From a virus: a stretch of 64,000 bases of DNA. The position numbers and the translations under genes are program-made. The notes under the pieces are model-generated. The model was not told where the DNA came from. It saw only the letters and a list, made by a program, of their open reading frames with translations, and ran no database searches. The stretch lies in the IMG/VR virus record IMGVR_UViG_3300009164_000038, positions 124,001-188,000 of that record; one strand, given 5' to 3'. Position 1 is the first letter of the stretch, and every line of letters starts with the position of its first letter. Positions 1-64,000 of the stretch are shown here, one piece after another.

Positions 1-2124
<2,124 letters not shown>

Positions 2125-2128
2125 CAAT

Positions 2129-2491
2129 ATGGCAGCACCAAATATAATTAATGTAGCAACAATTACAGGAAAAACAACCGGAACATCACTTACTAGTACA
2201 ACAGTAACAACAGTATTAACCAATGGTGCTAGTTCAGGAAAAGTTTTTAAAATAAACGTACTCAACGTAGCTAACACTAACACTTCAACAGCAGCGGAAG
2301 TTACAGTAAGTTACTATAACGGATCGACAGCTTTTCCTATTGTGGCAAACGTGAGTGTACCGTCTAAGAGTACACTAAACGTTATTGATAAAAGTAGCCA
2401 ATACTATTTAGAAGAAAATACTAGCATTACTGCGGTAACCCCAACAGCCAGCGCACTAGTAGTCACAGTTAGCTACGAGGAAATCAGCTAG
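2129..2491 (+). CDS. Small beta-rich virion protein, function unknown
   Basis: This 120-aa protein starts at an ATG preceded by GGAGG inside the end of the upstream fibre gene. It is rich in Thr, Ser, Val and Asn, has almost no charged helix, and alternates hydrophobic and polar residues as in an all-beta fold. No signal peptide or membrane segment is visible. It sits 4 nt after the collagen fibre gene and 1 nt before a LamG protein, so it is translationally linked to adhesin genes. Inference: a small structural or fibre-associated protein. I do not recognise a named family. Confidence 0.75.
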   Translation: MAAPNIINVATITGKTTGTSLTSTTVTTVLTNGASSGKVFKINVLNVANTNTSTAAEVTVSYYNGSTAFPIVANVSVPSKSTLNVIDKSSQYYLEENTSITAVTPTASALVVTVSYEEIS

Positions 2492-2492
2492 T

Positions 2493-4160
2493 ATGAGCAA
2501 GAGATATCCTGGCGGAATAATTTCAGGATCGAATTATAATCCTACCAATATCAATGGTAGCGGATTTTGGACATTGTCGCAGCAGATGCAAAATAAACAA
2601 GCAGGTGTCTGGCCAGGTCCGGGACAATTGTCAATTGACTATATTATAGTTGGTGGCGGTGGCGGAGGGGGTACAGGTGATGCTGCTCTAGCTTGGCAAG
2701 GCGGTGGTGGCGGTGCCGGCGGTGTTGTGGTCAAAACTGGATTCATTACATCAACCGGATCATATACAGTTACTATAGGTGCAGGCGGGCCGGCAATTGT
2801 TTTAAACAGTGGTAATAGTACTGCTGCGCTATCCACTGGATTAAGTTCAACATTTAATGGATTTACTGCATTAGGTGGAGGACAAGGCGGCGGCAGTTAC
2901 ACCACGGGCACTGGAGTTCCGCAAGCATTACTGGCTGGAGGGTCTGGTGGAGGCATGTCGGGCATTGGCGCAGGTGCCGCTAATCAACCATCATCTGCCA
3001 GCGGCGGACTAGGCTTTGCAGGCGGCGCCGGTGGTGCAGCTACATATTCCAGTGGCGGCGGCGGCGCCGGCGGAGTTGGCGGGCTTGGAATTACAACTGC
3101 ATCAGGTCAGGGCGGAGTTGGATATACTTGGTTTGATGGAAATACATATGCCAGTGGTGGCGGTGGTGGTGCTGCTGGAGCCACAGTTACTAATGGATTA
3201 GGTGGGGGCCAGTCTGGAGCACTATTATTCAATGGCAGCAACTATCTAAGTGCAACCAATGCAGGAGGCTGGGTCAGCAGTGACCATACAGTTGAAGCTT
3301 GGATGTATATAACTACAATGCCAGACCCAGCAAACGCAAATCAGTACATCCGGGCATCTGCAATTGCAGCCGAAGGCGATGGTGCTAGTAGTGCCACGTG
3401 GCAATTTTACTTTCAACCCGGTGGGTTAACTGTTGTTTATAAAGCAGTTAACAATACACTATATTTTGTCTCTGCTGGATACACTTTCTCAACATTGACT
3501 TGGTATCACGTGGCATTTTCAAGATCGGGTACTACTGCTCGATTATTTGTTAATGGTGTACAGATTGCCACTGGAACAGTACCGGCTTGGACATCTCGGA
3601 CTATATTACAGATTGGACGTGGTGCTACATCAAGTTACACATATCCGTTCTATGGTTACATTACCAATTTTAGAATGGTAAATGGTATAGCAGTATACAC
3701 TGGCGATTTTACCCCGCCGGCGGGCCCATTGACTGCGGTGCAAGCTGCTAATCCTTTTGGTGGCAGTAATGTTGCCGCAGTTACAAGTGGCACTACTTCT
3801 GTATTATTAACAGCCTCATCATCGGCTGCTGCATTTACTGATACTGGTGCCTTTGGATATACTATAACCAACGTTGGTTCTGTCACATACTCTACATTAT
3901 CCCCAATTACAGCCGCTGGTCTTGGCGGCGGCGGCCGCGGTGGTAGTGTTCTCAATGCTGTGGCAGCAACAAATGGTATTGCAAATTCGGGAGGGGGCGG
4001 TGGCGGTAGCTACTATGATAATGTTCCAGGTGCAGGCGGTAGTGGACTAGTTGTTGTCAGATATCCTGGTTCTGCGGCCGCGGCCACTGGAGGAAATATA
4101 AGTATTAGTGGCGGTTATGTTTATCATGCATTTACTACCAGCGCGGCGTTTGTTGTGTAA
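2493..4160 (+). CDS. LamG-domain adhesin with glycine-rich domains (555 aa)
   Basis: The start MSKRYPGG is preceded by GAGGAAAT in the end of the upstream gene. The order is: short N-terminal segment; glycine-rich domain (about residues 47-240) with runs of G and the pattern G-S-Y-T-V-T-I-G-A-G-G; one LamG/concanavalin-like domain (about 243-413) ending in GYITNFRMVNGIAVYTGDF; and a second glycine-rich stretch (about 475-530). Family knowledge: LamG folds commonly bind glycans, and polyglycine domains occur in T4-like adhesins at fibre tips. Inference: a receptor-binding or capsule-contacting tail protein. Its N-terminus (MSKRYPGGII) matches that of the next giant gene (MAKKFPGGLI), suggesting a shared docking segment. 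Confidence 0.8.
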   Translation: MSKRYPGGIISGSNYNPTNINGSGFWTLSQQMQNKQAGVWPGPGQLSIDYIIVGGGGGGGTGDAALAWQGGGGGAGGVVVKTGFITSTGSYTVTIGAGGPAIVLNSGNSTAALSTGLSSTFNGFTALGGGQGGGSYTTGTGVPQALLAGGSGGGMSGIGAGAANQPSSASGGLGFAGGAGGAATYSSGGGGAGGVGGLGITTASGQGGVGYTWFDGNTYASGGGGGAAGATVTNGLGGGQSGALLFNGSNYLSATNAGGWVSSDHTVEAWMYITTMPDPANANQYIRASAIAAEGDGASSATWQFYFQPGGLTVVYKAVNNTLYFVSAGYTFSTLTWYHVAFSRSGTTARLFVNGVQIATGTVPAWTSRTILQIGRGATSSYTYPFYGYITNFRMVNGIAVYTGDFTPPAGPLTAVQAANPFGGSNVAAVTSGTTSVLLTASSSAAAFTDTGAFGYTITNVGSVTYSTLSPITAAGLGGGGRGGSVLNAVAATNGIANSGGGGGGSYYDNVPGAGGSGLVVVRYPGSAAAATGGNISISGGYVYHAFTTSAAFVV

Positions 4161-4172
4161 AATGGATCAATA

Positions 4173-7100
4173 ATGGCAAAAAAATTCCCAGGTGGACTAA
4201 TAACTTCAACTACAATATATCCAGCAGATGGTGGAGTTTGGTCCACGGCCGACACTGCCAAATATACAGGTGCAGATACTTGGACCACAAATGATCCCTA
4301 TAGAAAAAGTGTTATTTTAGAAATACAAGCTGATACCACAGCACCAGTATACAATACCGATGCTAGTTCAAACGCACTAACCGTTGTCCCAGCTGGCTCT
4401 GCTCGCCCAGATTTAAACAATCCATTCTTGCCAACTACTGGTCTTAACTATCCAGTCTATTTTGGTGGTGCTGCTCAATTAACAACAGCCGCAAACTCTG
4501 CTGCTTTTGCCACCGGAGTGGGAGATTTTACAGCAGAATGCTGGATATATATTAGCACACCCGGTACGGCAACTGAAGCAATTGCCAGCACAACCGCAGG
4601 TGGTAGTAATGCTGGGTGGCACTGGTTTATCAGTAACGCTAATGGCATGGGTATACGTAGTAACAGTAGTAATTGGGTAGTACCACCAAGTGCTGGACTT
4701 CCGGGGTCGGCTGGAAGCATACCAACTAACAGTTGGATGCATGTCGCTTATACCAGACGTGCAAATGTACATGCCTGTTGGATGAATGGCACATTAACAA
4801 ATAGTGCAACTCAAACAGTCAGCTGGACAGACAACGTGCTAATGATTGGAAATAGCAACACTGGTCAATTCTTTAATGGATACATTAATAACTTTAGATT
4901 TGTCAACGGTGTTGCACTATATGGAGCATCAGTGCCAACTACCCTGGCTGCCAATGTAACAGGAACATCGCTATTACTAAATGTAACTTCTGCGCCAACC
5001 TATATCACAGATTCCAGTGCCAATGCATTTACAGTGCTCAACCCAGCAACGTATCCAATCACCTACAGCACACTAACACCTGTGGACGCTGGTGGTAGTC
5101 TAGTAACTGCCAATTTGGTTTATCAACAATTGTTTACCAGCAATGCAACTTGGGTATGCCCTGCGGGTGTTACCAGTGTGTCGGCGGTAGCCGTTGGTGC
5201 AGGTGGCGGTGGCAACTCAGGCTGGAGTGGACACAATGGCTACTCTGGTGGCGAGGGCGGTGGCGGGGGTGGCCTGGGATGGCGAAATAACATCTCAGTA
5301 ACACCAGGAACCAGTTATACTGTTGTTGTTGGTTCAAGAGGGATTGGTGGCCCAAGTTCATTAGGCAGCGGTGGTGTGAGCATAGGTGGTGCCGGCGGCG
5401 ACAGTTACTTCATTAATAGAACAACTGTTTTAGGTGTTGGCGGCAGCGGCGCCATTAATAACACCGGCGGCGCTGGCGGATCATTTCTCGGTGATGGCGG
5501 CGGCCTCGGTGGTACTGGCGGAACAACAGCCACTGGAGCCACATTCGCTACTGCCGGCGGGGGCGGAGGTGGTGGATACACTGGTGCAGGCGGTAACGGC
5601 ATGTTTGGGCCAACTGGTAACGTTACTACAGCAGGTACAGGCGGAGGCGCTGGCGGCGGCTTGGGGTATTATGCTGGCAATGCACCTTACCCCATCGGCA
5701 CCGGTGGCGGCGGTGTTGGCGTACTTGGGCAAGGAACCAGTGGTAATGCAGCACCTGGGCTAAACCAAGAAACTTTTGGTGGATCGGCCGACTATGCACC
5801 TGGTGGCGCCCTATTTTTCAATGGTTCTAGTAGTTATTTGACTGTGCCTGCCAATGCAGCATTTAGTTTTGGAACTGGTGATTTCACCATGGAATGTTGG
5901 ATATATACAAGAAGTTTGGCTGCTACTCAACAAACTATTGATCTATTTAGCAATGCATCCGGATCATACATCGTTGGCCAATGCCAACTTCAATTGTTAA
6001 CTACTGGAGCAGTTGCTCTTGGTTATGCCACTGCCGCCTCCGCTGCTACCTTTTTTGGCACAGCAGCATCGGCAGTGACTATAAACTCTTGGTATCATAT
6101 TGCTGTGGTTCGTTCGGGCTCTGCCGTTGGAAACTTAAAAATTTATGTAAACGGCGTGCTTGCAGCAACCAGCCCAGGAGCATTGACCCAAGCCTTTGGT
6201 ACCACTGGTGGAATATCAATTGGTAGACAAACAAATGATTCTAGTAACGTCTTTTCTGGATACATAACTAATGCACGTATAGTCAAAGGTGTTGCAGTCT
6301 ATACAGGCAACTTCACACCACCCACTGCGCCACTGACTGCTACCCAGACTGGTAACCCAATACTTAACATTCAAGCAATTGCCAGTGCCAGTGCAACATC
6401 GCTATTATTGTTGTCTGCAAACAGTGCGGCATACATAACTGATTTGAGCACAACACCTAACACCATAACCAATACCGGAGTTATCTATAGATTAACAACA
6501 CCATTCGGTACTGGCAATGGTGGCGGCGCCCGTGGTTGGGCAGTAGGAGCACCCGGCGGCATAACTACACTGGGATATAATCCTGGCGGCGATTTTGGTG
6601 GTGGCGGTGGTGGTGGCAGTGATAACAGCGGCCAAGCACCTATAGGTGGTTATGGAGGCCAAGGCGCAGTACGTATAATATGGGGACCAGGCAGAAGTTT
6701 TCCTAATACGCTGACCACAGATCAAAGTCTAAACATACAGTATCTACAGGTGGCAAATAACGCTGCCTTCCAAGTCGGTGCTGGCGACTTTGCAGTAGAT
6801 CTTTGGATATATCCAACTACCGTAGTTGGACTACAGCGAGTATTCTCCATTTCAAATAGCACAATCGCTAGCAATGCAGACGAAGGCATCGTACTTGAAA
6901 TGAATAATGCTGCAATGACTGCAACCATATATTCAGGAGTTACTGCTTATACTATCACAGAATCTGCAGGTGTACTATCACCAAATATTTGGTACTATTA
7001 TCGATTAATACGCACAGGTACCACATTGTCGTTGTATAGGACCGCCGGACTCAGCGGTTCGGTAGCAGTGTCAACTGTATCAGTCAACTGGTCTGCCAGC

Positions 7101-10100
7101 TTCCAAACCTATATAGGTGCTTGGATAAATGGACCCAGCAGACCATTCGTTGGATACATTACCAACATTCGTGTAGTTAAAGGCACGCTGGTAATTGTCA
7201 CTGGCAACTTTACACCATCAACTGTGCCGTTGACAGCCGTACAAGATTTAAACGTAAACGGATTTCCGTCAGCTGCAATCACAGCCGGTCAAACTAAATT
7301 ATTAGCATTGCAGAATAGCACGTTTGTTGACAATTCTGGAAATAATTTAACTTTAACAAATACCAATGCTGCCATCAGACCCACTCAAGCTCGTGCGCCG
7401 TTTGCTAGTGCGTTAACATTGTCTGGCGATAATGCTACACTGGGTTCAACTTATTTTAACGGTACTACAGATTACTTTACCATTGCAGATGCACCTGAGT
7501 TTAATATTGGAGTATTGAATACTACACTAGAAGCTTGGATATGGACTACGCTGACTACTCCTACTGGAGCTGTATTTGCCAAGCGTGGCACAACAGCATT
7601 ATTTTCTGGTTACCAATTGGCATTTGCAAGTACACTGGCACCAGTATTCAATGCCAGTACAGATGGTGCAACTTGGACGGTGGCGATTACATCAAATGCG
7701 TCTATTAAGGCCGGACTATGGAATCACGTAGCAGTTACTAAATCCAGTAATACGTGGTCGGTATGGGTCAATGGTAATATAAGCGGTACTGCAACAGTTG
7801 CAGGAAATGTACATACTAATGTGGCACCATTGTCAATTGGTAGTGGTGCAGGAACCACACCGGGTTTATATTGGACCGGCTATATTAGCAACTTCCGTAA
7901 AGTATTAGGCATTGCGGTCTATACTGGTAATTTTACGCCGTCTACGTCATCACTGACATCAACACAAGCATCTGGAACTAATATTACTGCAATTGATCAG
8001 CCAGTAGTAAAAAATTACAGTGTGTATTTGAATGGTGTTAACCAATATTTGACTGCGCCAAATAATACCGGGTATGTATTTGGCGCAGCTGAGTTTACAG
8101 TTGAAACTTGGATATATGTTACAGATATAACTAGAGCCAATGCAAGCATTGTGAGTTTGTGGACCACTGCCGGTGGTAAAGCATTCCAGATGCGTACAAT
8201 GAGTGGCAACATACGTGTAGATTATAACACTACACTATTTCAATCATCGCCGTCTAGTGTAATTGCAGCCAATACCTGGTACCATGTAGCATGGGTCAAA
8301 TCAACTGCAAACTCTAATGTTTATCTCAATGGGTCGTTGGTTAGTTCGGTTGCAGCCCCGGCTAGTATCACAGCGTCCACTGCGCTATTGTCGGTGGGCT
8401 TTGGACTTGATGGCCAAGGTACTACTTACTATTTCCCTGGCTATATTAGCAACATGAGATTGGTAAAAGGTGTGGCCATTTACACAGCCAACTTTACGCC
8501 CGCTACTACAGCATTGACATCATCACAGACAGCTAATCAAAATGGTGTACCATCACGGGCCATTGTTGGTGCCGGCTCAGCATCCTACAGCTATTCGTTT
8601 AGTGGTAGTAACTATTTGACAATTCCTACTAGTACAACATTCCAATTTGGTACAGATAATTTTACTGCCGAAGCTTGGGTTTATAGATCTATAGCTTGGA
8701 CAGCACAAAATATATTTTTTGGACAATGGTCTGGATCTACTGGCGGTACAACTCTGTCTTGGGTTGTCATGACCAGTAATAATGTCAGTGGGTTTGCTAG
8801 ATTTTTGTTATCCGTTGACGGGTCGACAGTACTAACAGATAGTGTATCAAGCTCGGTTATAGCGTTAAATCAATGGAATCACCTGGCGTTTGTCAGAAAT
8901 GGCGATATATTTACCCTATACCTAAATGGTACTTCGGTTGTGACATATTCAAGTGGTACACCCAGTCTTTATGCTGCAACAAATACCATATCCATTGGAG
9001 CATCCAGCGCAGGTACACAACCATTCACTGGCTATATAAGCAATTTCAGGCTTGTTAAAAGCATAGCAGTTTACACTACTACGTTTACGCCAGCTACAGC
9101 CTCGTTGACTAACGTACAAACAGCCAATCAAAATGGATTACCATCTGCTGCTATCAACTATGCCGCCGCGTACAGTGGAGTGTTCAATGGTTTGACACAA
9201 TATCTATATGTACCAGGAACCAATTCGCAATTTGCTTTTGGCACTGGTGATTTCACAATTGAAATGTGGATATATCAAAATGCTCGTTCTGCAACTAATG
9301 GATGGTTATATGATTCTCGACCGGCTGGAACCGGTAGCGGTGCTAGTCATGTATGTTTTGGTGTAGGTCCTGCTGGTGAAATTTTTAACGGTACAATTTC
9401 TCTTAACACTTGGTATCACATTGCGATTTGTAGGAGTGGTACAACTCAGACTACATATATCAATGGTGTACAATCCTCTAGCGGCACCAGTACTACAAAT
9501 TGGTTAAACGGCACTAATAGACCAATAATTGGTACAGATGGTAATGTTCCATTATCACCTGGCTACATTTTTAATGGTTATATTACTAATTTACGTGTAG
9601 TTAAAGGAGTAGCAGTATACACTGGCAACTTTACAGTACCAACCTTGCCACTGGCAACTACACAAAGTTCTAGTAGTAACATAGCAGCTATCACCGGATT
9701 GCAAACCAGCATGTTAACATTACAAGGCGCAGCTATAACAGATGCAAGTGCATATGTAAACACAATCACCAACGTTGGCGGCACAACAGCATCTTTACTA
9801 ACACCAACCTTACCACCAAAATATTACTATGCAAGTTTTAATGGTAGTACACAGTATTTGACTGTACCACATTCAACTGCAATTAATCTTAGTACTGGTG
9901 ATTTTACTATTGAAGCATGGGTATATACTACTGTATTAAACGGTCAAAACGGTATATTTGGTAAGAGAGAATTACTACAATACATTGGTGTAATATTTCG
10001 TGTACTTAATACCACAAATAAATTAGTCATGCAAATTGCTAGTTCATCTGGTACATCATGGGCAATTGATTCTAATCTTGATTTTGGTTTACCAGCACTA

Positions 10101-13100
10101 ACAACAAACACTTGGTACCATGTAGCATTGGTTAGAAGTGGCAGTTCATTTAGGATATATCAAAATGGTGTGGGCGGTACAGTCTATACCTATGCTGGAA
10201 CTATTTCACATACTACTGCTCCAGGGTATATCGGTAAATCAGATGGTGCATCGGGCGACCAATTCTGGAATGGCTATATTAGTAATTTCAGAATTGTAAA
10301 AGATGTCGCAGTCTACACTGGCAACTTTACACCACCTACCATTCAATTATCTACTATACAAAATGCCAGCAGTAATATTGCTGCCGTGACTGGAACACAG
10401 GCCAGCTTGTTAACTTTGCAAAATAATACTATTATAGATAATAGTGCAAATTCAGCAGCAATAACTAATGTTGGTGGCATTTCAATTGCTACCGACTCCA
10501 CACAAATTCCAGCTTATGTAATAGTATTAACTGCGCAAGCGGCAACCATTGTAGACAATAGTACACTGCCAGTGTCCATCACCAATACCGGTACAGTAAC
10601 CAGTATTGCAGTTAATCCATTCACCAGTACCACCAGCTTGCTAATAGCTCAGTCTAGAACTATTGTTGACACCAGCGGCGGCGCTATTGCTATTACCAAC
10701 CAAGGTGTAACCGGCGTTAGCGTGAACAATCCATTTACTGCCTATGCCGGTACCAGTGTATTGACCAGTCAGTACAACGTATCAAATAATAACAATTTCT
10801 TCTCGGACAACAGCTTTAATAACTATTTAATTGTTAGAGCAGGTACTGCTACACAAGGCGCAGTGAATCCGTTTGTAACTGGTTGGAGTTATCAATTCAA
10901 CGGATCCACTGACTACTACACAGCGAGCACTGCCATCGAGTGGGCATTCTTACACAATGGTATTGAAGATTGGACTGTGAGATTTTGGATATATCCAAGA
11001 AGCTCATCACTAATGGTTCCGCTAGCCACAACCAATGTGGCCGGTCAAACTGGGATCAGTATTGAACTTAACAATACCACCTATGGTGGTGTAACTGGCA
11101 GCATGTCCGTGGTGTTCTTTAATGCCACTGGTAGCGCCGTTACCAACCCGGCATTTAATTCAAATCCGGTAGTAGTATTAAACCAGTGGAACTACATAGC
11201 GGTTACTTTTACAGCTAATACAAAAACAGTTGGTTTTTATATTAACGGTCTAGCAGCTGGCTCAAGTAGCTTACCATCGTTTGTGTACAATACTGCGGCG
11301 CCGACTAACACATTAAATATTGGTAGAAATCCGGCTGGTACTGCATATTTTTCGGGATACATATCTAATTTACAAATTGATAAAGGTGTCCAGTCTACAG
11401 TACAACCAATTGCGCCACTAACCACTGTGGCAGGCACCGGCACATACAGTGTATTATTCAATGGTACTACTTCTTATTTGGCAGCGCCATTGGCAGTAGT
11501 AACAACATTAACTAGTGACTACACAGTCGAAGCATGGATCTACATGACCGCTGTTGCAACTGGTATTACATACGCTACCTCAGTTAATATTATTAGTGGT
11601 AATGTGGGAGTTACTAGTTATCAAACTTGGGGTATTACTAATGCTGGATATATTGTAGCAGCAAGAAATGGCCTTAGCTATCAAACAGTAACAGCAACAA
11701 CACCAAGTTTAAATACTTGGACACACATAGCTTTTGTAAATCGATCAAATACGGTAACAGTATACCTGGCAGGAAATAATGTTGGTACTATTGCCCAGAC
11801 TGGAACATGGGGAACCACAGCTAATACTACAGTCATTGGTGGGTGGTCAGGCACAGGTGGCAAATTCACTGGACATATTTCTAACCTACGTGTAACAAAT
11901 GGACAAGCCCTGTACACAGCAAACTTTACTCCATCAACTACAGCAATTTCCAATGTTACAACTAATTATAGTACTAATTTTGCACTGCTAGCAAGTAGTT
12001 TAAGTTTCAATGGTACAACCCAGTATATATCTATTACAGGAACTACAGGCGATGCTTTAGATTTAGCAACCGGTGCTCTAAATTGGACCATAGAGACTTG
12101 GTTTTATCTTACCAGTGTTGCATCTAATCGTGTAATATTTGGAAAAGGTGGCGCAACTGGCACCGTGAATCCTTCATATATTTTTAATATCAATGCCGGA
12201 ACTGGAACATGGACCTTGGGCAACGGTGGATCCGGCGCAGCGGCAGCACAAACCATAATTGGCACCTTTGTGATATCTACTTGGTATCATTTTGCATTAG
12301 TGCGTAACGGAAATACAATAACTGCATATGTAAATGGGGTATCACAAACTCCTGTATCTCTGGCTGCCGTTATGAGTAATACTGGTAATAATTTATTAAC
12401 GATTGGTGCTAATTCCGACGGCAATCTTCTTCCCTTTGCAGGTTATATTTCTAATTTCCGTATTGTTAAAGGTCTAGCTGTATATACCAGCAATTTTGTT
12501 GTTTCCACAGGCCAATTGACTAGTACACAAATTGCTAATCAGAATGGCAATCCTTCTGCGGCAATACCAAATTTGAGTTATACGTCATTGCTATTAAACG
12601 GTACAGCAGGATATATCACCGATACCGGGGGCTATAGTCTAACTGTGACTAATACCAACCTTGTTGTATCTGCCGACATAGCGCCAGCACTTAATTCTTT
12701 ACCAGCATATTCAACAGTACCAGACAATGTAGCATTACAAATGGGTACCGGGGATTTCACCATTGAAGCATGGATCTATTATACAACAACCACTGGGCCA
12801 ACTTATTTTGTTGGAACTGGGTCGGGTGCAGGTACATATCGGATTGGTGTTAACAATGCAACTGGCGCAGTTGTATTTTACTCGGTTAATAATATATTAT
12901 TAATTACTACTCCTACTAATACTATAACAATTAATACATGGGCACATGTAGCTGCGGTAAGAGCTAGTGGAATAATAACAATATATATCAATGGCCAAGC
13001 AATGGCAAGTGCTGCCAATCTTGACAACTATTCAGCTGGATTGACGGCAATTGGCTCATGGAGCGCAACAACTGTATCGTCTTGGGCAGGTTATTTGACA

Positions 13101-15371
13101 AATCTTCGAATAACAAAAGGTGCAGCAATATATCAATCTATTGCTTTTACTGTTCCTACTGTAGGACTAACAACAATAACACAACCCGTTGTTCCTTATA
13201 GCGTATATTTCAATGGTAGCAGTTACTTGACTGCTACTAGTAATAGTTTTGTTATAGGCACCGGCGACTTTACAGTAGAGTGTTGGGTATGGGTTGACCC
13301 TGCAGCTGATAGTCTAGCAGGTATTGTAACTAGTACAACTCAAACAACATCAGGATTTATACTTGCACGTAACGGTGCCGGTATTGCTAATGCAAATAGC
13401 GCAGGTGTAAATTTTATTTCGTGGACATTACCGACTAGTACTTGGACACATGTTGTATTAACCATGCAATCTAATAGATTATTTGCTTTTGTCAATGGTA
13501 CGTTTATCAGCTCAATGACTTCTACATTTTCTAATTTGTCCGACACTGTTCGATTGGGTAGTAGATACGCAGATTCTAATCCGTTTCCGTTTATCGGCTA
13601 CATAAGTAATCTTAGAATTCTAAGTGGTGTTGCACTATATACTACAGTTAATTTCCTACCGCCAACAACATCATTAACTGCTATCGCTAATACTATATTT
13701 TTAACTGCACAATCAGCTACTGCAATTGATAATAGTACCAATGCCATTTCAATAACTGCCACTGGCAATCCTGCTTTTAACAGTGGCGGATCATCTGTTC
13801 CTTTTGGTTATACTAATTTACTTGCAGCAAGATCTAGCACTCTCACTGATTCTGGACCTTATGCATTTACTTTAACCAATGTAGGGCCACCAACTACCAC
13901 GGCACTTGTTAATCCGTTTGGTACTGGTATTACCAATTTGCTCGCTGCTGGTAATGCTACTGTTGTAGATTCTAGTGTTAATGCATATGCAATGGTCAAT
14001 AATTTGGCTACAGTGTCGACGGCAAGTCCGTTTGCAGCTGGTACTAGTTTATTAACTTTAAAAGATAGCTATGCAGTGGATCGATCAGTTTATGCTAGAA
14101 CATTAACCAGGGCAGGTACACCCACTGTTGAAAACTTTTCACCATATCCACCAGCTGGCAGCTGGTCAAATTCTGCATACGGCGGAACTGTGGTACTAAA
14201 TGGTACCGCAGATTATTTAAATTTACCGGCTAGCTCGTTGGTATTGGGCATAAGCAATTTTACATTAGAATGTTGGTTTTATTCTTTTGGTCTACTAACT
14301 GCACAGCCTAAATTAATTGACAACTTTATTGGTATTGCAGCAGCATTCCAAACTGGGCAATGGCAGCTGGGATTTAGTGCAACTGGACTTTTACAATTTG
14401 GTTATGCTACCGGTGTTAGTACCACAGTATATGTAACCGGAACTGTTGCACTATTACCAAATCAATTTTATCATGTGGCTGTAGTTCGTACCGGGACCGG
14501 CACAAACCAAATAACTATATATGTTAACGGAGCAGTCTATGCCCAAGGTACAATAGCTGACAGTTTTGGTGTTGCGGGTACCACCACAGGCGGCAGTATT
14601 GGTCGTCAAACTGGTAGCAATACACTATTTTTCAATGGCTATATAGGCGGTATTCGATTAGTCAACGGTACTGCACTGTACACCAGTGCATTTACACCAC
14701 CTGCGGCCCCTCCGACTACGGTTGCAAATACTGCATTATTAATTGGCAATACTGTAACTTCTGCTATTAACGATCCCTCGTCGAGGAGCGCGATCAGAAG
14801 TGTAGCAGGCGCAGCACAAGTAGTCAACTCAGTTTACCGGTATGGCACAGGATCTGTTTATTTTAACGGATCTAGTAACTACCTAACAGTACCCTACTCG
14901 GATGTCAAGTTTAACTTTGGTGCTGTATCCGATTTTACTATCGAATTTTGGATGCGTGCCGCAGCACTACCGGGTACTTCTGCACAGTTATTTGACACCA
15001 GACCGGCATCAACTAACGGGGCGTATCATCTTATCTATTTAAGCAGTGATGGAACTGTTAGATATTATGTCAGCACAGCAGACAGGATTACCAGCGCAGC
15101 CAGCGCAATTGCTATTAATACATGGTATCATATTGCTCTAGTTCGTTATGTTAATACCACTACTTTGTATATAAATGGTGTAGTAGCTGGAACCCCATGG
15201 GCTGATACTACCGCATATATAAGTGCAAGCATAGTGAATATCGGAGCCGGCTACAGCGGCGGTGCAACAATATCCAACTATTTCAACGGTTACATTGATG
15301 ATTTACGTGTAACCAAGAGCGTGGCCAGATACACCGGTGCATTCACTCCACCAAGCAAGATGGTTTCTTAA
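4173..15371 (+). CDS. Giant multi-LamG adhesin, 3732 aa with 15 LamG-like domains
   Basis: One uninterrupted frame of 11.2 kb. The N-terminal MAKKFPGGLI segment is followed by 15 LamG-like units, each recognisable by F.GTGDFT.E.WIY near its start, NTWYH.A.VR in the middle and GYISN.R.VKG.AVYT..FTP at its end. Approximate domain ends in bases: 4925, 6320, 7220, 7945, 8505, 9095, 9645, 10335, 11420, 11940, 12510, 13160, 13670, 14710, 15360. Glycine-rich blocks lie after domain 1 (about residues 312-529) and domain 2 (about 776-839). Linkers follow the pattern SLLTLQ....DNS.....ITN.G. There is no signal peptide or transmembrane helix, as expected for a phage tail component. Inference: an extended tail fibre or multivalent glycan-binding adhesin. 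A tandem array of this length is unusual; assembly error cannot be excluded, but the copies are diverged. Confidence 0.85.
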   Translation: MAKKFPGGLITSTTIYPADGGVWSTADTAKYTGADTWTTNDPYRKSVILEIQADTTAPVYNTDASSNALTVVPAGSARPDLNNPFLPTTGLNYPVYFGGAAQLTTAANSAAFATGVGDFTAECWIYISTPGTATEAIASTTAGGSNAGWHWFISNANGMGIRSNSSNWVVPPSAGLPGSAGSIPTNSWMHVAYTRRANVHACWMNGTLTNSATQTVSWTDNVLMIGNSNTGQFFNGYINNFRFVNGVALYGASVPTTLAANVTGTSLLLNVTSAPTYITDSSANAFTVLNPATYPITYSTLTPVDAGGSLVTANLVYQQLFTSNATWVCPAGVTSVSAVAVGAGGGGNSGWSGHNGYSGGEGGGGGGLGWRNNISVTPGTSYTVVVGSRGIGGPSSLGSGGVSIGGAGGDSYFINRTTVLGVGGSGAINNTGGAGGSFLGDGGGLGGTGGTTATGATFATAGGGGGGGYTGAGGNGMFGPTGNVTTAGTGGGAGGGLGYYAGNAPYPIGTGGGGVGVLGQGTSGNAAPGLNQETFGGSADYAPGGALFFNGSSSYLTVPANAAFSFGTGDFTMECWIYTRSLAATQQTIDLFSNASGSYIVGQCQLQLLTTGAVALGYATAASAATFFGTAASAVTINSWYHIAVVRSGSAVGNLKIYVNGVLAATSPGALTQAFGTTGGISIGRQTNDSSNVFSGYITNARIVKGVAVYTGNFTPPTAPLTATQTGNPILNIQAIASASATSLLLLSANSAAYITDLSTTPNTITNTGVIYRLTTPFGTGNGGGARGWAVGAPGGITTLGYNPGGDFGGGGGGGSDNSGQAPIGGYGGQGAVRIIWGPGRSFPNTLTTDQSLNIQYLQVANNAAFQVGAGDFAVDLWIYPTTVVGLQRVFSISNSTIASNADEGIVLEMNNAAMTATIYSGVTAYTITESAGVLSPNIWYYYRLIRTGTTLSLYRTAGLSGSVAVSTVSVNWSASFQTYIGAWINGPSRPFVGYITNIRVVKGTLVIVTGNFTPSTVPLTAVQDLNVNGFPSAAITAGQTKLLALQNSTFVDNSGNNLTLTNTNAAIRPTQARAPFASALTLSGDNATLGSTYFNGTTDYFTIADAPEFNIGVLNTTLEAWIWTTLTTPTGAVFAKRGTTALFSGYQLAFASTLAPVFNASTDGATWTVAITSNASIKAGLWNHVAVTKSSNTWSVWVNGNISGTATVAGNVHTNVAPLSIGSGAGTTPGLYWTGYISNFRKVLGIAVYTGNFTPSTSSLTSTQASGTNITAIDQPVVKNYSVYLNGVNQYLTAPNNTGYVFGAAEFTVETWIYVTDITRANASIVSLWTTAGGKAFQMRTMSGNIRVDYNTTLFQSSPSSVIAANTWYHVAWVKSTANSNVYLNGSLVSSVAAPASITASTALLSVGFGLDGQGTTYYFPGYISNMRLVKGVAIYTANFTPATTALTSSQTANQNGVPSRAIVGAGSASYSYSFSGSNYLTIPTSTTFQFGTDNFTAEAWVYRSIAWTAQNIFFGQWSGSTGGTTLSWVVMTSNNVSGFARFLLSVDGSTVLTDSVSSSVIALNQWNHLAFVRNGDIFTLYLNGTSVVTYSSGTPSLYAATNTISIGASSAGTQPFTGYISNFRLVKSIAVYTTTFTPATASLTNVQTANQNGLPSAAINYAAAYSGVFNGLTQYLYVPGTNSQFAFGTGDFTIEMWIYQNARSATNGWLYDSRPAGTGSGASHVCFGVGPAGEIFNGTISLNTWYHIAICRSGTTQTTYINGVQSSSGTSTTNWLNGTNRPIIGTDGNVPLSPGYIFNGYITNLRVVKGVAVYTGNFTVPTLPLATTQSSSSNIAAITGLQTSMLTLQGAAITDASAYVNTITNVGGTTASLLTPTLPPKYYYASFNGSTQYLTVPHSTAINLSTGDFTIEAWVYTTVLNGQNGIFGKRELLQYIGVIFRVLNTTNKLVMQIASSSGTSWAIDSNLDFGLPALTTNTWYHVALVRSGSSFRIYQNGVGGTVYTYAGTISHTTAPGYIGKSDGASGDQFWNGYISNFRIVKDVAVYTGNFTPPTIQLSTIQNASSNIAAVTGTQASLLTLQNNTIIDNSANSAAITNVGGISIATDSTQIPAYVIVLTAQAATIVDNSTLPVSITNTGTVTSIAVNPFTSTTSLLIAQSRTIVDTSGGAIAITNQGVTGVSVNNPFTAYAGTSVLTSQYNVSNNNNFFSDNSFNNYLIVRAGTATQGAVNPFVTGWSYQFNGSTDYYTASTAIEWAFLHNGIEDWTVRFWIYPRSSSLMVPLATTNVAGQTGISIELNNTTYGGVTGSMSVVFFNATGSAVTNPAFNSNPVVVLNQWNYIAVTFTANTKTVGFYINGLAAGSSSLPSFVYNTAAPTNTLNIGRNPAGTAYFSGYISNLQIDKGVQSTVQPIAPLTTVAGTGTYSVLFNGTTSYLAAPLAVVTTLTSDYTVEAWIYMTAVATGITYATSVNIISGNVGVTSYQTWGITNAGYIVAARNGLSYQTVTATTPSLNTWTHIAFVNRSNTVTVYLAGNNVGTIAQTGTWGTTANTTVIGGWSGTGGKFTGHISNLRVTNGQALYTANFTPSTTAISNVTTNYSTNFALLASSLSFNGTTQYISITGTTGDALDLATGALNWTIETWFYLTSVASNRVIFGKGGATGTVNPSYIFNINAGTGTWTLGNGGSGAAAAQTIIGTFVISTWYHFALVRNGNTITAYVNGVSQTPVSLAAVMSNTGNNLLTIGANSDGNLLPFAGYISNFRIVKGLAVYTSNFVVSTGQLTSTQIANQNGNPSAAIPNLSYTSLLLNGTAGYITDTGGYSLTVTNTNLVVSADIAPALNSLPAYSTVPDNVALQMGTGDFTIEAWIYYTTTTGPTYFVGTGSGAGTYRIGVNNATGAVVFYSVNNILLITTPTNTITINTWAHVAAVRASGIITIYINGQAMASAANLDNYSAGLTAIGSWSATTVSSWAGYLTNLRITKGAAIYQSIAFTVPTVGLTTITQPVVPYSVYFNGSSYLTATSNSFVIGTGDFTVECWVWVDPAADSLAGIVTSTTQTTSGFILARNGAGIANANSAGVNFISWTLPTSTWTHVVLTMQSNRLFAFVNGTFISSMTSTFSNLSDTVRLGSRYADSNPFPFIGYISNLRILSGVALYTTVNFLPPTTSLTAIANTIFLTAQSATAIDNSTNAISITATGNPAFNSGGSSVPFGYTNLLAARSSTLTDSGPYAFTLTNVGPPTTTALVNPFGTGITNLLAAGNATVVDSSVNAYAMVNNLATVSTASPFAAGTSLLTLKDSYAVDRSVYARTLTRAGTPTVENFSPYPPAGSWSNSAYGGTVVLNGTADYLNLPASSLVLGISNFTLECWFYSFGLLTAQPKLIDNFIGIAAAFQTGQWQLGFSATGLLQFGYATGVSTTVYVTGTVALLPNQFYHVAVVRTGTGTNQITIYVNGAVYAQGTIADSFGVAGTTTGGSIGRQTGSNTLFFNGYIGGIRLVNGTALYTSAFTPPAAPPTTVANTALLIGNTVTSAINDPSSRSAIRSVAGAAQVVNSVYRYGTGSVYFNGSSNYLTVPYSDVKFNFGAVSDFTIEFWMRAAALPGTSAQLFDTRPASTNGAYHLIYLSSDGTVRYYVSTADRITSAASAIAINTWYHIALVRYVNTTTLYINGVVAGTPWADTTAYISASIVNIGAGYSGGATISNYFNGYIDDLRVTKSVARYTGAFTPPSKMVS
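4450..15360 (+). repeat. Array of 15 diverged LamG-like protein domains
   Basis: Each unit spans about 480-540 bp and is separated by linkers of 30-200 residues. Copies are diverged at DNA level but keep the same anchor motifs. Two stretches (about 10390-10880 and 13690-14140) contain several linker repeats with no LamG domain between them, as expected from deletion or shuffling of whole domains. Confidence 0.85.
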
Positions 15372-15377
15372 TAAATA
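15370..15377 (+). promoter_or_regulatory. T4-late-like promoter box AATAAATA
   Basis: One mismatch to the T4 late box TATAAATA, 17 nt before the ATG of the 129-aa gene. The expected transcript start leaves room for the GGAAC ribosome site before the ATG. Confidence 0.45.
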
Positions 15378-15394
15378 CTAATAATGGAACAAAA

Positions 15395-15784
15395 ATGGCA
15401 CTAACTAGAGTTTTAACGGATTTACAAGCAACATATACGCTGCCCGCAATATGCGATGACATCAGCGGCTCGTTTAACAGTAGCACTCAGATCTTTCCCT
15501 TGAGTGTCGACGAAGTGTCCATAAATACAGTGACAGATTCAAGACAAGTACAGGTGAGCATAAATGGGCAAATTTTACGTCCTTATATAGCAGAGCGTAC
15601 CCTGCCTTGGAGCGTAGAATACGATATAAACGGAGATTACCGAGTAACAACAGATGGCAACCTTATCATATATAACCCACCAGAATTGGGCGACCGCGCT
15701 ATGGTTACTGTAGTTACAATTGGCACATACGTACAGCGCAGAACTGCAAGTTACTCAGTCAACTTGATAGCATTTGGAGATTAA
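15395..15784 (+). CDS. Small structural protein, function unknown (129 aa)
   Basis: Starts MALTRVLTDLQATYTL with GGAAC 7 nt upstream and a late-type box before that. The protein is beta-rich with one run (VSINGQILRPYIAERTLPW) reminiscent of short phage structural proteins that precede large fibre or baseplate proteins. Six bases separate it from the 1023-aa gene, with GGAG near its end serving that gene. No catalytic motif is visible. Inference: virion component, possibly an adaptor for the next protein. Family not recognised. Confidence 0.75.
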   Translation: MALTRVLTDLQATYTLPAICDDISGSFNSSTQIFPLSVDEVSINTVTDSRQVQVSINGQILRPYIAERTLPWSVEYDINGDYRVTTDGNLIIYNPPELGDRAMVTVVTIGTYVQRRTASYSVNLIAFGD

Positions 15785-15790
15785 ACAAAA

Positions 15791-18700
15791 ATGGCAAAAC
15801 ACATAACACCAGAATATTACACGTTCACCCCGTCTACCAAGACTATCGTGATCAACCGTTACCTGCGTCAAGAGCAACTGCTACTGATCACTAACACCAC
15901 CAGAAATACCGTACTGTTTAATTTCAGTGACCCTACTTATACATTGGTAAGTTTTGTTAGCATAATAACTAATAACGTACCGACTACTAGTATTGTATTG
16001 AAGTATGACACTACCAGTGTTATGCAAAGTACTGATAAGATTGCTATCCTGGTTGAAGAATCCAACGAAACTTTCCAACCTATGGAAATTTTAATGGATC
16101 CAGTTAACAAACTGCGCATAAGTCAACCACAAGCATTAATTGACACTGACTTTGAATATTCAACACAGACCACTAAGTGGGAAAGTATTTCCCTAATAAA
16201 TAATCGTCCGTTTGCATATTATAATACATATGATCAACTTGCCTACACTGATATTACTGCTACTAACTTGAGCCGTACAGTTTCGGTGGCGTCGACTGCC
16301 AACCCCGGTGTTGGTACTCCGGTGTTTATGCAAGATACTACCTGGGCTGGTGCAGATGGCTTGTTCATGGTTGATGCTAGCAGTGGTAGTGCTTTTACTT
16401 ATACAGCCAGAATTGCATATCCGGGCACCACTGGATCAATCAACAACGCTAATACCACTAACATTTATCGTGGTTATGTGTTTACTGGTGCTGCAATTGG
16501 TTTGAGCACAGTAACATTCAGTGGTACTGTAATTACTGTTACATGTAGCGTTCCGCATGGTTTATTACTTGGTAATGAAATTGGTATTATTGGATTGACA
16601 GCCACTACATTCCCTCCAAATGGTTCTTGGACTGTGGCCACTGTGTCAAGTCCAACAGTGTTTACCTATAATGTAATTAGTACACCAACTGGTACAATTG
16701 GATATGGTAGTGCTACACTATACGTTCGTCCACAGGGTAACTTCTTACATCGTTCGTTTGACGGTGGTGTTACATTTAGTACTAATGCTATCAGTCACAA
16801 CCAACAGTTAATACGTCAAACACGACGTTACTTCCGTTACCAGAGCGGTAAAGGCATTCAGATGAGTACTGGTACTTTGCTTAAACCAAGTTTAAATTTA
16901 GACGCTGTCGCCGCAGTTGGTGCAACGGTTACAGTAGTTACTAAAGTACAGCACAACATTAATCCTGGTATTACCATTGCAATGACCGGATGCGATCAAG
17001 CGGCCTATAATGGCATATATACGGTTGCAACAGTACTAGATCCTTACAAATTTACCTATATAGCCACCAACAGACTTGATGCTGCTGGCTCGACCCCGTC
17101 AGTAGCTGTAGCCACTGGCTTGCCTTATTTGAGTATTACCAATTGGTATGGAGCCAACACTCGAGTGGGCATGTATGATAACCAAAATGGTGTATTTTTT
17201 GAATATGACGGTCAGACTATATATGCAGTACGTCGCAGCAGTACATATCAAATTAACGGATGGATAAGTGTTGCTGCTGGTAGTAACAGTGTGTCGGGTA
17301 TTACCCTTAATGGTGTGAGCCCTATTTTTAGTAAGCAACTTGTACCCGGCGATTTTGTAGTCATTAAAGGTATGAGTTACAAAGTAGAAACAATTACCAG
17401 TGATGCAGCATTGACAATTCAACCGGCATATCGTGGTACTGTTAACTTGACCGCAGCAGTAATTAGTAAAACTATTGACTACAAAGTACCACAAAGTCAA
17501 TGGAATATTGATCGTGCAGATGGTACTGGTGTTAGTGGATTTAATCTTGATCTAAGCAAAATGCAGATGTTGTACTTGGACTACAGTTGGTATGGAGCTG
17601 GCTTTATACGTTGGGGATTCCGTGGATTAAACGGCGACGTTATGTACTGTCACAAAAGTCCTAACAACAACTTAAACTATCAAGCATATATGCGTTCAGG
17701 TAACTTGCCTGCCAGATACGAAACAAATACATTTAGCAAGAGTACACAGCTAGCTAACATACAGGCAAATGGATCTACAACACTTGGTAGCAGTGATAAT
17801 ATAATCTATGTAAATACATTACCAGCTGGATGGCCTACTAGTGGCGGCGGCACCGCAGTAATACGTAATGCAACAGCATATGAATATGTTAATTTTGCTG
17901 GTGTTGGTACTGCAAATATTGCAGGACAATACACAGTTAGTACATTAACTGGTGTTGTTAGAGCACAAGCTGGCGCAACATTAACATTTACTACTAACAC
18001 TGCAACTCCGGTTATAACCGGTGTAAGCACCACCGGTGTGCAAATTGGTCAATACGTATTTTCTACAACCAATGCAGTTCCGGCTAACACTTATGTTGTC
18101 GGCTTTGTAGTTAATACCAGCGTGACTTTGAGTCAAGCACCGATGTCTAATGGATCAACATCGTTGATATTTTCTCCTATGGCAGGCGCAGCACAGAGCT
18201 ATACATATAGTGCTACTGCTCCTGTTGCAGTTGACCTACATGCTCCGTTGTTTGCTAGTACAATCAGTCACTGGGGTACGTCGGTTATCATGGACGGTAG
18301 ATTTGATGATGACAAATCGTACGTGTTTACAAGAGGTATGACAACAACACTGGCAATTGGTACTGGTGTTAATAATGCAGTTATGAGTTTCCGTATTGCA
18401 CCTAGTGTCAGTAACGGTGTTGCTGGATCAGCATTGGGCATACGTGAAATTGTAAACCGCATGCAGATGGTTTTGCGACAGTTGGACGTTTTCTCCAATG
18501 GTCAGTTCCTTATAACCATGATCTTGAATGGTACAGTTAGTAGTGCAACACCAAACTGGTCCAGCGTAGGTGGTTCTAGCTTGGCACAGTACATTTTCCA
18601 TACGTCGGCAACTACTATTACCGGTGGCGAATCAATTTTTGGATTCTTCTTAAACACAACGGGTTCGGGATTTACAACAACTCAGCAAGAATTGAATTTG

Positions 18701-18862
18701 GTTCGTGATATGGGTACAAGTATATTAGGTGGCGGTGTTGCTGCCGCTAATGTGGGCGTATTTCCAGACGGACCAGACGTGGTTACTGTTATGGCCCAGA
18801 ACATTGGTACTTCATCGGGTAACATATTTGCACGTATGTCCTGGACGGAAGCTCAGGCCTAA
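15791..18862 (+). CDS. Large virion structural protein (1023 aa), probably tail/baseplate-associated
   Basis: Starts MAKHITPEYYTF after GGAG. It opens with a beta-rich N-terminal region (1-130), then two copies of a 50-60 residue beta module, each with the pattern T.VTV....H....G..I...G.....NG.(Y/W)TV..V....FTY (about residues 238-300 and 375-435). Between them lies RRYFRYQSGKGIQMSTG, a stretch I associate with large structural proteins of aquatic T4-like phages. The C-terminal third contains aromatic-rich segments (MLYLDYSWYGAGFIRWGFRG). No enzyme motif is seen. Inference: a baseplate or fibre component; the neighbours are all adhesin-type genes. Confidence 0.75.
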   Translation: MAKHITPEYYTFTPSTKTIVINRYLRQEQLLLITNTTRNTVLFNFSDPTYTLVSFVSIITNNVPTTSIVLKYDTTSVMQSTDKIAILVEESNETFQPMEILMDPVNKLRISQPQALIDTDFEYSTQTTKWESISLINNRPFAYYNTYDQLAYTDITATNLSRTVSVASTANPGVGTPVFMQDTTWAGADGLFMVDASSGSAFTYTARIAYPGTTGSINNANTTNIYRGYVFTGAAIGLSTVTFSGTVITVTCSVPHGLLLGNEIGIIGLTATTFPPNGSWTVATVSSPTVFTYNVISTPTGTIGYGSATLYVRPQGNFLHRSFDGGVTFSTNAISHNQQLIRQTRRYFRYQSGKGIQMSTGTLLKPSLNLDAVAAVGATVTVVTKVQHNINPGITIAMTGCDQAAYNGIYTVATVLDPYKFTYIATNRLDAAGSTPSVAVATGLPYLSITNWYGANTRVGMYDNQNGVFFEYDGQTIYAVRRSSTYQINGWISVAAGSNSVSGITLNGVSPIFSKQLVPGDFVVIKGMSYKVETITSDAALTIQPAYRGTVNLTAAVISKTIDYKVPQSQWNIDRADGTGVSGFNLDLSKMQMLYLDYSWYGAGFIRWGFRGLNGDVMYCHKSPNNNLNYQAYMRSGNLPARYETNTFSKSTQLANIQANGSTTLGSSDNIIYVNTLPAGWPTSGGGTAVIRNATAYEYVNFAGVGTANIAGQYTVSTLTGVVRAQAGATLTFTTNTATPVITGVSTTGVQIGQYVFSTTNAVPANTYVVGFVVNTSVTLSQAPMSNGSTSLIFSPMAGAAQSYTYSATAPVAVDLHAPLFASTISHWGTSVIMDGRFDDDKSYVFTRGMTTTLAIGTGVNNAVMSFRIAPSVSNGVAGSALGIREIVNRMQMVLRQLDVFSNGQFLITMILNGTVSSATPNWSSVGGSSLAQYIFHTSATTITGGESIFGFFLNTTGSGFTTTQQELNLVRDMGTSILGGGVAAANVGVFPDGPDVVTVMAQNIGTSSGNIFARMSWTEAQA

Positions 18863-18877
18863 TCTTGGAGATGGCCC

Positions 18878-19591
18878 TTGAGCTCGAGAAATTATACTAA
18901 ACATTGGACATTGACTACGCAACCTGTAACCGGGTTGCAAATTGGTGACGAGTGGTTCAATCCTACTACTAATAAACTATATAAGTTTATGGTACAAAAC
19001 AATACCAGTCCCGCCTGGATTGAGCTGTTCACCGGCGCTACTACGTACGGCTATCCAGGTTACTTGCCACAGTTCTATTATCAATTGCAGGTGCCTTATA
19101 TTGGTCGACGGATTACAACAGCGCAAGGTGTGTTTGGTGTAGGAGTTGATGGAAACGGATTGGGTATAACACTAAACCCACAAACTACTTATAGATTCAC
19201 TGCACAATACTCGTTTGCTAAAATACTTGGAGCAACCAGCCATACTGTTGCATTAAGTTTTGGTGGAACAACAACATTAAACAGCATTGGTTATAATGTA
19301 AATTATAAAGTTGGGACAACAAGTTTTACTAATATTTCATCTGCAGAATCATTTCAAATATATAATACAACTGCGGCTAGCACAGTAATCACTGGTGCAA
19401 TAGCATCAGCAACCAGTTACATAGCTTGTTTTATTGAGGGAACAGTGAACGTAGCCACTGGCGGTACATTTATTCCAAGATACACACTGAGTGCCGATCC
19501 GTTAGATGCTTATAGTACACAACCTGGCAGTTATTTTAGCATATATCCAGTGTCCGCAGCAGGCTCAATGAGCGCAGGTGCATGGGGTTAA
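18878..19591 (+). CDS. Tail fibre-like protein (237 aa), TTG start
   Basis: The frame opens after the TAA of the upstream gene with no in-frame ATG before clearly coding sequence. TTG at 18878 is preceded by GGAG at 18867-18870 (7-nt gap), so MSSRNYTKHW is the best start; the nearby ATG at 18871 is in another frame and closes quickly. The N-terminus carries the module QIGDEWFNPTTNKLYKF...AWIEL also seen in other structural proteins here. The rest is beta-rich and resembles the jelly-roll C-terminal heads of phage fibres. Inference: virion adhesin component. Confidence 0.75.
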   Translation: MSSRNYTKHWTLTTQPVTGLQIGDEWFNPTTNKLYKFMVQNNTSPAWIELFTGATTYGYPGYLPQFYYQLQVPYIGRRITTAQGVFGVGVDGNGLGITLNPQTTYRFTAQYSFAKILGATSHTVALSFGGTTTLNSIGYNVNYKVGTTSFTNISSAESFQIYNTTAASTVITGAIASATSYIACFIEGTVNVATGGTFIPRYTLSADPLDAYSTQPGSYFSIYPVSAAGSMSAGAWG

Positions 19592-19617
19592 TTTGACAAA
19601 TTTCAACACCGATGGCA

Positions 19618-19625
19618 AATAAATA
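19618..19625 (+). promoter_or_regulatory. T4-late-like promoter box AATAAATA
   Basis: Lies 25 nt upstream of the 125-aa gene with AAGGA between box and ATG. One mismatch to TATAAATA, in the short non-coding gap 19592-19650. Confidence 0.5.
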
Positions 19626-19650
19626 TATATAGTTATTTTAAGGAATTTTC

Positions 19651-20028
19651 ATGAGTCATTTTGCAAAAGTAGAAAACGGTATTGTAACTCACGTTATTGT
19701 GGCAGAACAAGATTTTATTAATTCCGGCTTGGTCGGAGATCCTTCAATTTGGATTCAAACTAGTTACAATACATATGCCGGTGAACATAGATTAGGTGGA
19801 ACACCATTGCGTAAAAACTATGCAGGATTGGGATACACTTATGATAGTGAGAGGGATGCGTTTATACCCCCAAATCCATTTCCAAGTTGGATATTAGATG
19901 AGAATACTTGCCTTTGGAATCCTCCAATTCCAATGCCAACATCAGAATTGAATAATGTATATTATACATGGAACGAAGAAACACAAAATTGGACTGAAAA
20001 TACAACTCCAGAGTTACCGATAGAATAA
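19651..20028 (+). CDS. Small conserved phage protein (MSHFAKVENGIV type), 125 aa
   Basis: Begins MSHFAKVENGIVTHVIVAEQ, an N-terminal pattern I recognise as common in T4-like phages of aquatic bacteria, where it sits among tail fibre genes and is usually annotated hypothetical or structural. Tryptophan- and proline-rich in its second half (PFPSWILDE...CLWNPPIPMP). AAGGA ribosome site and an upstream late-type box support expression late in infection. Function not known; a virion protein or fibre assembly factor is inferred from context only. Confidence 0.8.
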   Translation: MSHFAKVENGIVTHVIVAEQDFINSGLVGDPSIWIQTSYNTYAGEHRLGGTPLRKNYAGLGYTYDSERDAFIPPNPFPSWILDENTCLWNPPIPMPTSELNNVYYTWNEETQNWTENTTPELPIE

Positions 20029-20039
20029 CACATTAAATT

Positions 20040-20573
20040 ATGCCGTTAAATTTTCCTGACAGTCCAAGTACTAACGATCCGTATACATACGGAAATCGAA
20101 GCTGGATATATAACGGTAGGGCCTGGGTTGCATCGGGTCAAATAGTTGGATATACCGGAAGCCGAGGCACAACCGGATACGCTGGATCTATTGGTAATTT
20201 AGGTTATACTGGCAGTGTTGGAACATTTGGATATACTGGTAGTTCTGGCCCTAGTTTTGTTAATATATATACCTCTGGCACTTTATATGTATTTGATGGA
20301 TCTAGAAGATGGTACGCTCCGTATAACTTATCAATCTCGTCTGTTGTAGCCAATTTGGTTACATCTGCAGACAGTAATTTAATTTTTAGTATTAAAAAGA
20401 ATGGAGTTACGGCAGCAACTATTACTATAAGCACTGGTCAATATACGACTACGTATTCTACACCGTTTACTATGAATAGCGGAGATTATTTAACTATTAG
20501 TATATTGCAAGTAGGATCAACTAATAGCCCCGGAAGTGAACTTTACGTACAACTCAAGTACAACCAAATCTAA
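20040..20573 (+). CDS. Short collagen-like tail fibre protein (177 aa)
   Basis: The N-terminus PLNFPDSPSTNDPYTYGNR is a short phage fibre docking-type segment, followed by SWIYNGRAWVA, then five or so GYTGS collagen-like triplet groups (about residues 37-75) and a C-terminal beta domain of about 95 residues ending in YVQLKYNQI. No convincing Shine-Dalgarno precedes the ATG; translation may couple to the gene ending 11 bases upstream. The triplet motif matches that of the fibre at the window start, so the two probably share origin. Inference: short trimeric fibre. Confidence 0.8.
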   Translation: MPLNFPDSPSTNDPYTYGNRSWIYNGRAWVASGQIVGYTGSRGTTGYAGSIGNLGYTGSVGTFGYTGSSGPSFVNIYTSGTLYVFDGSRRWYAPYNLSISSVVANLVTSADSNLIFSIKKNGVTAATITISTGQYTTTYSTPFTMNSGDYLTISILQVGSTNSPGSELYVQLKYNQI

Positions 20574-20574
20574 T

Positions 20575-20582
20575 TATAAATA
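20575..20582 (+). promoter_or_regulatory. T4-late promoter box TATAAATA (exact)
   Basis: Exact match to the T4 late promoter box in the 61-bp gap before the 611-aa gene; a second box, CATAAATA, lies 15 bp downstream. Confidence 0.6.
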
Positions 20583-20597
20583 ATTAGCTTAATTAAG

Positions 20598-20605
20598 CAT
20601 AAATA
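20598..20605 (+). promoter_or_regulatory. T4-late-like promoter box CATAAATA
   Basis: Second of a tandem pair; 29 nt before the ATG at 20635, with AGGAG at 20619-20623. Confidence 0.5.
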
Positions 20606-20634
20606 TAGTAATAGGTCTAGGAGTTTTATACAAT

Positions 20635-22470
20635 ATGGCAATAATTAGGACAGCAAAATACGGGGTACAAGTCCCAGCACTCACAGAGGATCCATATCCA
20701 AGTTCTGGAAAATTGTATTTCCAAAATGAAGCCTTTAGCAGTGCCAATTTGAGCGTGTTTTTTGATAGAACCGTTAGTTGGAGTACCACCGGAACTGGTT
20801 ATGGCACATTTGGCTACAGTACAGTAACCGGTGCGCCAGAAGCCTTGGGCGGCATGTTGCAACTCAAAGGTGAAGTGACTTTTGTTCGCCATGCTACATT
20901 CAATACTCAAGCAGTGCAAAGTAATAACCTAGACCAAGCACCGTTTGCTAGTATGGATCCTACACGCCCTATTATACAAAGCAGATATGATACAGATGGT
21001 GTTAATAATCAGGTGCTTATTAGCTACAATCAGCAGACGCTGCTAGCAGCTGGTGATTTGTTTACCTATTATCGTCGTGTTAATACAAACACTGATAGTA
21101 GCACAGGTTTCCCGTTGCAAAATGCTACTCAGACAGCTGCCTATACAGGATTTCCAGTTTACAGAAATCCCAGTACCAATAACATGGTACTAGTGGCAAA
21201 TAACCATGTTACTGCTTATGTTCCGGGATTTACCCAGGGTGCGCATTTACCTAACATGTTTAGTGCCGCAGCACCTACTATTGCAGCCGCAGGCGCAGGG
21301 TCGGGGACTAGTACAGTGCAATTCTTGGGCGTAAGTAGTGTTGACGGTTTGGCCATGTTCTTAAACAATAACATTGGTAATGACTACACACAAAACATCT
21401 ACAAGTATAATGATGGTACTACTACAGCTACCAACCCGGGAATATTTAATACTAGCCCGTCTGCTGATGGTAGGACAGGTGGTAGTGCAGGCGGCGCAAG
21501 AACAACCCCGACCGGTGGTACATTCCAACCAAAATTTGCCAGCAGAACTTTTATAGACCCTAATACTAGCCCGAGTGTTACTAGTGGCCAGACCGGATTC
21601 TATGTTCCATATTTTGATACCGCTGGTGCATATCACCCCTTCTATTTTTTATGGAATAAAACAAACGATACATTTTCAAGATTTGGTAATGTTATTACAA
21701 CTACCATTGCCACTCAAAACTCATATTGGTATCCAGATACTGTAACTGCCAGTAGCGTATCGGTTACCACTGGTATGCAACGTATCGTTTATAACGAGTC
21801 GTTTACTTTCAGTGGTACCAGATATCTAACACTGATGCAGTTCCATGGTGCTGGTGGTATATTTGATGGTAATGTTGCACAGCGTACATTTATGACTTAC
21901 AGTGTTAGTAGCACCGACTACACACAGACTACATTCCATAGCGCCATGACAGTTCCGGCAACACCAAAGAATATCTGCTGGTTAAATGATGCTAGAACAT
22001 TAATGGCTATCATCACACACAATTATACCTATGTGTACAGTTTCAACAGTGCAGTGACTGGATGGAACTTGACAGCTAGTTACAACTATCAATTTAACAG
22101 CATAGGTAGAGATAGCTTAGGGCGTATATGGGCGGTAGATCAAGGTCCGTTGGCTTATGGGCGTGTACATCTGTTGTCGGGCAGTATGCCGGCTACTATT
22201 ACGGTAACACCGGCCGCTACTAGTTACAACTACAGTGGTACTACAATTCCCACTACATATACGGTTGATGCATATGATATCAGTGGTGCAAGAGTAACAG
22301 CCAATGTAACGTTAACTTCAACAGGATCTAGTATAGTATTCTACACCAGTAATATTTTAGTAACTACCAGTGCAATTACAGTTACTACCAGTGCCAGTGC
22401 AACTACCACTGTGAACGCTGCTGTGATTAGTGCTGGTGTAAGTACAATTACCACTACTGTGACTTTATAA
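20635..22470 (+). CDS. Structural protein, paralogue A (611 aa)
   Basis: Starts MAIIRTAKYGVQVPALTEDPYPSS with AGGAG upstream. It is clearly paralogous over its whole length to the 629-aa protein at 22752-24641: both share the N-terminus MAIIRT, the segments PF.SMDP.RP, GNMV, FLG.S.VDGL, RGFYVPY.DTAG.Y.PFY, TPKNI.WLND and GRDNLGRIW.V, and a C-terminal Ig-like tail (T.TVTPAATSYNYSGT). The mid region of repeated beta segments could be a propeller or beta-helix, but that is conjecture. No enzymatic motif is seen. Inference: tail-associated virion protein. Specific family not recognised. Confidence 0.75.
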   Translation: MAIIRTAKYGVQVPALTEDPYPSSGKLYFQNEAFSSANLSVFFDRTVSWSTTGTGYGTFGYSTVTGAPEALGGMLQLKGEVTFVRHATFNTQAVQSNNLDQAPFASMDPTRPIIQSRYDTDGVNNQVLISYNQQTLLAAGDLFTYYRRVNTNTDSSTGFPLQNATQTAAYTGFPVYRNPSTNNMVLVANNHVTAYVPGFTQGAHLPNMFSAAAPTIAAAGAGSGTSTVQFLGVSSVDGLAMFLNNNIGNDYTQNIYKYNDGTTTATNPGIFNTSPSADGRTGGSAGGARTTPTGGTFQPKFASRTFIDPNTSPSVTSGQTGFYVPYFDTAGAYHPFYFLWNKTNDTFSRFGNVITTTIATQNSYWYPDTVTASSVSVTTGMQRIVYNESFTFSGTRYLTLMQFHGAGGIFDGNVAQRTFMTYSVSSTDYTQTTFHSAMTVPATPKNICWLNDARTLMAIITHNYTYVYSFNSAVTGWNLTASYNYQFNSIGRDSLGRIWAVDQGPLAYGRVHLLSGSMPATITVTPAATSYNYSGTTIPTTYTVDAYDISGARVTANVTLTSTGSSIVFYTSNILVTTSAITVTTSASATTTVNAAVISAGVSTITTTVTL

Positions 22471-22480
22471 GGATTTGTAA

Positions 22481-22741
22481 ATGAGTGATACATATGATAG
22501 AATTGTAGAACAACTTGATGACAATGAGCAAGTGATTTCTAGTAGAACTTTCAGATGTGAATTTTCAGGCGGCGTGTTAACCGTTGGATTACTAACCATC
22601 GATAGTGATGGCAATGAAACAATTCAACCAGGATTAAGTCAGCCATGGAAATGCATGCCAGATGGCAGCAGAGAAAATTTTGTAGATGCCGCAGATGCTT
22701 TTGCTTGGGTAGATTTGGTCGCCGGTACATTAATAAATTAA
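22481..22741 (+). CDS. Small acidic protein between the two paralogues (86 aa)
   Basis: Starts MSDTYDRIVEQLDDNEQV with AAGGA upstream. Acidic; no motif recognised. It is sandwiched between two full-length paralogues, with 10-bp gaps on both sides, so all three are probably on one transcript. Inference: a partner or chaperone of the flanking structural proteins, or a small structural protein itself. Confidence 0.7.
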   Translation: MSDTYDRIVEQLDDNEQVISSRTFRCEFSGGVLTVGLLTIDSDGNETIQPGLSQPWKCMPDGSRENFVDAADAFAWVDLVAGTLIN

Positions 22742-22751
22742 GGAAAATATT

Positions 22752-24641
22752 GTGGCAATTATAAGAACATTTAAACGGGCATTTCAAGCAGCGGCTGTAC
22801 TTGAAGATCCAATCCCAGGCTCTACCTACATGTATTTTCAGACCGACGGTGTTAATAAAACCAGCTTAACACCACAATTTGATGTTGAGTATAACTTTGC
22901 CCCCAGTGGTGTTTTGCCTAATACGATAATTAATGCAGCTGACAATGCCACTATGATCACATACAATACATTTGGTCACCCTATTTTAAGTGGTACTGTT
23001 ACAGCACAATATAACATTAGTTTCAATATGTTTACTGGTATACTGGCACTTAACGGTGAAGTTACACACGTTCGACATTTTACTATTGCAAAAGACACCT
23101 ATAGTACTAATTTAGATCATGCTCCTTTCTTTTCCATGGATCCTGCACGTAGACCGTATCCAGCATCTTATTTTACAGATGGAACCAGCAGTGTTGCTAT
23201 TTGGACACATTGGCAAAATAGTCCAGCAACTAACACTGCCACTGCCGAAAGCACAAGATATATTGTGATGGTAAATGGAACCAGTGCAGGTATAGCCAGC
23301 GGAACCATAGTGAATCAAAATAACTATATGAGTGCTGTAACCACTAGTTATTTTCCACATGCATACCCTATGTATAGAAATCCTAGCACTGGTAATATGG
23401 TCTACCATGGGTTATATGCCACTGGTATTTATCCTAGTGCAGCGGCTGGATTCCATTCGGGCCAAGCATTCACTGCACAAGCAACACAATCGTCGCCTTC
23501 AACCGGCGGCGCTACAAATTATACAACTCAATTTCTTGGAATAAGTGCAGTAGATGGTTTAATGATTACCATGCAGAATGGTACCACAGATGACATTAAT
23601 CAACAATTTTGGAAATATAACGATGGTGCCAATACAGCCACACAGTTAAATGCTTTTAGTGCAAGTCCTGCTGCTAGCGGATCTAGTGTAGGTGGCAATA
23701 GGACAACTACACAAGGCAGCTATAAATCTAAGTTTTCTAGTCGTTGGTTTACTGATCCATTGGCAGCAAACAGTCGAGGATTCTATGTACCATATGTGGA
23801 TACCGCTGGTAACTATGCACCGTTTTACTATCAATGGAACACGGTAACTGATGCATTTAGTCGTAATGCTAACAATTGTACTCTCAGCTATGGCGCCAAT
23901 AGTTTAAGCACATATTGGGCACCAGATGGCACTGCTCCGGCAACAATCACTACTATATATGGCATGCAGTCAGTCTGGGCCAATGAAACATTTACAGTAG
24001 GCTCAAATCGATATTTATTGTTTATGCAATTGAACGGCACTGGTGCTCTTGCCGATGCTGCCCCAAAATCATGTACATTTATGTGCTACAGCGTAAATGC
24101 CGGAGACCCTAGGATCTTAACATACCATAGTAGTATTCCGGTACCTACAACACCAAAAAATATTGTTTGGTTAAACGATAGTTTAACTATATTGGGTGTG
24201 TTTTGCTTAAACAATTTCTATATCTATACGTTCACCGAAGCCGCTGGTTGGACACGTACAGCAACTTTACCATTTCAATTTAGTGCAGTGGGTAGAGATA
24301 ACCTTGGACGCATCTGGGGAGTAGAACCAGGACCATTTAGATGGGGTCGTGTACATTTGATTAGTTTAACAGTACCTGTGACTATTGTAGTTACTCCCGA
24401 TGCTACTACCTATACCTATACTGGTACACCAATTACTGGTAACTTGGCAGTTAAAGCACTTGATGCCAGCGGAAATAGGATTAGCACCACAGTTAAACTG
24501 GTCATTGATGGCGGCAGCATGTTGTTTGGTGGTAGTAACTACACTACCACAGTAACCACATCGGCTAGCGCAGATGTCAATGCAGCAGTCACCATTTCAG
24601 GCGGAGGCGTTAGCAATATTATTGCCAGCGTGTCGGTATGA
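22752..24641 (+). CDS. Structural protein, paralogue B (629 aa), GTG start
   Basis: GTG at 22752 with AAGGAAAAT upstream gives MAIIRTFKRAFQAAAVLEDP, aligned with the start of the 611-aa paralogue, which fixes this start. Shared segments run end to end (NGEVTHVRH, PFFSMDPARRP, YRNPSTGNMVYHG, FYVPYVDTAGNY, TPKNIVWLNDS, GRDNLGRIWGV) and the C-terminus has the same Ig-like tail. Divergence is high enough that the duplication is not recent. Inference: second subunit or alternative version of the same virion part. Confidence 0.75.
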   Translation: MAIIRTFKRAFQAAAVLEDPIPGSTYMYFQTDGVNKTSLTPQFDVEYNFAPSGVLPNTIINAADNATMITYNTFGHPILSGTVTAQYNISFNMFTGILALNGEVTHVRHFTIAKDTYSTNLDHAPFFSMDPARRPYPASYFTDGTSSVAIWTHWQNSPATNTATAESTRYIVMVNGTSAGIASGTIVNQNNYMSAVTTSYFPHAYPMYRNPSTGNMVYHGLYATGIYPSAAAGFHSGQAFTAQATQSSPSTGGATNYTTQFLGISAVDGLMITMQNGTTDDINQQFWKYNDGANTATQLNAFSASPAASGSSVGGNRTTTQGSYKSKFSSRWFTDPLAANSRGFYVPYVDTAGNYAPFYYQWNTVTDAFSRNANNCTLSYGANSLSTYWAPDGTAPATITTIYGMQSVWANETFTVGSNRYLLFMQLNGTGALADAAPKSCTFMCYSVNAGDPRILTYHSSIPVPTTPKNIVWLNDSLTILGVFCLNNFYIYTFTEAAGWTRTATLPFQFSAVGRDNLGRIWGVEPGPFRWGRVHLISLTVPVTIVVTPDATTYTYTGTPITGNLAVKALDASGNRISTTVKLVIDGGSMLFGGSNYTTTVTTSASADVNAAVTISGGGVSNIIASVSV

Positions 24642-24650
24642 GGGTAGATT

Positions 24651-27600
24651 GTGTCTGCTATACTATCCAATCTTGATCTAGTTGTCAATCGTCTCACGAC
24701 GATAACTGTTGTACAAAGTGATTCCTCATTGGTCAAGACCACAGTGGGGCTCAATCTCAGTGAAACTAGCGTATTCACCCAAAGCAACATAAGATCAATA
24801 TCTACAACTCCGGTATTGGCGAATGTTATAACCACAATTGGGTATGCTGGTGCTAATATTGGTCAGTCAATTTACATTATAGATGATGATGTCACTAGCA
24901 TAACTGCCAACGCAAACAGTTTTGCAGTTACTAGTACTACATCAGTACTTGGTGGGGGATTAAATTACACATATGGTAACATAGTTTCAAACGTTAGTGC
25001 ATATGCAACAGTAACTTATACCACCCCCGGCACTTATACTTGGACTTGCCCTGAGGGTGTAACCAGTATAAGTATGGTAGGTGTGGGTGGTGGTGGGGGC
25101 GGCCAACAAAAAGCTGCCGGCGGCACTGGCGGCGCTGGAGGCTTAATTGATTACTATAATGCTTATGCAGTGACGCCTGGTACCAGTTATACCATTGTTG
25201 TGGGCGGGCGTGGCGGTCCGGGAACCAGTGCCGGTGATAACGGAGACGCAACGTATTTCATTGATGCAGCAGCAACTGCACCTGCAATATATGCAGCTGG
25301 AGGAACCGGCGGCGGCAATATGAATTGGTTAACCGGCGGTACCACCGGTAGTATTATTAATAGCACGTATTCTTCAATTGATACGTTTACTGCACAAGAC
25401 TCCAATGGTGGTACTATAACTTACAGTGTCGCTAATGGTCCAACCGGTTTAGTAATAAATTCATCCACTGGTGTATTGTCTTATACCCAACAAGTAAGTC
25501 CTTCCCTGTCTGATGGTTACCTTATTACAATTAATGCAACATCAACTAGTGGCAGTAGTATTGATAAATTTTATACATTGACATTCGCTGCTGAATCTTA
25601 TTTGTACTATCTATTAGTAGCCGGCGGTGGTGGCGCAGGCGCAGATGGCTCAGTATCTGCAGTCAGTCCGGGCACAGGAGGTGGTGGTGGTGTGGTGTTG
25701 GGATCAATTGGGATAACATCGTCCACTAGTGGAAACAGTTTAGTCACCATTGGGTCGGGCGGCAGCTTGGGCAGCAATGGTGGCAACACCAGTGCAATTG
25801 GCACATCAGTATTTGGTGACAATGGTGTAGTTGCCATTGGCGGCGGCGCAGGCGGCAGTGCATTAACCGGAGATTCTGGCCAGCCTGGCGGCAGCGGCGG
25901 CGGCGGCGGATACAGCCCTAGCGTGGTTAGTGGTGCTGGCGGCGCCGGATTGCAACCCAGTAGTACGTGGGGCGGTTACGGAACCGGAGGTGCAGCCGGA
26001 AATCAAGGTGGGTTTGGTGGCGGCAGTGGTGGAAGTAATTTAACTAGTTATGCCTTGGGTAGTTTGTTTTTTAATGGTACTAGCCAAACTCTTACATTTT
26101 CGGCACAAACTGCGCTTTCGTTTGGTACTGGAGATTTAACTATAGAGATGTGGGTATATCCTACCTCGTTTGCACCCGATGGTATATATGCAGGGTTAAT
26201 AGATGCAAGATCAGGATCTGGAAACACGTCGTGGAATGTTGGCTTATTTGTATCTGCAGGTAATATGTATGCTTACATGCAAATAATAGGAGCCACAGGA
26301 AATCCATCTGGTGCTACTATCATTCCATTAAACGCCTGGACACATATAGCTTGGACAAGACAAAGTTCTACATTTAAAATTTTTGTTAATGGTGTTATAG
26401 ACTACAATGCCAGTGAGACTCGTGCAATTGATGCCGGAGGTACTAGTCAAACAATAGGAAGACATAATGAAGCTGGTCGTTATTATCGTGGTTACCTCAC
26501 TAACATTCGTATAGTAAAAGGTACCGCAGTATATACCTCTGCGTTTTCTCCAACTGTACCGTTATCTAACATCACCAACACATCGTTACTGTTATTAGTC
26601 AACAGCGATGCCAATAAAATAACGGATTCAAGCGCAAGTCCAGTTACGCTAACCAACGTTGGCAGTGTAACTTACAGCAGTAGTGTAGTACCATCAGCAT
26701 CAAACACAGCAGGTACAACAGCATCGGGTAGCTTGGTGTTTAATGGTTCTAGTTATGTAAGTTATCCAACTAATGCTGCTTGGGCGTTCGGTGGAGGCAA
26801 TTTTACTGTTGAATGTTGGTTTTATCAAACTGCCTATCCTGGTACTAACCAAGGCGGCAGTTTAGTATACCTATGGCACTCGGGCCCCGGCCGATCATTT
26901 GCAATGTATGCTAGTTATAACGGTGTAGGCGGCATTGGTGCAAGCTGGAATACTTCTGGTGGCATGAGTGGTGGTCCTGCTACCAGTTTAAACACTTGGT
27001 ATCATGCGGCTTTTGTTAGAAACGGTGCTAGTTTTTATCTTTATTTAAACGGCGCACAAGTTGCTACCACCGCAGCGGTAACACTTGTAACAAGTTCTGA
27101 TCCACTGTTCATTGGTGCCAATAATGACGCATCAAACCCAACTTGGTTCTTTCGTGGATACATAACCAATGTTAGAATAGTCAAAGGCACTGCGGTATAC
27201 ACCAGTAGCTTTGCTCCAACAGTACCATTGGCGCTGGTTTCTGGTACATCACTATTGCTGACTGTTGCCAACAATACCAACAGAGCAGTTGACAGTAGCA
27301 GTAATAATTTTACCCCAACTATCAGTGGCGCAACCTTTAGCAGCACAGTGGTTCCTAGTACGGGCGCATCGGCTACCGCTGCTGGTGGTAGTTTTTACTT
27401 TAACGGTACCAATGCCACACTGACCTCGCCCGGTAATGCAGCATTTAATTTGACTGCTGATTTTACACTCGAAGCTTGGGTATACAAACAAGTTGCATCC
27501 AGTGTGTGTTTTATGAGCTGTCAGGCCGGCCCAAGCCCTGGCCGAGGTTGGATGATGTTTATAAACACAAATAACACATTGCAAATGGACTGGTCTATTG

Positions 27601-29066
27601 CTGGAAATGGTAATATCAAAAGTGGAGGCACTTTCACTAGTGCCGGCACAATCACACTAAATCAATGGTGTCATATAGCACTGGTAAGAAGTGGGTCAAC
27701 ATACACATTCTATATAAATGGCTCTCCAGCTGGTTCTGGTGCTATGAGTGGCGCAGTAAGGCTAGCAGGATCATTTGGCATTGGGTATACTCCAAACGAA
27801 ACTACCGCTGGAGTAGCTTGGTATCAAGGTTACATGACCAATATCAGGATCGTCAATGGCACAGCAGTATACAAGAGCACATTTACTCCTATACTGTTGA
27901 GTGCGGTTACCAACACATCGTTATTGTTATTGGTTAACAGTAGCGGATCATATTTGACCGATTCCAGCGTTAATAATCTCACTGTAACCAGTGTCAATGT
28001 CTCTTATAACGGTACCGTCGTCCCCACAGTAGCATCTAGTAGCGGGCCCATAGCAGTTAACATCCTGGGCAATGTCATTGCCAGATATTCAGATGGTGGA
28101 TATGCAGCCAATAGCAGTGTTAACTATGGTGGTGGCGGTGGCCGAGTTGGATATGGTGTTGCAGGCAATGCTGGAGTAGCTTACTTCTGGTATGCTGGCC
28201 TGCAACGCAGCACCGGTGGCGATTTAGTACAATCCGTTTCTTACAGCGGAACCAATTATTGGTTGCATAAATTTACTTCAACTAGTTATATTAATATGTT
28301 ACCACCGGCTACTTCAATAACTATAAACTACATGATTGTCGGTGGTGGCGGCGGTGGCGGATCTCCAGCTGATAACAGTGCAGGTGGTGGCGGAGCAGGC
28401 GGTTTAGTAACTGGCACTTTCATTGTACTTGCAAATTTAAACACTTTTGTAACAGTACAAGTTGGCACAGGCGGCGCCCCAAATGTTAATGGTACAAACA
28501 GTTCGGTTACTTGCACTTTAAGTAGTTTTAATAGAATTGCATTAGGTGGCGGCGCCGGTGGTGGCAGCAGTAGCATTTACGGCAGTAATGGGTCACCCGG
28601 GGGTTCAGGTGGCGGCGGCGGCGGCTCCAATGGTTCTGGGAGCCCAACGGGTGCAAGTGCGACTCAACCCGGATCTACTTCAGGCGGATATGGTTACAGT
28701 GGCGGCAATGGAAGTTACACAATAGGAGCAGGCGGTGGCGGTGGTGCAGGCGGCCCCGGAGGAAATGCAATTGCTGGCGGCGCAGCCGGTGCTGCAGGAC
28801 TGGGCTTACTAGTTACTACTCCGAGTGCAACATATACAAAAACTTACGCTGTTGGTGGCTCTTCGGGCGGAGGTGGCGGCACGGCAACTGCCAACACTGG
28901 TAATGGTGGTAACGGCCTTGGTACCGGGGGCAGCGGAGTTGCAATTTTTTGGTGGCCAGATATATATCCAGCCCCGTCTTCTATTACAGGATCTTATACA
29001 ACTGTTACAGAAAATGGATATAAAATATATGTGTGTACTGCTGGCAGTATTTCAATGACATTTTAA
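24651..29066 (+). CDS. LamG/glycine-rich adhesin with 3 LamG domains (1471 aa), GTG start
   Basis: GTG at 24651 follows AGGGTAG. N-terminal segment SAILSNLDLVVNRLTTITVV resembles that of the 526-aa protein at 33646. Then a glycine-rich block (about residues 140-225), an Ig-like/cadherin-like repeat (about 245-318, with YSVANGPTGLVINSSTGVLS), another glycine-rich block (321-465), LamG domains at about 470-637, 697-860 and 915-1080 each ending in GY(L/I/M)TN.RIV(K/N)GTAVY, and two large C-terminal glycine-rich blocks. Inference: receptor-binding tail fibre. The poly-Gly blocks resemble fibre-tip adhesins of T4-like phages, where such segments form the host-contact surface. Confidence 0.8.
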   Translation: MSAILSNLDLVVNRLTTITVVQSDSSLVKTTVGLNLSETSVFTQSNIRSISTTPVLANVITTIGYAGANIGQSIYIIDDDVTSITANANSFAVTSTTSVLGGGLNYTYGNIVSNVSAYATVTYTTPGTYTWTCPEGVTSISMVGVGGGGGGQQKAAGGTGGAGGLIDYYNAYAVTPGTSYTIVVGGRGGPGTSAGDNGDATYFIDAAATAPAIYAAGGTGGGNMNWLTGGTTGSIINSTYSSIDTFTAQDSNGGTITYSVANGPTGLVINSSTGVLSYTQQVSPSLSDGYLITINATSTSGSSIDKFYTLTFAAESYLYYLLVAGGGGAGADGSVSAVSPGTGGGGGVVLGSIGITSSTSGNSLVTIGSGGSLGSNGGNTSAIGTSVFGDNGVVAIGGGAGGSALTGDSGQPGGSGGGGGYSPSVVSGAGGAGLQPSSTWGGYGTGGAAGNQGGFGGGSGGSNLTSYALGSLFFNGTSQTLTFSAQTALSFGTGDLTIEMWVYPTSFAPDGIYAGLIDARSGSGNTSWNVGLFVSAGNMYAYMQIIGATGNPSGATIIPLNAWTHIAWTRQSSTFKIFVNGVIDYNASETRAIDAGGTSQTIGRHNEAGRYYRGYLTNIRIVKGTAVYTSAFSPTVPLSNITNTSLLLLVNSDANKITDSSASPVTLTNVGSVTYSSSVVPSASNTAGTTASGSLVFNGSSYVSYPTNAAWAFGGGNFTVECWFYQTAYPGTNQGGSLVYLWHSGPGRSFAMYASYNGVGGIGASWNTSGGMSGGPATSLNTWYHAAFVRNGASFYLYLNGAQVATTAAVTLVTSSDPLFIGANNDASNPTWFFRGYITNVRIVKGTAVYTSSFAPTVPLALVSGTSLLLTVANNTNRAVDSSSNNFTPTISGATFSSTVVPSTGASATAAGGSFYFNGTNATLTSPGNAAFNLTADFTLEAWVYKQVASSVCFMSCQAGPSPGRGWMMFINTNNTLQMDWSIAGNGNIKSGGTFTSAGTITLNQWCHIALVRSGSTYTFYINGSPAGSGAMSGAVRLAGSFGIGYTPNETTAGVAWYQGYMTNIRIVNGTAVYKSTFTPILLSAVTNTSLLLLVNSSGSYLTDSSVNNLTVTSVNVSYNGTVVPTVASSSGPIAVNILGNVIARYSDGGYAANSSVNYGGGGGRVGYGVAGNAGVAYFWYAGLQRSTGGDLVQSVSYSGTNYWLHKFTSTSYINMLPPATSITINYMIVGGGGGGGSPADNSAGGGGAGGLVTGTFIVLANLNTFVTVQVGTGGAPNVNGTNSSVTCTLSSFNRIALGGGAGGGSSSIYGSNGSPGGSGGGGGGSNGSGSPTGASATQPGSTSGGYGYSGGNGSYTIGAGGGGGAGGPGGNAIAGGAAGAAGLGLLVTTPSATYTKTYAVGGSSGGGGGTATANTGNGGNGLGTGGSGVAIFWWPDIYPAPSSITGSYTTVTENGYKIYVCTAGSISMTF

Positions 29067-29098
29067 TGTTATGGGTGAAATAGTGACATTTGTTTTCA

Positions 29099-29106
29099 GT
29101 TAAATA
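29099..29106 (+). promoter_or_regulatory. T4-late-like box GTTAAATA adjacent to start codon
   Basis: Ends 6 nt before the ATG at 29113, with no Shine-Dalgarno between. If it works as in T4, transcription would begin at about the start codon. Confidence 0.4.
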
Positions 29107-29112
29107 ACTAGT

Positions 29113-32100
29113 ATGACAATAAGTAGCTCATTTTCATCAAACGTCACAGTCGAAACACTGGTAGTAGCCGGCGGCGGTGGCGGCGGCACAAACTATAACC
29201 TGCGTGGCGCAGGTGGCGGAGCAGGGGGATTAGTTTACATTGGTAATCTACGGATACCAGCTGGATCCACAGCCAACGTCATAGTTGGCAGCGGCGGCAA
29301 TGTTTCGGCTCGCGGCGGCGATAGTGCTATACTGCCTTACGTGCCCACATACAGTCACTGGTTTAATGGTTATAGCACTTTTGATTATCTTACTGTTGCA
29401 ACCACAACATCTAATGTCACAACATCTGCAGCTGGCAGTTTGAGTTTCAGCGGAACCTCACAGTATTTGTCAATAACCGGAACTACTAGTGGTCCGCTTG
29501 ATCTGGCAGCAGGTGCAGGAAACTGGACAGTTGAGTTATGGGTGTATCCTCGGTCAGTGACAGGCGAACAAGTTTTCTTTTGGAAAGGTGGTACTACCAG
29601 TTCTTTCAACCCATCATATGCAGCATTCATGAGCGGATCTGGTGGACAATTTATTGTTGGTGATGGCGGCGCAGCAGGTGCCAACATTAACTTCCCATCT
29701 GGTACTTTTGCCATCAATACTTGGCATCATTTTGCTCTAGTACGCAGCGGAACCAACTTTACTGCATGGGTAAATGGCGCAGTAGCCGGTACTCCATTTA
29801 CTACGGCATTCACCATGAGTAATACTGATAACAACACATTGACTATAGGTAGTAGTGTTGCCGACGGCTCTACTAGATATTTTAATGGATTAATCACCAA
29901 TTTCCGTATTGTTAAAGGTACAGCAGTATATACCGCAGCCTTTAGTCCTCGGGTGCCGCTTGGCATTGTTACTGGTACATCATTATTGCTATCGGTTAAG
30001 AGTGATGCTAATAAACTAGTAGACGCTAGCGTTAATAACACTGTAGTAAACAATGTTAACGCAGCCACTTTTAGCACAACTGTACCATCGGTGGTATCGG
30101 CAGTTTACCCTCTAACATTCTTTTTCAATGACTTTACAGTAGAAGCATGGATCTATCTCAATGCTTATGGAGCCACCTACACCGGCATTGTTGATACCAG
30201 AACCGGCGCACTAGCTCAGCCTTGGGCGTTTGGACTTAACGGCACCAGCCTTGATTTCTTCTGGGGAACCGGCGCAACCACTAGAGCTACCAGTAGTATG
30301 CGTGTTCCAACCGGGCAGTGGACACATGTGGCGGCCACTCGACAAAATGGAAATGTTTATCTATACATAAACGGATATCAAGACGTTACCTCAGTGGCTG
30401 CGGCTAGTGGTGCCGGTGCCAACATTGCTCAAACCAGCAGTAGCATATGGATTGGTAATTTAAGAGATGGTGCTGCTACTGGACAGAACACATATTCGGC
30501 TAACGTTTACATTTCCAATTTGCGTACCGTAAATGGCACAGCAGTTTATACTGCCAACTTTACACCACAGACCACTAACTTGTCCAACATTGCAGGCACG
30601 ACAATGTTGACTTTGCAGAACAGCACATTAGTCGACAATGGTCCATATAACTTACCAATCGTAAAATATTACGGCAGCGTAAGTCCCAGCATATTTTCAC
30701 AGACCACACCGTCAACTGATGGATACGCCAGCGTCTACTTCAATGGTGCAACCCTGTTGCAGTACACCAACTCAACAGCACTGACTACAGTACCTGCTGT
30801 TGATACCAGTGTTAATCAATTTACCGTGACCAGTACAGCATCAATACCAAACGTGATTGCAACAGCACCTGCAATTACACCATTGGGCACTGTAAACAGT
30901 ATAAGTTTTGCTGGTAGCCAATATTTAACGGTAACAGCAAACGCCGCCTTTGCATATGGCACTGGTAGTTTTACTGTTGAGTGTTGGGTTTATATAACTA
31001 CAGCTTTGGTTGCTGGTGCGTTTGTTGGTCCATGGACTGGTACCGCAGCAACCAGCTCTTGGGTTTTTACACAAGGCAGTCCTACTGCTACTAATTTAAG
31101 ATTCGGTGTTTCAGATGGAACAACAGCAACATTTTATCAAGGCGGTGGGGGATTATCCATAAACACATGGATACATGTAGCTGCGGTTAGAAATGGTACT
31201 ACACTGACATTGTATTCCAATGGCACATCAGTATCCACAAACGCTGGTATTTCTACAAACATATCAGTCGCATCACAGGCACTACAAATTAACGGTATCG
31301 CAGGAGCAACTTTTTTAACAACTGGTTACATATCCAATCTACGTATAGTCAAAGGTGCAGCAGTCTACACTGGCAATTTTACAGTACCCACTGCCCCATT
31401 AACTATTACTCAAAGTTCCAGTGGCGCAAATATAGCAGCCATTACGGGCTCACAAACCAGCCTGTTACTGCAACCCGTTGCTGGATGGACAGCAGAATGT
31501 TGGGTCAATCCTTCGGGTGACTATAGTACTTATAGGACCGTATTTGCCAAACGTGTAAATGCCACAGCCACTACCGAATATGAGGGTTACCTGCGATTGA
31601 CCAGTGGTGTTATCAGTTTCTATAACGGAACCAATTACGAAAGCACAACAACATTAACTGCCAACACCTGGAGCCACTGTGCCTGGGTTTACACTGGAAC
31701 CAATATTGTTATCTATGTAAACGGGACGCAAGTATACACAAGCGCAGTCACTATCACCACCAATACTGAACCCATGATTATTGGCGGTGTTAGGACCGGT
31801 AGTGAATATTTTCTTGGATATTTAAGTAACTTCCGTTTTACCAGAGGAATGGTATATACCGGCGCATTTACTCCACCCACTAGACCATTTGCCGCAACTC
31901 AAACTGTGTCGGGAAACATTGCTGCTATCACTGGCAATATAGATAATAGAACTAATCTACTAGTACTACAAAGCAGCACCTACAAAGACAACAGTGCGAA
32001 CAACTATCTATACGGTTACACATACACCATCAACACCGGCACGCCATTAATCAAAACCGATGTTGTACCATTTATAGACCCCGTCCGCGGCGTAATTGCC

Positions 32101-33630
32101 TATGGTGGTGGTGGGGGTGGATTTAACGATTCTACACCCAACGCTAACTCGGGTGGCAGCGGCGGTGCCAGCTGGTATCCTGGTTACACAGCCTTATCTT
32201 CGAGTCAGCCTACTACCAGCTACTACAACGGTACGGCTTATACCAATACCGGCTTTGGCAACACAGGCGGTGTTGGTGGCGCAGTTCAACCCTATGGTGG
32301 AGGTGGTGGTGGCGCAGGCGGTGCGGGTGACAGTGTCTCTGTGGGTACTGCCAATGGTGGAATAGGTCGCCAATACACGATAAGTGGCGTACCCACATAC
32401 TATGCAGGCGGCGGCAGCAGTGCTGGCTACCCACTCAATGCAGGGTATCTATTGAGTTCGGGTGGCCTAGGCGGCGGCGGCCAGGGCGACAACAGTGTAT
32501 GGGCAGCAACACAAGTTACAGGATACACAGGCAGCACTGGTACTGTTAACGCAACTGCCAATGGCTCGCCATATACCGGCGGCGGCGGCGGCTCGGGTGG
32601 TTGGGGTGGTTCGGGCATAGTCATCATGCGCTATCTAGGCACACAAATAGCCACCGGCGGTACAGTAACATCAATCGGCGGATATACCATACACACATTT
32701 ACCACAGCAGGAACATTTACTATAGCTGCTAATATCTCAATTGGCAGTGCAGGCGGCAACGGTGGACCTTACGCCGGCGGAGGTGGTGGTGCAGCAGGTT
32801 ACCTGGGCTTTGGCGGTAACGGCGCAGCGGGTTCGTCGCTAGCAGCTGGCAGCTACGGCATCGGCGGTGGTGGGGGAGGTGGTGGCTCTAGTGCAACATT
32901 TGGCGGAGGTGGTGGCGGAGTAGACATTTGGGGCCCAGGTGGATATTCTGGTGCAGGAGGCGCAGCAGGTCAACCCGGCACCGGTGGTGGTCCAGAAGTT
33001 ACGCTTGGCCTAACTGGTAATGGAGCACAGCCCGGATTTGGCAGCAATGGCGGACTCTACGGTGGTGGAGGTGGTGGAGGCGTTACTAGTTCACTGGATA
33101 CCTCACGTGGATGGGGAGCAAATGGTGCATTTGCGCTGGTATATTCAACTACATCTAGCACCTATACATATCCATACATCAGTCCACTTAATCTAGTCTA
33201 CCTTGGCAATCTACAATCTACAAATACCACTGCAATTGGATCAAACGTAGACGTGATTGTGCTTGATAACACCATTGATCAACAAGTATACAATACATTA
33301 GGGTACGGACCAACAAACGCAAACTCAAATGTCATCTACGAGTATCCAACAAATAACAACACCGCTTTAGTCACTATAGCCCGAGCACCTGTGGATGGAA
33401 ATAACATAGTAGGTTCAACAGACATCAACATAACTGTTAACTATCAAGCAGAATGGATGTTGCGTAACAGTGACCCAGCGTTTCCGGCTACTTACGATAA
33501 ACCGTTTAATTATCAATATGCACAACCAATAACCACTACCAATGATCCAAGGAAGCTGACATTAAAGGCTACATATATCACTAAAACTGGTACCCAGGAT
33601 GATTCAACTGAGCCCGATCAGTACTTATAA
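29113..33630 (+). CDS. LamG/glycine-rich adhesin with 4 LamG domains (1505 aa)
   Basis: N-terminal glycine-rich block (about residues 15-75), LamG-like domains at about 107-280, 334-486, 594-760 and 787-923 (the second and fourth are degenerate but keep YISNLR.VNGTAVYT and GYLSNFRF), then very glycine-rich blocks (about 990-1175 and 1210-1345), and a distinct C-terminal domain (about 1350-1505). That C-terminus (EWMLRNSDPAFPATYDKP...NDPRKLTLKATYI) is shared with the next gene (EFMLVNSDKNFVASNVNP...NDPRLASIKTGFI), so the two proteins have a common module, perhaps for attachment or trimerisation. No Shine-Dalgarno precedes the ATG. Inference: tail adhesin. Confidence 0.8.
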   Translation: MTISSSFSSNVTVETLVVAGGGGGGTNYNLRGAGGGAGGLVYIGNLRIPAGSTANVIVGSGGNVSARGGDSAILPYVPTYSHWFNGYSTFDYLTVATTTSNVTTSAAGSLSFSGTSQYLSITGTTSGPLDLAAGAGNWTVELWVYPRSVTGEQVFFWKGGTTSSFNPSYAAFMSGSGGQFIVGDGGAAGANINFPSGTFAINTWHHFALVRSGTNFTAWVNGAVAGTPFTTAFTMSNTDNNTLTIGSSVADGSTRYFNGLITNFRIVKGTAVYTAAFSPRVPLGIVTGTSLLLSVKSDANKLVDASVNNTVVNNVNAATFSTTVPSVVSAVYPLTFFFNDFTVEAWIYLNAYGATYTGIVDTRTGALAQPWAFGLNGTSLDFFWGTGATTRATSSMRVPTGQWTHVAATRQNGNVYLYINGYQDVTSVAAASGAGANIAQTSSSIWIGNLRDGAATGQNTYSANVYISNLRTVNGTAVYTANFTPQTTNLSNIAGTTMLTLQNSTLVDNGPYNLPIVKYYGSVSPSIFSQTTPSTDGYASVYFNGATLLQYTNSTALTTVPAVDTSVNQFTVTSTASIPNVIATAPAITPLGTVNSISFAGSQYLTVTANAAFAYGTGSFTVECWVYITTALVAGAFVGPWTGTAATSSWVFTQGSPTATNLRFGVSDGTTATFYQGGGGLSINTWIHVAAVRNGTTLTLYSNGTSVSTNAGISTNISVASQALQINGIAGATFLTTGYISNLRIVKGAAVYTGNFTVPTAPLTITQSSSGANIAAITGSQTSLLLQPVAGWTAECWVNPSGDYSTYRTVFAKRVNATATTEYEGYLRLTSGVISFYNGTNYESTTTLTANTWSHCAWVYTGTNIVIYVNGTQVYTSAVTITTNTEPMIIGGVRTGSEYFLGYLSNFRFTRGMVYTGAFTPPTRPFAATQTVSGNIAAITGNIDNRTNLLVLQSSTYKDNSANNYLYGYTYTINTGTPLIKTDVVPFIDPVRGVIAYGGGGGGFNDSTPNANSGGSGGASWYPGYTALSSSQPTTSYYNGTAYTNTGFGNTGGVGGAVQPYGGGGGGAGGAGDSVSVGTANGGIGRQYTISGVPTYYAGGGSSAGYPLNAGYLLSSGGLGGGGQGDNSVWAATQVTGYTGSTGTVNATANGSPYTGGGGGSGGWGGSGIVIMRYLGTQIATGGTVTSIGGYTIHTFTTAGTFTIAANISIGSAGGNGGPYAGGGGGAAGYLGFGGNGAAGSSLAAGSYGIGGGGGGGGSSATFGGGGGGVDIWGPGGYSGAGGAAGQPGTGGGPEVTLGLTGNGAQPGFGSNGGLYGGGGGGGVTSSLDTSRGWGANGAFALVYSTTSSTYTYPYISPLNLVYLGNLQSTNTTAIGSNVDVIVLDNTIDQQVYNTLGYGPTNANSNVIYEYPTNNNTALVTIARAPVDGNNIVGSTDINITVNYQAEWMLRNSDPAFPATYDKPFNYQYAQPITTTNDPRKLTLKATYITKTGTQDDSTEPDQYL

Positions 33631-33633
33631 CCA

Positions 33634-33641
33634 GTTAAATA
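33634..33641 (+). promoter_or_regulatory. T4-late-like box GTTAAATA adjacent to start codon
   Basis: Ends 4 nt before the ATG at 33646; no Shine-Dalgarno is present. Confidence 0.4.
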
Positions 33642-33645
33642 CATT

Positions 33646-35226
33646 ATGTCGTTTAGTCAAATAACTTCTGTAGATCTAATAGTAAATCAAATTGTTACTA
33701 TTGTTACCAAGTATGATCCATCGTCTATAGCTGGCATTAATACAGCAGGCGACATAGTGCCGCTTGAGACTGTTATAAAAACCAGTAGCAATGTAGGAGT
33801 AGGGCAAAGATATACTAGATCTGAATTAGCTAACGTAATACAAACCGCAGATTCAGTTAGCCGTTTTGGTAATACTACGTTTGCCTATAGCAATCAGGCC
33901 AACGCTATCAGTACGCCTCTGCTACCAGCATTAGAATTAACTAACAATAATGTTGGTGGCCAGGCTGTTATTGCAGGCGCAGGATTAGCCAGCGGTAGTG
34001 TGCTACTTAACGGTACTACTCAATCACTGACAGCAAATACAGCAGCTACATGGACTTACCTACATAATGGGTTGCAGGATTATACAATAGAATGTTGGTA
34101 CTATAGCAGAGCAACAACATATCAAAATCTATTAGGCACCAGTGGAGTAACTACATCCATTGGATTTGAGTTGTCAATAAACAATCCCACAGTGGGCGCA
34201 GTGACAGTAGTTTATACCAGAGGTGTATCAACTAATAACACATGGACTTATGCTAATAGTGCTGTTGCCACCGGGGGCTGGTATCATGTAGCAACAACTT
34301 TTGCCAGCAGTACAAAAAGATCAAATATTTATGTAAATGGTAACCTGGCAGGTACTGCTGCTAACGTAGCATTTGCTTATAGCGCATCTGCACCAACAAA
34401 CACATTGGGTATTGGGTTTACAACGGCCACCGGTCAATTTAACGGTCAAATAACTAATGTGCGTATAACTAAATCTATTGTATATACCGCAAACTTTACA
34501 CCAACAATACCATTGACTAATATCAGCAATACACAATTATTATTGCAGTTTAATTCCAGTGGTGCGTTGTTAACTGATTCAAGTTCTAACAATAATACTA
34601 TTACCAACGTTGGGGTGGCAACATACTCTACTATAGTACCACCACTTACATCCACTGTAGCCGCAGTAAACAATTATTACAATTACTCGCGATTGTATTT
34701 CAACGGTGGATTGAATATACCCTACGGAGATATTACATCAAATGTACTAGCATCTGGCAGCCCAGTCAATACCTATACAAATCCAACCGGTGCCATGCTG
34801 AATCCAAATGCTAGCATACTAACTACTGGCACAGCATCTAAATCTGGCGTATATGACATACCTGTTTCAGTTACAGTAATTAGTCCTATCAATTACATAA
34901 CTCCGCAATCTACGCTTAATCAACGGGTAGCTTATGAGTTTAGCAATCCGACAGTATCGAGTTCTCGATATTTTGTTGCAAATGGTGCTAATGTAAATTC
35001 GGTAACAAATATTAATCCAAATATTATTATAGTTAATGCACAGCCTGAATTTATGTTAGTTAATTCGGATAAAAACTTTGTGGCCAGTAATGTTAATCCA
35101 ACCAATTACCAAACGATTGAAGCGGTAACCCCTGCAAACGATCCTAGACTAGCATCAATTAAAACTGGATTCATTGTTAAAGGTCAAACGGGAACTAATC
35201 CGTATAATCCACAAAACGTTTATTAA
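33646..35226 (+). CDS. LamG adhesin with one LamG domain (526 aa)
   Basis: N-terminal segment SVDLIVNQIVTIVTKYD is like that of the 1471-aa adhesin; one LamG domain lies at about residues 116-289 (WYHVATTF...NGQITNVRITKSIVYTANFTP); the C-terminal domain is shared with the 1505-aa adhesin. It therefore looks like a minimal version of the larger neighbours, with N- and C-modules flanking a single lectin-like domain. No Shine-Dalgarno precedes the ATG. Inference: tail adhesin, last gene of the 35 kb adhesin locus. Confidence 0.8.
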   Translation: MSFSQITSVDLIVNQIVTIVTKYDPSSIAGINTAGDIVPLETVIKTSSNVGVGQRYTRSELANVIQTADSVSRFGNTTFAYSNQANAISTPLLPALELTNNNVGGQAVIAGAGLASGSVLLNGTTQSLTANTAATWTYLHNGLQDYTIECWYYSRATTYQNLLGTSGVTTSIGFELSINNPTVGAVTVVYTRGVSTNNTWTYANSAVATGGWYHVATTFASSTKRSNIYVNGNLAGTAANVAFAYSASAPTNTLGIGFTTATGQFNGQITNVRITKSIVYTANFTPTIPLTNISNTQLLLQFNSSGALLTDSSSNNNTITNVGVATYSTIVPPLTSTVAAVNNYYNYSRLYFNGGLNIPYGDITSNVLASGSPVNTYTNPTGAMLNPNASILTTGTASKSGVYDIPVSVTVISPINYITPQSTLNQRVAYEFSNPTVSSSRYFVANGANVNSVTNINPNIIIVNAQPEFMLVNSDKNFVASNVNPTNYQTIEAVTPANDPRLASIKTGFIVKGQTGTNPYNPQNVY

Positions 35227-35256
35227 AGGTTTATTTTTTGCAGCAATGAGTGTATA

Positions 35257-35264
35257 CTTAAATA
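35257..35264 (+). promoter_or_regulatory. T4-late-like box CTTAAATA adjacent to start codon
   Basis: Ends 4 nt before the ATG of the glycosyltransferase gene, without a Shine-Dalgarno. Confidence 0.4.
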
Positions 35265-35268
35265 CACT

Positions 35269-38200
35269 ATGAAAATTGCTATTATTGATATCATCGGTCT
35301 ACCATACGATGGAACTACTGTGTTTAAACAAGGTCTCGGTGGATCTGAAAGTGCTGTAACCTTTATGGCACGGGAACTAGCACAAATTGGATTTGATGTT
35401 ACGGTATTTAATAATTGTAACATAGATCAATCACAAGCCGGTGTGTATGATTTAGTTACATACTGTCCGCTCACTGATCTAGCTTTAGAGCATTCATTTG
35501 ATATTGTTATTAGTAGTCGAACTGTGATTCCGTTTGTGGATTCGATTGATTACCACAAATTGCAAGATAATAGAGCATTTGCATTACAACCATATAACTT
35601 ATACCAGAGAATCCTAGCTCAAGCAAAGATGCGCATATTGTGGATGCACGATACTTTTTGTTTAGGTGATAACCTAATAGAAGAATTAGTAGTATCCAAT
35701 CGCATCACAGATATATTTACACTCAGTGACTTTCACTTAACCTATGTAGCCAATTGTAATCATGGTCGTAGAAGAAACTTTGAAGTATTAAAGCGTAAAC
35801 TGTTTATAACACGCAATGGTGCCAATTGTTATGTACCCGAAGTGGATATTGCTGCTAAAGATCGAAACCTATTTGTTTATAATGCCAGTGTAACTAAAGG
35901 TATGATACCATTAGTGAATGAAATTTGGCCTAGAGTTAAAGCGCAGATTCCAGAAGCTAGATTAAAAATAATCGGTGGTTATTATAGATTCAGTTCAGCA
36001 TCAGAACCAGACGCACAAGAACAAGATTGGCGACGAATGGTTGCTGATCCTAAGTATACCAATTGGGGAATAGAATTTTTAGGAGTGATACCGCAACAAC
36101 AAATCGGATCAATCCTGGCGCAATCAAACTTTATGATATACCCTTGCGCATTTCCAGAAACGTTTGGTATATCTATATTAGAAAGTTTATTGTACAATAC
36201 CCCGGTTATCACCTGTAGATTTGGTGCAGCAGAAGAAGTAGCACTTGAAGGTGCCAGCTACTTAATTGATTATCCAATTGAACCTAATAGTTTATTTCCT
36301 GATGTCAACACAGCACAGCAAATTGATCAATTTGTGGCAATGACTGTAAGAGCCTACAATGATACATACCTGCATCAACAAAAACAATATTATTGTAACA
36401 TTATAAAACCTTTAGCTGGTTGGGATACTGTAGCATTGCAATGGAAACAACTCTTTTTTCATCGAGCCGGCAAGTACTTGTCGAGGCAACAATATCAACA
36501 AGTAACAAAAATAAATCGACAAGTTCATAAAGTTTGGCAGCGTAGATATCATAACTCGATTGAATTAGAAAATTATAAAACTGGAGCAGAGCAAGAAATA
36601 ATTATTGTAAGCACGTTTTATAATTGTCAAGATTATATAGCACGTTGTATTGAAAGTGTAGCTGCACAAGATTATGATAACTATCAACATATTTTAATTG
36701 ATGATAAATCAACCGACAATACAGTTGAGGTTGTACTTGCTACTATAGATGCATTGCCCGAATACTTACGCAACCGTTTTGATATAGTATCAAATAACGA
36801 ACGCTTAGGTGCAGTATATAATCAAGTTGCATCTATTAGAGAAATAGAGAATCCTAATGCTATAGTAATGATACTCGACGGCGACGATAGTCTAATCAAT
36901 GATAATACTATATTCAATTATTACAATGCCATATACGACGGCTCAACTGAATTTACATATGGATCATGCTGGAGTATGGTTGATACTATACCGTTGATCA
37001 GCCAGCCATACCCAGAGTCTGTCAAACAAGCCAAATCATATAGACAACATCATTTCAATTGGATATTACCGTACACGCATTTACGAACGTTTAGGAAATA
37101 TCTTATTGAGGACATTCCAGATAGTAATTTCCAAGATAGTACTGGTAAATGGTTCAAAGCCGGCGGCGATGGATCTACTTTTTATAGTCTAATAGAAGCA
37201 GCAGATCCTGCACAAGTAAAATGTTTACAACAAATAGTTTATAATTACAATGATGCCAATCCATTAAATGATTATAAAGTGAATAGCAAGGAACAAACTG
37301 CTACAGCAAATGCTATTATTAACAAAAAAAGTGAATCATATATGATACCAGATATAAAGAAATATTCTATTGTAGTGCCTACTATGTGGAGATTAAAAGA
37401 ACAATTTGTTTCTTTTATTAATCAGCTATGTTCACATCCTGCTGTGGATGAGATTATTATTATTGATAATGACAATACACAAACACCTCGGTTGTTGCAT
37501 GAAAAAATAAAAATAAAAGATTTTGGTAAAAACATTTATGTTAATCCTGCGTGGAATGTTGGTTTAGAAATTAGTCGTAACGAACGTATATGCATTGTCA
37601 ATGATGATGTGCTGTTTGATATGAGTTTATTTGAAAAATTACAAGATTTAATTACTCCGGATGTAGGCGTATTTGGGTTATCTCCGGGGGTATCAGATTT
37701 TAATCAGCCTCTGTACGTCGATGGCACCATTGATATTATTCCTTGGACTAACCAACACACATACGGATTTGGATGTTTAATGTTTATGCACAAAGATTCA
37801 TGGCAACCAATACCAGAGGGATTGCAAATATATTATGGTGACAATTATATATTTGATTTGCAATTGAGTCGTAATAAAACTAATTATCTAATAACAAATG
37901 TAATATTTCATACACCATTTGCTGTAACTACATCTGATACTAGTATCACAGGCGGATTTCTAGATAAAGAGACTATAGTGTATCAACAAGTTAACCCATT
38001 AACAAATAAAAATACCATGCCTATTCCAAATAAGAAAAGAATTTTAATAGCTATACCAACAGCCAAATACATAGAGCCAGAGACATTTAAAAGCATATAT
38101 GATTTAATTGTTCCAGATGATTGCGAAGTAACATTCCAATACTTTTTTGGATATCGTGTAGATCAAGTACGCAATCTAATAGCAGATTGGGTAGTTACTG

Positions 38201-38628
38201 GATTTGATTATTTGTTTAGTGTTGATAGTGATATATCGTTTGAAAAAAACACACTACAAAAATTATTAGCACATGACAAAGATATAGTCTCTGGATTATA
38301 TATACAACGTATTCCTGGTACACAAACAGTGGAAATTTACGAACACAATCAATTTGGTGGCGTTGTAAACATTCCGTATGATAGATTAAAAAATCAAGGT
38401 TTAGTAAGTATTGCCAGTTGTGGATTTGGCTGTGTATTAGTTAAGAAACAAGTATTTCAACACGTTGGATACCCGCAATTTGAATATCATCCAGCCATTA
38501 GTCACAGTAATACAATTTCTGAAGATGTTGATTTTTGTAAAAAAGCATTAGCTAAAGGATTCGGCATCTTTGCTGATACTTCTATTTTATGTAATCATAT
38601 TGGTAGTTACAACTTTGAAATTAAATAA
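35269..38628 (+). CDS. Four-module glycosyltransferase (1119 aa)
   Basis: Module 1 (about 1-420) is GT4/GT-B-like: GLGGSESAVTFMARELA near the N-terminus and PETFGISILES with an E-x7-E pair at E297/E305. Module 2 (about 440-690) is GT2/GT-A: STFYNCQDYIARCIESV, DDKSTDNT and the metal motif LDGDD. Module 3 (about 695-925) is a diverged GT2-like fold with VVPTMWR and VNDDVLFD. Module 4 (about 922-1119) is another GT-A-like domain with SVDSDISF. No signal peptide or transmembrane segment, so it is cytosolic. The stop overlaps the start of the first FkbM gene (TAATG). Inference: builds a glycan of several sugars, on virion adhesins or on a host envelope precursor. Fusion of four modules is unusual in a phage. 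Confidence 0.85.
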   Translation: MKIAIIDIIGLPYDGTTVFKQGLGGSESAVTFMARELAQIGFDVTVFNNCNIDQSQAGVYDLVTYCPLTDLALEHSFDIVISSRTVIPFVDSIDYHKLQDNRAFALQPYNLYQRILAQAKMRILWMHDTFCLGDNLIEELVVSNRITDIFTLSDFHLTYVANCNHGRRRNFEVLKRKLFITRNGANCYVPEVDIAAKDRNLFVYNASVTKGMIPLVNEIWPRVKAQIPEARLKIIGGYYRFSSASEPDAQEQDWRRMVADPKYTNWGIEFLGVIPQQQIGSILAQSNFMIYPCAFPETFGISILESLLYNTPVITCRFGAAEEVALEGASYLIDYPIEPNSLFPDVNTAQQIDQFVAMTVRAYNDTYLHQQKQYYCNIIKPLAGWDTVALQWKQLFFHRAGKYLSRQQYQQVTKINRQVHKVWQRRYHNSIELENYKTGAEQEIIIVSTFYNCQDYIARCIESVAAQDYDNYQHILIDDKSTDNTVEVVLATIDALPEYLRNRFDIVSNNERLGAVYNQVASIREIENPNAIVMILDGDDSLINDNTIFNYYNAIYDGSTEFTYGSCWSMVDTIPLISQPYPESVKQAKSYRQHHFNWILPYTHLRTFRKYLIEDIPDSNFQDSTGKWFKAGGDGSTFYSLIEAADPAQVKCLQQIVYNYNDANPLNDYKVNSKEQTATANAIINKKSESYMIPDIKKYSIVVPTMWRLKEQFVSFINQLCSHPAVDEIIIIDNDNTQTPRLLHEKIKIKDFGKNIYVNPAWNVGLEISRNERICIVNDDVLFDMSLFEKLQDLITPDVGVFGLSPGVSDFNQPLYVDGTIDIIPWTNQHTYGFGCLMFMHKDSWQPIPEGLQIYYGDNYIFDLQLSRNKTNYLITNVIFHTPFAVTTSDTSITGGFLDKETIVYQQVNPLTNKNTMPIPNKKRILIAIPTAKYIEPETFKSIYDLIVPDDCEVTFQYFFGYRVDQVRNLIADWVVTGFDYLFSVDSDISFEKNTLQKLLAHDKDIVSGLYIQRIPGTQTVEIYEHNQFGGVVNIPYDRLKNQGLVSIASCGFGCVLVKKQVFQHVGYPQFEYHPAISHSNTISEDVDFCKKALAKGFGIFADTSILCNHIGSYNFEIK

Positions 38629-39320
38629 TGACTACATTAGAAGAAAAACAAACTCATCTTCGAGAGTTAGGAAATCAAAGGCCTATCCCTAGGAATCATA
38701 TTATGTATCTCATGCATCTGCAACGAGAATATAATTTTAATCCTACAGTTGTTTATGATGTTGGTGCATGTGTATTGCATTGGACAAACGAAGCTCGACT
38801 AATATGGCCTACTACAGATTTTGTAGCTTTTGAAGCAATGGATGCAAGTGAATTTCTATTCAAAGAACAAGGGTTAAAATATAATATTGGAGTATGCAGC
38901 GATGTTAGCGGAAAAGAAGTTGATTTTTATCAAAACGATTATCATCCTGGCGGCAACAGCTACTACAAAGAAAACCCAGAAATATTGGCTGCAATTAACT
39001 ACACTGAAGTGTTCAATGAATCACATCGTCGCAGATTAACTACTGTTACATTAGATGATGTTAGACGTCAAAAGTCTTTTCCTATGCCACAGTTAATTAA
39101 GATGGATGTTCAGGGTGCAGAACTGGACGTACTCAAAGGTGCAGTTGAAACATTACAATCAGTTGAGCATGTTATATTAGAATTGCAAATTGTTGAATAT
39201 AACAAAGGTGCACCTTTAAGGGATACTGTAATTGAATACATGAACAGCATTGGATTTGAATGCATGGGACTGTTTAGTAACAATGGCCCAGACGGTGACT
39301 ACCACTTTGTTAAACGATAA
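38628..39320 (+). CDS. FkbM-family SAM-dependent methyltransferase 1 (230 aa)
   Basis: SAM-binding motif I VYDVGAC at about residues 41-47 and the FkbM hallmark LIKMDVQGAELDVLKGA at about 158-174. FkbM enzymes typically O-methylate sugars or small molecules. Start and stop overlap both neighbours by one base (TAATG), so the glycosyltransferase and the two methyltransferases are translationally coupled. Inference: methylates a sugar of the glycan built by the upstream enzyme. Alternative substrates cannot be excluded. Confidence 0.85.
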   Translation: MTTLEEKQTHLRELGNQRPIPRNHIMYLMHLQREYNFNPTVVYDVGACVLHWTNEARLIWPTTDFVAFEAMDASEFLFKEQGLKYNIGVCSDVSGKEVDFYQNDYHPGGNSYYKENPEILAAINYTEVFNESHRRRLTTVTLDDVRRQKSFPMPQLIKMDVQGAELDVLKGAVETLQSVEHVILELQIVEYNKGAPLRDTVIEYMNSIGFECMGLFSNNGPDGDYHFVKR

Positions 39321-39982
39321 TGTATATTCGAGATCAGCTTGTTGACAATATAGGTCCATGGACTGTTGATGATATCAGTCCCGGTGAAGGGACCTGGGAT
39401 AATATAGTACAAGGCTGGTATGAGATACGCGGCAATCTAAATAAAGTATCAAAATCTTTTGGTACAGTTGTGCAAGCCGGCGGGCATCAAGGATTGTACC
39501 CTAGATGTTTAAGTGAAATATTCAAAGAGGTTTATACATTTGAACCACACCCTATAAATTTTATTTGTCTATCTGCTAATTGTACTAAAGATAATATACA
39601 TAAATTTGATTCTGCATTAGGAAAACAATCTGGCATAATTATACTAGAAGAAGTAGGTACTACAGGACAGCATAGGATATGGGATAAAACAATTAATAGG
39701 CCTGTTTATCCTCTGCCCGTACAGCAGCATATATCGGTTTCTGTCACAACAATAGATTCTTTACAATTAAAAGAATGTTCTTTAATATTATTAGATGTTG
39801 AAGGGTATGAGCTTGAAGTATTAACTGGGGCGGTTAATACAATCAATCAATACCATCCTGGAATAATTGTAGAGCGTAGTTTTTTTGATTCGACTACAGC
39901 AAGAGTTTATGAATGGTTACGTGCTCATGGTTATTTATTAGTACACCGTACAAAAATGGATAGTTATTATTTACCCAAATGA
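39320..39982 (+). CDS. FkbM-family SAM-dependent methyltransferase 2 (220 aa)
   Basis: SAM motif region VVQAGGHQGLYPRCLSEIF with YTFEPHP downstream, and the FkbM hallmark ILLDVEGYELEVLTGA. It diverges strongly from the preceding FkbM protein, so the pair is not a recent tandem duplication. The start overlaps the upstream stop by one base. It ends 17 bases from the convergent Nudix gene; no terminator is visible between them. Inference: a second sugar O-methyltransferase with different position or substrate specificity. Confidence 0.85.
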   Translation: MYIRDQLVDNIGPWTVDDISPGEGTWDNIVQGWYEIRGNLNKVSKSFGTVVQAGGHQGLYPRCLSEIFKEVYTFEPHPINFICLSANCTKDNIHKFDSALGKQSGIIILEEVGTTGQHRIWDKTINRPVYPLPVQQHISVSVTTIDSLQLKECSLILLDVEGYELEVLTGAVNTINQYHPGIIVERSFFDSTTARVYEWLRAHGYLLVHRTKMDSYYLPK

Positions 39983-39999
39983 CAATGGTGTTACAGGCA

Positions 40000-40476
40000 T
40001 TAACAATTTAATTGTGCTATCTGAATTTTTTTATAAATCTCTTCAGAATTAAATGTTCTGTAAAGTCCTGGATGCATTGGTTTGGGCACTGCACCCAAAG
40101 GAACCCATGCATATCCTAAATGTTCGTTGTTGAGTTTAGGTACAAATTCAAAATCAACTGCAATAAAAAAAGTGTGATATACAAATCGTTCGTTGCTACT
40201 AGTGAACATTTCTATAGGTATAAACTTTGGATCGAGTATTTCTCCATCGAGTTCTTCCCTAATTTCTCTCATTAATGCTTTCGATGAATTCTCATCGAAA
40301 TCAATTTTACCACCGGCAAGTCCCCACGTCAGTGGCCAGCTGCCCGATGCTCTGAGTAGGAATAAATATCGTTGGCTATTTTTAGCGTAAATTAGCGCAC
40401 CAACTCCTTCGGTTACGGACGAGGGATGACTCTCCAGGCCCCTGACCCGTAGCGGCCTTCTACTGATTTTGTCCAT
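40000..40476 (-). CDS. Nudix hydrolase (158 aa)
   Basis: Nudix box GKIDFDENSSKALMREIREE fits G-x5-E-x7-R-E-U-x-E-E; the following glycine position is Asp. Nudix enzymes hydrolyse nucleoside diphosphates linked to another moiety. ATG at 40476 (MDKISRRPL) is preferred over an ATG five codons upstream because GGAAAG sits 9 nt before it and the upstream ATG has no ribosome site. Either start overlaps the end of the gp15 gene in another frame (about 64 bp here), so translation probably couples to gp15. Substrate unknown; nucleotide-pool or NDP-sugar/ADP-ribose clean-up are plausible. Next to the glycan cassette, NDP-sugar hydrolysis is tempting but unproven. Confidence 0.85.
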   Translation of the reverse strand: MDKISRRPLRVRGLESHPSSVTEGVGALIYAKNSQRYLFLLRASGSWPLTWGLAGGKIDFDENSSKALMREIREELDGEILDPKFIPIEMFTSSNERFVYHTFFIAVDFEFVPKLNNEHLGYAWVPLGAVPKPMHPGLYRTFNSEEIYKKIQIAQLNC

Positions 40477-41987
40477 TGTTGATCTTTCCATTTGTATTGA
40501 GTATTTGTTCTTAAATTAGTTATGTATTCCACTGCGGTATTTGCTAGGCATTCGAATACTACATTCCATTGACCATTGGAAAATTCAATTATATCATTTG
40601 ATTTTGCAACTAAAAATGGTTTGTTAGGCTTATTCCATGCAATTGCGCCTTCGCTGTCGCCCGGAGATCCTATGTCGTTTAAGATTAAAAATCTGGTACC
40701 AGACTCTGGATTTAATATATCCGAGTCAACAACTACACTTCTTGGATCAATTATAGCATCAACTGGTGATAATGTATTAGCCGGTAGTGTATCGACGATT
40801 GGAGTAAAAAGTAGCAAACTTTCGTCTGTTGGATGATGTGAAACAGTACCAACAATAGTAGCATTATCTTGCTCAAGTATAACTCGACTTATGCCATTAG
40901 TTAATCCGCCGTAGTTTCTAAACAATAGCACCCAACTATATTCGTTTGCATACGAATTGCCGCCGGGTGTAAAGGTAGCCGGCAAATCTATTTTAAAGCT
41001 ACTTTCTTGAACTGATTTTATTAGTCTCAGCGTATTTCCAAGATAGAGAATATTAATTCCAACAGGAGTATACACAGACTTAGCCATTAGATCCCCGGGG
41101 CTATATGCATTACCACCTTCGTCTCCAACTGACCCACTTGCAGCAAATGCAGAATTGCCTGCTCGAATACCGGCAATAGATGCAGGATTACCTGCTTGAA
41201 TACCAGCAACAGAGTTTACATTAGGAGTGCCATAACCACCATTACCGGCACCGCCGCCAATTATGCCACCACCCGGCCGATTAAGTTCATGCGTAATATC
41301 AGTAGTATCCCATGTACTACTAATAAAGCGTTGAATAACCCCCATGTTTTTAACTTTAGCCGGAGGAGAAATCCAAACCGGTAATTCAAATGTCATTGTA
41401 CCTATATCAATTGGATCTTCTGTACCAGTGGGAACAACTCTACTAGAAAAGTTAACATCTGTTAATGTGATATAACTCAAACTAGTCCAATCAATATAAT
41501 TATCAGAGCTTTGTATATCTAAACTTGGATTAAACAGCACAGCAATTTGCTCAAATAGTTGTAATTTCTGATCTGTATTACTAGTCCAAATATCGCATTT
41601 TATAGTTAGCAAATACGGGACTGGCATTATTCTTTCCACAGTCAACGGATTACCTGCTGCAGAGGTTTGGTTTCCCTGTGGATCTACTGCACGTTCGGTT
41701 ACTTGTACTTTACTTACATGGAATGGTTCCTGCATCCTTTTTTGGTCGTAACGGAATCCTGTTATATAAATTGACATAGCAGGAACAGTGGGTAACGCAT
41801 TTTCACTATTGTTGCGTAATATGCTCGAGGCTTGTCTACTACTGTCTCCGTAGTAAATAGGAACCTGTAAAAGATGCACGTTCCCATCTCTATCTTTTCC
41901 GAGCGAGACTTGGAAATTGCTAAGTATTCTTACAAATTGTTGTAAGAATCGACGTATCTGTCCTGAGTAAAAATATGTATTGTTCAT
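40413..41987 (-). CDS. gp15: Tail sheath stabiliser / tail completion protein, gp15-like (524 aa)
   Basis: The N-terminal 240 residues match the T4 gp15 pattern: YFYSGQIRRFLQQFVRILSNFQV, LLQVPIYYGD, a central beta strand region, LLTIKCDIWTSNTDQKLQLFEQI and FELPVWISPP. T4 gp15 is 272 aa; here a glycine/alanine linker (about 245-300, with GIQAGN and GIRAGN repeats) leads to an added C-terminal region of about 220 residues (NTLSPVDAIIDP; NGQWNVVFE; YKWKDQQWTK) that I associate with gp15 of marine T4-like phages. Role in the family: caps the tail tube and sheath and joins the head. Only 1 nt separates it from the upstream gp14 stop, a conserved T4 gene pair. Confidence 0.8.
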   Translation of the reverse strand: MNNTYFYSGQIRRFLQQFVRILSNFQVSLGKDRDGNVHLLQVPIYYGDSSRQASSILRNNSENALPTVPAMSIYITGFRYDQKRMQEPFHVSKVQVTERAVDPQGNQTSAAGNPLTVERIMPVPYLLTIKCDIWTSNTDQKLQLFEQIAVLFNPSLDIQSSDNYIDWTSLSYITLTDVNFSSRVVPTGTEDPIDIGTMTFELPVWISPPAKVKNMGVIQRFISSTWDTTDITHELNRPGGGIIGGGAGNGGYGTPNVNSVAGIQAGNPASIAGIRAGNSAFAASGSVGDEGGNAYSPGDLMAKSVYTPVGINILYLGNTLRLIKSVQESSFKIDLPATFTPGGNSYANEYSWVLLFRNYGGLTNGISRVILEQDNATIVGTVSHHPTDESLLLFTPIVDTLPANTLSPVDAIIDPRSVVVDSDILNPESGTRFLILNDIGSPGDSEGAIAWNKPNKPFLVAKSNDIIEFSNGQWNVVFECLANTAVEYITNLRTNTQYKWKDQQWTKSVEGRYGSGAWRVIPRP

Positions 41988-41988
41988 G

Positions 41989-43092
41989 TTATGGAGGTGT
42001 TGGCGGAGCGTCTGGCCTTATTCTGAGTACATCATTTAAATTTTGTCGTTGTGGATTAATGATACCATTAACATCAACCCAGGTATTATCATTATTAATA
42101 AAACTATGACGTAAAGTACTATTATCAACAGCGCCTTTAGTTAAATTACTGCGTACAGCGTCCTCAATTTTTAGCCAACGTTTACCATCGTATCTGAATA
42201 ACCTATTAGGCAAATAATCAAGTCTTAAACAAAAGTCTCCTAGTACTGGTGATGCAGGAAAACTAATACCCTGTGTTACTGGATAGCCGTTGGGGGTTAC
42301 TCCATCACCACTTAATGCTCCTTGAATTTTAGTAGGAGGAGTGGGTTGGTCGTCTGGTACGTAGTTATATAAGTTATTAACATAATATCCACTTTTTGGA
42401 ACTTCATCTTCGGCTTGTTGTAGTATTGCTTCGTTAATTGATAATTTTTTATCGTATATACTTAATATATCTTTTATTGGAGTGGGATCTGTATCACTTA
42501 CTGTAATAGTGTTTAGTATATCTTTATATTCTTGACTATCTACCATTGGATTAATTTTACAACGCCATAAATGTGGCCACCAAGTTGGACTAAATCCCTC
42601 GGATGCTTTTGTAGTATCGCCGACTACAAAAAATCGTTTTAATGCAATTGGCAACTCGGTGTTTAATGTATCATAATCAATCAGGTGCATCATTTCAAGT
42701 ACATCGCCGTTCATTAATTTACGACCTAATATAGATATCATATCATTGATATGAAAGGTCATGAATAATGTACCGGTTTGTAAAAACAATCCAAATTGTG
42801 TTAAGTCGAAATCATTATCTGTTACTTGATAATGGCCGCGCATTTCGTAAACACTAGTATCATATTTTCGATCTCTATTTTCTAAGAATAGTAAATCTTG
42901 TATATTCATTTCGCTTTGATTTGTATATTGGGGTAATGTTCTATCATTGGTGGGTCCTTGATCAATTGTTCCTTGATATTTGTGTATTAAAACACCGGTG
43001 CCTCCAATGGTAAACATCTCTGAAATCCTGCGATCAAAGAATTTGTAATCCGAAGAGTGATTACCATCTTTCCATAAACTTAATCTTGGCAC
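41989..43092 (-). CDS. gp14: Neck protein gp14-like (367 aa), GTG start
   Basis: GTG at 43092 has GGAG 7 nt upstream (minus strand). Characteristic segments: NIQDLLFLENRDRKYD, DFDLTQFGLFLQTGTLF, FHINDMISILGRKLMNGDVLE, EGFSPTWWPHLWRCKINP and a C-terminal GDFCLRLDYLPNRLFRYDGKRWLKIED. These match neck protein gp14 of T4-like phages, in the longer form typical of aquatic relatives. With gp13, the family forms the neck at the portal after DNA packaging. The gp14-gp15 order is conserved, but here gp13 lies on the opposite strand about 1.4 kb away. Confidence 0.8.
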   Translation of the reverse strand: MPRLSLWKDGNHSSDYKFFDRRISEMFTIGGTGVLIHKYQGTIDQGPTNDRTLPQYTNQSEMNIQDLLFLENRDRKYDTSVYEMRGHYQVTDNDFDLTQFGLFLQTGTLFMTFHINDMISILGRKLMNGDVLEMMHLIDYDTLNTELPIALKRFFVVGDTTKASEGFSPTWWPHLWRCKINPMVDSQEYKDILNTITVSDTDPTPIKDILSIYDKKLSINEAILQQAEDEVPKSGYYVNNLYNYVPDDQPTPPTKIQGALSGDGVTPNGYPVTQGISFPASPVLGDFCLRLDYLPNRLFRYDGKRWLKIEDAVRSNLTKGAVDNSTLRHSFINNDNTWVDVNGIINPQRQNLNDVLRIRPDAPPTPP

Positions 43093-43117
43093 AATAAATC
43101 TCCGATGCTAATATAAC

Positions 43118-43125
43118 TATTTATG
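43118..43125 (-). promoter_or_regulatory. T4-late-like box CATAAATA for gp14-gp15-nudix
   Basis: Minus-strand box 25 nt before the gp14 GTG, followed by GGAG. A second minus-strand box, CTTAAATA, lies at 43130-43137. Confidence 0.5.
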
Positions 43126-43129
43126 GATT

Positions 43130-43137
43130 TATTTAAG
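43130..43137 (-). promoter_or_regulatory. Second minus-strand late-like box CTTAAATA
   Basis: Tandem with the box at 43118-43125, the same paired arrangement as at 20575/20598. Confidence 0.35.
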
Positions 43138-43138
43138 T

Positions 43139-43167
43139 TTGATTTTTATAAATAAATTTGCTAAAAT
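43139..43167 (+). promoter_or_regulatory. Sigma70-like promoter (TTGATT-17-TAAAAT)
   Basis: TTGATT at 43139-43144 and TAAAAT at 43162-43167 with a 17-bp spacer. The -10 runs into the AAAATG...CATTTT hairpin at 43163-43179. Upstream partner of the stronger promoter at 43182-43210. Confidence 0.5.
43147..43154 (+). promoter_or_regulatory. T4-late promoter box TATAAATA (exact), plus strand
   Basis: Exact match to the T4 late box in the divergent control region; it lies within the spacer of the sigma70-like promoter at 43139-43167. Confidence 0.45.
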
Positions 43168-43179
43168 GGCCCATTTTTT
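43163..43179 (+). terminator. Weak hairpin with T-run (AAAATG/CATTTT)
   Basis: Six-base stem, loop GCC, and a run of six T in total ending at 43179. Short stem, so termination is uncertain. Its 5' arm is the -10 box of the upstream promoter. Confidence 0.35.
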
Positions 43180-43181
43180 GC

Positions 43182-43210
43182 TTGACAAGTGGGTCCGAAC
43201 CTGCTATAAT
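43182..43210 (+). promoter_or_regulatory. Consensus sigma70 promoter (TTGACA-17-TATAAT)
   Basis: Perfect -35 TTGACA (43182-43187), exact 17-bp spacer, and perfect -10 TATAAT (43205-43210). The -10 is centred in a palindrome CTGCTA-TAA-TAGCAG (43201-43215), a possible operator. It drives the 391-aa gene with CGGAG near 43231. A full consensus promoter suggests strong immediate-early expression by host RNA polymerase. Confidence 0.85.
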
Positions 43211-43241
43211 AGCAGCTTAACTAACAAAACGGAGTATATCT

Positions 43242-44417
43242 ATGGCAATAGTAGCTGGCGTTAAAATTAAAACAAAAGTACATAAAACCCGTAATCCTTT
43301 GTTTGTAGATGAAAAATACACAGGTGGTGAGCCCCAATGGGATGCCAATCGAGCAGAAGAATTTACAGACGATGAGTTTGATCACCACTTACGACAAAGT
43401 TTTTATTATTACAATTACTACTACAATCAAAAAGATTGCAAGAAGTATGTAGTGGAGTGGATGAAGTCTACCAAAGACTTTGATAAAGATCAGATTAGAA
43501 GTTTTGAACGTGCAAGCGACAAATGGTTGCCAATGACAGCATGCAGTCTAGTAATGGCTAATCGAATTGGCATGCCTCTACGTGCTCGTCATATTGAGTT
43601 TTTAAATACCAGCATTAACAATGTTATTGCTCGAATTGATTTAGAACCTGCCGAGGAAACTGCGGTAGTAATTAAAGGTGGTGAAGTTTATCGTCCCACA
43701 ATCCAAGATCGTTTAAATGAAAAAACAGCCGACACAATTGGAGAAATTGAAGGGGCATTTGACGATGTTGTGACTAATGTTAAATCAGATTTTAAAGCCT
43801 ACGACTTTCTAACAGTTAACAAAGTACCGCAAAGCCAATTGGGTAAGTATCAAGCAGTATTTGAATCACATCGCGACGAATTTATTCGTGCTCAGTCTAA
43901 AGAAGATGAGCAGTTGATTGAAGGATATAAGTTCCTTAAGGCAGCAGACTTCCGACGTATCATCGCTTGGATCGATTCATTGCTGGCAGCAATTGAGCAA
44001 TATCGTGATGTTAAAAAGGCAACTAAAAAAGCAGCGGTTCGTAAAGCACCTAGCAAAGAAAAACTGGTTGCTAAACTTAAATACGCTAAAGAGGACAAAT
44101 CGCTTAAAATTGTTAGCATTAATCCTGCTACTATAATTGGTGCCGCAGAGTTGTGGGTTTACAATCCTAAAACACGTAAGTTAGGAAAATATGTAGCATC
44201 AAGCTATCAAACTTTGGCCATCAAAGGATCTACTATTGTAGGATTTGATCTTGATAAGAGTGTTTCTAAAACATTGCGTAAACCCGCAGAGCAATTGTCT
44301 GATTTTGCAAAGGCGGGCAAGGTTGCATTACGTACCTTTATCAAGGACATTAAGGCAGTTGAGGTTAAACTTAATGGGCGTATCAACCATGATGTTTTAC
44401 TATTAAAAGTAGCATAA
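43242..44417 (+). CDS. Conserved phage protein of unknown function under a consensus sigma70 promoter (391 aa)
   Basis: Starts MAIVAGVKIKTKVHKTRNPLF with CGGAG upstream. Mixed alpha/beta, highly charged and lysine-rich in its second half (DVKKATKKAAVRKAPSKEK), with aromatic-rich N-terminal HHLRQSFYYYNYYYNQKDC. No Walker, zinc or nuclease motif is apparent. I recall similar unannotated proteins in T4-like phages of aquatic bacteria but cannot give a function. Its perfect sigma70 promoter, unlike the late boxes of neighbours, argues for an early role such as host takeover or DNA metabolism rather than a virion part; the basic central segment (about residues 250-280) could bind nucleic acid. Confidence 0.8.
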   Translation: MAIVAGVKIKTKVHKTRNPLFVDEKYTGGEPQWDANRAEEFTDDEFDHHLRQSFYYYNYYYNQKDCKKYVVEWMKSTKDFDKDQIRSFERASDKWLPMTACSLVMANRIGMPLRARHIEFLNTSINNVIARIDLEPAEETAVVIKGGEVYRPTIQDRLNEKTADTIGEIEGAFDDVVTNVKSDFKAYDFLTVNKVPQSQLGKYQAVFESHRDEFIRAQSKEDEQLIEGYKFLKAADFRRIIAWIDSLLAAIEQYRDVKKATKKAAVRKAPSKEKLVAKLKYAKEDKSLKIVSINPATIIGAAELWVYNPKTRKLGKYVASSYQTLAIKGSTIVGFDLDKSVSKTLRKPAEQLSDFAKAGKVALRTFIKDIKAVEVKLNGRINHDVLLLKVA

Positions 44418-44426
44418 GTTGGGTAT

Positions 44427-44462
44427 CTGTTGCTAAGTATATGGCTAAATACTTAGCAACAG
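44427..44462 (+). promoter_or_regulatory. Perfect 13-bp inverted repeat with late box in the loop
   Basis: Arms CTGTTGCTAAGTA (44427-44439) and its exact complement (44450-44462), loop of 10 nt. The box GCTAAATA (44444-44451) spans the loop and the first bases of the right arm. No T-run follows, so it is not a standard intrinsic terminator on the plus strand. It lies between the 391-aa gene and gp13. Confidence 0.7.
44444..44451 (+). promoter_or_regulatory. T4-late-like box GCTAAATA for gp13
   Basis: Lies 28 nt before the gp13 ATG, with AGGAAA between. Embedded in the hairpin at 44427-44462. Confidence 0.4.
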
Positions 44463-44479
44463 AATAGGAAATTATCTAA

Positions 44480-45613
44480 ATGGCCACACTTAAACCCGGA
44501 CTAGATCCAATAACTCAAAGTATTAGTGCTGATAGCCTAGGTGGGCCGGGACCAATTGCGTTCGACGAAACTTTGCTAACGGCACTTGATGCAAAACGTA
44601 ATGAAGTAATTGATTATATTCGTCTTAGATTGGCTGATGGCATAGTCGACGTTGAGCTAGACCAAGAACACTACTTCTTAGCTATTAAACAAGCATTAAT
44701 AAAATACCGTCAACGATCACAAAATGCGGTTGAGGAAAGCTATGCATTTTTAAATTTGCTACCTGAGACTCAAGAGTATATTCTACCTAGTGAAATTATT
44801 ACAGTTAAGCAAGTATTTCGTAGAGGTATCGGTAGTGTAACTGGGACCACAGCTAGTCAATTTGAGCCATTTGCCAGTGGTTATTTGAATACGTATATGT
44901 TGCAAGCAGGCCGTCTTGGTGGACTTGCCAATTATGAATTGTTTGCCCAATATCAAGAACAATCAATGAAAATGTTTGGTGGATACATGAATTTTACATG
45001 GAATCCAACAACTAAAAAAATAACATTAATTCGTAAAATGCCCTCAACCGGGCATAGTTACATCAGATTGTCATCCATGACAGCTAATGCCCAAACTGTT
45101 GGTAGTACAATTTCTATTGTTACCGAAGATGCGTGGGACGTTCAAGTAGGCAGTAGTTTGGCTATTTCTAACTGTAAGGTTGCTGGATATAACGGATATT
45201 ATCAAATTAGAACAGTTAACGGATTGAGTAAAACTATTACAATTACTGCGATAAATCAATTGCAAGACACTACTGTGACAACATTTAATCTTCGTAGTAC
45301 ACAAGTATGGAGCCCGTCAACGGATGTGCCGTCGGAATCTGTATTACTGCATACATACAATTATAAACCGGATGCAATGTTATTAAATGATCATATGGCA
45401 TATCCTTGGTTGCAAGATTATGCATATAGTTTTGCTAAAAGAATATTAGGTGAAGCACGTAGTAAATTTGCACAAATTGCAGGACCGCAGGGTGGTACTA
45501 CATTAAATGGCGATGCATTAAAATCCGAAGCATTGGCGGAGATGGAACAATTAGAAAACGATCTTAAGAACTATGTTGACGGCGGCCAACCGTTAACTTG
45601 GATAATTGGATAA
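44480..45613 (+). CDS. gp13: Neck protein gp13-like (377 aa)
   Basis: The region RNEVIDYIRLRLADGIVDVELDQEHYFLAIKQALIKYRQRSQNAVEESYAFLNLLPETQEYILPSEII (about residues 36-105; quoted piecewise: RNEVIDYIRLRLADGIVDVE, YFLAIKQALIKYRQRS, EYILPSEIITVKQVFRRG) fits gp13 neck proteins of T4-like phages. The C-terminal half (AYPWLQDYAYSFAKRILGEARSKF; EALAEMEQLENDL) also fits. In between lies an extra beta module of about 60 residues (about 200-265) also present twice in the 1023-aa structural protein. Family role: with gp14 it closes the filled head and forms the tail joining site. The AGGAA ribosome site fits the ATG. Confidence 0.75.
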   Translation: MATLKPGLDPITQSISADSLGGPGPIAFDETLLTALDAKRNEVIDYIRLRLADGIVDVELDQEHYFLAIKQALIKYRQRSQNAVEESYAFLNLLPETQEYILPSEIITVKQVFRRGIGSVTGTTASQFEPFASGYLNTYMLQAGRLGGLANYELFAQYQEQSMKMFGGYMNFTWNPTTKKITLIRKMPSTGHSYIRLSSMTANAQTVGSTISIVTEDAWDVQVGSSLAISNCKVAGYNGYYQIRTVNGLSKTITITAINQLQDTTVTTFNLRSTQVWSPSTDVPSESVLLHTYNYKPDAMLLNDHMAYPWLQDYAYSFAKRILGEARSKFAQIAGPQGGTTLNGDALKSEALAEMEQLENDLKNYVDGGQPLTWIIG

Positions 45614-45616
45614 ATA
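45609..45616 (+). promoter_or_regulatory. T4-late-like box GATAAATA overlapping the gp13 stop
   Basis: Contains the gp13 TAA and ends 7 nt before the next ATG; only a weak AGG lies between. Could give a near-leaderless transcript or be coincidental. Confidence 0.3.
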
Positions 45617-45623
45617 GGTTACT

Positions 45624-45995
45624 ATGAAAATTAAAGATATTATACTTGAAACTGGTGGGATGGCACCACTAAATCCCGAGCACGAAGCACCAATTCAAAA
45701 TCTAACTACTTTTCCTGACCAAAATGCAAGCTCTGGCTCGGCGTACAAAAACTATCGATTTGGTATTGCATTAGCAGGTGCTCCTGACTATCCCACTAAA
45801 GCAGATAATTACATTGCAGGGGACCCGTTACTAGCACCTTACACCAAGGAAGAAATGGATATGATTAATGCAGCGGCCGCACAAGTTGGAGACGGTAGTA
45901 AACAAACTTGGAGTAGTAGCCGAAGTCAAGAAGTGCCCGGTGTAAACAGAGTTAGTACTACTGCAAAAATTAAAAAAAATAAGTACGGCGTGTAA
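45624..45995 (+). CDS. Small protein downstream of gp13, function unknown (123 aa)
   Basis: Starts MKIKDIILETGGMAPLNPEH. Predicted largely disordered or loop-rich, with proline/alanine-rich segments and a basic C-terminus (TTAKIKKNKYGV). No recognised domain. Lies 10 nt after gp13 and ends at a promoter/hairpin that serves gp1. Inference: a small virion or head-neck associated protein, from position only. Confidence 0.65.
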   Translation: MKIKDIILETGGMAPLNPEHEAPIQNLTTFPDQNASSGSAYKNYRFGIALAGAPDYPTKADNYIAGDPLLAPYTKEEMDMINAAAAQVGDGSKQTWSSSRSQEVPGVNRVSTTAKIKKNKYGV

Positions 45996-45997
45996 CA

Positions 45998-46026
45998 TTG
46001 ACACTAACCAAAGAATATGCTAAAAT
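45998..46026 (+). promoter_or_regulatory. Sigma70 promoter for gp1 (TTGACA-17-TAAAAT)
   Basis: Perfect -35 at 45998-46003, 17-bp spacer, -10 TAAAAT at 46021-46026. The expected start near 46033 gives a leader of about 15 nt containing GAGGG (46035-46039), 8 nt before the ATG. Confidence 0.75.
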
Positions 46027-46047
46027 GCCCTTAAGAGGGCATTTTTT
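46022..46047 (+). terminator. Intrinsic terminator overlapping promoter and RBS of gp1
   Basis: Arms AAAATGCCCT (46022-46031) and AGGGCATTTT (46036-46045), loop TAAG, T-run to 46047, directly before the ATG at 46048. The left arm is mostly the -10 box and the right arm holds most of the ribosome site. Confidence 0.75.
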
Positions 46048-46653
46048 ATGATTATAGGAATATGCGGATTCATTGGATCTGGAAAAGACACAGCAGCGGA
46101 TTATCTAGTTAACTTCCATGAATTTCGCCGCGAAAGTTTTGCAAGTACATTAAAAGATGCAATAAGTGCTATCTTTGGATGGGATAGAGAATTGCTTGAA
46201 GGACGTACCAAACAGGCTCGTGAATGGCGCGAACAACCAGACTTATGGTGGAGTGAACGTCTTGGTATATCTGAATTAACTCCTAGATGGGTGCTACAAA
46301 ACTGGGGCACAGAAGTATGCCGTAAAACATTCCACGATGACATATGGATTGCTAGCTTAGAAAATAAGCTACGAAACAGTAAAGACAATGTAGTTATTAG
46401 CGATTGCCGTTTCCCCAACGAAATTAAATCCATTAAAGAACAAAACGGTATTATAATTTGGATACAACGGGGTGAACTTCCTTGGTGGTATGATATTGCA
46501 GTCAAAGCCAATCAGGGCAATATATACGCTGCTCAAGCACTACATAACATTCATCCTAGCGAAACTTCTTGGGCAGGTGCAAACTTTGATGCTGTTATTC
46601 ACAATAACAACGGCATAGAAGATATGTATGCTCAACTTAAAAATCTGGTATAA
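46048..46653 (+). CDS. gp1: Deoxynucleoside monophosphate kinase, gp1-like (201 aa)
   Basis: P-loop GFIGSGKD at residues 7-14, followed by FHEFRRESFASTLKDAISAIFGWDRELLEG, typical of T4 gp1 dNMP kinases, and VVISDCRFPNEIKSIKEQNG as the lid/Walker-B-side segment. Phosphorylates dNMPs to dNDPs to supply phage DNA synthesis. T4 gp1 is 241 aa, so this one is shorter. It has its own sigma70 promoter and a hairpin over its ribosome site, set between late structural genes. The 3' end overlaps the convergent HNH-like gene by 17 bp. Confidence 0.9.
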   Translation: MIIGICGFIGSGKDTAADYLVNFHEFRRESFASTLKDAISAIFGWDRELLEGRTKQAREWREQPDLWWSERLGISELTPRWVLQNWGTEVCRKTFHDDIWIASLENKLRNSKDNVVISDCRFPNEIKSIKEQNGIIIWIQRGELPWWYDIAVKANQGNIYAAQALHNIHPSETSWAGANFDAVIHNNNGIEDMYAQLKNLV

Positions 46654-47002
46654 TATTTCCAGGTGTCCATGATGTAGTGATATTTTTTATTTCAACTTGA
46701 CAGTTTAAACATATAGTTTTTAGATTAGACCAATTGGCGTTATTTTCGTTACCGTCAGTGTAATAGACGTTTGCTTGTCCTAAAAATTTAAATTTAAACC
46801 CGCACTTATCACATTTTTCCGTTTTCCTGTATCCAGATTTATACCAATTTGGAGCCTCAGGTTTAATTTTTTTTCCTTTGTGTATACACGATGTACACAT
46901 TGCGCGATAATATACTTTACCGTGCCGATGATAATTGACAGCCACGTGATAAAATTTACATACAGGGCATAATTTTTTAGATATTAGTTTTTGATTGGGC
47001 AT
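46637..47002 (-). CDS. HNH-like zinc-binding protein, possible homing endonuclease (121 aa)
   Basis: Cysteine pairs CPVC, C..C, CDKC and C..C, with the segment DGNENNANWSNLKTICLNCQ, which resembles the HNH core (H-x-D-x-x-x-x-N-N-x-x-x-N-L-x-x-x-C-x-x-C-H); the first and last His are replaced (YYTDGN, NCQ). It is on the opposite strand to its neighbours, isolated, and overlaps the gp1 end by 17 bp. Family knowledge: free-standing HNH genes are frequent mobile insertions in T4-like phages. With altered His residues, catalytic activity is doubtful. Alternative: a zinc-ribbon DNA-binding regulator. Confidence 0.65.
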   Translation of the reverse strand: MPNQKLISKKLCPVCKFYHVAVNYHRHGKVYYRAMCTSCIHKGKKIKPEAPNWYKSGYRKTEKCDKCGFKFKFLGQANVYYTDGNENNANWSNLKTICLNCQVEIKNITTSWTPGNIIPDF

Positions 47003-47067
47003 ATTATATACTTATACGTAAAGGACCGGATAAAGGATCGCTAATAGCCATGATTTTGCAATCAGAA

Positions 47068-47075
47068 AATAAATA
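47068..47075 (+). promoter_or_regulatory. T4-late-like box AATAAATA for tail sheath
   Basis: Lies 31 nt before the sheath ATG with AAAGGA between. Located in the 104-bp gap between the HNH-like gene and the sheath. Confidence 0.5.
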
Positions 47076-47106
47076 ACTACAACAACGTTTACAAAGGACG
47101 AATATC

Positions 47107-50100
47107 ATGGCATTAGTATCACCAGGCTTAGAAATCTCGATTATTGACGAGAGCGCATACCTACCCACCGGAGTAGGCACAATACCTTTTGTAGTTTTTG
47201 CTACAGCTGAAAATAAAACACTCAGCGGCAAAATTGCACCAGGAACTTTAAAAAGTAATGCAGGAAAATTATACGGTATTAGCAGTCAACGCGAATTAGC
47301 GAATACATTTGGATATCCTATTTTCCGCAGAAGCACCGCGGATACTGCGTTACACGGACATGAGTTAAATGAATATGGAGTTATGGCAGCATACAGTGCT
47401 ATGGGCTTGGGAAACCGTGTCTGGGCAATGCGTGCCGATATTGACCTTAACGCTTTAGTAGGAACTTCGATTCGTCCGCAGGGCGAAAGTGCAGACGGCA
47501 CAGTTTGGTTAGACACTTCTACTAGTAACTTTGGTATTTGGGAATATATAGCAGATAACGATACATTTGAAGCAAAAACTCCAATTTTAATTACTTCTTC
47601 GACACAAACAGTATCGGCATCAATTGTTCCAAAATCATCAATTGGAACAATTGGTTCATATGCAGTTGATGTATTTTCAAATAATAATTATATATTTTAT
47701 AAAGCTGCTGACAACACATGGAAACAAGTAGGAAGTTCTGCGTGGGCAGATACGGTACCTGTGGTCACAAGCACTACCTCGACGGTTGATATTCCTAAGG
47801 GAAGCAGAGTAAAAATTAATTTTGATGGCAACGGCGACGAAATTATCTTTAGCGCCCATATTACTACTATGTCGGATCTTAGAGATTTCATTAATTCTGA
47901 AGTTCTTACTTGGTCTGGCAATACTTCTATTACAGCAAGCCTTGTGAGTGGACGATTAGCATTATATGCTAGAGTTGGAACAACTGCCGCGTCTACATCT
48001 AACGATGGTAACAGTGTTGGTGTTATCACCATTGATGATTCGACCATTGCAAATGTTAACTCTACTCAATTGGTTGTTGGTGTAAGATACAAAATTCTTA
48101 CACCTGGCGCCCAAGATTGGACAGTATGTGGAGCGGCTGATAGTGCTGCAACTACTGAATTTGTAGCAACTAATGTTGGGACAGATACAGGAGCAATTGC
48201 ACAACCACTGGTCTTAAACAATTTAAGTTCAATTGGTATTGACTCATATACATACGGTCGTGCAACAGTTGAGTATGCAACATTTGCGCAAGTTCCGGAA
48301 TGGACTGTATTTGATCCTATTGCTCGTCCTAGTAAGAGTGTATGGATTAAAACATCTCAACAAGGCAATGGTGCTAATTTTACTATTAAAAAATATAGCT
48401 CTGCTTCGGAATCATGGAAATCGGTTATAGCACCTTTACAGCCTAGTGCATATTCAGTATTAGCTACTCTGGACCGTATTGGTGGCGGCGTTAATATTGC
48501 AGCCGGTACATTCTTTGTTAAGACCGATTCGCAAAATAACGGTCTTGGTAGTTATACCATTTATACACTAAGTAAAAAAGGTGCAACTAAAGTTACAGGA
48601 TCTACTATCCCAGGAGCACTTGCTTTTACAAGTGGTCATACATTTGACATGATAGTATCTGTGACCGGTAGCGAAACACCTAGTACATATTCATGTACTT
48701 TACCTGGTGCTTCTCCTAGTGATTTTGTTGCGTCTATTTTAGCAGCAGGCAACGATGATGTTTCGGCAACAGTTGAAGCAAATGGTGCAATTTCTATTAC
48801 ACATCGTGCTGGTGGTATTATTAGTTTAGTAAACACCACAGGCGGCGGCAATCCAATATCAACAGCTGGATTTACAACTTCAACAGAAGGTGTAGTTTCT
48901 AATATTGTATCTAGTACAATTAATTTAACAAATTGGAGACCTGCTGTTTATACATTCAGTTCAACTGAACCATCTACTGCACCTGCAAATGGTACATATT
49001 GGTATTATGATGATGCAACTGCGGTTGATATAATGATTTGTGGATCGGACGGATGGAAAGGTTATCAAAATGTAGTTCGCGATGGTCGCGGTTACGATTT
49101 AACAGCAACCGATCCTAATGGGGTTATCGTAACTCCATCAAAACCAACTTCACAAAGTAATAATGCAGGATTGGCTCCTGGCGACTTATGGTTGGATACT
49201 GGTGATTTAGAAAATTATCCAAAATTGAATAGATATAACGGATCGACTTGGGTCGCAATTGACAAAACCGATCATACAAGTTCAAACGGTATAATCTTTG
49301 GAGATGCACGTTGGGACGATGCTGGTACAGCTGACACTGTAACTGGTACTCTACCAACTACAAAATCATTGTTAACTTCAAATTATACCGACTTAGATGC
49401 ACCAGATTACAGATTATATCCACGTGGTACCTTATTGTTTAATACAAGACGCGGTGGGTATATTGTTAAAAAGTTTGTCCAAGACTACTTTAATACAAAT
49501 TCATTTAATGTCACAGAAGGTGATTTACCGGATGTAACATCAACTTGGGTATCTCAAATTAGTCTAAACGAAGATGGTTCTCCAATGATGGGTCACAAAG
49601 CACAACGTAGCGTTGTGGTTGCAGCATTGAAGGCAGCAGTTGACGGTAGTAATGATCTTAGAGAAGAAGCATACGGATACAATCTGTTAACATGCCCGGG
49701 TTATCCTGAGTTGATTGTTAACTTAGTATCATTAAATAACGATCGTGCTAATACTGGTTTCGTTATTGGTGACACTCCAATGACATTGGCAGCTAATCTA
49801 AATGATATCACCAAGTACGATGCAGCACAAACAACAGCAGATCCGTACTTGGGTGTGTACTATCCTAGCGCATTGAGCACTGATTTGTCAGGCAATGAAA
49901 TAGCGGTGCCCGCAAGTCACATGATGCTACGTACATTCTTGCATAGTGATAATTTAAGCTATCAATGGTTTGCACCAGCTGGTACACGCCGCGGTTTAGT
50001 GGATAATGTTACTGCAATTGGTTATCTTGATGCAACAAGTGGATTGTTTATTCGTGCAGGTATTAGTACTCAGTTAAGAGATACTTTATACGAAAAGAGA

Positions 50101-50514
50101 CTCAACCCTATTACACAATTACAAGGCGCCGGCATTGTAGCATATGGTCAAAAGACTCGTGCTCCATCTGTTGGTGGCGGTGGTAGCGCAATGGATCGTG
50201 TTAATGTGGCACGTTTAGTTAACTACTTACGTACAGTATTGCGCGGTGTTGCTAATAGTTTCTTGTTTGAACCAAATGATAAAATTGTACGCGATCAAGT
50301 TAAGCAATTAGTTGAAAGTGTTCTAAATGATTTAATTGGAAAACGTGGATTGTATGACTACTTAGTAGTATGCGATACAAGCAATAATACAGCAGATCGT
50401 ATTGCTCGTAATGAGTTGTATGTTGATGTTGCAATTGAACCAATGAAGGATGTTGAGTTTATTTATATTCCAATTAGACTTAAAAATCCTGGATCAATCA
50501 GTGGATTGAAGTAA
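47107..50514 (+). CDS. gp18: Contractile tail sheath protein gp18-like (1135 aa)
   Basis: N-terminus MALVSPGLEISIIDESAYLP and C-terminal block (about residues 970-1135: TRRGLVDNVTAIGYLD, RAGISTQLRDTLYEKRLNPI, RTVLRGVANSFLFEPND, FIYIPIRLKNPG) are typical of T4-like sheaths. T4 gp18 is 659 aa; the excess is in the middle and includes short fibre-like modules: TVWLDTSTSNFGIWEYI, a module near residues 324-366 (RYKILTPGAQDWTVCGAA), and GDLWLDTGD...NRYNGSTWV. Sheath inserts are usually on the outside of the tail. Subunits contract to drive the tube through the envelope. AAAGGA serves the start; a clear terminator follows the stop. Confidence 0.9.
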   Translation: MALVSPGLEISIIDESAYLPTGVGTIPFVVFATAENKTLSGKIAPGTLKSNAGKLYGISSQRELANTFGYPIFRRSTADTALHGHELNEYGVMAAYSAMGLGNRVWAMRADIDLNALVGTSIRPQGESADGTVWLDTSTSNFGIWEYIADNDTFEAKTPILITSSTQTVSASIVPKSSIGTIGSYAVDVFSNNNYIFYKAADNTWKQVGSSAWADTVPVVTSTTSTVDIPKGSRVKINFDGNGDEIIFSAHITTMSDLRDFINSEVLTWSGNTSITASLVSGRLALYARVGTTAASTSNDGNSVGVITIDDSTIANVNSTQLVVGVRYKILTPGAQDWTVCGAADSAATTEFVATNVGTDTGAIAQPLVLNNLSSIGIDSYTYGRATVEYATFAQVPEWTVFDPIARPSKSVWIKTSQQGNGANFTIKKYSSASESWKSVIAPLQPSAYSVLATLDRIGGGVNIAAGTFFVKTDSQNNGLGSYTIYTLSKKGATKVTGSTIPGALAFTSGHTFDMIVSVTGSETPSTYSCTLPGASPSDFVASILAAGNDDVSATVEANGAISITHRAGGIISLVNTTGGGNPISTAGFTTSTEGVVSNIVSSTINLTNWRPAVYTFSSTEPSTAPANGTYWYYDDATAVDIMICGSDGWKGYQNVVRDGRGYDLTATDPNGVIVTPSKPTSQSNNAGLAPGDLWLDTGDLENYPKLNRYNGSTWVAIDKTDHTSSNGIIFGDARWDDAGTADTVTGTLPTTKSLLTSNYTDLDAPDYRLYPRGTLLFNTRRGGYIVKKFVQDYFNTNSFNVTEGDLPDVTSTWVSQISLNEDGSPMMGHKAQRSVVVAALKAAVDGSNDLREEAYGYNLLTCPGYPELIVNLVSLNNDRANTGFVIGDTPMTLAANLNDITKYDAAQTTADPYLGVYYPSALSTDLSGNEIAVPASHMMLRTFLHSDNLSYQWFAPAGTRRGLVDNVTAIGYLDATSGLFIRAGISTQLRDTLYEKRLNPITQLQGAGIVAYGQKTRAPSVGGGGSAMDRVNVARLVNYLRTVLRGVANSFLFEPNDKIVRDQVKQLVESVLNDLIGKRGLYDYLVVCDTSNNTADRIARNELYVDVAIEPMKDVEFIYIPIRLKNPGSISGLK

Positions 50515-50523
50515 TATTTTAAT

Positions 50524-50552
50524 CAAAACAGGTGTATAATGCACCTGTTTTG
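50524..50552 (+). terminator. Intrinsic terminator after tail sheath
   Basis: Perfect 11-bp inverted repeat CAAAACAGGTG / CACCTGTTTTG with a 7-nt loop (TATAATG), 10 bp after the gp18 stop. The T-run is short (TTTT), so efficiency is uncertain. The rest of the 140-bp gap holds the late box for gp19. Confidence 0.75.
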
Positions 50553-50621
50553 TAAATTTAATTATTTCATTAAAGCTAGTGTTAATGGCATTTTTAACCA
50601 AAAGTTTTTTGTTCGAAATGT

Positions 50622-50629
50622 CATAAATA
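50622..50629 (+). promoter_or_regulatory. T4-late-like box CATAAATA for tail tube
   Basis: Lies 25 nt before the gp19 ATG with TTAGGAGAA between. Confidence 0.55.
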
Positions 50630-50654
50630 TTTTTATAAGAATTAGGAGAATAGT

Positions 50655-51278
50655 ATGTCGGTTGCATCGCTTACAAGATTTACAGTACCATTAAACACTA
50701 GTAGCAGTTCTAGTACACAGGGCCTATTAATGCCCAAATTGCAATATCGTTTTAGAGTTAGCTTTGAAAGTTTTGGAGTTAGTCCAGAAAAAGTAGAGTT
50801 AACTAAACAAGTAATGTCATTTGCTAGACCATCGGTTAGCTTCGGCGACATTGATGTTCATGTTTACAACAGCTTGGTTAGATTAGCAGGTAAACCAACC
50901 TGGGCAGACACATCGGTTACATTACGTGATGATGCAGCTGGCAATGTCAGCAGATTAGTCGGCGAACAGTTGCAAAAGCAATTCGACTTTATGGAGCAAA
51001 GTTCTGCTGCAAGCGGTAGTGATTATAAATTTATCACTCGTTTAGAAATGCTAGACGGTGGTAACGGAGCAGACGAACCGGCAGTATTAGAAACTTGGGA
51101 ACTATATGGTTGTTTCATACATGAAGCAAACTACCAAGAAGTTAACTATGCCAATAACGAAGTTGTACAAATTCAATTGGGTATACGCTTTGATAATGCA
51201 TTGCAAGAATCTGGTGAAGGTGTTGGTACACCAGTTGGACGAAACCAAGGTGATATGATTACTGGTGTATCTGCTTAA
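50655..51278 (+). CDS. gp19: Tail tube protein gp19-like (207 aa)
   Basis: Segments LMPKLQYRFRVSFESFG, ELTKQVMSFARPSVSFGDI, WADTSVTLRDDAAGNVSRLV and EVVQIQLGIRFDNALQ match the T4-like tail tube family; T4 gp19 is 163 aa, so this is slightly longer. The tube forms the inner channel of the contractile tail. Placement directly after the sheath is the conserved gp18-gp19 order. TTAGGAG ribosome site, own late box upstream and a strong terminator after it point to separate high expression. Confidence 0.85.
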   Translation: MSVASLTRFTVPLNTSSSSSTQGLLMPKLQYRFRVSFESFGVSPEKVELTKQVMSFARPSVSFGDIDVHVYNSLVRLAGKPTWADTSVTLRDDAAGNVSRLVGEQLQKQFDFMEQSSAASGSDYKFITRLEMLDGGNGADEPAVLETWELYGCFIHEANYQEVNYANNEVVQIQLGIRFDNALQESGEGVGTPVGRNQGDMITGVSA

Positions 51279-51296
51279 AAGTAATACTAAAGTAAC

Positions 51297-51325
51297 AAAA
51301 AAAGGATCCTTAGGATCCTTTTTTT
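51297..51325 (+). terminator. Strong intrinsic terminator after tail tube
   Basis: Perfect 13-bp stem AAAAAAAGGATCC / GGATCCTTTTTTT, loop TTA, seven T. The symmetric A/T runs would let it work in both directions, but there is no converging gene. Confidence 0.9.
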
Positions 51326-51329
51326 ATGA

Positions 51330-51337
51330 GATAAATA
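51330..51337 (+). promoter_or_regulatory. T4-late-like box GATAAATA
   Basis: Lies 20 nt before the ATG at 51358, immediately after the tube terminator, so it restarts transcription for the next genes. Confidence 0.5.
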
Positions 51338-51357
51338 TTATTAAAATAGGTACATTT

Positions 51358-52881
51358 ATGTCTGCAATATTAAAAGACTATAAACATGCAAGTCAATTGT
51401 ATGTAGGAGATGGATATAGATTACTTCCAAAATTTGGATTTTTATTCCACGTATTCATTGATATAAACACTGGAGCAGGTGGTGGAGATCGGAGCAACCC
51501 TCTTGCAACAGCCGAACTTGGTATGTTGGTAAAATCGGCCGACTTACCAAAATATACAATGGAGACAAAAACTTTTAATACATATAACAGAGCTTCGATT
51601 GTACAAAGTAAAGTAAAATACGATCCTGTTACTATAGTATTCAACGACGATAGTTCTAATGTAGTTAGAAATTTTTGGGAAAAATATTTTAAATATTATT
51701 ATAGAGACAGTGATTATGAATTAACTCAAGACGGGATGGCACAAAAATATAGTAACCAACAGATTACAGATTTTGGTTTATCTCCTGTCAACTCAATGCC
51801 TTTCTTAAAAGCTATTCGAATTTATAGTTTGCATAAAAAACAATTCAGCGAATATATACTAGTTAATCCTGTTATTAAAAGTTTCAGACACGGGCTGCAT
51901 CAACAGGGAGAAAATGAAACTATGAAGCATGAAATGACTGTTGAGTACGAAGCAGTTATATATCAATCTGGCACCACACGCATTGGCGACACCCCTAAAG
52001 GAATTGCAACATTACACTACGATACAACATCTAGTCCTATTAGAAGTAAAACTGGTTATAGAGTTCCTAGTGGAAACAGTCTGTTTAATTCATTCATACC
52101 AAGAGCAACTAATTCGGGTATATTTGGTAATAATATGTTTGCTAGTATGGTAGGATTAAACGCATTGAGAAGCGGATCATTAAAGAATGCATTACCCAAT
52201 GATTTAAACACTGCTGTAACTCGTGCATTGAGACAGGGAAATCCTAACATTAATACTTTTATACCTAGTATATTAAATAGTAATGGTATGATATCAACAC
52301 CGTTTGGTGGAATAAATGTAAAAAATAGTATAATAAAACTAATTAATGGGCAAAATCCGTTACCAACCGAAGTTGATTTAAAGCGCGGATTAAAATCAAT
52401 TGTAGGAGGGCAGTTGAATAGTTTTACAAGAGTGTTTCCTAGAAATAGTATTGGTAGAGCATTGGCACAAATAGCCGTGACAAAAACAATGAAAATAGTA
52501 AACGATGAATTGTTTAAAAGAGCATCATCAAATCAGAGACGTGTAAATGTACCAGCACAAAAAAGATCAATGGATAGTAGAATTTCATCATTAACAGGAC
52601 AGCAAAAAAACGTAAGCGATGCTGCCGCTAGAGCTGATTCACAATTAAAAAACTCAACCGCATCATTGGCAGCACTTAGTTCAAAACTTGCAGCGGCAAA
52701 CGCATTACCAGATACAAATCCAACTAAAGCAACATTATTGGCACAACTAGAAAGAAATATAAAATTACAAACCAACATTAAAGACAAAGCCACCGCAGAA
52801 AAAACAAAAAAAACAGACGAGTTAGTCAAAGTTACGCAACAACTTGCGGCAGCAAAAGCAGAAAAAGATTTAATCAAATAA
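51358..52881 (+). CDS. Tail-tube-like baseplate protein, gp54-type (507 aa)
   Basis: ATG at 51358 (MSAILKDYKHASQLY) is chosen because upstream frame sequence runs through the terminator and late box. The N-terminal half (about 1-235) has a tube-fold signature: KFGFLFHVFIDINTG, LVKSADLPKYTMETKTFNTYNR, YDPVTIVFNDDSSNVVRNFW, EMTVEYEAVIYQSG. The middle is linker-like; the last 100 residues are Ala/Lys/Gln-rich with coiled-coil potential. Family knowledge: T4 gp54 is a gp19 paralogue that starts the tube on the baseplate. Inference: gp54 equivalent or tube paralogue; the long C-terminal extension is atypical. Confidence 0.65.
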   Translation: MSAILKDYKHASQLYVGDGYRLLPKFGFLFHVFIDINTGAGGGDRSNPLATAELGMLVKSADLPKYTMETKTFNTYNRASIVQSKVKYDPVTIVFNDDSSNVVRNFWEKYFKYYYRDSDYELTQDGMAQKYSNQQITDFGLSPVNSMPFLKAIRIYSLHKKQFSEYILVNPVIKSFRHGLHQQGENETMKHEMTVEYEAVIYQSGTTRIGDTPKGIATLHYDTTSSPIRSKTGYRVPSGNSLFNSFIPRATNSGIFGNNMFASMVGLNALRSGSLKNALPNDLNTAVTRALRQGNPNINTFIPSILNSNGMISTPFGGINVKNSIIKLINGQNPLPTEVDLKRGLKSIVGGQLNSFTRVFPRNSIGRALAQIAVTKTMKIVNDELFKRASSNQRRVNVPAQKRSMDSRISSLTGQQKNVSDAAARADSQLKNSTASLAALSSKLAAANALPDTNPTKATLLAQLERNIKLQTNIKDKATAEKTKKTDELVKVTQQLAAAKAEKDLIK

Positions 52882-52885
52882 AAAT

Positions 52886-53251
52886 ATGGCAAATAATTTA
52901 ACCCAATCGGCGTTGTCGGGAAATACAACAACATCGACGTTCTTTAATAATTTCTTCCAACCAGGATTTACAGTATCACAAAATATTGATGATGCTGTAT
53001 TGGGATTCTTTGAACAAATATGTAGTAATAAACAAGCAGCAAAAATTTTAGCTAGTTCGGTTATATACACAAGTATAGCACAACGATTGGATCCAATGGC
53101 TGTGTTATCCGACTTTACTAAAATGGATGATTTTGAACTAAACGCATACATAACAATGTTTTTAAACTTAAATAGAGTAGGAACAAGTTTTTTAGGTGTA
53201 AAAAATTCACCTAGGGTTAGTAAATACGTAAAAAGAATGATACTTCCATGA
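52886..53251 (+). CDS. Conserved small phage protein of unknown function (121 aa)
   Basis: Contains GFTVSQNIDDAVLGFFEQ, KILASSVIYTSIAQRLDPM, LNAYITMFLNLNRVGTSFLG and YVKRMILP; predicted mostly helical. I recall similar proteins beside tail and head-completion genes in aquatic T4-like phages, always of unknown function. Starts 4 nt after the gp54-like gene and overlaps the gp4 start by 4 bases (ATGA), so translation is coupled. Inference: baseplate or virion assembly factor. Confidence 0.75.
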   Translation: MANNLTQSALSGNTTTSTFFNNFFQPGFTVSQNIDDAVLGFFEQICSNKQAAKILASSVIYTSIAQRLDPMAVLSDFTKMDDFELNAYITMFLNLNRVGTSFLGVKNSPRVSKYVKRMILP

Positions 53252-53679
53252 GCAAATATGCGCAAGGTAAGTACCAAATAAAAAATATAGAAAAATACAT
53301 AGGAAAGAAAACTCCTACTTATCGTAGTTCGTGGGAGTTTTCTTTTTGTACATTCTGTGATAACAATCCTGCGGTAATACAATGGGCAAGTGAACCATTT
53401 ATGATTCCTTATAGAAATCCGTTAACAGGAAAAAATACTATCTATGTACCAGACTTTCTAATGATTTATGTAGACAAGTCGCAGAAAAAACATGCCGAGG
53501 TGGTCGAAGTTAAACCAATGAAGGAAACTAACTTTGAGAGTGCTAAAAGTGTTAGAGATAAGGCAGCAGTTGCATTAAACATGGCCAAGTGGGCTGCTGC
53601 CCGTGCATTTTGCGCTAATAGTGGAATGGTATTTCGTATTGTAACAGAACACGACATTTACACCGGTACCCGACGTTAA
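53248..53679 (+). CDS. gp4: Head completion nuclease-like protein gp4 (143 aa)
   Basis: Matches T4 gp4 (150 aa) throughout: YRSSWEFSFCTFCDNNPAVI, SEPFMIPYRNPLTGK, YVPDFLMIYVD and AEVVEVKPMKET. The PD-(D/E)xK-like residues E30, D69, E87 and K89 are present, as in the TnsA-type nuclease fold suggested for this family. Role: finishes filled heads before tail joining, possibly trimming or protecting DNA ends. Overlaps the upstream gene by ATGA. Confidence 0.9.
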   Translation: MSKYAQGKYQIKNIEKYIGKKTPTYRSSWEFSFCTFCDNNPAVIQWASEPFMIPYRNPLTGKNTIYVPDFLMIYVDKSQKKHAEVVEVKPMKETNFESAKSVRDKAAVALNMAKWAAARAFCANSGMVFRIVTEHDIYTGTRR

Positions 53680-53680
53680 A

Positions 53681-53688
53681 AATAAATA
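53681..53688 (+). promoter_or_regulatory. T4-late-like box AATAAATA for terminase small subunit
   Basis: Lies 18 nt before the proposed ATT start, directly after the gp4 stop. Confidence 0.45.
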
Positions 53689-53706
53689 ACAAAAAGGGGA
53701 AATAAA

Positions 53707-54225
53707 ATTACTAAACGTTTAGAAGAACTATTCAATTTGCCTGCCGATGAGCAAATAGAACAACCCGAAATTCATATCAATACTGCAAAATCTATAATTG
53801 ATAACAATCAAGCAGAACTTGTCCGTGCTAATGATATTATTGATAAGATTGATGCAGCATTACCGCAAGTATCAGATTTGGATAGCGCCGACGACGAGTT
53901 AGATGAACTCAGCAATATAGCTAGAGAAAAATTCGAAGACCTAATGAGCTTAGGGATGAACGTTGAAGCCAGGTTTAGCGGCACAATATTACAAACAGCT
54001 GGCGTGCTCTTAGGGCATGCAATTACAGCTAAACAAGCAAAAATTGATAAAAAACTAAGAATGATAGATCTACAATTGAAAAAAATGAGATTAGACCAAG
54101 CATCTGACAGTAAAAATTCTGATCCTAGATTGCCCACAATTGATGGACAAGCTACAGTAATAGATCGTAATCAGTTGTTGGCACAAATTTTAGAATCATC
54201 CAAGGCAGCAAAGTCTGTCAAATGA
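53707..54225 (+). CDS. gp16: Terminase small subunit gp16-like (172 aa), probable AUU start
   Basis: The frame is open from 53686 and the segment from 53707 reads (I/M)TKRLEELFNLPADEQ, a coding-quality N-terminus. The codon at 53707 is ATT; AGGGGA at 53695-53700 lies 6 nt upstream, ideal spacing. The only other option is TTG at 53737, with no ribosome site. The protein is helical: long coiled-coil segments (NTAKSIIDNNQAELVRANDIIDKI in part; LDELSNIAREKFEDLMSLG; KLRMIDLQLKKMRL), with acidic N-terminus, like gp16 rings of T4-like phages. Role: regulates and assembles the packaging motor with gp17. Assigned partly from its place two genes before gp17. Confidence 0.7.
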   Translation: MTKRLEELFNLPADEQIEQPEIHINTAKSIIDNNQAELVRANDIIDKIDAALPQVSDLDSADDELDELSNIAREKFEDLMSLGMNVEARFSGTILQTAGVLLGHAITAKQAKIDKKLRMIDLQLKKMRLDQASDSKNSDPRLPTIDGQATVIDRNQLLAQILESSKAAKSVK

Positions 54226-54233
54226 TATAAATA
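54226..54233 (+). promoter_or_regulatory. T4-late promoter box TATAAATA (exact)
   Basis: Exact match; overlaps the gp16 stop region and lies 21 nt before the next ATG, with AGGA between. Confidence 0.6.
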
Positions 54234-54254
54234 CTCTATATTAGGATCTTTCCA

Positions 54255-54836
54255 ATGAAACCTTTCACCCAATATTTACAAGAAATGAATCGGCTATACG
54301 AGTTTAATATTAAACTTGCTGGCTGTGATTATAACACCGAAATGCAAAGCAAATTAAAAAGTGCTATGGAAATTTATGCTGTCGAAACCGTTGGCAAAGC
54401 AAAGAGCTTGCCAATTCAAGAGCACATAGATTTTCCGGGTCAGGGTGCATGCGAGTGCCATATGATTGATGTAGCACTTAAATATCCTGTTGTAACTGAT
54501 CAGTTACAACAAGTTGTTGCCGAAAAGCTAGGTATCCCCCGTCAGCGTGTTTTAGTAAGAACTAAAAAACAAGCCGAGAACGCAGAGCCAATGCCAGAAC
54601 CAAAAAAAGCTAAAGATGGGTCTGTATTAAGCAACCCCAATTTAGAATCAGACGATGGTGCTCAACTATTGGTTGGTGAAAAACGCAAAGAAAGTATGCT
54701 AAAAGAATTAGAGAGCCGTAAGTATGAATTCGCTGCTGACGCTCCGATGGCTAAATCTTCTGCAATCAATCAAGGCAATACAAGTCCGGTTGGTTCAAAG
54801 CAAAACACAATACCTAACCTACGTAAAGGAAAATAA
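54255..54836 (+). CDS. Conserved phage protein of unknown function (193 aa)
   Basis: Residues 1-105 look folded (YEFNIKLAGCDYNTEMQSKL; PIQEHIDFPGQGACECHMID; KLGIPRQRVLVRTKKQAE); the rest is charged, Pro/Ala-rich and probably disordered. Similar proteins occur near the terminase genes of aquatic T4-like phages to my recollection, without known function. Two bases separate it from the 644-aa gene. Late box and AGGA indicate late expression. Inference: head or packaging-associated. Confidence 0.75.
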   Translation: MKPFTQYLQEMNRLYEFNIKLAGCDYNTEMQSKLKSAMEIYAVETVGKAKSLPIQEHIDFPGQGACECHMIDVALKYPVVTDQLQQVVAEKLGIPRQRVLVRTKKQAENAEPMPEPKKAKDGSVLSNPNLESDDGAQLLVGEKRKESMLKELESRKYEFAADAPMAKSSAINQGNTSPVGSKQNTIPNLRKGK

Positions 54837-54838
54837 TA

Positions 54839-56773
54839 ATGAATTTCGCAAAAATGATAGCAAAAATTGATAGTATAGAATCGGCATCCGCTGTAGGTGA
54901 GGGCAAAGGCGACGATATTGCAGATAAAGTAGCCAAGAAAAAAGAAGAGCGCGACGATCCGTTTAGTAGTTCTTACAAAGATAAAGACGAAAAATCCAGT
55001 GGTGTTACCCGAGTTAAAGGTACGAGCTATGGTAATCAAGATTCCGAAGATGGACATAAATCCGACGATGATAGCGATCAAGACGAAGACGGCAAAAAGA
55101 AAAAGAAGAAAAAGTCTAAATTAGAAGAAGCCGACGAATGTACTTGCACCGATGATAAAGAAGATACGGATTGCCCAGTCCACGGCGATCATGTAGAAGA
55201 AGCTATACATACAGGTGCTGCTTTAAAAAAATATCAAGATAATCGTTTTGCACCTCAAAACGAACCAGCAAAAAAAGAATTAGATGAATTTGATATTGAT
55301 ACACTAAATCAGTTAGCATCACATCCAATGGCGGGCACTCTTGCAGCGGCAGGTGGAGCAGCAATTGGCGCTACAATTGGTAAAGGTATTACAAAGGCAG
55401 CCGATTGGTATAAAAATAGACAAGAAAAGAAGGCATGGGACAATCCAAATTTTCCCAAGACCAACGAAGGCGGCGAGAAAGAAGAAGAAGTTGAAGAAAG
55501 TGGTAGTGTTGTTAATCCAGTAATGATCCCTGCTATTAAGAGAAAGAGTAATGCAAGAGGAGGTAACTTCCCATTAGGGTTAGATCAAGTTCGTTCTGGA
55601 GAAATAGGACAGATACAAAAACTTGCCGGAATTGGTAATAACAATTTTAACGGACTAAAGCCAGTTACTATGCCCAAAGGCCCAGCTGGTCCACGCGGAT
55701 TAAATGAATCATTTGATCAAGCAATGGCAGAAGAACAAGTTGATGAAGTAACAGCGCCAGGACAAGAGGGCTGGGTTAAAGCAAATAAGGAACGCTTTAT
55801 TAAACAATATGGCGAAGAAAAAGGATTAAAGACATTGTATTCTACTGCATGGAAACGTCATCATGCCGCCAACGAAAGCAAAAATCTAGAAGAATGCTAC
55901 GACCAAGCAATGATGGCTCAGCCAGAAGAAACTGGTATGAACATTAACAGTTCAATGGATACCAAAACCGGAAGTAAGTCGCTGACTGTATCTGCACAAG
56001 GGCAAGCAGCAGAAGAACTAGCTCAAATATTAAAACTTTCTGGCTTACTTGATGGTGGTGCTAGTCATGAAATGGAACCAGAAGTTGTTGATATTGAACT
56101 AGACGAATATGCTAACGAACCATATCCAATTACACAAAGTGCAGAAGTGCAATTCAATTCGGGTAACGATATGCATAGAAAAAAACATAGTCAAACAGTT
56201 GGTGCACCAGTTGCAATTGGAAACCTAGCAGAACAACAAAAATTAGCCGAAATCGAACGCAGACTAATGGCACAATTAAATGAACTAAAAGTTGTAAGCA
56301 AAAAGGCTAAGCCAGACTTTTTAGATTTGAATAAAAACGGTAATACAGATGAGCCAATGACGTCTGCGGCCGCTGACAAAAAAGCAGGACCGCAGCAAGG
56401 TGTGGCGGAAGGCGTATCAAACATTAAACAAAAGATAATTAAGTTGTACAATCAAGGTCTTTCAGATGATGAAATTGCAGAACAACTAGGCATTGATAGC
56501 TATGATGTTAAGAGTGTACTTGATGATTACGAATGGGTGGCTGATACAACAGGCAAGGAGATTCGGAAGATCGCCCGCGAAAGCGCAATATTAGATGAAG
56601 CCAATACGGAATCTAAAAAAGAATTTGTAGCTCGTCAGGCAAGACTGGCTGCCGCAGGTACTGAAACTGCAAAAGATCCAGAAAGATTAAAAAGAATGAT
56701 GAAAATTCCTGGATACGCTGCTGCAATGGGGTTGGCTAAAAAAGCCGACACAGACGTTAAAAAGTCAAAATAA
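54839..56773 (+). CDS. Large charged low-complexity protein with EF-hand-like loop (644 aa)
   Basis: Starts MNFAKMIAKIDSIESAS. Mostly Lys/Glu/Asp/Gln-rich and probably disordered, with poly-Lys (KKKKKKSKLEE), CTCTDDKEDTDCPVHGDH (a Cys/His cluster), a small hydrophobic glycine-zipper-like stretch near residues 163-182 (AGTLAAAGGAAIGATIGKGI), and PDFLDLNKNGNTDEPM near residue 490-505, whose D-x-N-x-N-G pattern resembles a calcium loop. A helix-turn-helix-like segment near 533-560 (KLYNQGLSDDEIAEQLGIDS) could bind DNA. No family recognised. Position between gp16 and gp17 suggests a head/packaging role, perhaps a virion-packed protein, but this is inference. Confidence 0.7.
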   Translation: MNFAKMIAKIDSIESASAVGEGKGDDIADKVAKKKEERDDPFSSSYKDKDEKSSGVTRVKGTSYGNQDSEDGHKSDDDSDQDEDGKKKKKKKSKLEEADECTCTDDKEDTDCPVHGDHVEEAIHTGAALKKYQDNRFAPQNEPAKKELDEFDIDTLNQLASHPMAGTLAAAGGAAIGATIGKGITKAADWYKNRQEKKAWDNPNFPKTNEGGEKEEEVEESGSVVNPVMIPAIKRKSNARGGNFPLGLDQVRSGEIGQIQKLAGIGNNNFNGLKPVTMPKGPAGPRGLNESFDQAMAEEQVDEVTAPGQEGWVKANKERFIKQYGEEKGLKTLYSTAWKRHHAANESKNLEECYDQAMMAQPEETGMNINSSMDTKTGSKSLTVSAQGQAAEELAQILKLSGLLDGGASHEMEPEVVDIELDEYANEPYPITQSAEVQFNSGNDMHRKKHSQTVGAPVAIGNLAEQQKLAEIERRLMAQLNELKVVSKKAKPDFLDLNKNGNTDEPMTSAAADKKAGPQQGVAEGVSNIKQKIIKLYNQGLSDDEIAEQLGIDSYDVKSVLDDYEWVADTTGKEIRKIARESAILDEANTESKKEFVARQARLAAAGTETAKDPERLKRMMKIPGYAAAMGLAKKADTDVKKSK

Positions 56774-56782
56774 TACAATTCG

Positions 56783-56810
56783 GGTGGCTATTGCTAACAA
56801 AATAGTCACC
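56783..56810 (+). other. Hairpin before gp17 without T-run
   Basis: Ten-bp stem (one G-T pair) GGTGGCTATT / AATAGTCACC, 8-nt loop. Followed by a second inverted repeat ATGTAC-N6-GTACAT (56819-56836) just before gp17. No poly-T, so more likely an RNA-processing or stability element than a terminator. Confidence 0.5.
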
Positions 56811-56843
56811 AGTTAATTATGTACATATAAGTACATTTAACTT

Positions 56844-58409
56844 ATGAGTAAAGCACCCGAATTTGCGTTAGTCAAAAAACCTTTTACTATATCCTCTTTC
56901 ACTGAGGATGAACTACAAGAGTTTGTTAAATGCGCGGACCCAATCGATGGTCCGCAGCATTTCATGAACAAGTATTTTTACATACAACATCCTGTTCAAG
57001 GTAGGATATTGTATCACCCTTTTCCGTATCAAGCCAGATTAATTGATACATATCATAATTTTCGTTTCAGCATAAGTCTAATGCCTCGTCAAACAGGTAA
57101 AACTACTAGTGCAGCTGGATACTTATTATGGTATGCTATGTTTGTTCCTGACAGCACTATCCTGGTTGCAGCACACAAATACACAGGTGCTCAGGAAATT
57201 ATGCAACGTATACGCTATGCATATGAATCTGTTCCTGATTTTATACGTGCCGGAGTTACTAACTACAATAAAGGTAGTATAGAATTTGAAAATGGATCGC
57301 GTATAGTAGCACAAACAACCACCGAAACAACAGGTCGTGGTATGTCTATATCATTACTATACTCGGATGAGTTTGCTTACGTGAGACCTACCATTGCCAA
57401 AGAGTTCTGGACTAGTATTTCGCCTACACTTAGCACTGGTGGTAAAGCAATTATCACATCAACGCCTAACAGCGACGAGGATCAGTTTGCTATACTTTGG
57501 AAAGAAGCAAATAAATGTCTAGACGAGTACGGTAATACTACTACGTTGGGTATTAACGGATTTAAAGCATATCGGTCAACATGGGACGAGCATCCGGATC
57601 GTGACGAAAAATGGGCATCAGAAGAACGCGGACGTATTGGCCCAGACAGATTCAGGCGTGAACACGATTGCGAATTTTTGATTTATGATGAAACATTAAT
57701 AAATGCGTCAACATTATTAGATTTAGAGCCTAGTAACCCAATTGAAAAACAAGGTCAGATACGTTGGTTTTCTAAACCCAAAAAAGGATGCACCTATATG
57801 ATAGGATTAGATCCTAGTTTAGGTACTGGTGGAGACTTTGCAGCATTGCAGGTAGTTGAATTACCATCGTGTCGACAAGTGGCCGAATGGCAACATAATC
57901 GTACACCTATCCCCGGACAAATATATGTGCTTAAAGAAATATGTAATTATCTGTATGAACAAATTGGTACAGAAACTGACATATATTATAGCGTAGAAAA
58001 CAATTCAATTGGCGAAGCCGCATTGATTGCAATTGCAGAAGTTGGTGAGGAAAACATACGCGGAGTATTTTTAAGTGAGCCAGCAAGAGTAGGGCAAGCA
58101 AGGCGCTATCGTAAAGGGTTTACTACTACCAATAAAAGCAAAATTACTGCCTGCGTTAAGTTTAAAAGCATGGTTGAGCATAAAAAATTGTTCATTGGCA
58201 GTTCAAATTTAATTAGTGAACTAAAGACATTTGTTGCGTCAGGTGGCTCATTTGCAGCAAAAATTGGGGAAACTGACGATCTGGTAATGAGCATGTTGTT
58301 AGTTATACGTATGTTATCAATTTTGCAAAATTATGATCCTACTTTGGATAATCATCTTAAAGACGTGAACGACGAAACCATGATGCCTATGCCCTTCATA
58401 ATGTTTTAA
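56844..58409 (+). CDS. gp17: Terminase large subunit gp17-like (521 aa)
   Basis: ATPase part: Walker A MPRQTGKTT (about residues 80-88), Walker B LLYSDEFAYV (about 172-181), coupling motif ITSTPNS. Nuclease part (RNase H fold): MIGLDPSLGTGGDFAA, VENNSIGEAALIAI and DDLVMSMLLV. These are the standard T4-like gp17 motifs; T4 gp17 is 610 aa. Packages DNA into the prohead and cuts the concatemer. No Shine-Dalgarno is visible before the ATG at 56844, and two inverted repeats lie immediately upstream, hinting at translational control. Confidence 0.95.
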   Translation: MSKAPEFALVKKPFTISSFTEDELQEFVKCADPIDGPQHFMNKYFYIQHPVQGRILYHPFPYQARLIDTYHNFRFSISLMPRQTGKTTSAAGYLLWYAMFVPDSTILVAAHKYTGAQEIMQRIRYAYESVPDFIRAGVTNYNKGSIEFENGSRIVAQTTTETTGRGMSISLLYSDEFAYVRPTIAKEFWTSISPTLSTGGKAIITSTPNSDEDQFAILWKEANKCLDEYGNTTTLGINGFKAYRSTWDEHPDRDEKWASEERGRIGPDRFRREHDCEFLIYDETLINASTLLDLEPSNPIEKQGQIRWFSKPKKGCTYMIGLDPSLGTGGDFAALQVVELPSCRQVAEWQHNRTPIPGQIYVLKEICNYLYEQIGTETDIYYSVENNSIGEAALIAIAEVGEENIRGVFLSEPARVGQARRYRKGFTTTNKSKITACVKFKSMVEHKKLFIGSSNLISELKTFVASGGSFAAKIGETDDLVMSMLLVIRMLSILQNYDPTLDNHLKDVNDETMMPMPFIMF

Positions 58410-58416
58410 CTAAATA
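58409..58416 (+). promoter_or_regulatory. T4-late-like box ACTAAATA
   Basis: Begins at the last base of the gp17 stop, 25 nt before the next ATG, with AGGG between. Confidence 0.4.
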
Positions 58417-58441
58417 TACATAGCAACACAGGGTTATACCT

Positions 58442-59938
58442 ATGAAAAATAATATAGATAGAATAGCAGAAGAACTTTTTGATAAAATTCGTAGTCGATT
58501 TGACGATATAAGTTTGGGTGATGAAAATGTAGAAGAACCCAAAGACGATAATCCAAGTTTAGCTAGATTTTTTAACTTTGATTATAAATCAGCAGACGGT
58601 GTAAATTATGGTAATATTACCATGAGCATTTTGGATGAAGAAAGTTTGAAAATTTGGTACAGTTCAAATCTAACTGATAAAATACAAGAGCAAGAAGCAG
58701 ATGTTAAAGAATGGTTTAACTTTTTAAAGTCGCTTAGATATTTTGCTAAACGTAATATGATGAAGTTTGATGTTAGGGATATTAGCGCAGATAATTTAAC
58801 TATTAGAGATTTAAAGAGTATAGCTAATACAATGTCGTCTTATGATACAAACGACAAAGCTACTCAATCAGTTAACGAAAGTCAATTCTATAACAATAGT
58901 CGTACCAGCATACAAGAATTTGGGCCAGTTAAATTAGTTATACGTCATAGCGACCCTGTTAACGAAGAAATTCCAGGTTCTAGATCACGTAAAATTCATA
59001 ATATGTTTATAGAAACTGAGCTAGGCGAACGTTTTCTATTGCCCTTTAAAAGGGTAAATGCTGGCCGAGCAATGGCAGAACATTTAGCTCACGGCGGACT
59101 AATACACGACGACGTTAGTAAACATATCGTTGGCATAGTGAATGAAATGGGTAACTTGGCTTTCTTTGTACGTGGCACAAAAAATCGTGTATTTGAAGAT
59201 AATGAAACACAAGCAATGGTAGAAGCAGCTATTTCAAGATACCATAATTTACGTTCGGATTTAAAAAAATTGGGAGGTTCAAGAGGTTATGAGAATTTCG
59301 CAGAAACTTTTCAACCTTCTGCACCAATTGAAGAACAATACGACCTCGAAGAATTAAAAAATCGTTTTGTTAAAAAGATGTTTGATGACAGATTAACTAA
59401 CGCATTACCTTATGTTCATAGGGCTTACACTCAACACAAAATGACTGAAGAAAACAAATACATTAAAGAGTTTGACGATTGGGCAGACGAAGTAACCGGT
59501 GACGAAGACATTGATATTTCTGGAATAGGAAAATTAATGCAGAAACCAATTGAAGTGGGAATCGATGGGTTAGATGCTATTAATGCTATCAAACCGTTTA
59601 TACCAAATAATAACGAAGATTTGTTTTCGAAAATTAAAAAATTGGGTGACGATATTGGAAACTCAGTTGATGCCAGACCGGTTATACACGACTGGCTACA
59701 AGACAATGGATATCCCTCTTCTTTTAAAAGTGAAACAGATCCGGAACAAGAACCTCAGCCAGAGCTACCACCACCTCCGGCGCCTGCACCGGAACCTGCA
59801 GAACCGACTCCAACTCCTACTGCACCACCGCCCCAACCAAAGGCACCACCTCAGCCTGGAGTGTTACCACAGCCTATGCCATTACCCGGCAAACCATTAG
59901 CTGAACTAGCGGCATTAAAGCGGTTAGCAGGACTTTAA
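58442..59938 (+). CDS. Conserved phage protein of unknown function with proline-rich tail (498 aa)
   Basis: Starts MKNNIDRIAEELFDKIRSRFDD. Folded region to about residue 420: an N-terminal helical domain and a central alpha/beta segment (VKLVIRHSDPVNEE; FIETELGERFLLPFKRVNAGRAMAEHLAHGG; HIVGIVNEMGNLAFFVRG). Residues 435-480 are proline-rich (PPPPAPAPEPAEPTPTPTAP), then LAELAALKRLAGL at the end. I recall homologues next to terminase or gp32 genes in aquatic T4-like phages without function. Ends 1 bp before a terminator, so it closes the packaging operon. Confidence 0.75.
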   Translation: MKNNIDRIAEELFDKIRSRFDDISLGDENVEEPKDDNPSLARFFNFDYKSADGVNYGNITMSILDEESLKIWYSSNLTDKIQEQEADVKEWFNFLKSLRYFAKRNMMKFDVRDISADNLTIRDLKSIANTMSSYDTNDKATQSVNESQFYNNSRTSIQEFGPVKLVIRHSDPVNEEIPGSRSRKIHNMFIETELGERFLLPFKRVNAGRAMAEHLAHGGLIHDDVSKHIVGIVNEMGNLAFFVRGTKNRVFEDNETQAMVEAAISRYHNLRSDLKKLGGSRGYENFAETFQPSAPIEEQYDLEELKNRFVKKMFDDRLTNALPYVHRAYTQHKMTEENKYIKEFDDWADEVTGDEDIDISGIGKLMQKPIEVGIDGLDAINAIKPFIPNNNEDLFSKIKKLGDDIGNSVDARPVIHDWLQDNGYPSSFKSETDPEQEPQPELPPPPAPAPEPAEPTPTPTAPPPQPKAPPQPGVLPQPMPLPGKPLAELAALKRLAGL

Positions 59939-59939
59939 C

Positions 59940-59965
59940 AATTTGGGCAGATTGATGCCCAAATT
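59940..59965 (+). terminator. Intrinsic terminator closing the packaging gene block
   Basis: Ten-bp stem AATTTGGGCA / TGCCCAAATT with loop GATTGA; weak T content after it. It ends 2 bp before the -35 of the gp32 promoter, isolating early from late transcription. Confidence 0.7.
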
Positions 59966-59967
59966 TG

Positions 59968-59996
59968 TTGACTTTCTTTATATATTATTATATACT
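59968..59996 (+). promoter_or_regulatory. Sigma70 promoter for gp32 (TTGACT-17-TATACT)
   Basis: One mismatch in each hexamer and an exact 17-bp spacer. Gives a leader of about 90 nt before the gp32 ATG. A late-like ACTAAATA lies at 60010-60017, 75 nt before the ATG, of doubtful relevance. Confidence 0.7.
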
Positions 59997-60024
59997 GCCT
60001 TACGTATGTACTAAATACATATGT

Positions 60025-60046
60025 TACATTCTAATTTCTGAATGTA
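60025..60046 (+). promoter_or_regulatory. Inverted repeat in the gp32 leader
   Basis: TACATTC-N8-GAATGTA within the predicted untranslated leader, followed by about 30 nt of unstructured A/U-rich sequence and AAAGGAAA before the ATG. T4 gp32 represses its own translation through a structured leader followed by unstructured RNA; this layout is similar. The pairing is short and no pseudoknot was found by eye. Confidence 0.4.
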
Positions 60047-60092
60047 TCTAAGCAAACTTAAAGACCATCTTAATTTATAAAGGAAACACATC

Positions 60093-61103
60093 ATGGCAAC
60101 TACTCTAGCAGAAATCCGCGCAAAATTGCAAGCAGCCGAGAACCGTGGCTCAACTGGTTCACAATCAAATGGCGAATCGCCCATTTATCCGCACTGGAAT
60201 ATCCAAGAAGGTACTAGTGCAAAAATCCGTTTCTTACCCGACGCAGACCCAAAAAATTCATACTTCTGGGTTCAACGTGAAATGATCAAATTGTCATTTG
60301 TTGGCGTTAAAGGTCAAGCTGATAGCCGTCCTGTGCAAGTGCAGGTTCCATGTATGGAAATGTACGGTAAAGATGTACCATGCCCTATCTTGGCAGAAGT
60401 CCGTCCTTGGTTTAAAGACCCAGCATTGGAAGAAATGGGCCGTAAATACTGGAAGAAAAAATCCTATTTGTTCCAGGGTTTCGTGCGTGAGAATCCATTG
60501 AGCGATGAAAAGACTCCAGAGAATCCAATACGTCGTTTCATTATCAGTCCTCAGATTTTTAACTTAATCAAAAGTGCAATAATGGATCCCGATCTTGAAA
60601 ACATGCCTACAGACTACAATGCTGGGCTTGACTTTACAGTTACTAAGACTACCAAGGGTGGTTATAGTGACTACAACACTAGTAAGTGGGCTCGTAAAGA
60701 AAGCGCATTGACTAATGCTGAACAAGATGCAATTGAAAAATTTGGATTGTTTAATCTATCTGAATTTATGCCCAAGAAGCCAGGCGAAGTTGAACTCAAA
60801 GTAATGAAGGAAATGTTTGAAGCCAGTGTTAATGGCGCAGAATATGATCCAGAGCGTTGGGGACAATATTTTAAGCCTAGCGGCATGAACTTCAGTGATG
60901 CTGCACCATCAGCTAAACCGGCAGCAGCAGCACCGGCAGAATCTACTCCTTGGGAAGATGATGTATCGGCAGCTGAGAAATCTTTTACACCAGCAGAGCC
61001 TACTCCAACAGCACCTACTCCAACAGCACCTGTTGCAGCACCGGCTACTTCAAGCCAACGTGCAGAAGATATCCTAGCAATGATTCGTAATCGTCAGAAG
61101 TAA
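60093..61103 (+). CDS. gp32: Single-stranded DNA-binding protein gp32-like (336 aa)
   Basis: Basic N-terminal segment, then the gp32 core: KIRFLPDADPKNSYFWVQRE, CMEMYGKDVPC, RKYWKKKSYLFQGFV, RRFIISPQIFNLIKSAIMD and LDFTVTKTTKGGYSDY. The C-terminal third is Ala/Pro/Glu-rich (AAPAESTPWEDDVSAAEKS) and ends in EDILAMIRNRQK; in T4 the acidic tail recruits replication and recombination partners. C87 and C97 match the C-x9-C of the T4 zinc site, but the third Cys is Leu100 and no matching His is seen, so zinc binding is doubtful. Coats ssDNA in replication and works with UvsX/UvsY encoded next. AAAGGAAA ribosome site. Confidence 0.9.
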   Translation: MATTLAEIRAKLQAAENRGSTGSQSNGESPIYPHWNIQEGTSAKIRFLPDADPKNSYFWVQREMIKLSFVGVKGQADSRPVQVQVPCMEMYGKDVPCPILAEVRPWFKDPALEEMGRKYWKKKSYLFQGFVRENPLSDEKTPENPIRRFIISPQIFNLIKSAIMDPDLENMPTDYNAGLDFTVTKTTKGGYSDYNTSKWARKESALTNAEQDAIEKFGLFNLSEFMPKKPGEVELKVMKEMFEASVNGAEYDPERWGQYFKPSGMNFSDAAPSAKPAAAAPAESTPWEDDVSAAEKSFTPAEPTPTAPTPTAPVAAPATSSQRAEDILAMIRNRQK

Positions 61104-61112
61104 AAAACACGG

Positions 61113-61145
61113 CTTGGGCCTCTGCGACTTTGTCGTACGCCCGGG
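61113..61145 (+). other. Two-part hairpin between gp32 and uvsX
   Basis: Outer stem CTTGGGC / GCCCGGG (with G-T pairs) and inner stem GCGAC / GTCGT around TTT. No T-run follows, so read-through into uvsX is expected. It could be an attenuator, processing site or mRNA stabiliser at the gp32 3' end. It is GC-rich against an AT-rich background. Confidence 0.6.
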
Positions 61146-61166
61146 TTATCTATTAGGAGTAAAAGT

Positions 61167-62237
61167 ATGGCGAAACCATTTGACGTAAGTAAATTTAGAA
61201 AAACTATCACCAAAGCAATTGACGGCATTGGCTTTGGATTCAATGATCCTACAGACTGGATCAGTACAAACAACTATGCATTGAACTACCTTATCTCGGG
61301 TGAGTTTAATAAAGGAATTCCTTTAGGCAAAGTAACAGTATTTGCTGGAGAGTCTGGCGCAGGTAAGAGCTTCATCTGTAGCGGCAATCTAGTTAAAAAT
61401 GCACAATCACAGGGCATTTATGTTATCTTAATTGATACAGAAAATGCATTAGATGAAAAATGGCTACATGATCTTGGAGTAGATACCACCGAGAGTAAGT
61501 TACTTAAACTTAACATGGCTATGATTGACGATGTAGCTAGAATGATCAGTGAGTTTGTTAAAGAATATAAATCAATCCCAGAAGGCGATCGTCCTAAGGT
61601 ATTGTTTGTATTAGACAGTCTCGGTATGATGTTAACACCAACAGATGTTAACCAATTTGAAGCAGGTGACATGAAAGGTGATATGGGCCGAAAGCCTAAA
61701 GCACTTACAAGTCTTGTTCGTAATTGTGTTAACATGTTTGGTAACTTGAACTTAGGGTTGGTATGTACCAATCATACATACGCAAGCCAAGACATGTTTG
61801 ACCCAGATGACAAGATTAGCGGCGGGCAAGGATTTATCTATGCAAGTAGTATTGTAGTTGCTATGAAGAAACTCAAACTCAAAGAAGATGAAGATGGCAA
61901 TAAGATATCAGAAGTAAAAGGTATCCGTGCCGCGTGTAAGATTATGAAAACACGTTATGCCAAGCCCTTTGAAAGTGTACAAGTTAAGATTCCATATGAA
62001 ACAGGTATGAATCCTTACAGTGGACTAACTGATTTGATTGAAGCACGTAATATGCTCAAGAAAGAAGGTAATAGTTTAGTGTACACTACAGCAGACGGAG
62101 AGATCATTAAGAAGTTCCGTAAGGCGTGGGAACGCAACGACGAGGAATGTTTGGACAAAGTGATGGCAGATATTGAGGCCAATCCTAACATTGCGCAGAA
62201 TAAAGATGTTACAATAGCCGACGAGGAGTTAATATGA
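61167..62237 (+). CDS. uvsX: UvsX RecA-like recombinase (356 aa)
   Basis: Walker A GESGAGKS at residues 61-68, Walker B VLFVLDSLG with D150, and loop regions GDMKGDMGRKPKALTSLVRN and GGQGFIYASSIVVAMKKL. This is the T4 UvsX pattern (T4: 391 aa). Forms filaments on ssDNA for strand exchange in recombination-dependent replication, loaded by UvsY onto gp32-coated DNA. AGGAG before the ATG. Its stop overlaps the next start by ATGA. The gene probably shares the gp32 transcript. Confidence 0.95.
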   Translation: MAKPFDVSKFRKTITKAIDGIGFGFNDPTDWISTNNYALNYLISGEFNKGIPLGKVTVFAGESGAGKSFICSGNLVKNAQSQGIYVILIDTENALDEKWLHDLGVDTTESKLLKLNMAMIDDVARMISEFVKEYKSIPEGDRPKVLFVLDSLGMMLTPTDVNQFEAGDMKGDMGRKPKALTSLVRNCVNMFGNLNLGLVCTNHTYASQDMFDPDDKISGGQGFIYASSIVVAMKKLKLKEDEDGNKISEVKGIRAACKIMKTRYAKPFESVQVKIPYETGMNPYSGLTDLIEARNMLKKEGNSLVYTTADGEIIKKFRKAWERNDEECLDKVMADIEANPNIAQNKDVTIADEELI

Positions 62238-62464
62238 GTATCGAAATTGACACACTATCCGAAGTTTACACAATCCTTAAACAATATATTCCAGTTAAGG
62301 ATCGTCAAGAAGCAGCCGATAACCTAATGGGGTTGCTGGTTGATATGCTTGACGATCTTGAACTTAAAGAATTGAGTGGTGTAGATTCTGTATTGAGCAG
62401 GGCATATAAAGAATATGCCGGCGAATCCGACGAAGAAGAGATTGATCTAGGCTACGAAGATTAA
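62234..62464 (+). CDS. Small acidic protein coupled to uvsX (76 aa)
   Basis: MSIEIDTLSEVYTILKQYIP... with a strongly acidic C-terminus (ESDEEEIDLGYED). Overlaps uvsX by ATGA and lies 2 nt before the UvsY-like gene, so it is coupled to recombination genes. Predicted helical. Inference: an accessory or regulator of UvsX/UvsY, possibly a DNA-mimic-like acidic partner; not recognised as a named family. Confidence 0.75.
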   Translation: MSIEIDTLSEVYTILKQYIPVKDRQEAADNLMGLLVDMLDDLELKELSGVDSVLSRAYKEYAGESDEEEIDLGYED

Positions 62465-62466
62465 CA

Positions 62467-62919
62467 ATGTGGTATAATCGAGTTGTCGATTCTCTTAATG
62501 CAATACCTGATTTTATTGACTACTACGAAAACGAGTTAAATTCAGCACGTACCGAATGCCGAATTTCGGGTATTGTAGAAAAAAATATTGCAGCTCTGCC
62601 GGGTATAACAGAACATAGATTTAATCAGCTTCAAGAAATTGAAGCTGTATTAAACTTTCTCAACATACAGCTAAAGAAAATTAGACGTAAGCACTTCCAA
62701 AAATATTTGGAAGGATATGCCCGTGCATTAACTAGTCGTGATGCAGAAAAATATGTTGACGGCGAGGATGAAGTAATTGACTACGAAACAATTATTAACT
62801 CTGTGGCACTAGTGCGTAATAAGTACTTAGGTATACTTAAAGGTCTTGAAACCAAAGCATTCCAATTGAGTAATATAACCCGATTGCGAGTTGCCGGAAT
62901 GGAAGATATATCTGTATAA
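62467..62919 (+). CDS. uvsY: UvsY-like recombination mediator (150 aa)
   Basis: Entirely helical with the features of T4-like UvsY: central IQLKKIRRKHFQKYLEGYARALTSRD followed by AEKYVDGEDEVIDY (quoted in parts), then VRNKYLGILKGLETKAFQLSNI and a C-terminal RLRVAGMED. T4 UvsY is 137 aa and forms hexamers that help UvsX displace gp32. Position just after uvsX supports the call. A clear Shine-Dalgarno is not visible; coupling to the preceding gene is likely. Confidence 0.75.
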   Translation: MWYNRVVDSLNAIPDFIDYYENELNSARTECRISGIVEKNIAALPGITEHRFNQLQEIEAVLNFLNIQLKKIRRKHFQKYLEGYARALTSRDAEKYVDGEDEVIDYETIINSVALVRNKYLGILKGLETKAFQLSNITRLRVAGMEDISV

Positions 62920-62925
62920 CCTATC

Positions 62926-63195
62926 GTGAATGATATACAATTTAGAGCACAAACTTTACTAGAACAATGGCATAGATATAGAAATAGCGGAAGCTGTGTA
63001 GATCTATTGGATATACAGCAAGCTAAAGACTATATGGATAAAATGGCTGAAGTTCTCACGGCTCAAATGTATTGTTCACTTACAGATATTGATTTAAGTG
63101 ACCAATGCGATCGCTTTGAATTTGAACTTTTTAAGTTCAAAAACAAGTTATTTAAAGATTTGATATCTGGATTACAAGTATTGATCGATAAATAA
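62926..63195 (+). CDS. Small helical protein, function unknown (89 aa), GTG start
   Basis: GTG at 62926 opens the frame (NDIQFRAQTLLEQWHRYRNS); the nearby ATG at 62931 is in another frame and closes after ten codons. Lies 6 nt after uvsY. Helical, with several aromatic residues and acidic/basic mix; no motif recognised. Inference: part of the recombination operon by position. Confidence 0.65.
   Translation: MNDIQFRAQTLLEQWHRYRNSGSCVDLLDIQQAKDYMDKMAEVLTAQMYCSLTDIDLSDQCDRFEFELFKFKNKLFKDLISGLQVLIDK
63187..63194 (+). promoter_or_regulatory. T4-late-like box GATAAATA adjacent to start codon
   Basis: Overlaps the stop of the 89-aa gene and ends 6 nt before the ATG at 63201; no Shine-Dalgarno is present. 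Confidence 0.35.
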
Positions 63196-63200
63196 CAAAT

Positions 63201-64000
63201 ATGCGTGATCTAATTAACCTCCTTACAGAAAGTCGCGGTCTTGGTGCCAGAAGATCCGGTGAAATATTTGCCGATCCTGAAGGCAATCAGATACGATTCG
63301 TTAGTATTAACTTCTACCCAGATGGTGGTGGCAATTACGAAACTGAAGAAGAAACTCAGCTAGCAATCAATGCAGTGCTAGATCAATTGGATGCAGACCC
63401 TACCCCTACTAATTGGTTTAGAAAAGGACAGACACGAGCATTTGGCGTTGCTCAATTCATTGGTGATGATGGGCCAATGACATTTATTAAATACTTTAAA
63501 TCTGTACAGTCTGACCCTACCCAAAATGATTGGGATAATCAAACTGGTATACCTGGTTATAGATATGCAAGTAAAGCCGCTGTTAAAACACAATCACATG
63601 CTACACCTCAAGACATACTAACCGAGCTTGAAGATCTGACACCGATGGATATTGTAGAGCAAATATCTGCAAAGTTTCCTAACAGTATATTAGTAGCAGT
63701 TGCCCAACACTTGGCTATTGGCGGCGAACTACCATACACTTTTCCTGCTCCAACAGAAATGGATTTGGCTACATTCCAAGACTACTTCTGTGAGTTATTG
63801 CAGCCAATAGCATTACAGTCTGGACAATACGAAGGTGAAGCTAAAATGGCCGAAGAAGCATTTCTAGGTGGCGTTGGCTACGCAGGAACATTAATTAGCT
63901 TTGGCAATACCAAAACTGAAGGTCTGAGTGATAGTATATTAGTCGCCGAGGATGGCAGAACTATGAAAGTTAGTACAAAAGGTGGCAAAGGTGCCGCTGC
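63201..64000 (+). CDS. Unknown phage protein, 3' end outside window (266 aa visible)
   Basis: ATG at 63201 opens MRDLINLLTESRGLGARRSG and the frame stays open to the window end. Segments: FADPEGNQIRFVSINFYPDG, then repeated DPTP/DPTQ-like spacing (LDADPTPTNWFRKG; SVQSDPTQNDWDNQ), a helical region (DILTELEDLTPMDIVEQISA) and LSDSILVAEDGRTMKVSTKG near the cut end. No catalytic motif recognised. Similar proteins in aquatic T4-like phages are, to my recollection, of unknown function. The N-terminal (M)xxLxxLLTES is common to several late unknown genes of such phages. A late-like box sits directly before the ATG. Confidence 0.75.
   Translation, partial: MRDLINLLTESRGLGARRSGEIFADPEGNQIRFVSINFYPDGGGNYETEEETQLAINAVLDQLDADPTPTNWFRKGQTRAFGVAQFIGDDGPMTFIKYFKSVQSDPTQNDWDNQTGIPGYRYASKAAVKTQSHATPQDILTELEDLTPMDIVEQISAKFPNSILVAVAQHLAIGGELPYTFPAPTEMDLATFQDYFCELLQPIALQSGQYEGEAKMAEEAFLGGVGYAGTLISFGNTKTEGLSDSILVAEDGRTMKVSTKGGKGAA

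Follow-up and report, generated by a model that had tools for sequence, protein, structure and literature searches.

A giant LamG gene of a T4-like myophage appears to be reshuffled one domain at a time

The giant LamG gene in IMG/VR virus record IMGVR_UViG_3300009164_000038 raises the question of how a tandem array of like domains changes and where its joins fall. The window, the 64,000-nucleotide stretch analysed here, covers positions 124,001 to 188,000 of this record, which is 199,181 bases long. A sequence-only reading had proposed an adhesin that evolves by recombination at linker DNA and bears the scars of lost domains. Comparison with related phages places most of the joins elsewhere. 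The product is most probably an adhesin on the particle of a T4-like myophage, with LamG bodies that serve as recombinational cassettes, and these phages appear to reshuffle this probable host-binding surface one domain at a time.

The open reading frame and other features of the window are collected in Table 1. Pfam Laminin_G_3 (PF13385) matches the giant protein in 15 stretches with a whole-protein E of 1e-233 and a score of 766 bits (curated cut-off 27.6), which places the protein in this family, and every LamG unit exceeds the cut-off when taken singly. A custom LamG profile likewise finds exactly 15 units, bearing out the number first read from the 3732-residue frame. Across the whole record, the 26 Laminin_G_3 matches are spread over the giant gene and six other genes. 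An AlphaFold2 model of units 3 and 4 with the linker between them (LamG3-k-LamG4) has a pLDDT of 84, and its top Foldseek matches, at E about 1e-13, are LG domains of laminin and neurexin; VIA gives a Z of about 20 across some 200 residues. On this model, the LamG units have a predicted concanavalin-like / LG jelly-roll fold. Recent duplication of LamG units within the gene was considered and rejected, the nearest pair being only about 40% identical in amino acids.

Table 1. Positions of features discussed in the text, in window coordinates unless residues are stated; k is the SLLTLQ linker motif, and L011, L012 and L016 are related contigs.
Feature	Position	Strand	Remarks
Collagen-like repeat	7-348		Tandem 36-nt repeat, 9.5 copies, Gly-X-Y (YTGSIGARGPTG), directly before the baseplate and LamG genes
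Baseplate wedge-tail fibre connector homologue	727-2124		Upstream of the giant gene
Giant LamG gene	4173..15371	+	3732 aa, ATG start, one uninterrupted frame
Glycine-rich segment of giant protein	residues about 324-529		One copy
LamG unit 2 (E1)	5823..6287	+	Unrelated unit in its place in L012
Units 6, 7, 8 and three k (E2)	8572..10633	+	Missing in L012; 2061 nt, 687 codons, in frame
LamG unit 8 (E3)	9843..10301	+	Body replaced in L011, 34% aa identity
Linker run 1	10404..10853	+	Four k, no LamG between, after LamG8
Unit 11 and following k (E4)	11968..12703	+	Missing in L011; 735 nt, 245 codons, in frame
Linker run 2	13692..14126	+	Four k, no LamG between, after LamG13
LamG unit 15	14868..15317	+	dS 0.16 against L012; other orthologous units of L012 0.55-1.25
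Tail and k of gene 29113-33630	31322..31470	+	Match L016:769-914 at 86%
526-aa LamG gene	33646..35226	+	L016 orthologue has an extra LamG, tail and k between window 33973 and 33994
Glycosyltransferase fusion (GT1 + GT2), then two FkbM methyltransferases	35269-39982		Within the structural gene cluster
Short gene block including gp15 tail sheath stabiliser	40000-43092	-	Inside a long plus-strand run
Tail sheath	47107-50514		1135 aa; nearest jumbo phages, e.g. Agrobacterium phage Atu_ph07, over ~60% of length only
RecA-family recombinase (UvsX-like)	61167..62237	+	Candidate recombination machinery

The giant gene sits among tail and baseplate genes, a context expected of an adhesin or receptor-binding protein. 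Downstream lie a gene for a cyanophage-type virion structural protein and more LamG genes, then the glycosyltransferase and two FkbM methyltransferase genes; the gp15 tail sheath stabiliser, tail sheath, tail tube and terminase genes follow farther on. The downstream LamG-neighbour protein is nearest to cyanophages, unlike the tail sheath. On the giant protein itself, PHROG families 3545, 24074 and 13163 (baseplate wedge subunit) give 14-15 matches each. Judged by its neighbours and families, which point to virion location and binding, the giant protein is most likely a multivalent virion adhesin of the baseplate or tail-fibre region of a T4-like myophage.

A recurrent linker motif, SLLTLQ and its surroundings, here called k, occurs in 15 copies among the LamG bodies (L), in the order k L k L k L k L L L L k L kkkk L L L k L L kkkk L k L. 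One k stands ahead of LamG1, single copies follow LamG 1, 2, 3, 7, 11 and 14, the others lie in runs, and the last LamG forms the C-terminal end. The motif is as recurrent as first noticed, although it does not follow each domain, as had been supposed: it is present in 8 of the 14 inter-domain gaps and absent after units 4, 5, 6, 9, 10 and 12.

A k profile seeded with the giant-gene copies and iterated over the LamG ORFs of related viral contigs recovers 278 copies in 164 of these ORFs (consensus TSLLTCQSNTFVDNSTNNFTITRNGNP). A scan of all ORFs finds k without a LamG domain in just one ORF, and on both counts the motif is not a product of chance. A 3040-aa ORF at L012:3671-12790 has a k-like match and no LamG match. 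In single-LamG settings, k lines up with the well-known opening of phage LamG proteins (SLLLNGNGTNGSTTFTDSS... ahead of YFDGSGDYL) and is therefore better regarded as an edge piece of the LamG module than as an inert linker. In the LamG3-k-LamG4 model, ~200 residues within positions 1 to about 229 (the first body and k) align with complete LamG/pentraxin domains; since these residues include k, the motif would, on this model, contribute to the fold of the preceding LamG body. Sequence comparison with an arabinanase LamG domain (5ho0) instead aligns k ahead of the following body.

A scan of IMG/VR for relatives, all of which are metagenome contigs, yielded two syntenic orthologues of the giant gene, L011 (3492 aa, 14 LamG units) and L012 (3047 aa, 12 LamG units). 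An array that does not recombine would be expected to keep the same 15 units in colinear order in all related phages, and the opposite is found, with 15, 14 and 12 units. Events were mapped with a codon-level identity profile and change-point estimates. The DNA identity profile falls to 38-61% in single-unit blocks within gene sequence of 75-100%, and comparison with the orthologues reveals one three-unit gap, one one-unit gap and three single-unit replacements.

The three-unit gap takes in one single k and two k of run 1; it runs from the tail that separates unit 5 from the next domain to the opening codon of run 1's third k. Replacement of the unit 8 body is bounded by breakpoints at 9847 and 10296, with L011 flanks that are about 90-95% identical and with both flanking k kept. 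The position of unit 11, empty in L011, is filled in L012 by an unrelated unit. Either gap may be a loss or a gain, as the next relatives, L092 and L093, are without orthologous units.

The LamG and glycine-rich gene at 2493-4160, ahead of the giant gene, keeps its LamG in L011. At the same place in L012 (L012:13171-14148) lies a 326-aa protein with a glycine-rich domain and no LamG, a possible further domain-level change.

Synonymous divergence between the window and L011 ranges from 0.008 to 0.88 among units. Unit 15 is 92-99% identical to L012 in DNA, against about 75-80% for the remainder of the gene, and its low dS therefore indicates recent homologous exchange. The domain at the C-terminal tip was apparently passed from one lineage to another in this way.

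Breakpoints fall at LamG edges or between domains, as expected of a domain-mosaic phage structural protein. None of the 7 well-resolved breakpoints lies inside a LamG core, and the median one is 22 nt away from a LamG edge (P about 0.005-0.006 under random placement). When all ten are counted, one lies inside LamG (P 0.008 and 0.002); this exception is the weakly resolved left breakpoint at 5910, with a likelihood gain of only 11. The tendency is weaker in a wider, rough survey of the family, in which 44 match ends sit closer to LamG edges than chance would place them (median 38.5 nt, P 0.00015). Inside LamG cores, 18 of the 44 were found against 24.6 expected, a modest effect drawn from correlated data in which some contigs may carry assembly faults.

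The LamG body has conserved ends, YFNGS at its start and RIVKGVAVYTGNFTPPT at its end. The right-hand seams of the unit 2 and unit 8 replacements fall within DNA encoding RIVKGVAVYTGNFTPPT, and this DNA is the strongest repeat family within the giant gene (D1). Recombination, as proposed by the sequence-only reading, is upheld by the varying unit number and by units that are replaced or common to other genes, but the swap seams are mostly the conserved ends of LamG bodies rather than the SLLTLQ linker itself, and k can be left in the backbone when a body is swapped.

Exchange extends to other LamG genes. The contig L016 is otherwise syntenic with window 33994-42595 at 84-89%, and the extra module in its orthologue of the 526-aa LamG gene measures 699 nt (233 codons) and is in frame. 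The LamG body of this module matches unit 2 of the giant array, at window 5812-6346, with 88% DNA identity over 535 gapless nt, and its tail and k match a third LamG gene, at 29113-33630. The module therefore combines sequence like two other LamG genes, and the change-over lies inside an RIVKGxAVYTGNFT segment. Unit 2 is thus a fragment common to otherwise different proteins with unrelated flanks, the mark of a domain mosaic.

A tree of units, in which bootstrap support is not fully settled and deep forks are weak, gathers equivalent units into colinear clades, while it pairs L016 unit 1 with window unit 2 (support 100/97) and L012 unit 2 with a unit of the otherwise distant phage L019 (100/99). 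Window unit 11 joins a unit of gene 29113-33630 (100/99), which is its closest relative at 54% aa, and window unit 9 joins the unit of gene 33646-35226; a phylogeny against LamG units of neighbouring genes, suggested earlier as a check, thus ties two units of the array to those genes. The pattern recurs in the wider family: L013 unit 8 and L015 unit 6 are 96% identical although their remaining units do not exceed 40%, and L045 unit 3 and L047 unit 4 are 98% identical.

Fast evolution of host-binding surfaces is common. Units might accordingly diverge fast in place under positive selection, without exchange, although no result here points that way beyond this generality. The replaced units stand at paralogue-level identity (34-43% aa) with abrupt edges, they have different tree relatives, and in the case of unit 2 the intact copy in another L016 gene contradicts divergence in place. 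Such an explanation is scarcely credible.

A different concern is that the differences are assembly chimeras of metagenomes at repeated LamG units and not biology. The relatives are all metagenomic contigs, and the events are few. In addition, two pairs of near-identical contigs (L033 and L041; L018 and L035) are set apart by indels of about 140 nt whose position coincides with a LamG edge. These indels are possibly assembly faults at repeats, and they urge caution in automated calling of domain loss. A candidate unit-3 swap between L033 and L041 was dropped on finding a deletion of about 141 nt, possibly itself an assembly fault. Within the giant gene, however, the longest exact repeat is 19 nt. 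Frame is kept in all events (687 and 245 codons, and 233 in L016), the replaced units are unrelated to any unit of the other contigs, and dS differs unit by unit, as real recombination predicts. Chimeric assembly is therefore a very unlikely source of the pattern.

The two stretches in which linkers follow one another without a LamG are real, and they had been interpreted as domain-loss scars. In a tally of k, 271 are single, 7 double, 4 triple and 4 quadruple; true tandem runs are fewer, because some doubles and triples of other contigs enclose a glycine-rich stretch between k. An independent, true four-k run occurs in L092. Run 1 holds four k in the window, four in L011 and two in L012, the change in L012 being the three-unit gap. 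Run 2 holds four k in the window, four in L012, and three recognisable and one degenerate in L011. A scan for run-1 linkers finds only L011, L012 and one weak relative.

According to the scar model, the runs are leftovers of LamG bodies deleted between linkers, and the protein shrinks through recombination at linker DNA. The rarity of runs fits this model, since k between LamG units is nearly always single (271 against 15 longer runs), as does the right end of the three-unit gap in L012, which falls exactly at the third k of run 1. Every k in a run also keeps its NPF tail, as though the following body had been excised. Scars should drift, yet dN/dS between the window and L012 stays low, at 0.12 in run 1 (k3-k4) and 0.22 in run 2, compared with 0.12 for single k and 0.16 for LamG bodies. 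Linkers within runs are under purifying selection, like single linkers, which speaks against decaying scars. Run 2 is found in all three phages, and the compared phages offer no instance in which two k have lost the LamG body between them. The L012 junction resembles an ordinary tail-to-k joint, and units 6-8 may equally be an insertion in the window lineage. Linkers inside runs are no more alike than other pairs (41% versus 38%), a result that, with no exact repeat longer than 19 nt, also disposes of recent tandem duplication as the origin of the runs. Gain and loss at linkers is accepted; the stronger claim that the runs are scars is not, and a shrinking protein remains a doubtful account of the gene.

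A structural role for the runs is close to an even prospect. They might form a separate module, such as a spacer or LamG-fold edge strands, while recombination affects the surrounding bodies. Purifying selection on run k and the independent run in L092 are consistent with such a role, and so is the LamG-k-LamG model, in which k appears to be part of the fold of the first LamG. The structure model of run 1 itself is too poor to interpret (mean pLDDT 60, with 36-53 across the linkers), and sequence instead puts k before the LamG body, both in the 5ho0 alignment and ahead of LamG1.

In the favoured cassette reading, LamG bodies would act as recombinational cassettes in a tandem array of carbohydrate-binding-type domains. 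Short conserved DNA at the body ends (YFNGS; GYISNxRIVKGVAVYTGNFTPPT) would let non-equivalent units pair and cross over, either during co-infection or between genes within one genome. One to three units would thereby be replaced, gained or lost in frame, and the backbone of k linkers, adjoining units and adjoining genes would remain in place. Homology-assisted crossover is the molecular step that we infer behind what is observed directly in the ORF and its units, namely replacements, gaps, a cross-gene copy, and breakpoints near unit edges or between units. Pairing would need to tolerate mismatches or use microhomology, because exact repeats within the gene reach at most 19 nt. The agent may be a RecA/UvsX-family recombinase; the record holds a RecA-family gene only, with no match to the single-strand annealing recombinases RecT and Rad52. 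Altered ligand range would be the benefit. A diversity-generating retroelement was also considered and appears unlikely, as the 199-kb record, which may be incomplete, contains no RVT_1 match to a reverse transcriptase.

A broader proposal, which is improbable, holds that LamG cassettes with two standard seams, YFNGS and RIVKGVAVYTGNFT, form a pool common to aquatic myophages and travel from gene to gene and from one phage lineage to another. The k linkers, including the tandem runs, would then be landing sites where blocks of one to several units enter or leave. If true, the landing-site reading would amount to a dedicated, linker-based rebuilding of a multivalent host-binding protein.

Mosaic events in receptor-binding proteins are rarely fresh enough for the joins to be located. 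The giant gene offers several events of different ages with exact edges, plus one unit in two genes. It permits questions about the DNA of the seams, about domain turnover versus point changes, and about the effect on the host of swapping one of 15 domains. If the pattern is family-wide, cassette exchange could explain much of the hypervariable host-recognition region of aquatic myophages.

Jumbo phages are described as bearing Laminin G3 and concanavalin-fold lectin domains on their tail fibres and virions (PMC7824862), and in pelagimyophages the host recognition clusters carry concanavalin A domains, collagen repeats and glycosyltransferases (PMC7029224). The giant gene has the same domain type and lies in the same kind of structural cluster, with glycosyltransferases and collagen-like repeats. 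The glycosyltransferase fusion and the two FkbM methyltransferase genes behind it also resemble the content of pelagimyophage host recognition islands. Exchange of single LamG units and the k linker are absent from the available passages of both papers (PMC7824862; PMC7029224), and those on pelagimyophage islands describe variability at the level of genes (PMC7029224). Virion structural and baseplate wedge proteins of cyanophages (Synechococcus phages S-H9-1, S-SKS1 and S-RIM32) contain homologous LamG units at 28-35% aa. The matched part is far shorter in every record but one: Phage DSL-LC04 is 88% covered, and coverage elsewhere is at most 59%. No close cultured relative of the giant protein appears among the database matches.

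Diversity-generating retroelements on phage tail tips likewise diversify a host-binding protein, but they do so by point changes in a variable repeat, whereas the giant gene varies by whole domains. Domain mosaicism in phage receptor-binding proteins is already known: tail proteins undergo ongoing shuffling of domain-sized fragments, and receptor-binding proteins are among the most affected (Nat Commun 2023, PMC10684548). There, mosaicism emerges from profile comparison across unrelated proteins, and a word search of the available text returns neither 'lectin' nor 'linker' (PMC10684548). Here, by contrast, orthologues at about 75-95% DNA identity are compared, the events lie inside one long tandem array, breakpoints are placed to tens of nt, and transfer runs between paralogous genes. 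Within the papers searched, and as far as their available passages extend, the new elements are the unit-by-unit exchange of a LamG array, the mapped seams, the retained k and the transfer between genes.

Follow-up and report, generated by a model that had tools for sequence, protein, structure and literature searches.

To our knowledge, virion glycosylation is documented in few phages, and for the mycobacteriophages we know of no assembly-line fusion. According to the account of Freeman et al. 2023 given in PMC12619734, mycobacteriophage glycosyltransferases modify virion proteins, at capsid and tail-tube C-termini. A viral multi-glycosyltransferase chain with a C-terminal methyltransferase domain is found in the chlorovirus PBCV-1, whose system comprises A064R and A061L (and A111/114R); A061L, a separate protein, is a further methyltransferase that modifies the same terminal sugar, and the glycan is built on a protein of the virus itself (PMC9614988). 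In streptococci, a glycosyltransferase cluster (gtf1/2, gtf3, dGT1, galT2 and gly) is dedicated to the serine-rich-repeat adhesin Fap1, to which sugars are added stepwise (PMC5207161). The bacterial heptosyltransferases TibC and AAH glycosylate autotransporter adhesins with ADP-heptose as the donor (PMC4358343). In pelagimyophages and cyanomyophages, a host recognition cluster in the tail-fibre region by the neck genes contains glycosyltransferases and rfaE.

Here, we analysed a window of 64,000 nucleotides (positions 124,001 to 188,000 of the IMG/VR record IMGVR_UViG_3300009164_000038) from a large, uncultured tailed phage, many relatives of which occur in water and sediment metagenomes. Its glycan cassette (35269-39982) is flanked by a LamG adhesin array on one side and by gp15-like and neck/adaptor genes on the other, which places glycan genes between tail-fibre and neck genes as in T4-like marine phages. 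The features are as follows, in window coordinates:

24651-29066, plus strand: LamG-containing adhesin ORF (1471 aa; Laminin_G_3 at 26076-27860, which is G000 150076-151860)
29113-33630, plus strand: LamG adhesin (1505 aa) with four Laminin_G_3 stretches (E 4.2e-63)
33646-35226, plus strand: LamG adhesin directly 5′ of the cassette (526 aa, 36% Ser/Thr/Asn)
35230-35258, plus strand: weak sigma70-like promoter, TTTATT-17-TATACT, 10 nt before the ATG (consensus match only)
35258-35264, plus strand: TTAAATA box, 4 nt before the start; the box also precedes the adhesin genes at 29113 and 33646
35269-38628, plus strand: multi-module glycosyltransferase (1119 aa; ORF call, Pfam, PHROG and fold prediction)
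35269-36468, plus strand: module 1, GT4 (GT-B fold), EX7E motif E297/E305 (Pfam, motif, fold)
36574-37308, plus strand: module 2, GT2-type GT-A, DGDD at 537-540 (Pfam, motif, solved relatives)
37324-38013, plus strand: module 3, GT2-type GT-A, NDD at 778-780 (Pfam, motif), missing from nearly half of the relatives
38014-38625, plus strand: module 4, predicted GT-A fold, phrog_1574, VDSD at 985-988 and ED at 1085-1086 (PHROG, motif, predicted fold)
38628-39320, plus strand: FkbM methyltransferase 1, TAATG overlap with the glycosyltransferase ORF
39320-39982, plus strand: FkbM methyltransferase 2, TAATG overlap with methyltransferase 1
40000-40491, minus strand: convergent Nudix hydrolase, marking the end of the island (context)
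40413-41987, minus strand: T4 gp15-like tail sheath stabiliser (context)

The first-pass annotation had described one protein joining a GT4 and three GT-A modules, translationally coupled to two methyltransferases and lying directly 3′ of Ser/Thr/Asn-rich adhesins. This anatomy was borne out: the ORF is real, TAATG is present at both junctions, the FkbM profiles match, and the three LamG ORFs upstream contain 31-36% Ser/Thr/Asn, although several other tail proteins in the window are equally rich. Pfam matches above the curated cut-offs cover the C-terminal half of GT4 (Glycos_transf_1/Glyco_trans_1_4) and two Glycos_transf_2 stretches, while module 4 is assigned only by phrog_1574, a family of unknown function, and by its predicted GT-A fold. 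The archaeal virus STIV supplies the best single-domain match of this fold, A197, which is also the only sequence-level relative of module 4 among solved proteins. In the fold search the two C-terminal glycosyltransferase modules resemble the tandem GT-A pairs of human LH3 and mimivirus R699, with poor global superposition. GalT1 (5hea), which we take to be part of streptococcal adhesin (Fap1) glycosylation, is among the relatives of module 2 with a solved structure. Both methyltransferases belong to the FkbM family, with 54 and 66.7 bits for TIGR01444 (cut-off 37.7) and 57 and 63.8 bits for PF05050 (cut-off 22.7); the Methyltransf_21 E-values are 3.6e-15 (38628-39320) and 2.8e-17 (39320-39982).

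Close relatives of the glycosyltransferase protein are encoded on 79 viral contigs, and an alignment scan found 411 viral stretches with relatives. Among bacterial and archaeal genomes (84,980 species) there were none, as 129 pattern matches yielded 0 true relatives. In the annotated phage records, no single place covered 80% of the protein, most matches being to single modules, and at this coverage the fused GT4-GT-A-FkbM enzyme was absent from the records searched. The GT4 EX7E, GT-A DGDD, NDD and VDxD and FkbM motifs are retained by nearly every relative whose sequence spans them, and the modules are under purifying selection, with a dN/dS of 0.03-0.14 per module against the nearest non-identical relative. 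The cassette is therefore not a chance arrangement.

The first methyltransferase and the glycosyltransferases form one protein in 44 of the 65 non-redundant relatives, or 44 of the 54 whose 3′ side could be assigned. These fusions, which join several glycosyltransferase domains and a methyltransferase in one chain as in A064R, contain module 3 in 26 cases and lack it in 18. Most relatives thus have one, fused methyltransferase, and the two separate, TAATG-coupled methyltransferases of the window are a minority state. A second FkbM gene is adjacent in few relatives (L034 and L142). It was rejected as an indicator of adhesins and is uninformative on its own, because it also occurs away from fibres, amid metabolism and hypothetical genes, in Ochrobactrum phage OC, Stenotrophomonas phage DLP6 and Sinorhizobium phage phiM12.

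Compared with the PBCV-1 system, with which it shares the multi-glycosyltransferase chain and the second methyltransferase, the phage enzyme has its GT4 module first, its gene lies behind adhesins, and adhesins would be its acceptors. A064R consists of two glycosyltransferases and one methyltransferase in 638 aa and serves an algal virus with N-glycans on its capsid protein; it is absent from the fold and sequence matches listed, and no sequence relation was detected. The Fap1 cluster, dedicated to an adhesin, is bacterial, consists of separate genes, works with accessory Sec export and has no methyltransferase named (PMC5207161). TibC and AAH are dodecameric enzymes with an iron-finger, a domain not found in the cassette, and no TibC-type heptosyltransferase domain is among its Pfam, PHROG, NCBIfam and PDB matches; the phage enzyme may nevertheless use heptose in some lineages. 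The cluster of pelagimyophages and cyanomyophages occupies the corresponding genome place, but at the coverage given above no fused GT4-GT-A-FkbM enzyme was found in phage records. The earlier statement that no established system has exactly this make-up thus holds, as far as we found, for the phage enzyme, whereas its parts have counterparts in A064R with A061L, the streptococcal islands and the host recognition cluster of marine T4-like phages. The enzyme family is undescribed, and the kind of locus is already known.

Of 51 non-redundant relatives, 36 have an adhesin-like gene as the next gene upstream, against 12 of 418 control genes. According to the first-pass annotation, its reading would suffer if relatives lacked adhesin neighbours or had broken active sites. 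This check did not refute it: an adhesin-like gene is within four genes in 47 of the 51 (27 of the 418 controls), and the motifs are kept. This linkage persists despite a changing downstream context (Nudix-gp15-neck, nuclease, ADP-heptose genes and others). The C-terminal ~120 aa of the adhesin at 33646-35226 are common to the adhesin at 29113-33630 and to the adhesins of relatives. Intact motifs, the glycosyltransferase-methyltransferase fusion, constant adhesin or fibre neighbours and donor genes in relatives give good support to a glycan-building, O-methylating cassette tied to adhesins.

We consider it somewhat probable that the cassette works as a soluble, single-chain assembly line, building an O-methylated glycan on the tail adhesins and fibres of the phage itself. 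Module 1 would transfer the first sugar onto Ser/Thr of the adhesin in the cytoplasm, two or three GT-A modules would extend the chain, and the FkbM unit, which in most relatives belongs to the same protein and here is coupled to it, would O-methylate a sugar and thereby cap the chain, with the second FkbM enzyme of the window adding one more methyl group. Host nucleotide sugars would serve as donors, supplemented in several relatives by ADP-heptose from the adjoining phage module. Such a glycan could protect the adhesin or tune its binding.

Self-glycosylation is not the only reading, because an enzyme that alters the receptor would also adjoin adhesins. During infection the cassette could remodel the envelope of the host (its LPS core, O-chain or capsule), so that phages using the same receptor are kept from superinfecting or progeny from binding to debris. 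It would then travel with receptor-binding genes because each has to fit the other. We regard this as possible, with clearly less than even chances. The authors of PMC7029224 read the glycosyltransferases and rfaE of the pelagimyophage cluster in this way, as LPS changers. A sigma70-type promoter in many relatives also fits it, as does a GT9 (heptosyltransferase family) gene in the phage's own genome, although that gene lies outside the window and the cassette, at ~190.0-190.9 kb. ADP-heptose is a donor for the LPS core. On the other hand, the glycosyltransferase protein has no transmembrane segment and no flippase, polymerase or lipid-carrier gene was recognised adjoining the cassette. Furthermore, 2OG-Fe(II) oxygenase-like genes, for protein-modifying enzymes, lie directly upstream of it in L062, L064, L065 and L077, in the last of these after a collagen-repeat fibre gene. 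Marine Synechococcus LPS is reported to be without heptose (PMC4515613) while its phages carry a heptose module, which counts against a role of this heptose in the LPS core of those hosts.

An unlikely alternative is a different target: phage DNA, capsid or another virion protein, a small molecule or an exopolysaccharide. Phage glycosyltransferases are known to act on DNA, capsid and tail tube (PMC12619734), and heparosan synthase and K4CP, multi-GT-A polysaccharide synthases, are among the top fold matches. However, the genes that consistently adjoin the cassette encode adhesins or fibres, and an exported polymer would require transport genes, none of which were seen. T4-type DNA glucosylation was rejected, as the 199 kb record (possibly incomplete) has no match to PF00303, the thymidylate-synthase fold, which would include dCMP hydroxymethylase. 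That the modules have lost their enzymatic function and form a sugar-binding structural tail protein would suit the position within the tail-fibre region, but is highly improbable given nearly invariant catalytic residues, a fused or coupled methyltransferase with an intact motif and the linkage to donor-making genes.

The timing of expression had been read as late from a late-type box, and this part of the earlier reading is doubtful: T4-type ATAAATA is found before other genes in the window, and the glycosyltransferase gene has TTAAATA instead. Many relatives have TTGACA-16/17-TATAAT (consensus match) where the window has its weak sigma70-like promoter, which may mean that the cassette is expressed before the adhesins. 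This promoter type is not proof of early expression, because the gene at 43242, beside the neck/adaptor genes, has a perfect one too. Separately, ORF 54839-56773, tried as a terminase in an attempt at host assignment, is not a terminase and had no match.

ADP-heptose genes (TIGR02199, TIGR02198 and TIGR02197 families) adjoin the cassette in L010, L011, L026, L055-L059, L115, L128 and L133; the window's own record, which is possibly incomplete, has no match to a heptose kinase or adenylyltransferase. Only 10 of 79 heptose-kinase loci read have the glycosyltransferase modules of the cassette within reach, so the donor module is general and not cassette-specific. The role of heptose-making enzymes in viruses has been stated as unsolved (PMC11573728; PMC11461863). 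Tentatively, and with the odds against so broad a claim, the relatives might form a widespread virus-only family that builds an O-methylated O-glycan on tail adhesins in one chain and free of a lipid carrier, with heptose in some lineages, with phage ADP-heptose genes that serve at least partly to supply it, and with units such as the third glycosyltransferase and the extra methyltransferase swapped for diversity. Across hundreds of environmental viral contigs, the family brings adhesin genes together in one locus with a multi-step glycosyltransferase-methyltransferase and, in some lineages, with genes for a heptose donor. The question can be tested with phages in hand, because related heptose modules sit between tail-fibre genes in the cultured cyanophages P-SSM2 and S-CAM3.

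The window covers bases 124,001-188,000 of a viral record of 199,181 bases, and the cassette consists of three open reading frames:

35269-38628, + strand, multi-module glycosyltransferase (GT) of 1119 aa
38628-39320, + strand, FkbM methyltransferase (MT1)
39320-39982, + strand, FkbM methyltransferase (MT2)

The first-pass annotation described the GT gene as coupled to the two methyltransferase genes downstream, and TAATG overlaps are indeed present at the junctions. In the 1119-aa protein, Pfam placed the C-terminal half of a GT4 enzyme at residues 208-334 (module 1) and two Glycos_transf_2 stretches at residues 446-608 and about 700-801 (modules 2 and 3), and residues 978-1117 (module 4) match phrog_1574, of unknown function. 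No segment reaches the hydrophobicity expected of a membrane helix. In a Foldseek search of the PDB, the predicted structure of residues 685-1119 (mean pLDDT 86) matched the GT-A enzymes human LH3, mimivirus R699, chondroitin/heparosan synthases and ColGalT1, and STIV A197 as a single domain (TM-score 0.66 on the target). Because whole-length superposition of the tandem matches is poor (rmsd about 20), these matches support the fold of each unit, not a shared function. The full-length model (pLDDT 79) also matched GT-B enzymes, e.g. MshA, BshA and PimA. At the sequence level, TagF, GalT1 and K4CP are relatives of module 2, and a GTC-GTD profile weakly matched STIV A197 over module 4.

A protein-query scan of IMG/VR yielded 79 loci and a scan with an alignment of 31 representatives yielded 411 stretches encoding relatives; none turned up when 84,980 bacterial and archaeal species were scanned. 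In 50,697 phage records, no one place covered 80% of the GT protein, and a 99% identical UniProt protein (A0A6J5T3W3) carries only a generic domain name. Recognisable motifs had been noted in each module, and the active sites are not broken in the relatives either: E297 and E305 of GT4, DGDD of module 2, VDxD of module 4 and the FkbM motifs deviate at any given site in no more than one or two of the up to 79 sequences covering it, and NDD of module 3 is intact in all 33 covering sequences. Per-module dN/dS was 0.03-0.14 against the related locus L004 and largely saturated for more distant pairs.

In 44 of 65 groups (90% identity) MT1 forms a single fused chain with the GT modules (module 3 present in 26 of these, missing from 18); it is separate in one counted group and no adjacent MT1 is present in nine. 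The GT/MT1/MT2 split of the window is therefore a minority state, and the fusion in itself speaks for joint action of methylation and glycosylation. In L130 the enzyme carries an extra insert, by eye another methyltransferase, and in L110/L111 a separate downstream ORF is related to module 3, so modules are exchanged. Directly 3′ of one fused enzyme lies a 237-aa ORF without Pfam match (L021:4774-5487).

The window's own genome encodes 26 LamG domains at 107-158 kb, and the cassette directly follows the last one. The first-pass annotation had suggested looking in other phages for the cassette beside multi-LamG genes; among 51 non-redundant loci with upstream DNA, an adhesin-like ORF was immediately upstream in 36 and at most four genes away in 47, compared to 12 and 27 of 418 control genes from other viral loci. 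An ORF counted as adhesin-like if it was a LamG relative or if it reached 250 aa with a minimum of 26% S/T/N or 18% G, a partly compositional criterion. By Pfam alone, 32 immediate upstream proteins contained Laminin_G_3 (12), Gly_rich_2 (11) or collagen repeats (1); some of the remainder are small or truncated where the contig stops. Because downstream genes vary by lineage, the upstream link goes beyond simple shared synteny. Sequence comparison shows that the modular GT-MT enzymes form a conserved family, apparently virus-only, that is bound to adhesin genes.

Beyond this family and its linkage, we infer acceptor, donor and product. We lean towards modification of the phage's own adhesins. 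The phage order of GT4, GT-A units and methyltransferase resembles the stepwise glycosylation of the Fap1 adhesin (PMC5207161), and the architecture resembles chlorovirus A064R, a single chain that combines two GT domains with one MT domain and whose sugar is finished by a second MT, A061L (PMC9614988). A change of the host surface is the less likely rival. It has been put forward for pelagimyophages, whose corresponding region also holds glycosyltransferases (PMC7029224), and it too fits the adhesin neighbourhood.

The two nearest upstream LamG adhesins (29113-33630 and 33646-35226) end in a conserved domain of ~100-120 aa common to LamG adhesins of the phage and its relatives. In four relatives (L062, L064, L065, L077), two 2OG oxygenase-like genes, the first without Pfam match, directly precede the GT-MT enzyme; the pair in L077 follows a collagen-repeat fibre that carries an S74 chaperone domain. 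By analogy, this arrangement recalls collagen hydroxylation plus glycosylation.

Regarding the sugar donor, ADP-heptose genes beside the cassette in relatives all matched below curated equivalog cut-offs, with heptose families still the best matches. In L115 and L133 these genes adjoin the cassette in divergent orientation. A kinase-query scan found 165 viral stretches; of 79 kinase loci read, the adenylyltransferase is present in 75, the cupin in 68, an epimerase in 59 and modules of the GT cassette in 10, so this donor module is general in phages and only sometimes paired with the cassette enzyme. HldC-HldA-cupin-(HAD)-HldD copies (L155-L233) are widespread in viral contigs, often without the GT cassette, and several adjoin Nudix-gp15 genes. 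In cultured P-SSM2 and S-CAM3 the module is flanked by tail-fibre genes, in S-CAM3 just 5′ of neck genes and gp15. The LPS of two marine Synechococcus strains studied lacks heptose (PMC4515613), making LPS-core synthesis an unlikely use there. No heptose kinase was found in the window's own record. A second glycan cluster lies past the window's right end, some 26-31 kb from the cassette:

L092:1275-6914 (own genome, about 189.3-194.9 kb), with a gene of the GT9 heptosyltransferase family, a divergent gene that is weakly GT9-like, a third FkbM, one further methyltransferase and a GT4

The 'late-type box' described before the cassette did not hold up as a T4-type late box, which is absent upstream of the GT gene. 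Instead, TTAAATA precedes the ATG of the cassette (by 4 nt) and of the two preceding adhesin genes by 4-6 nt (positions 29100, 33635 and 35258), all three without a clear Shine-Dalgarno, and may represent an atypical promoter or start signal. Allowing one mismatch, TTGACA-16/17-TATAAT was found at 14 of 30 cassette starts, including the window, versus 22 of 621 other genes. TATAAT lay no more than 25 nt from the start at 19 of 30 versus 20 of 621, and a Shine-Dalgarno core occurred at 0 of 30 versus 208 of 621. The enzyme may be translated from a near-leaderless message off its own promoter. In ten loci with perfect TTGACA/TATAAT (L010, L012, L013, L019, L031, L032, L034, L035, L042 and L046), the -10 lies only 5-11 nt before the ATG, without Shine-Dalgarno, making a leaderless message possible. 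This promoter type is no proof of early expression, because one like it also precedes the gene at 43242.

Elsewhere in the same genome (L086:8222-9088 and L086:18515-19198; 28.2-39.2 kb), proteins that by eye are QueE-like and ThyX-like are encoded, hinting at 7-deazaguanine metabolism. In L014 (9740-10345), and likewise in L017 and L030, a QueC-like gene separates the cassette from the Nudix gene.
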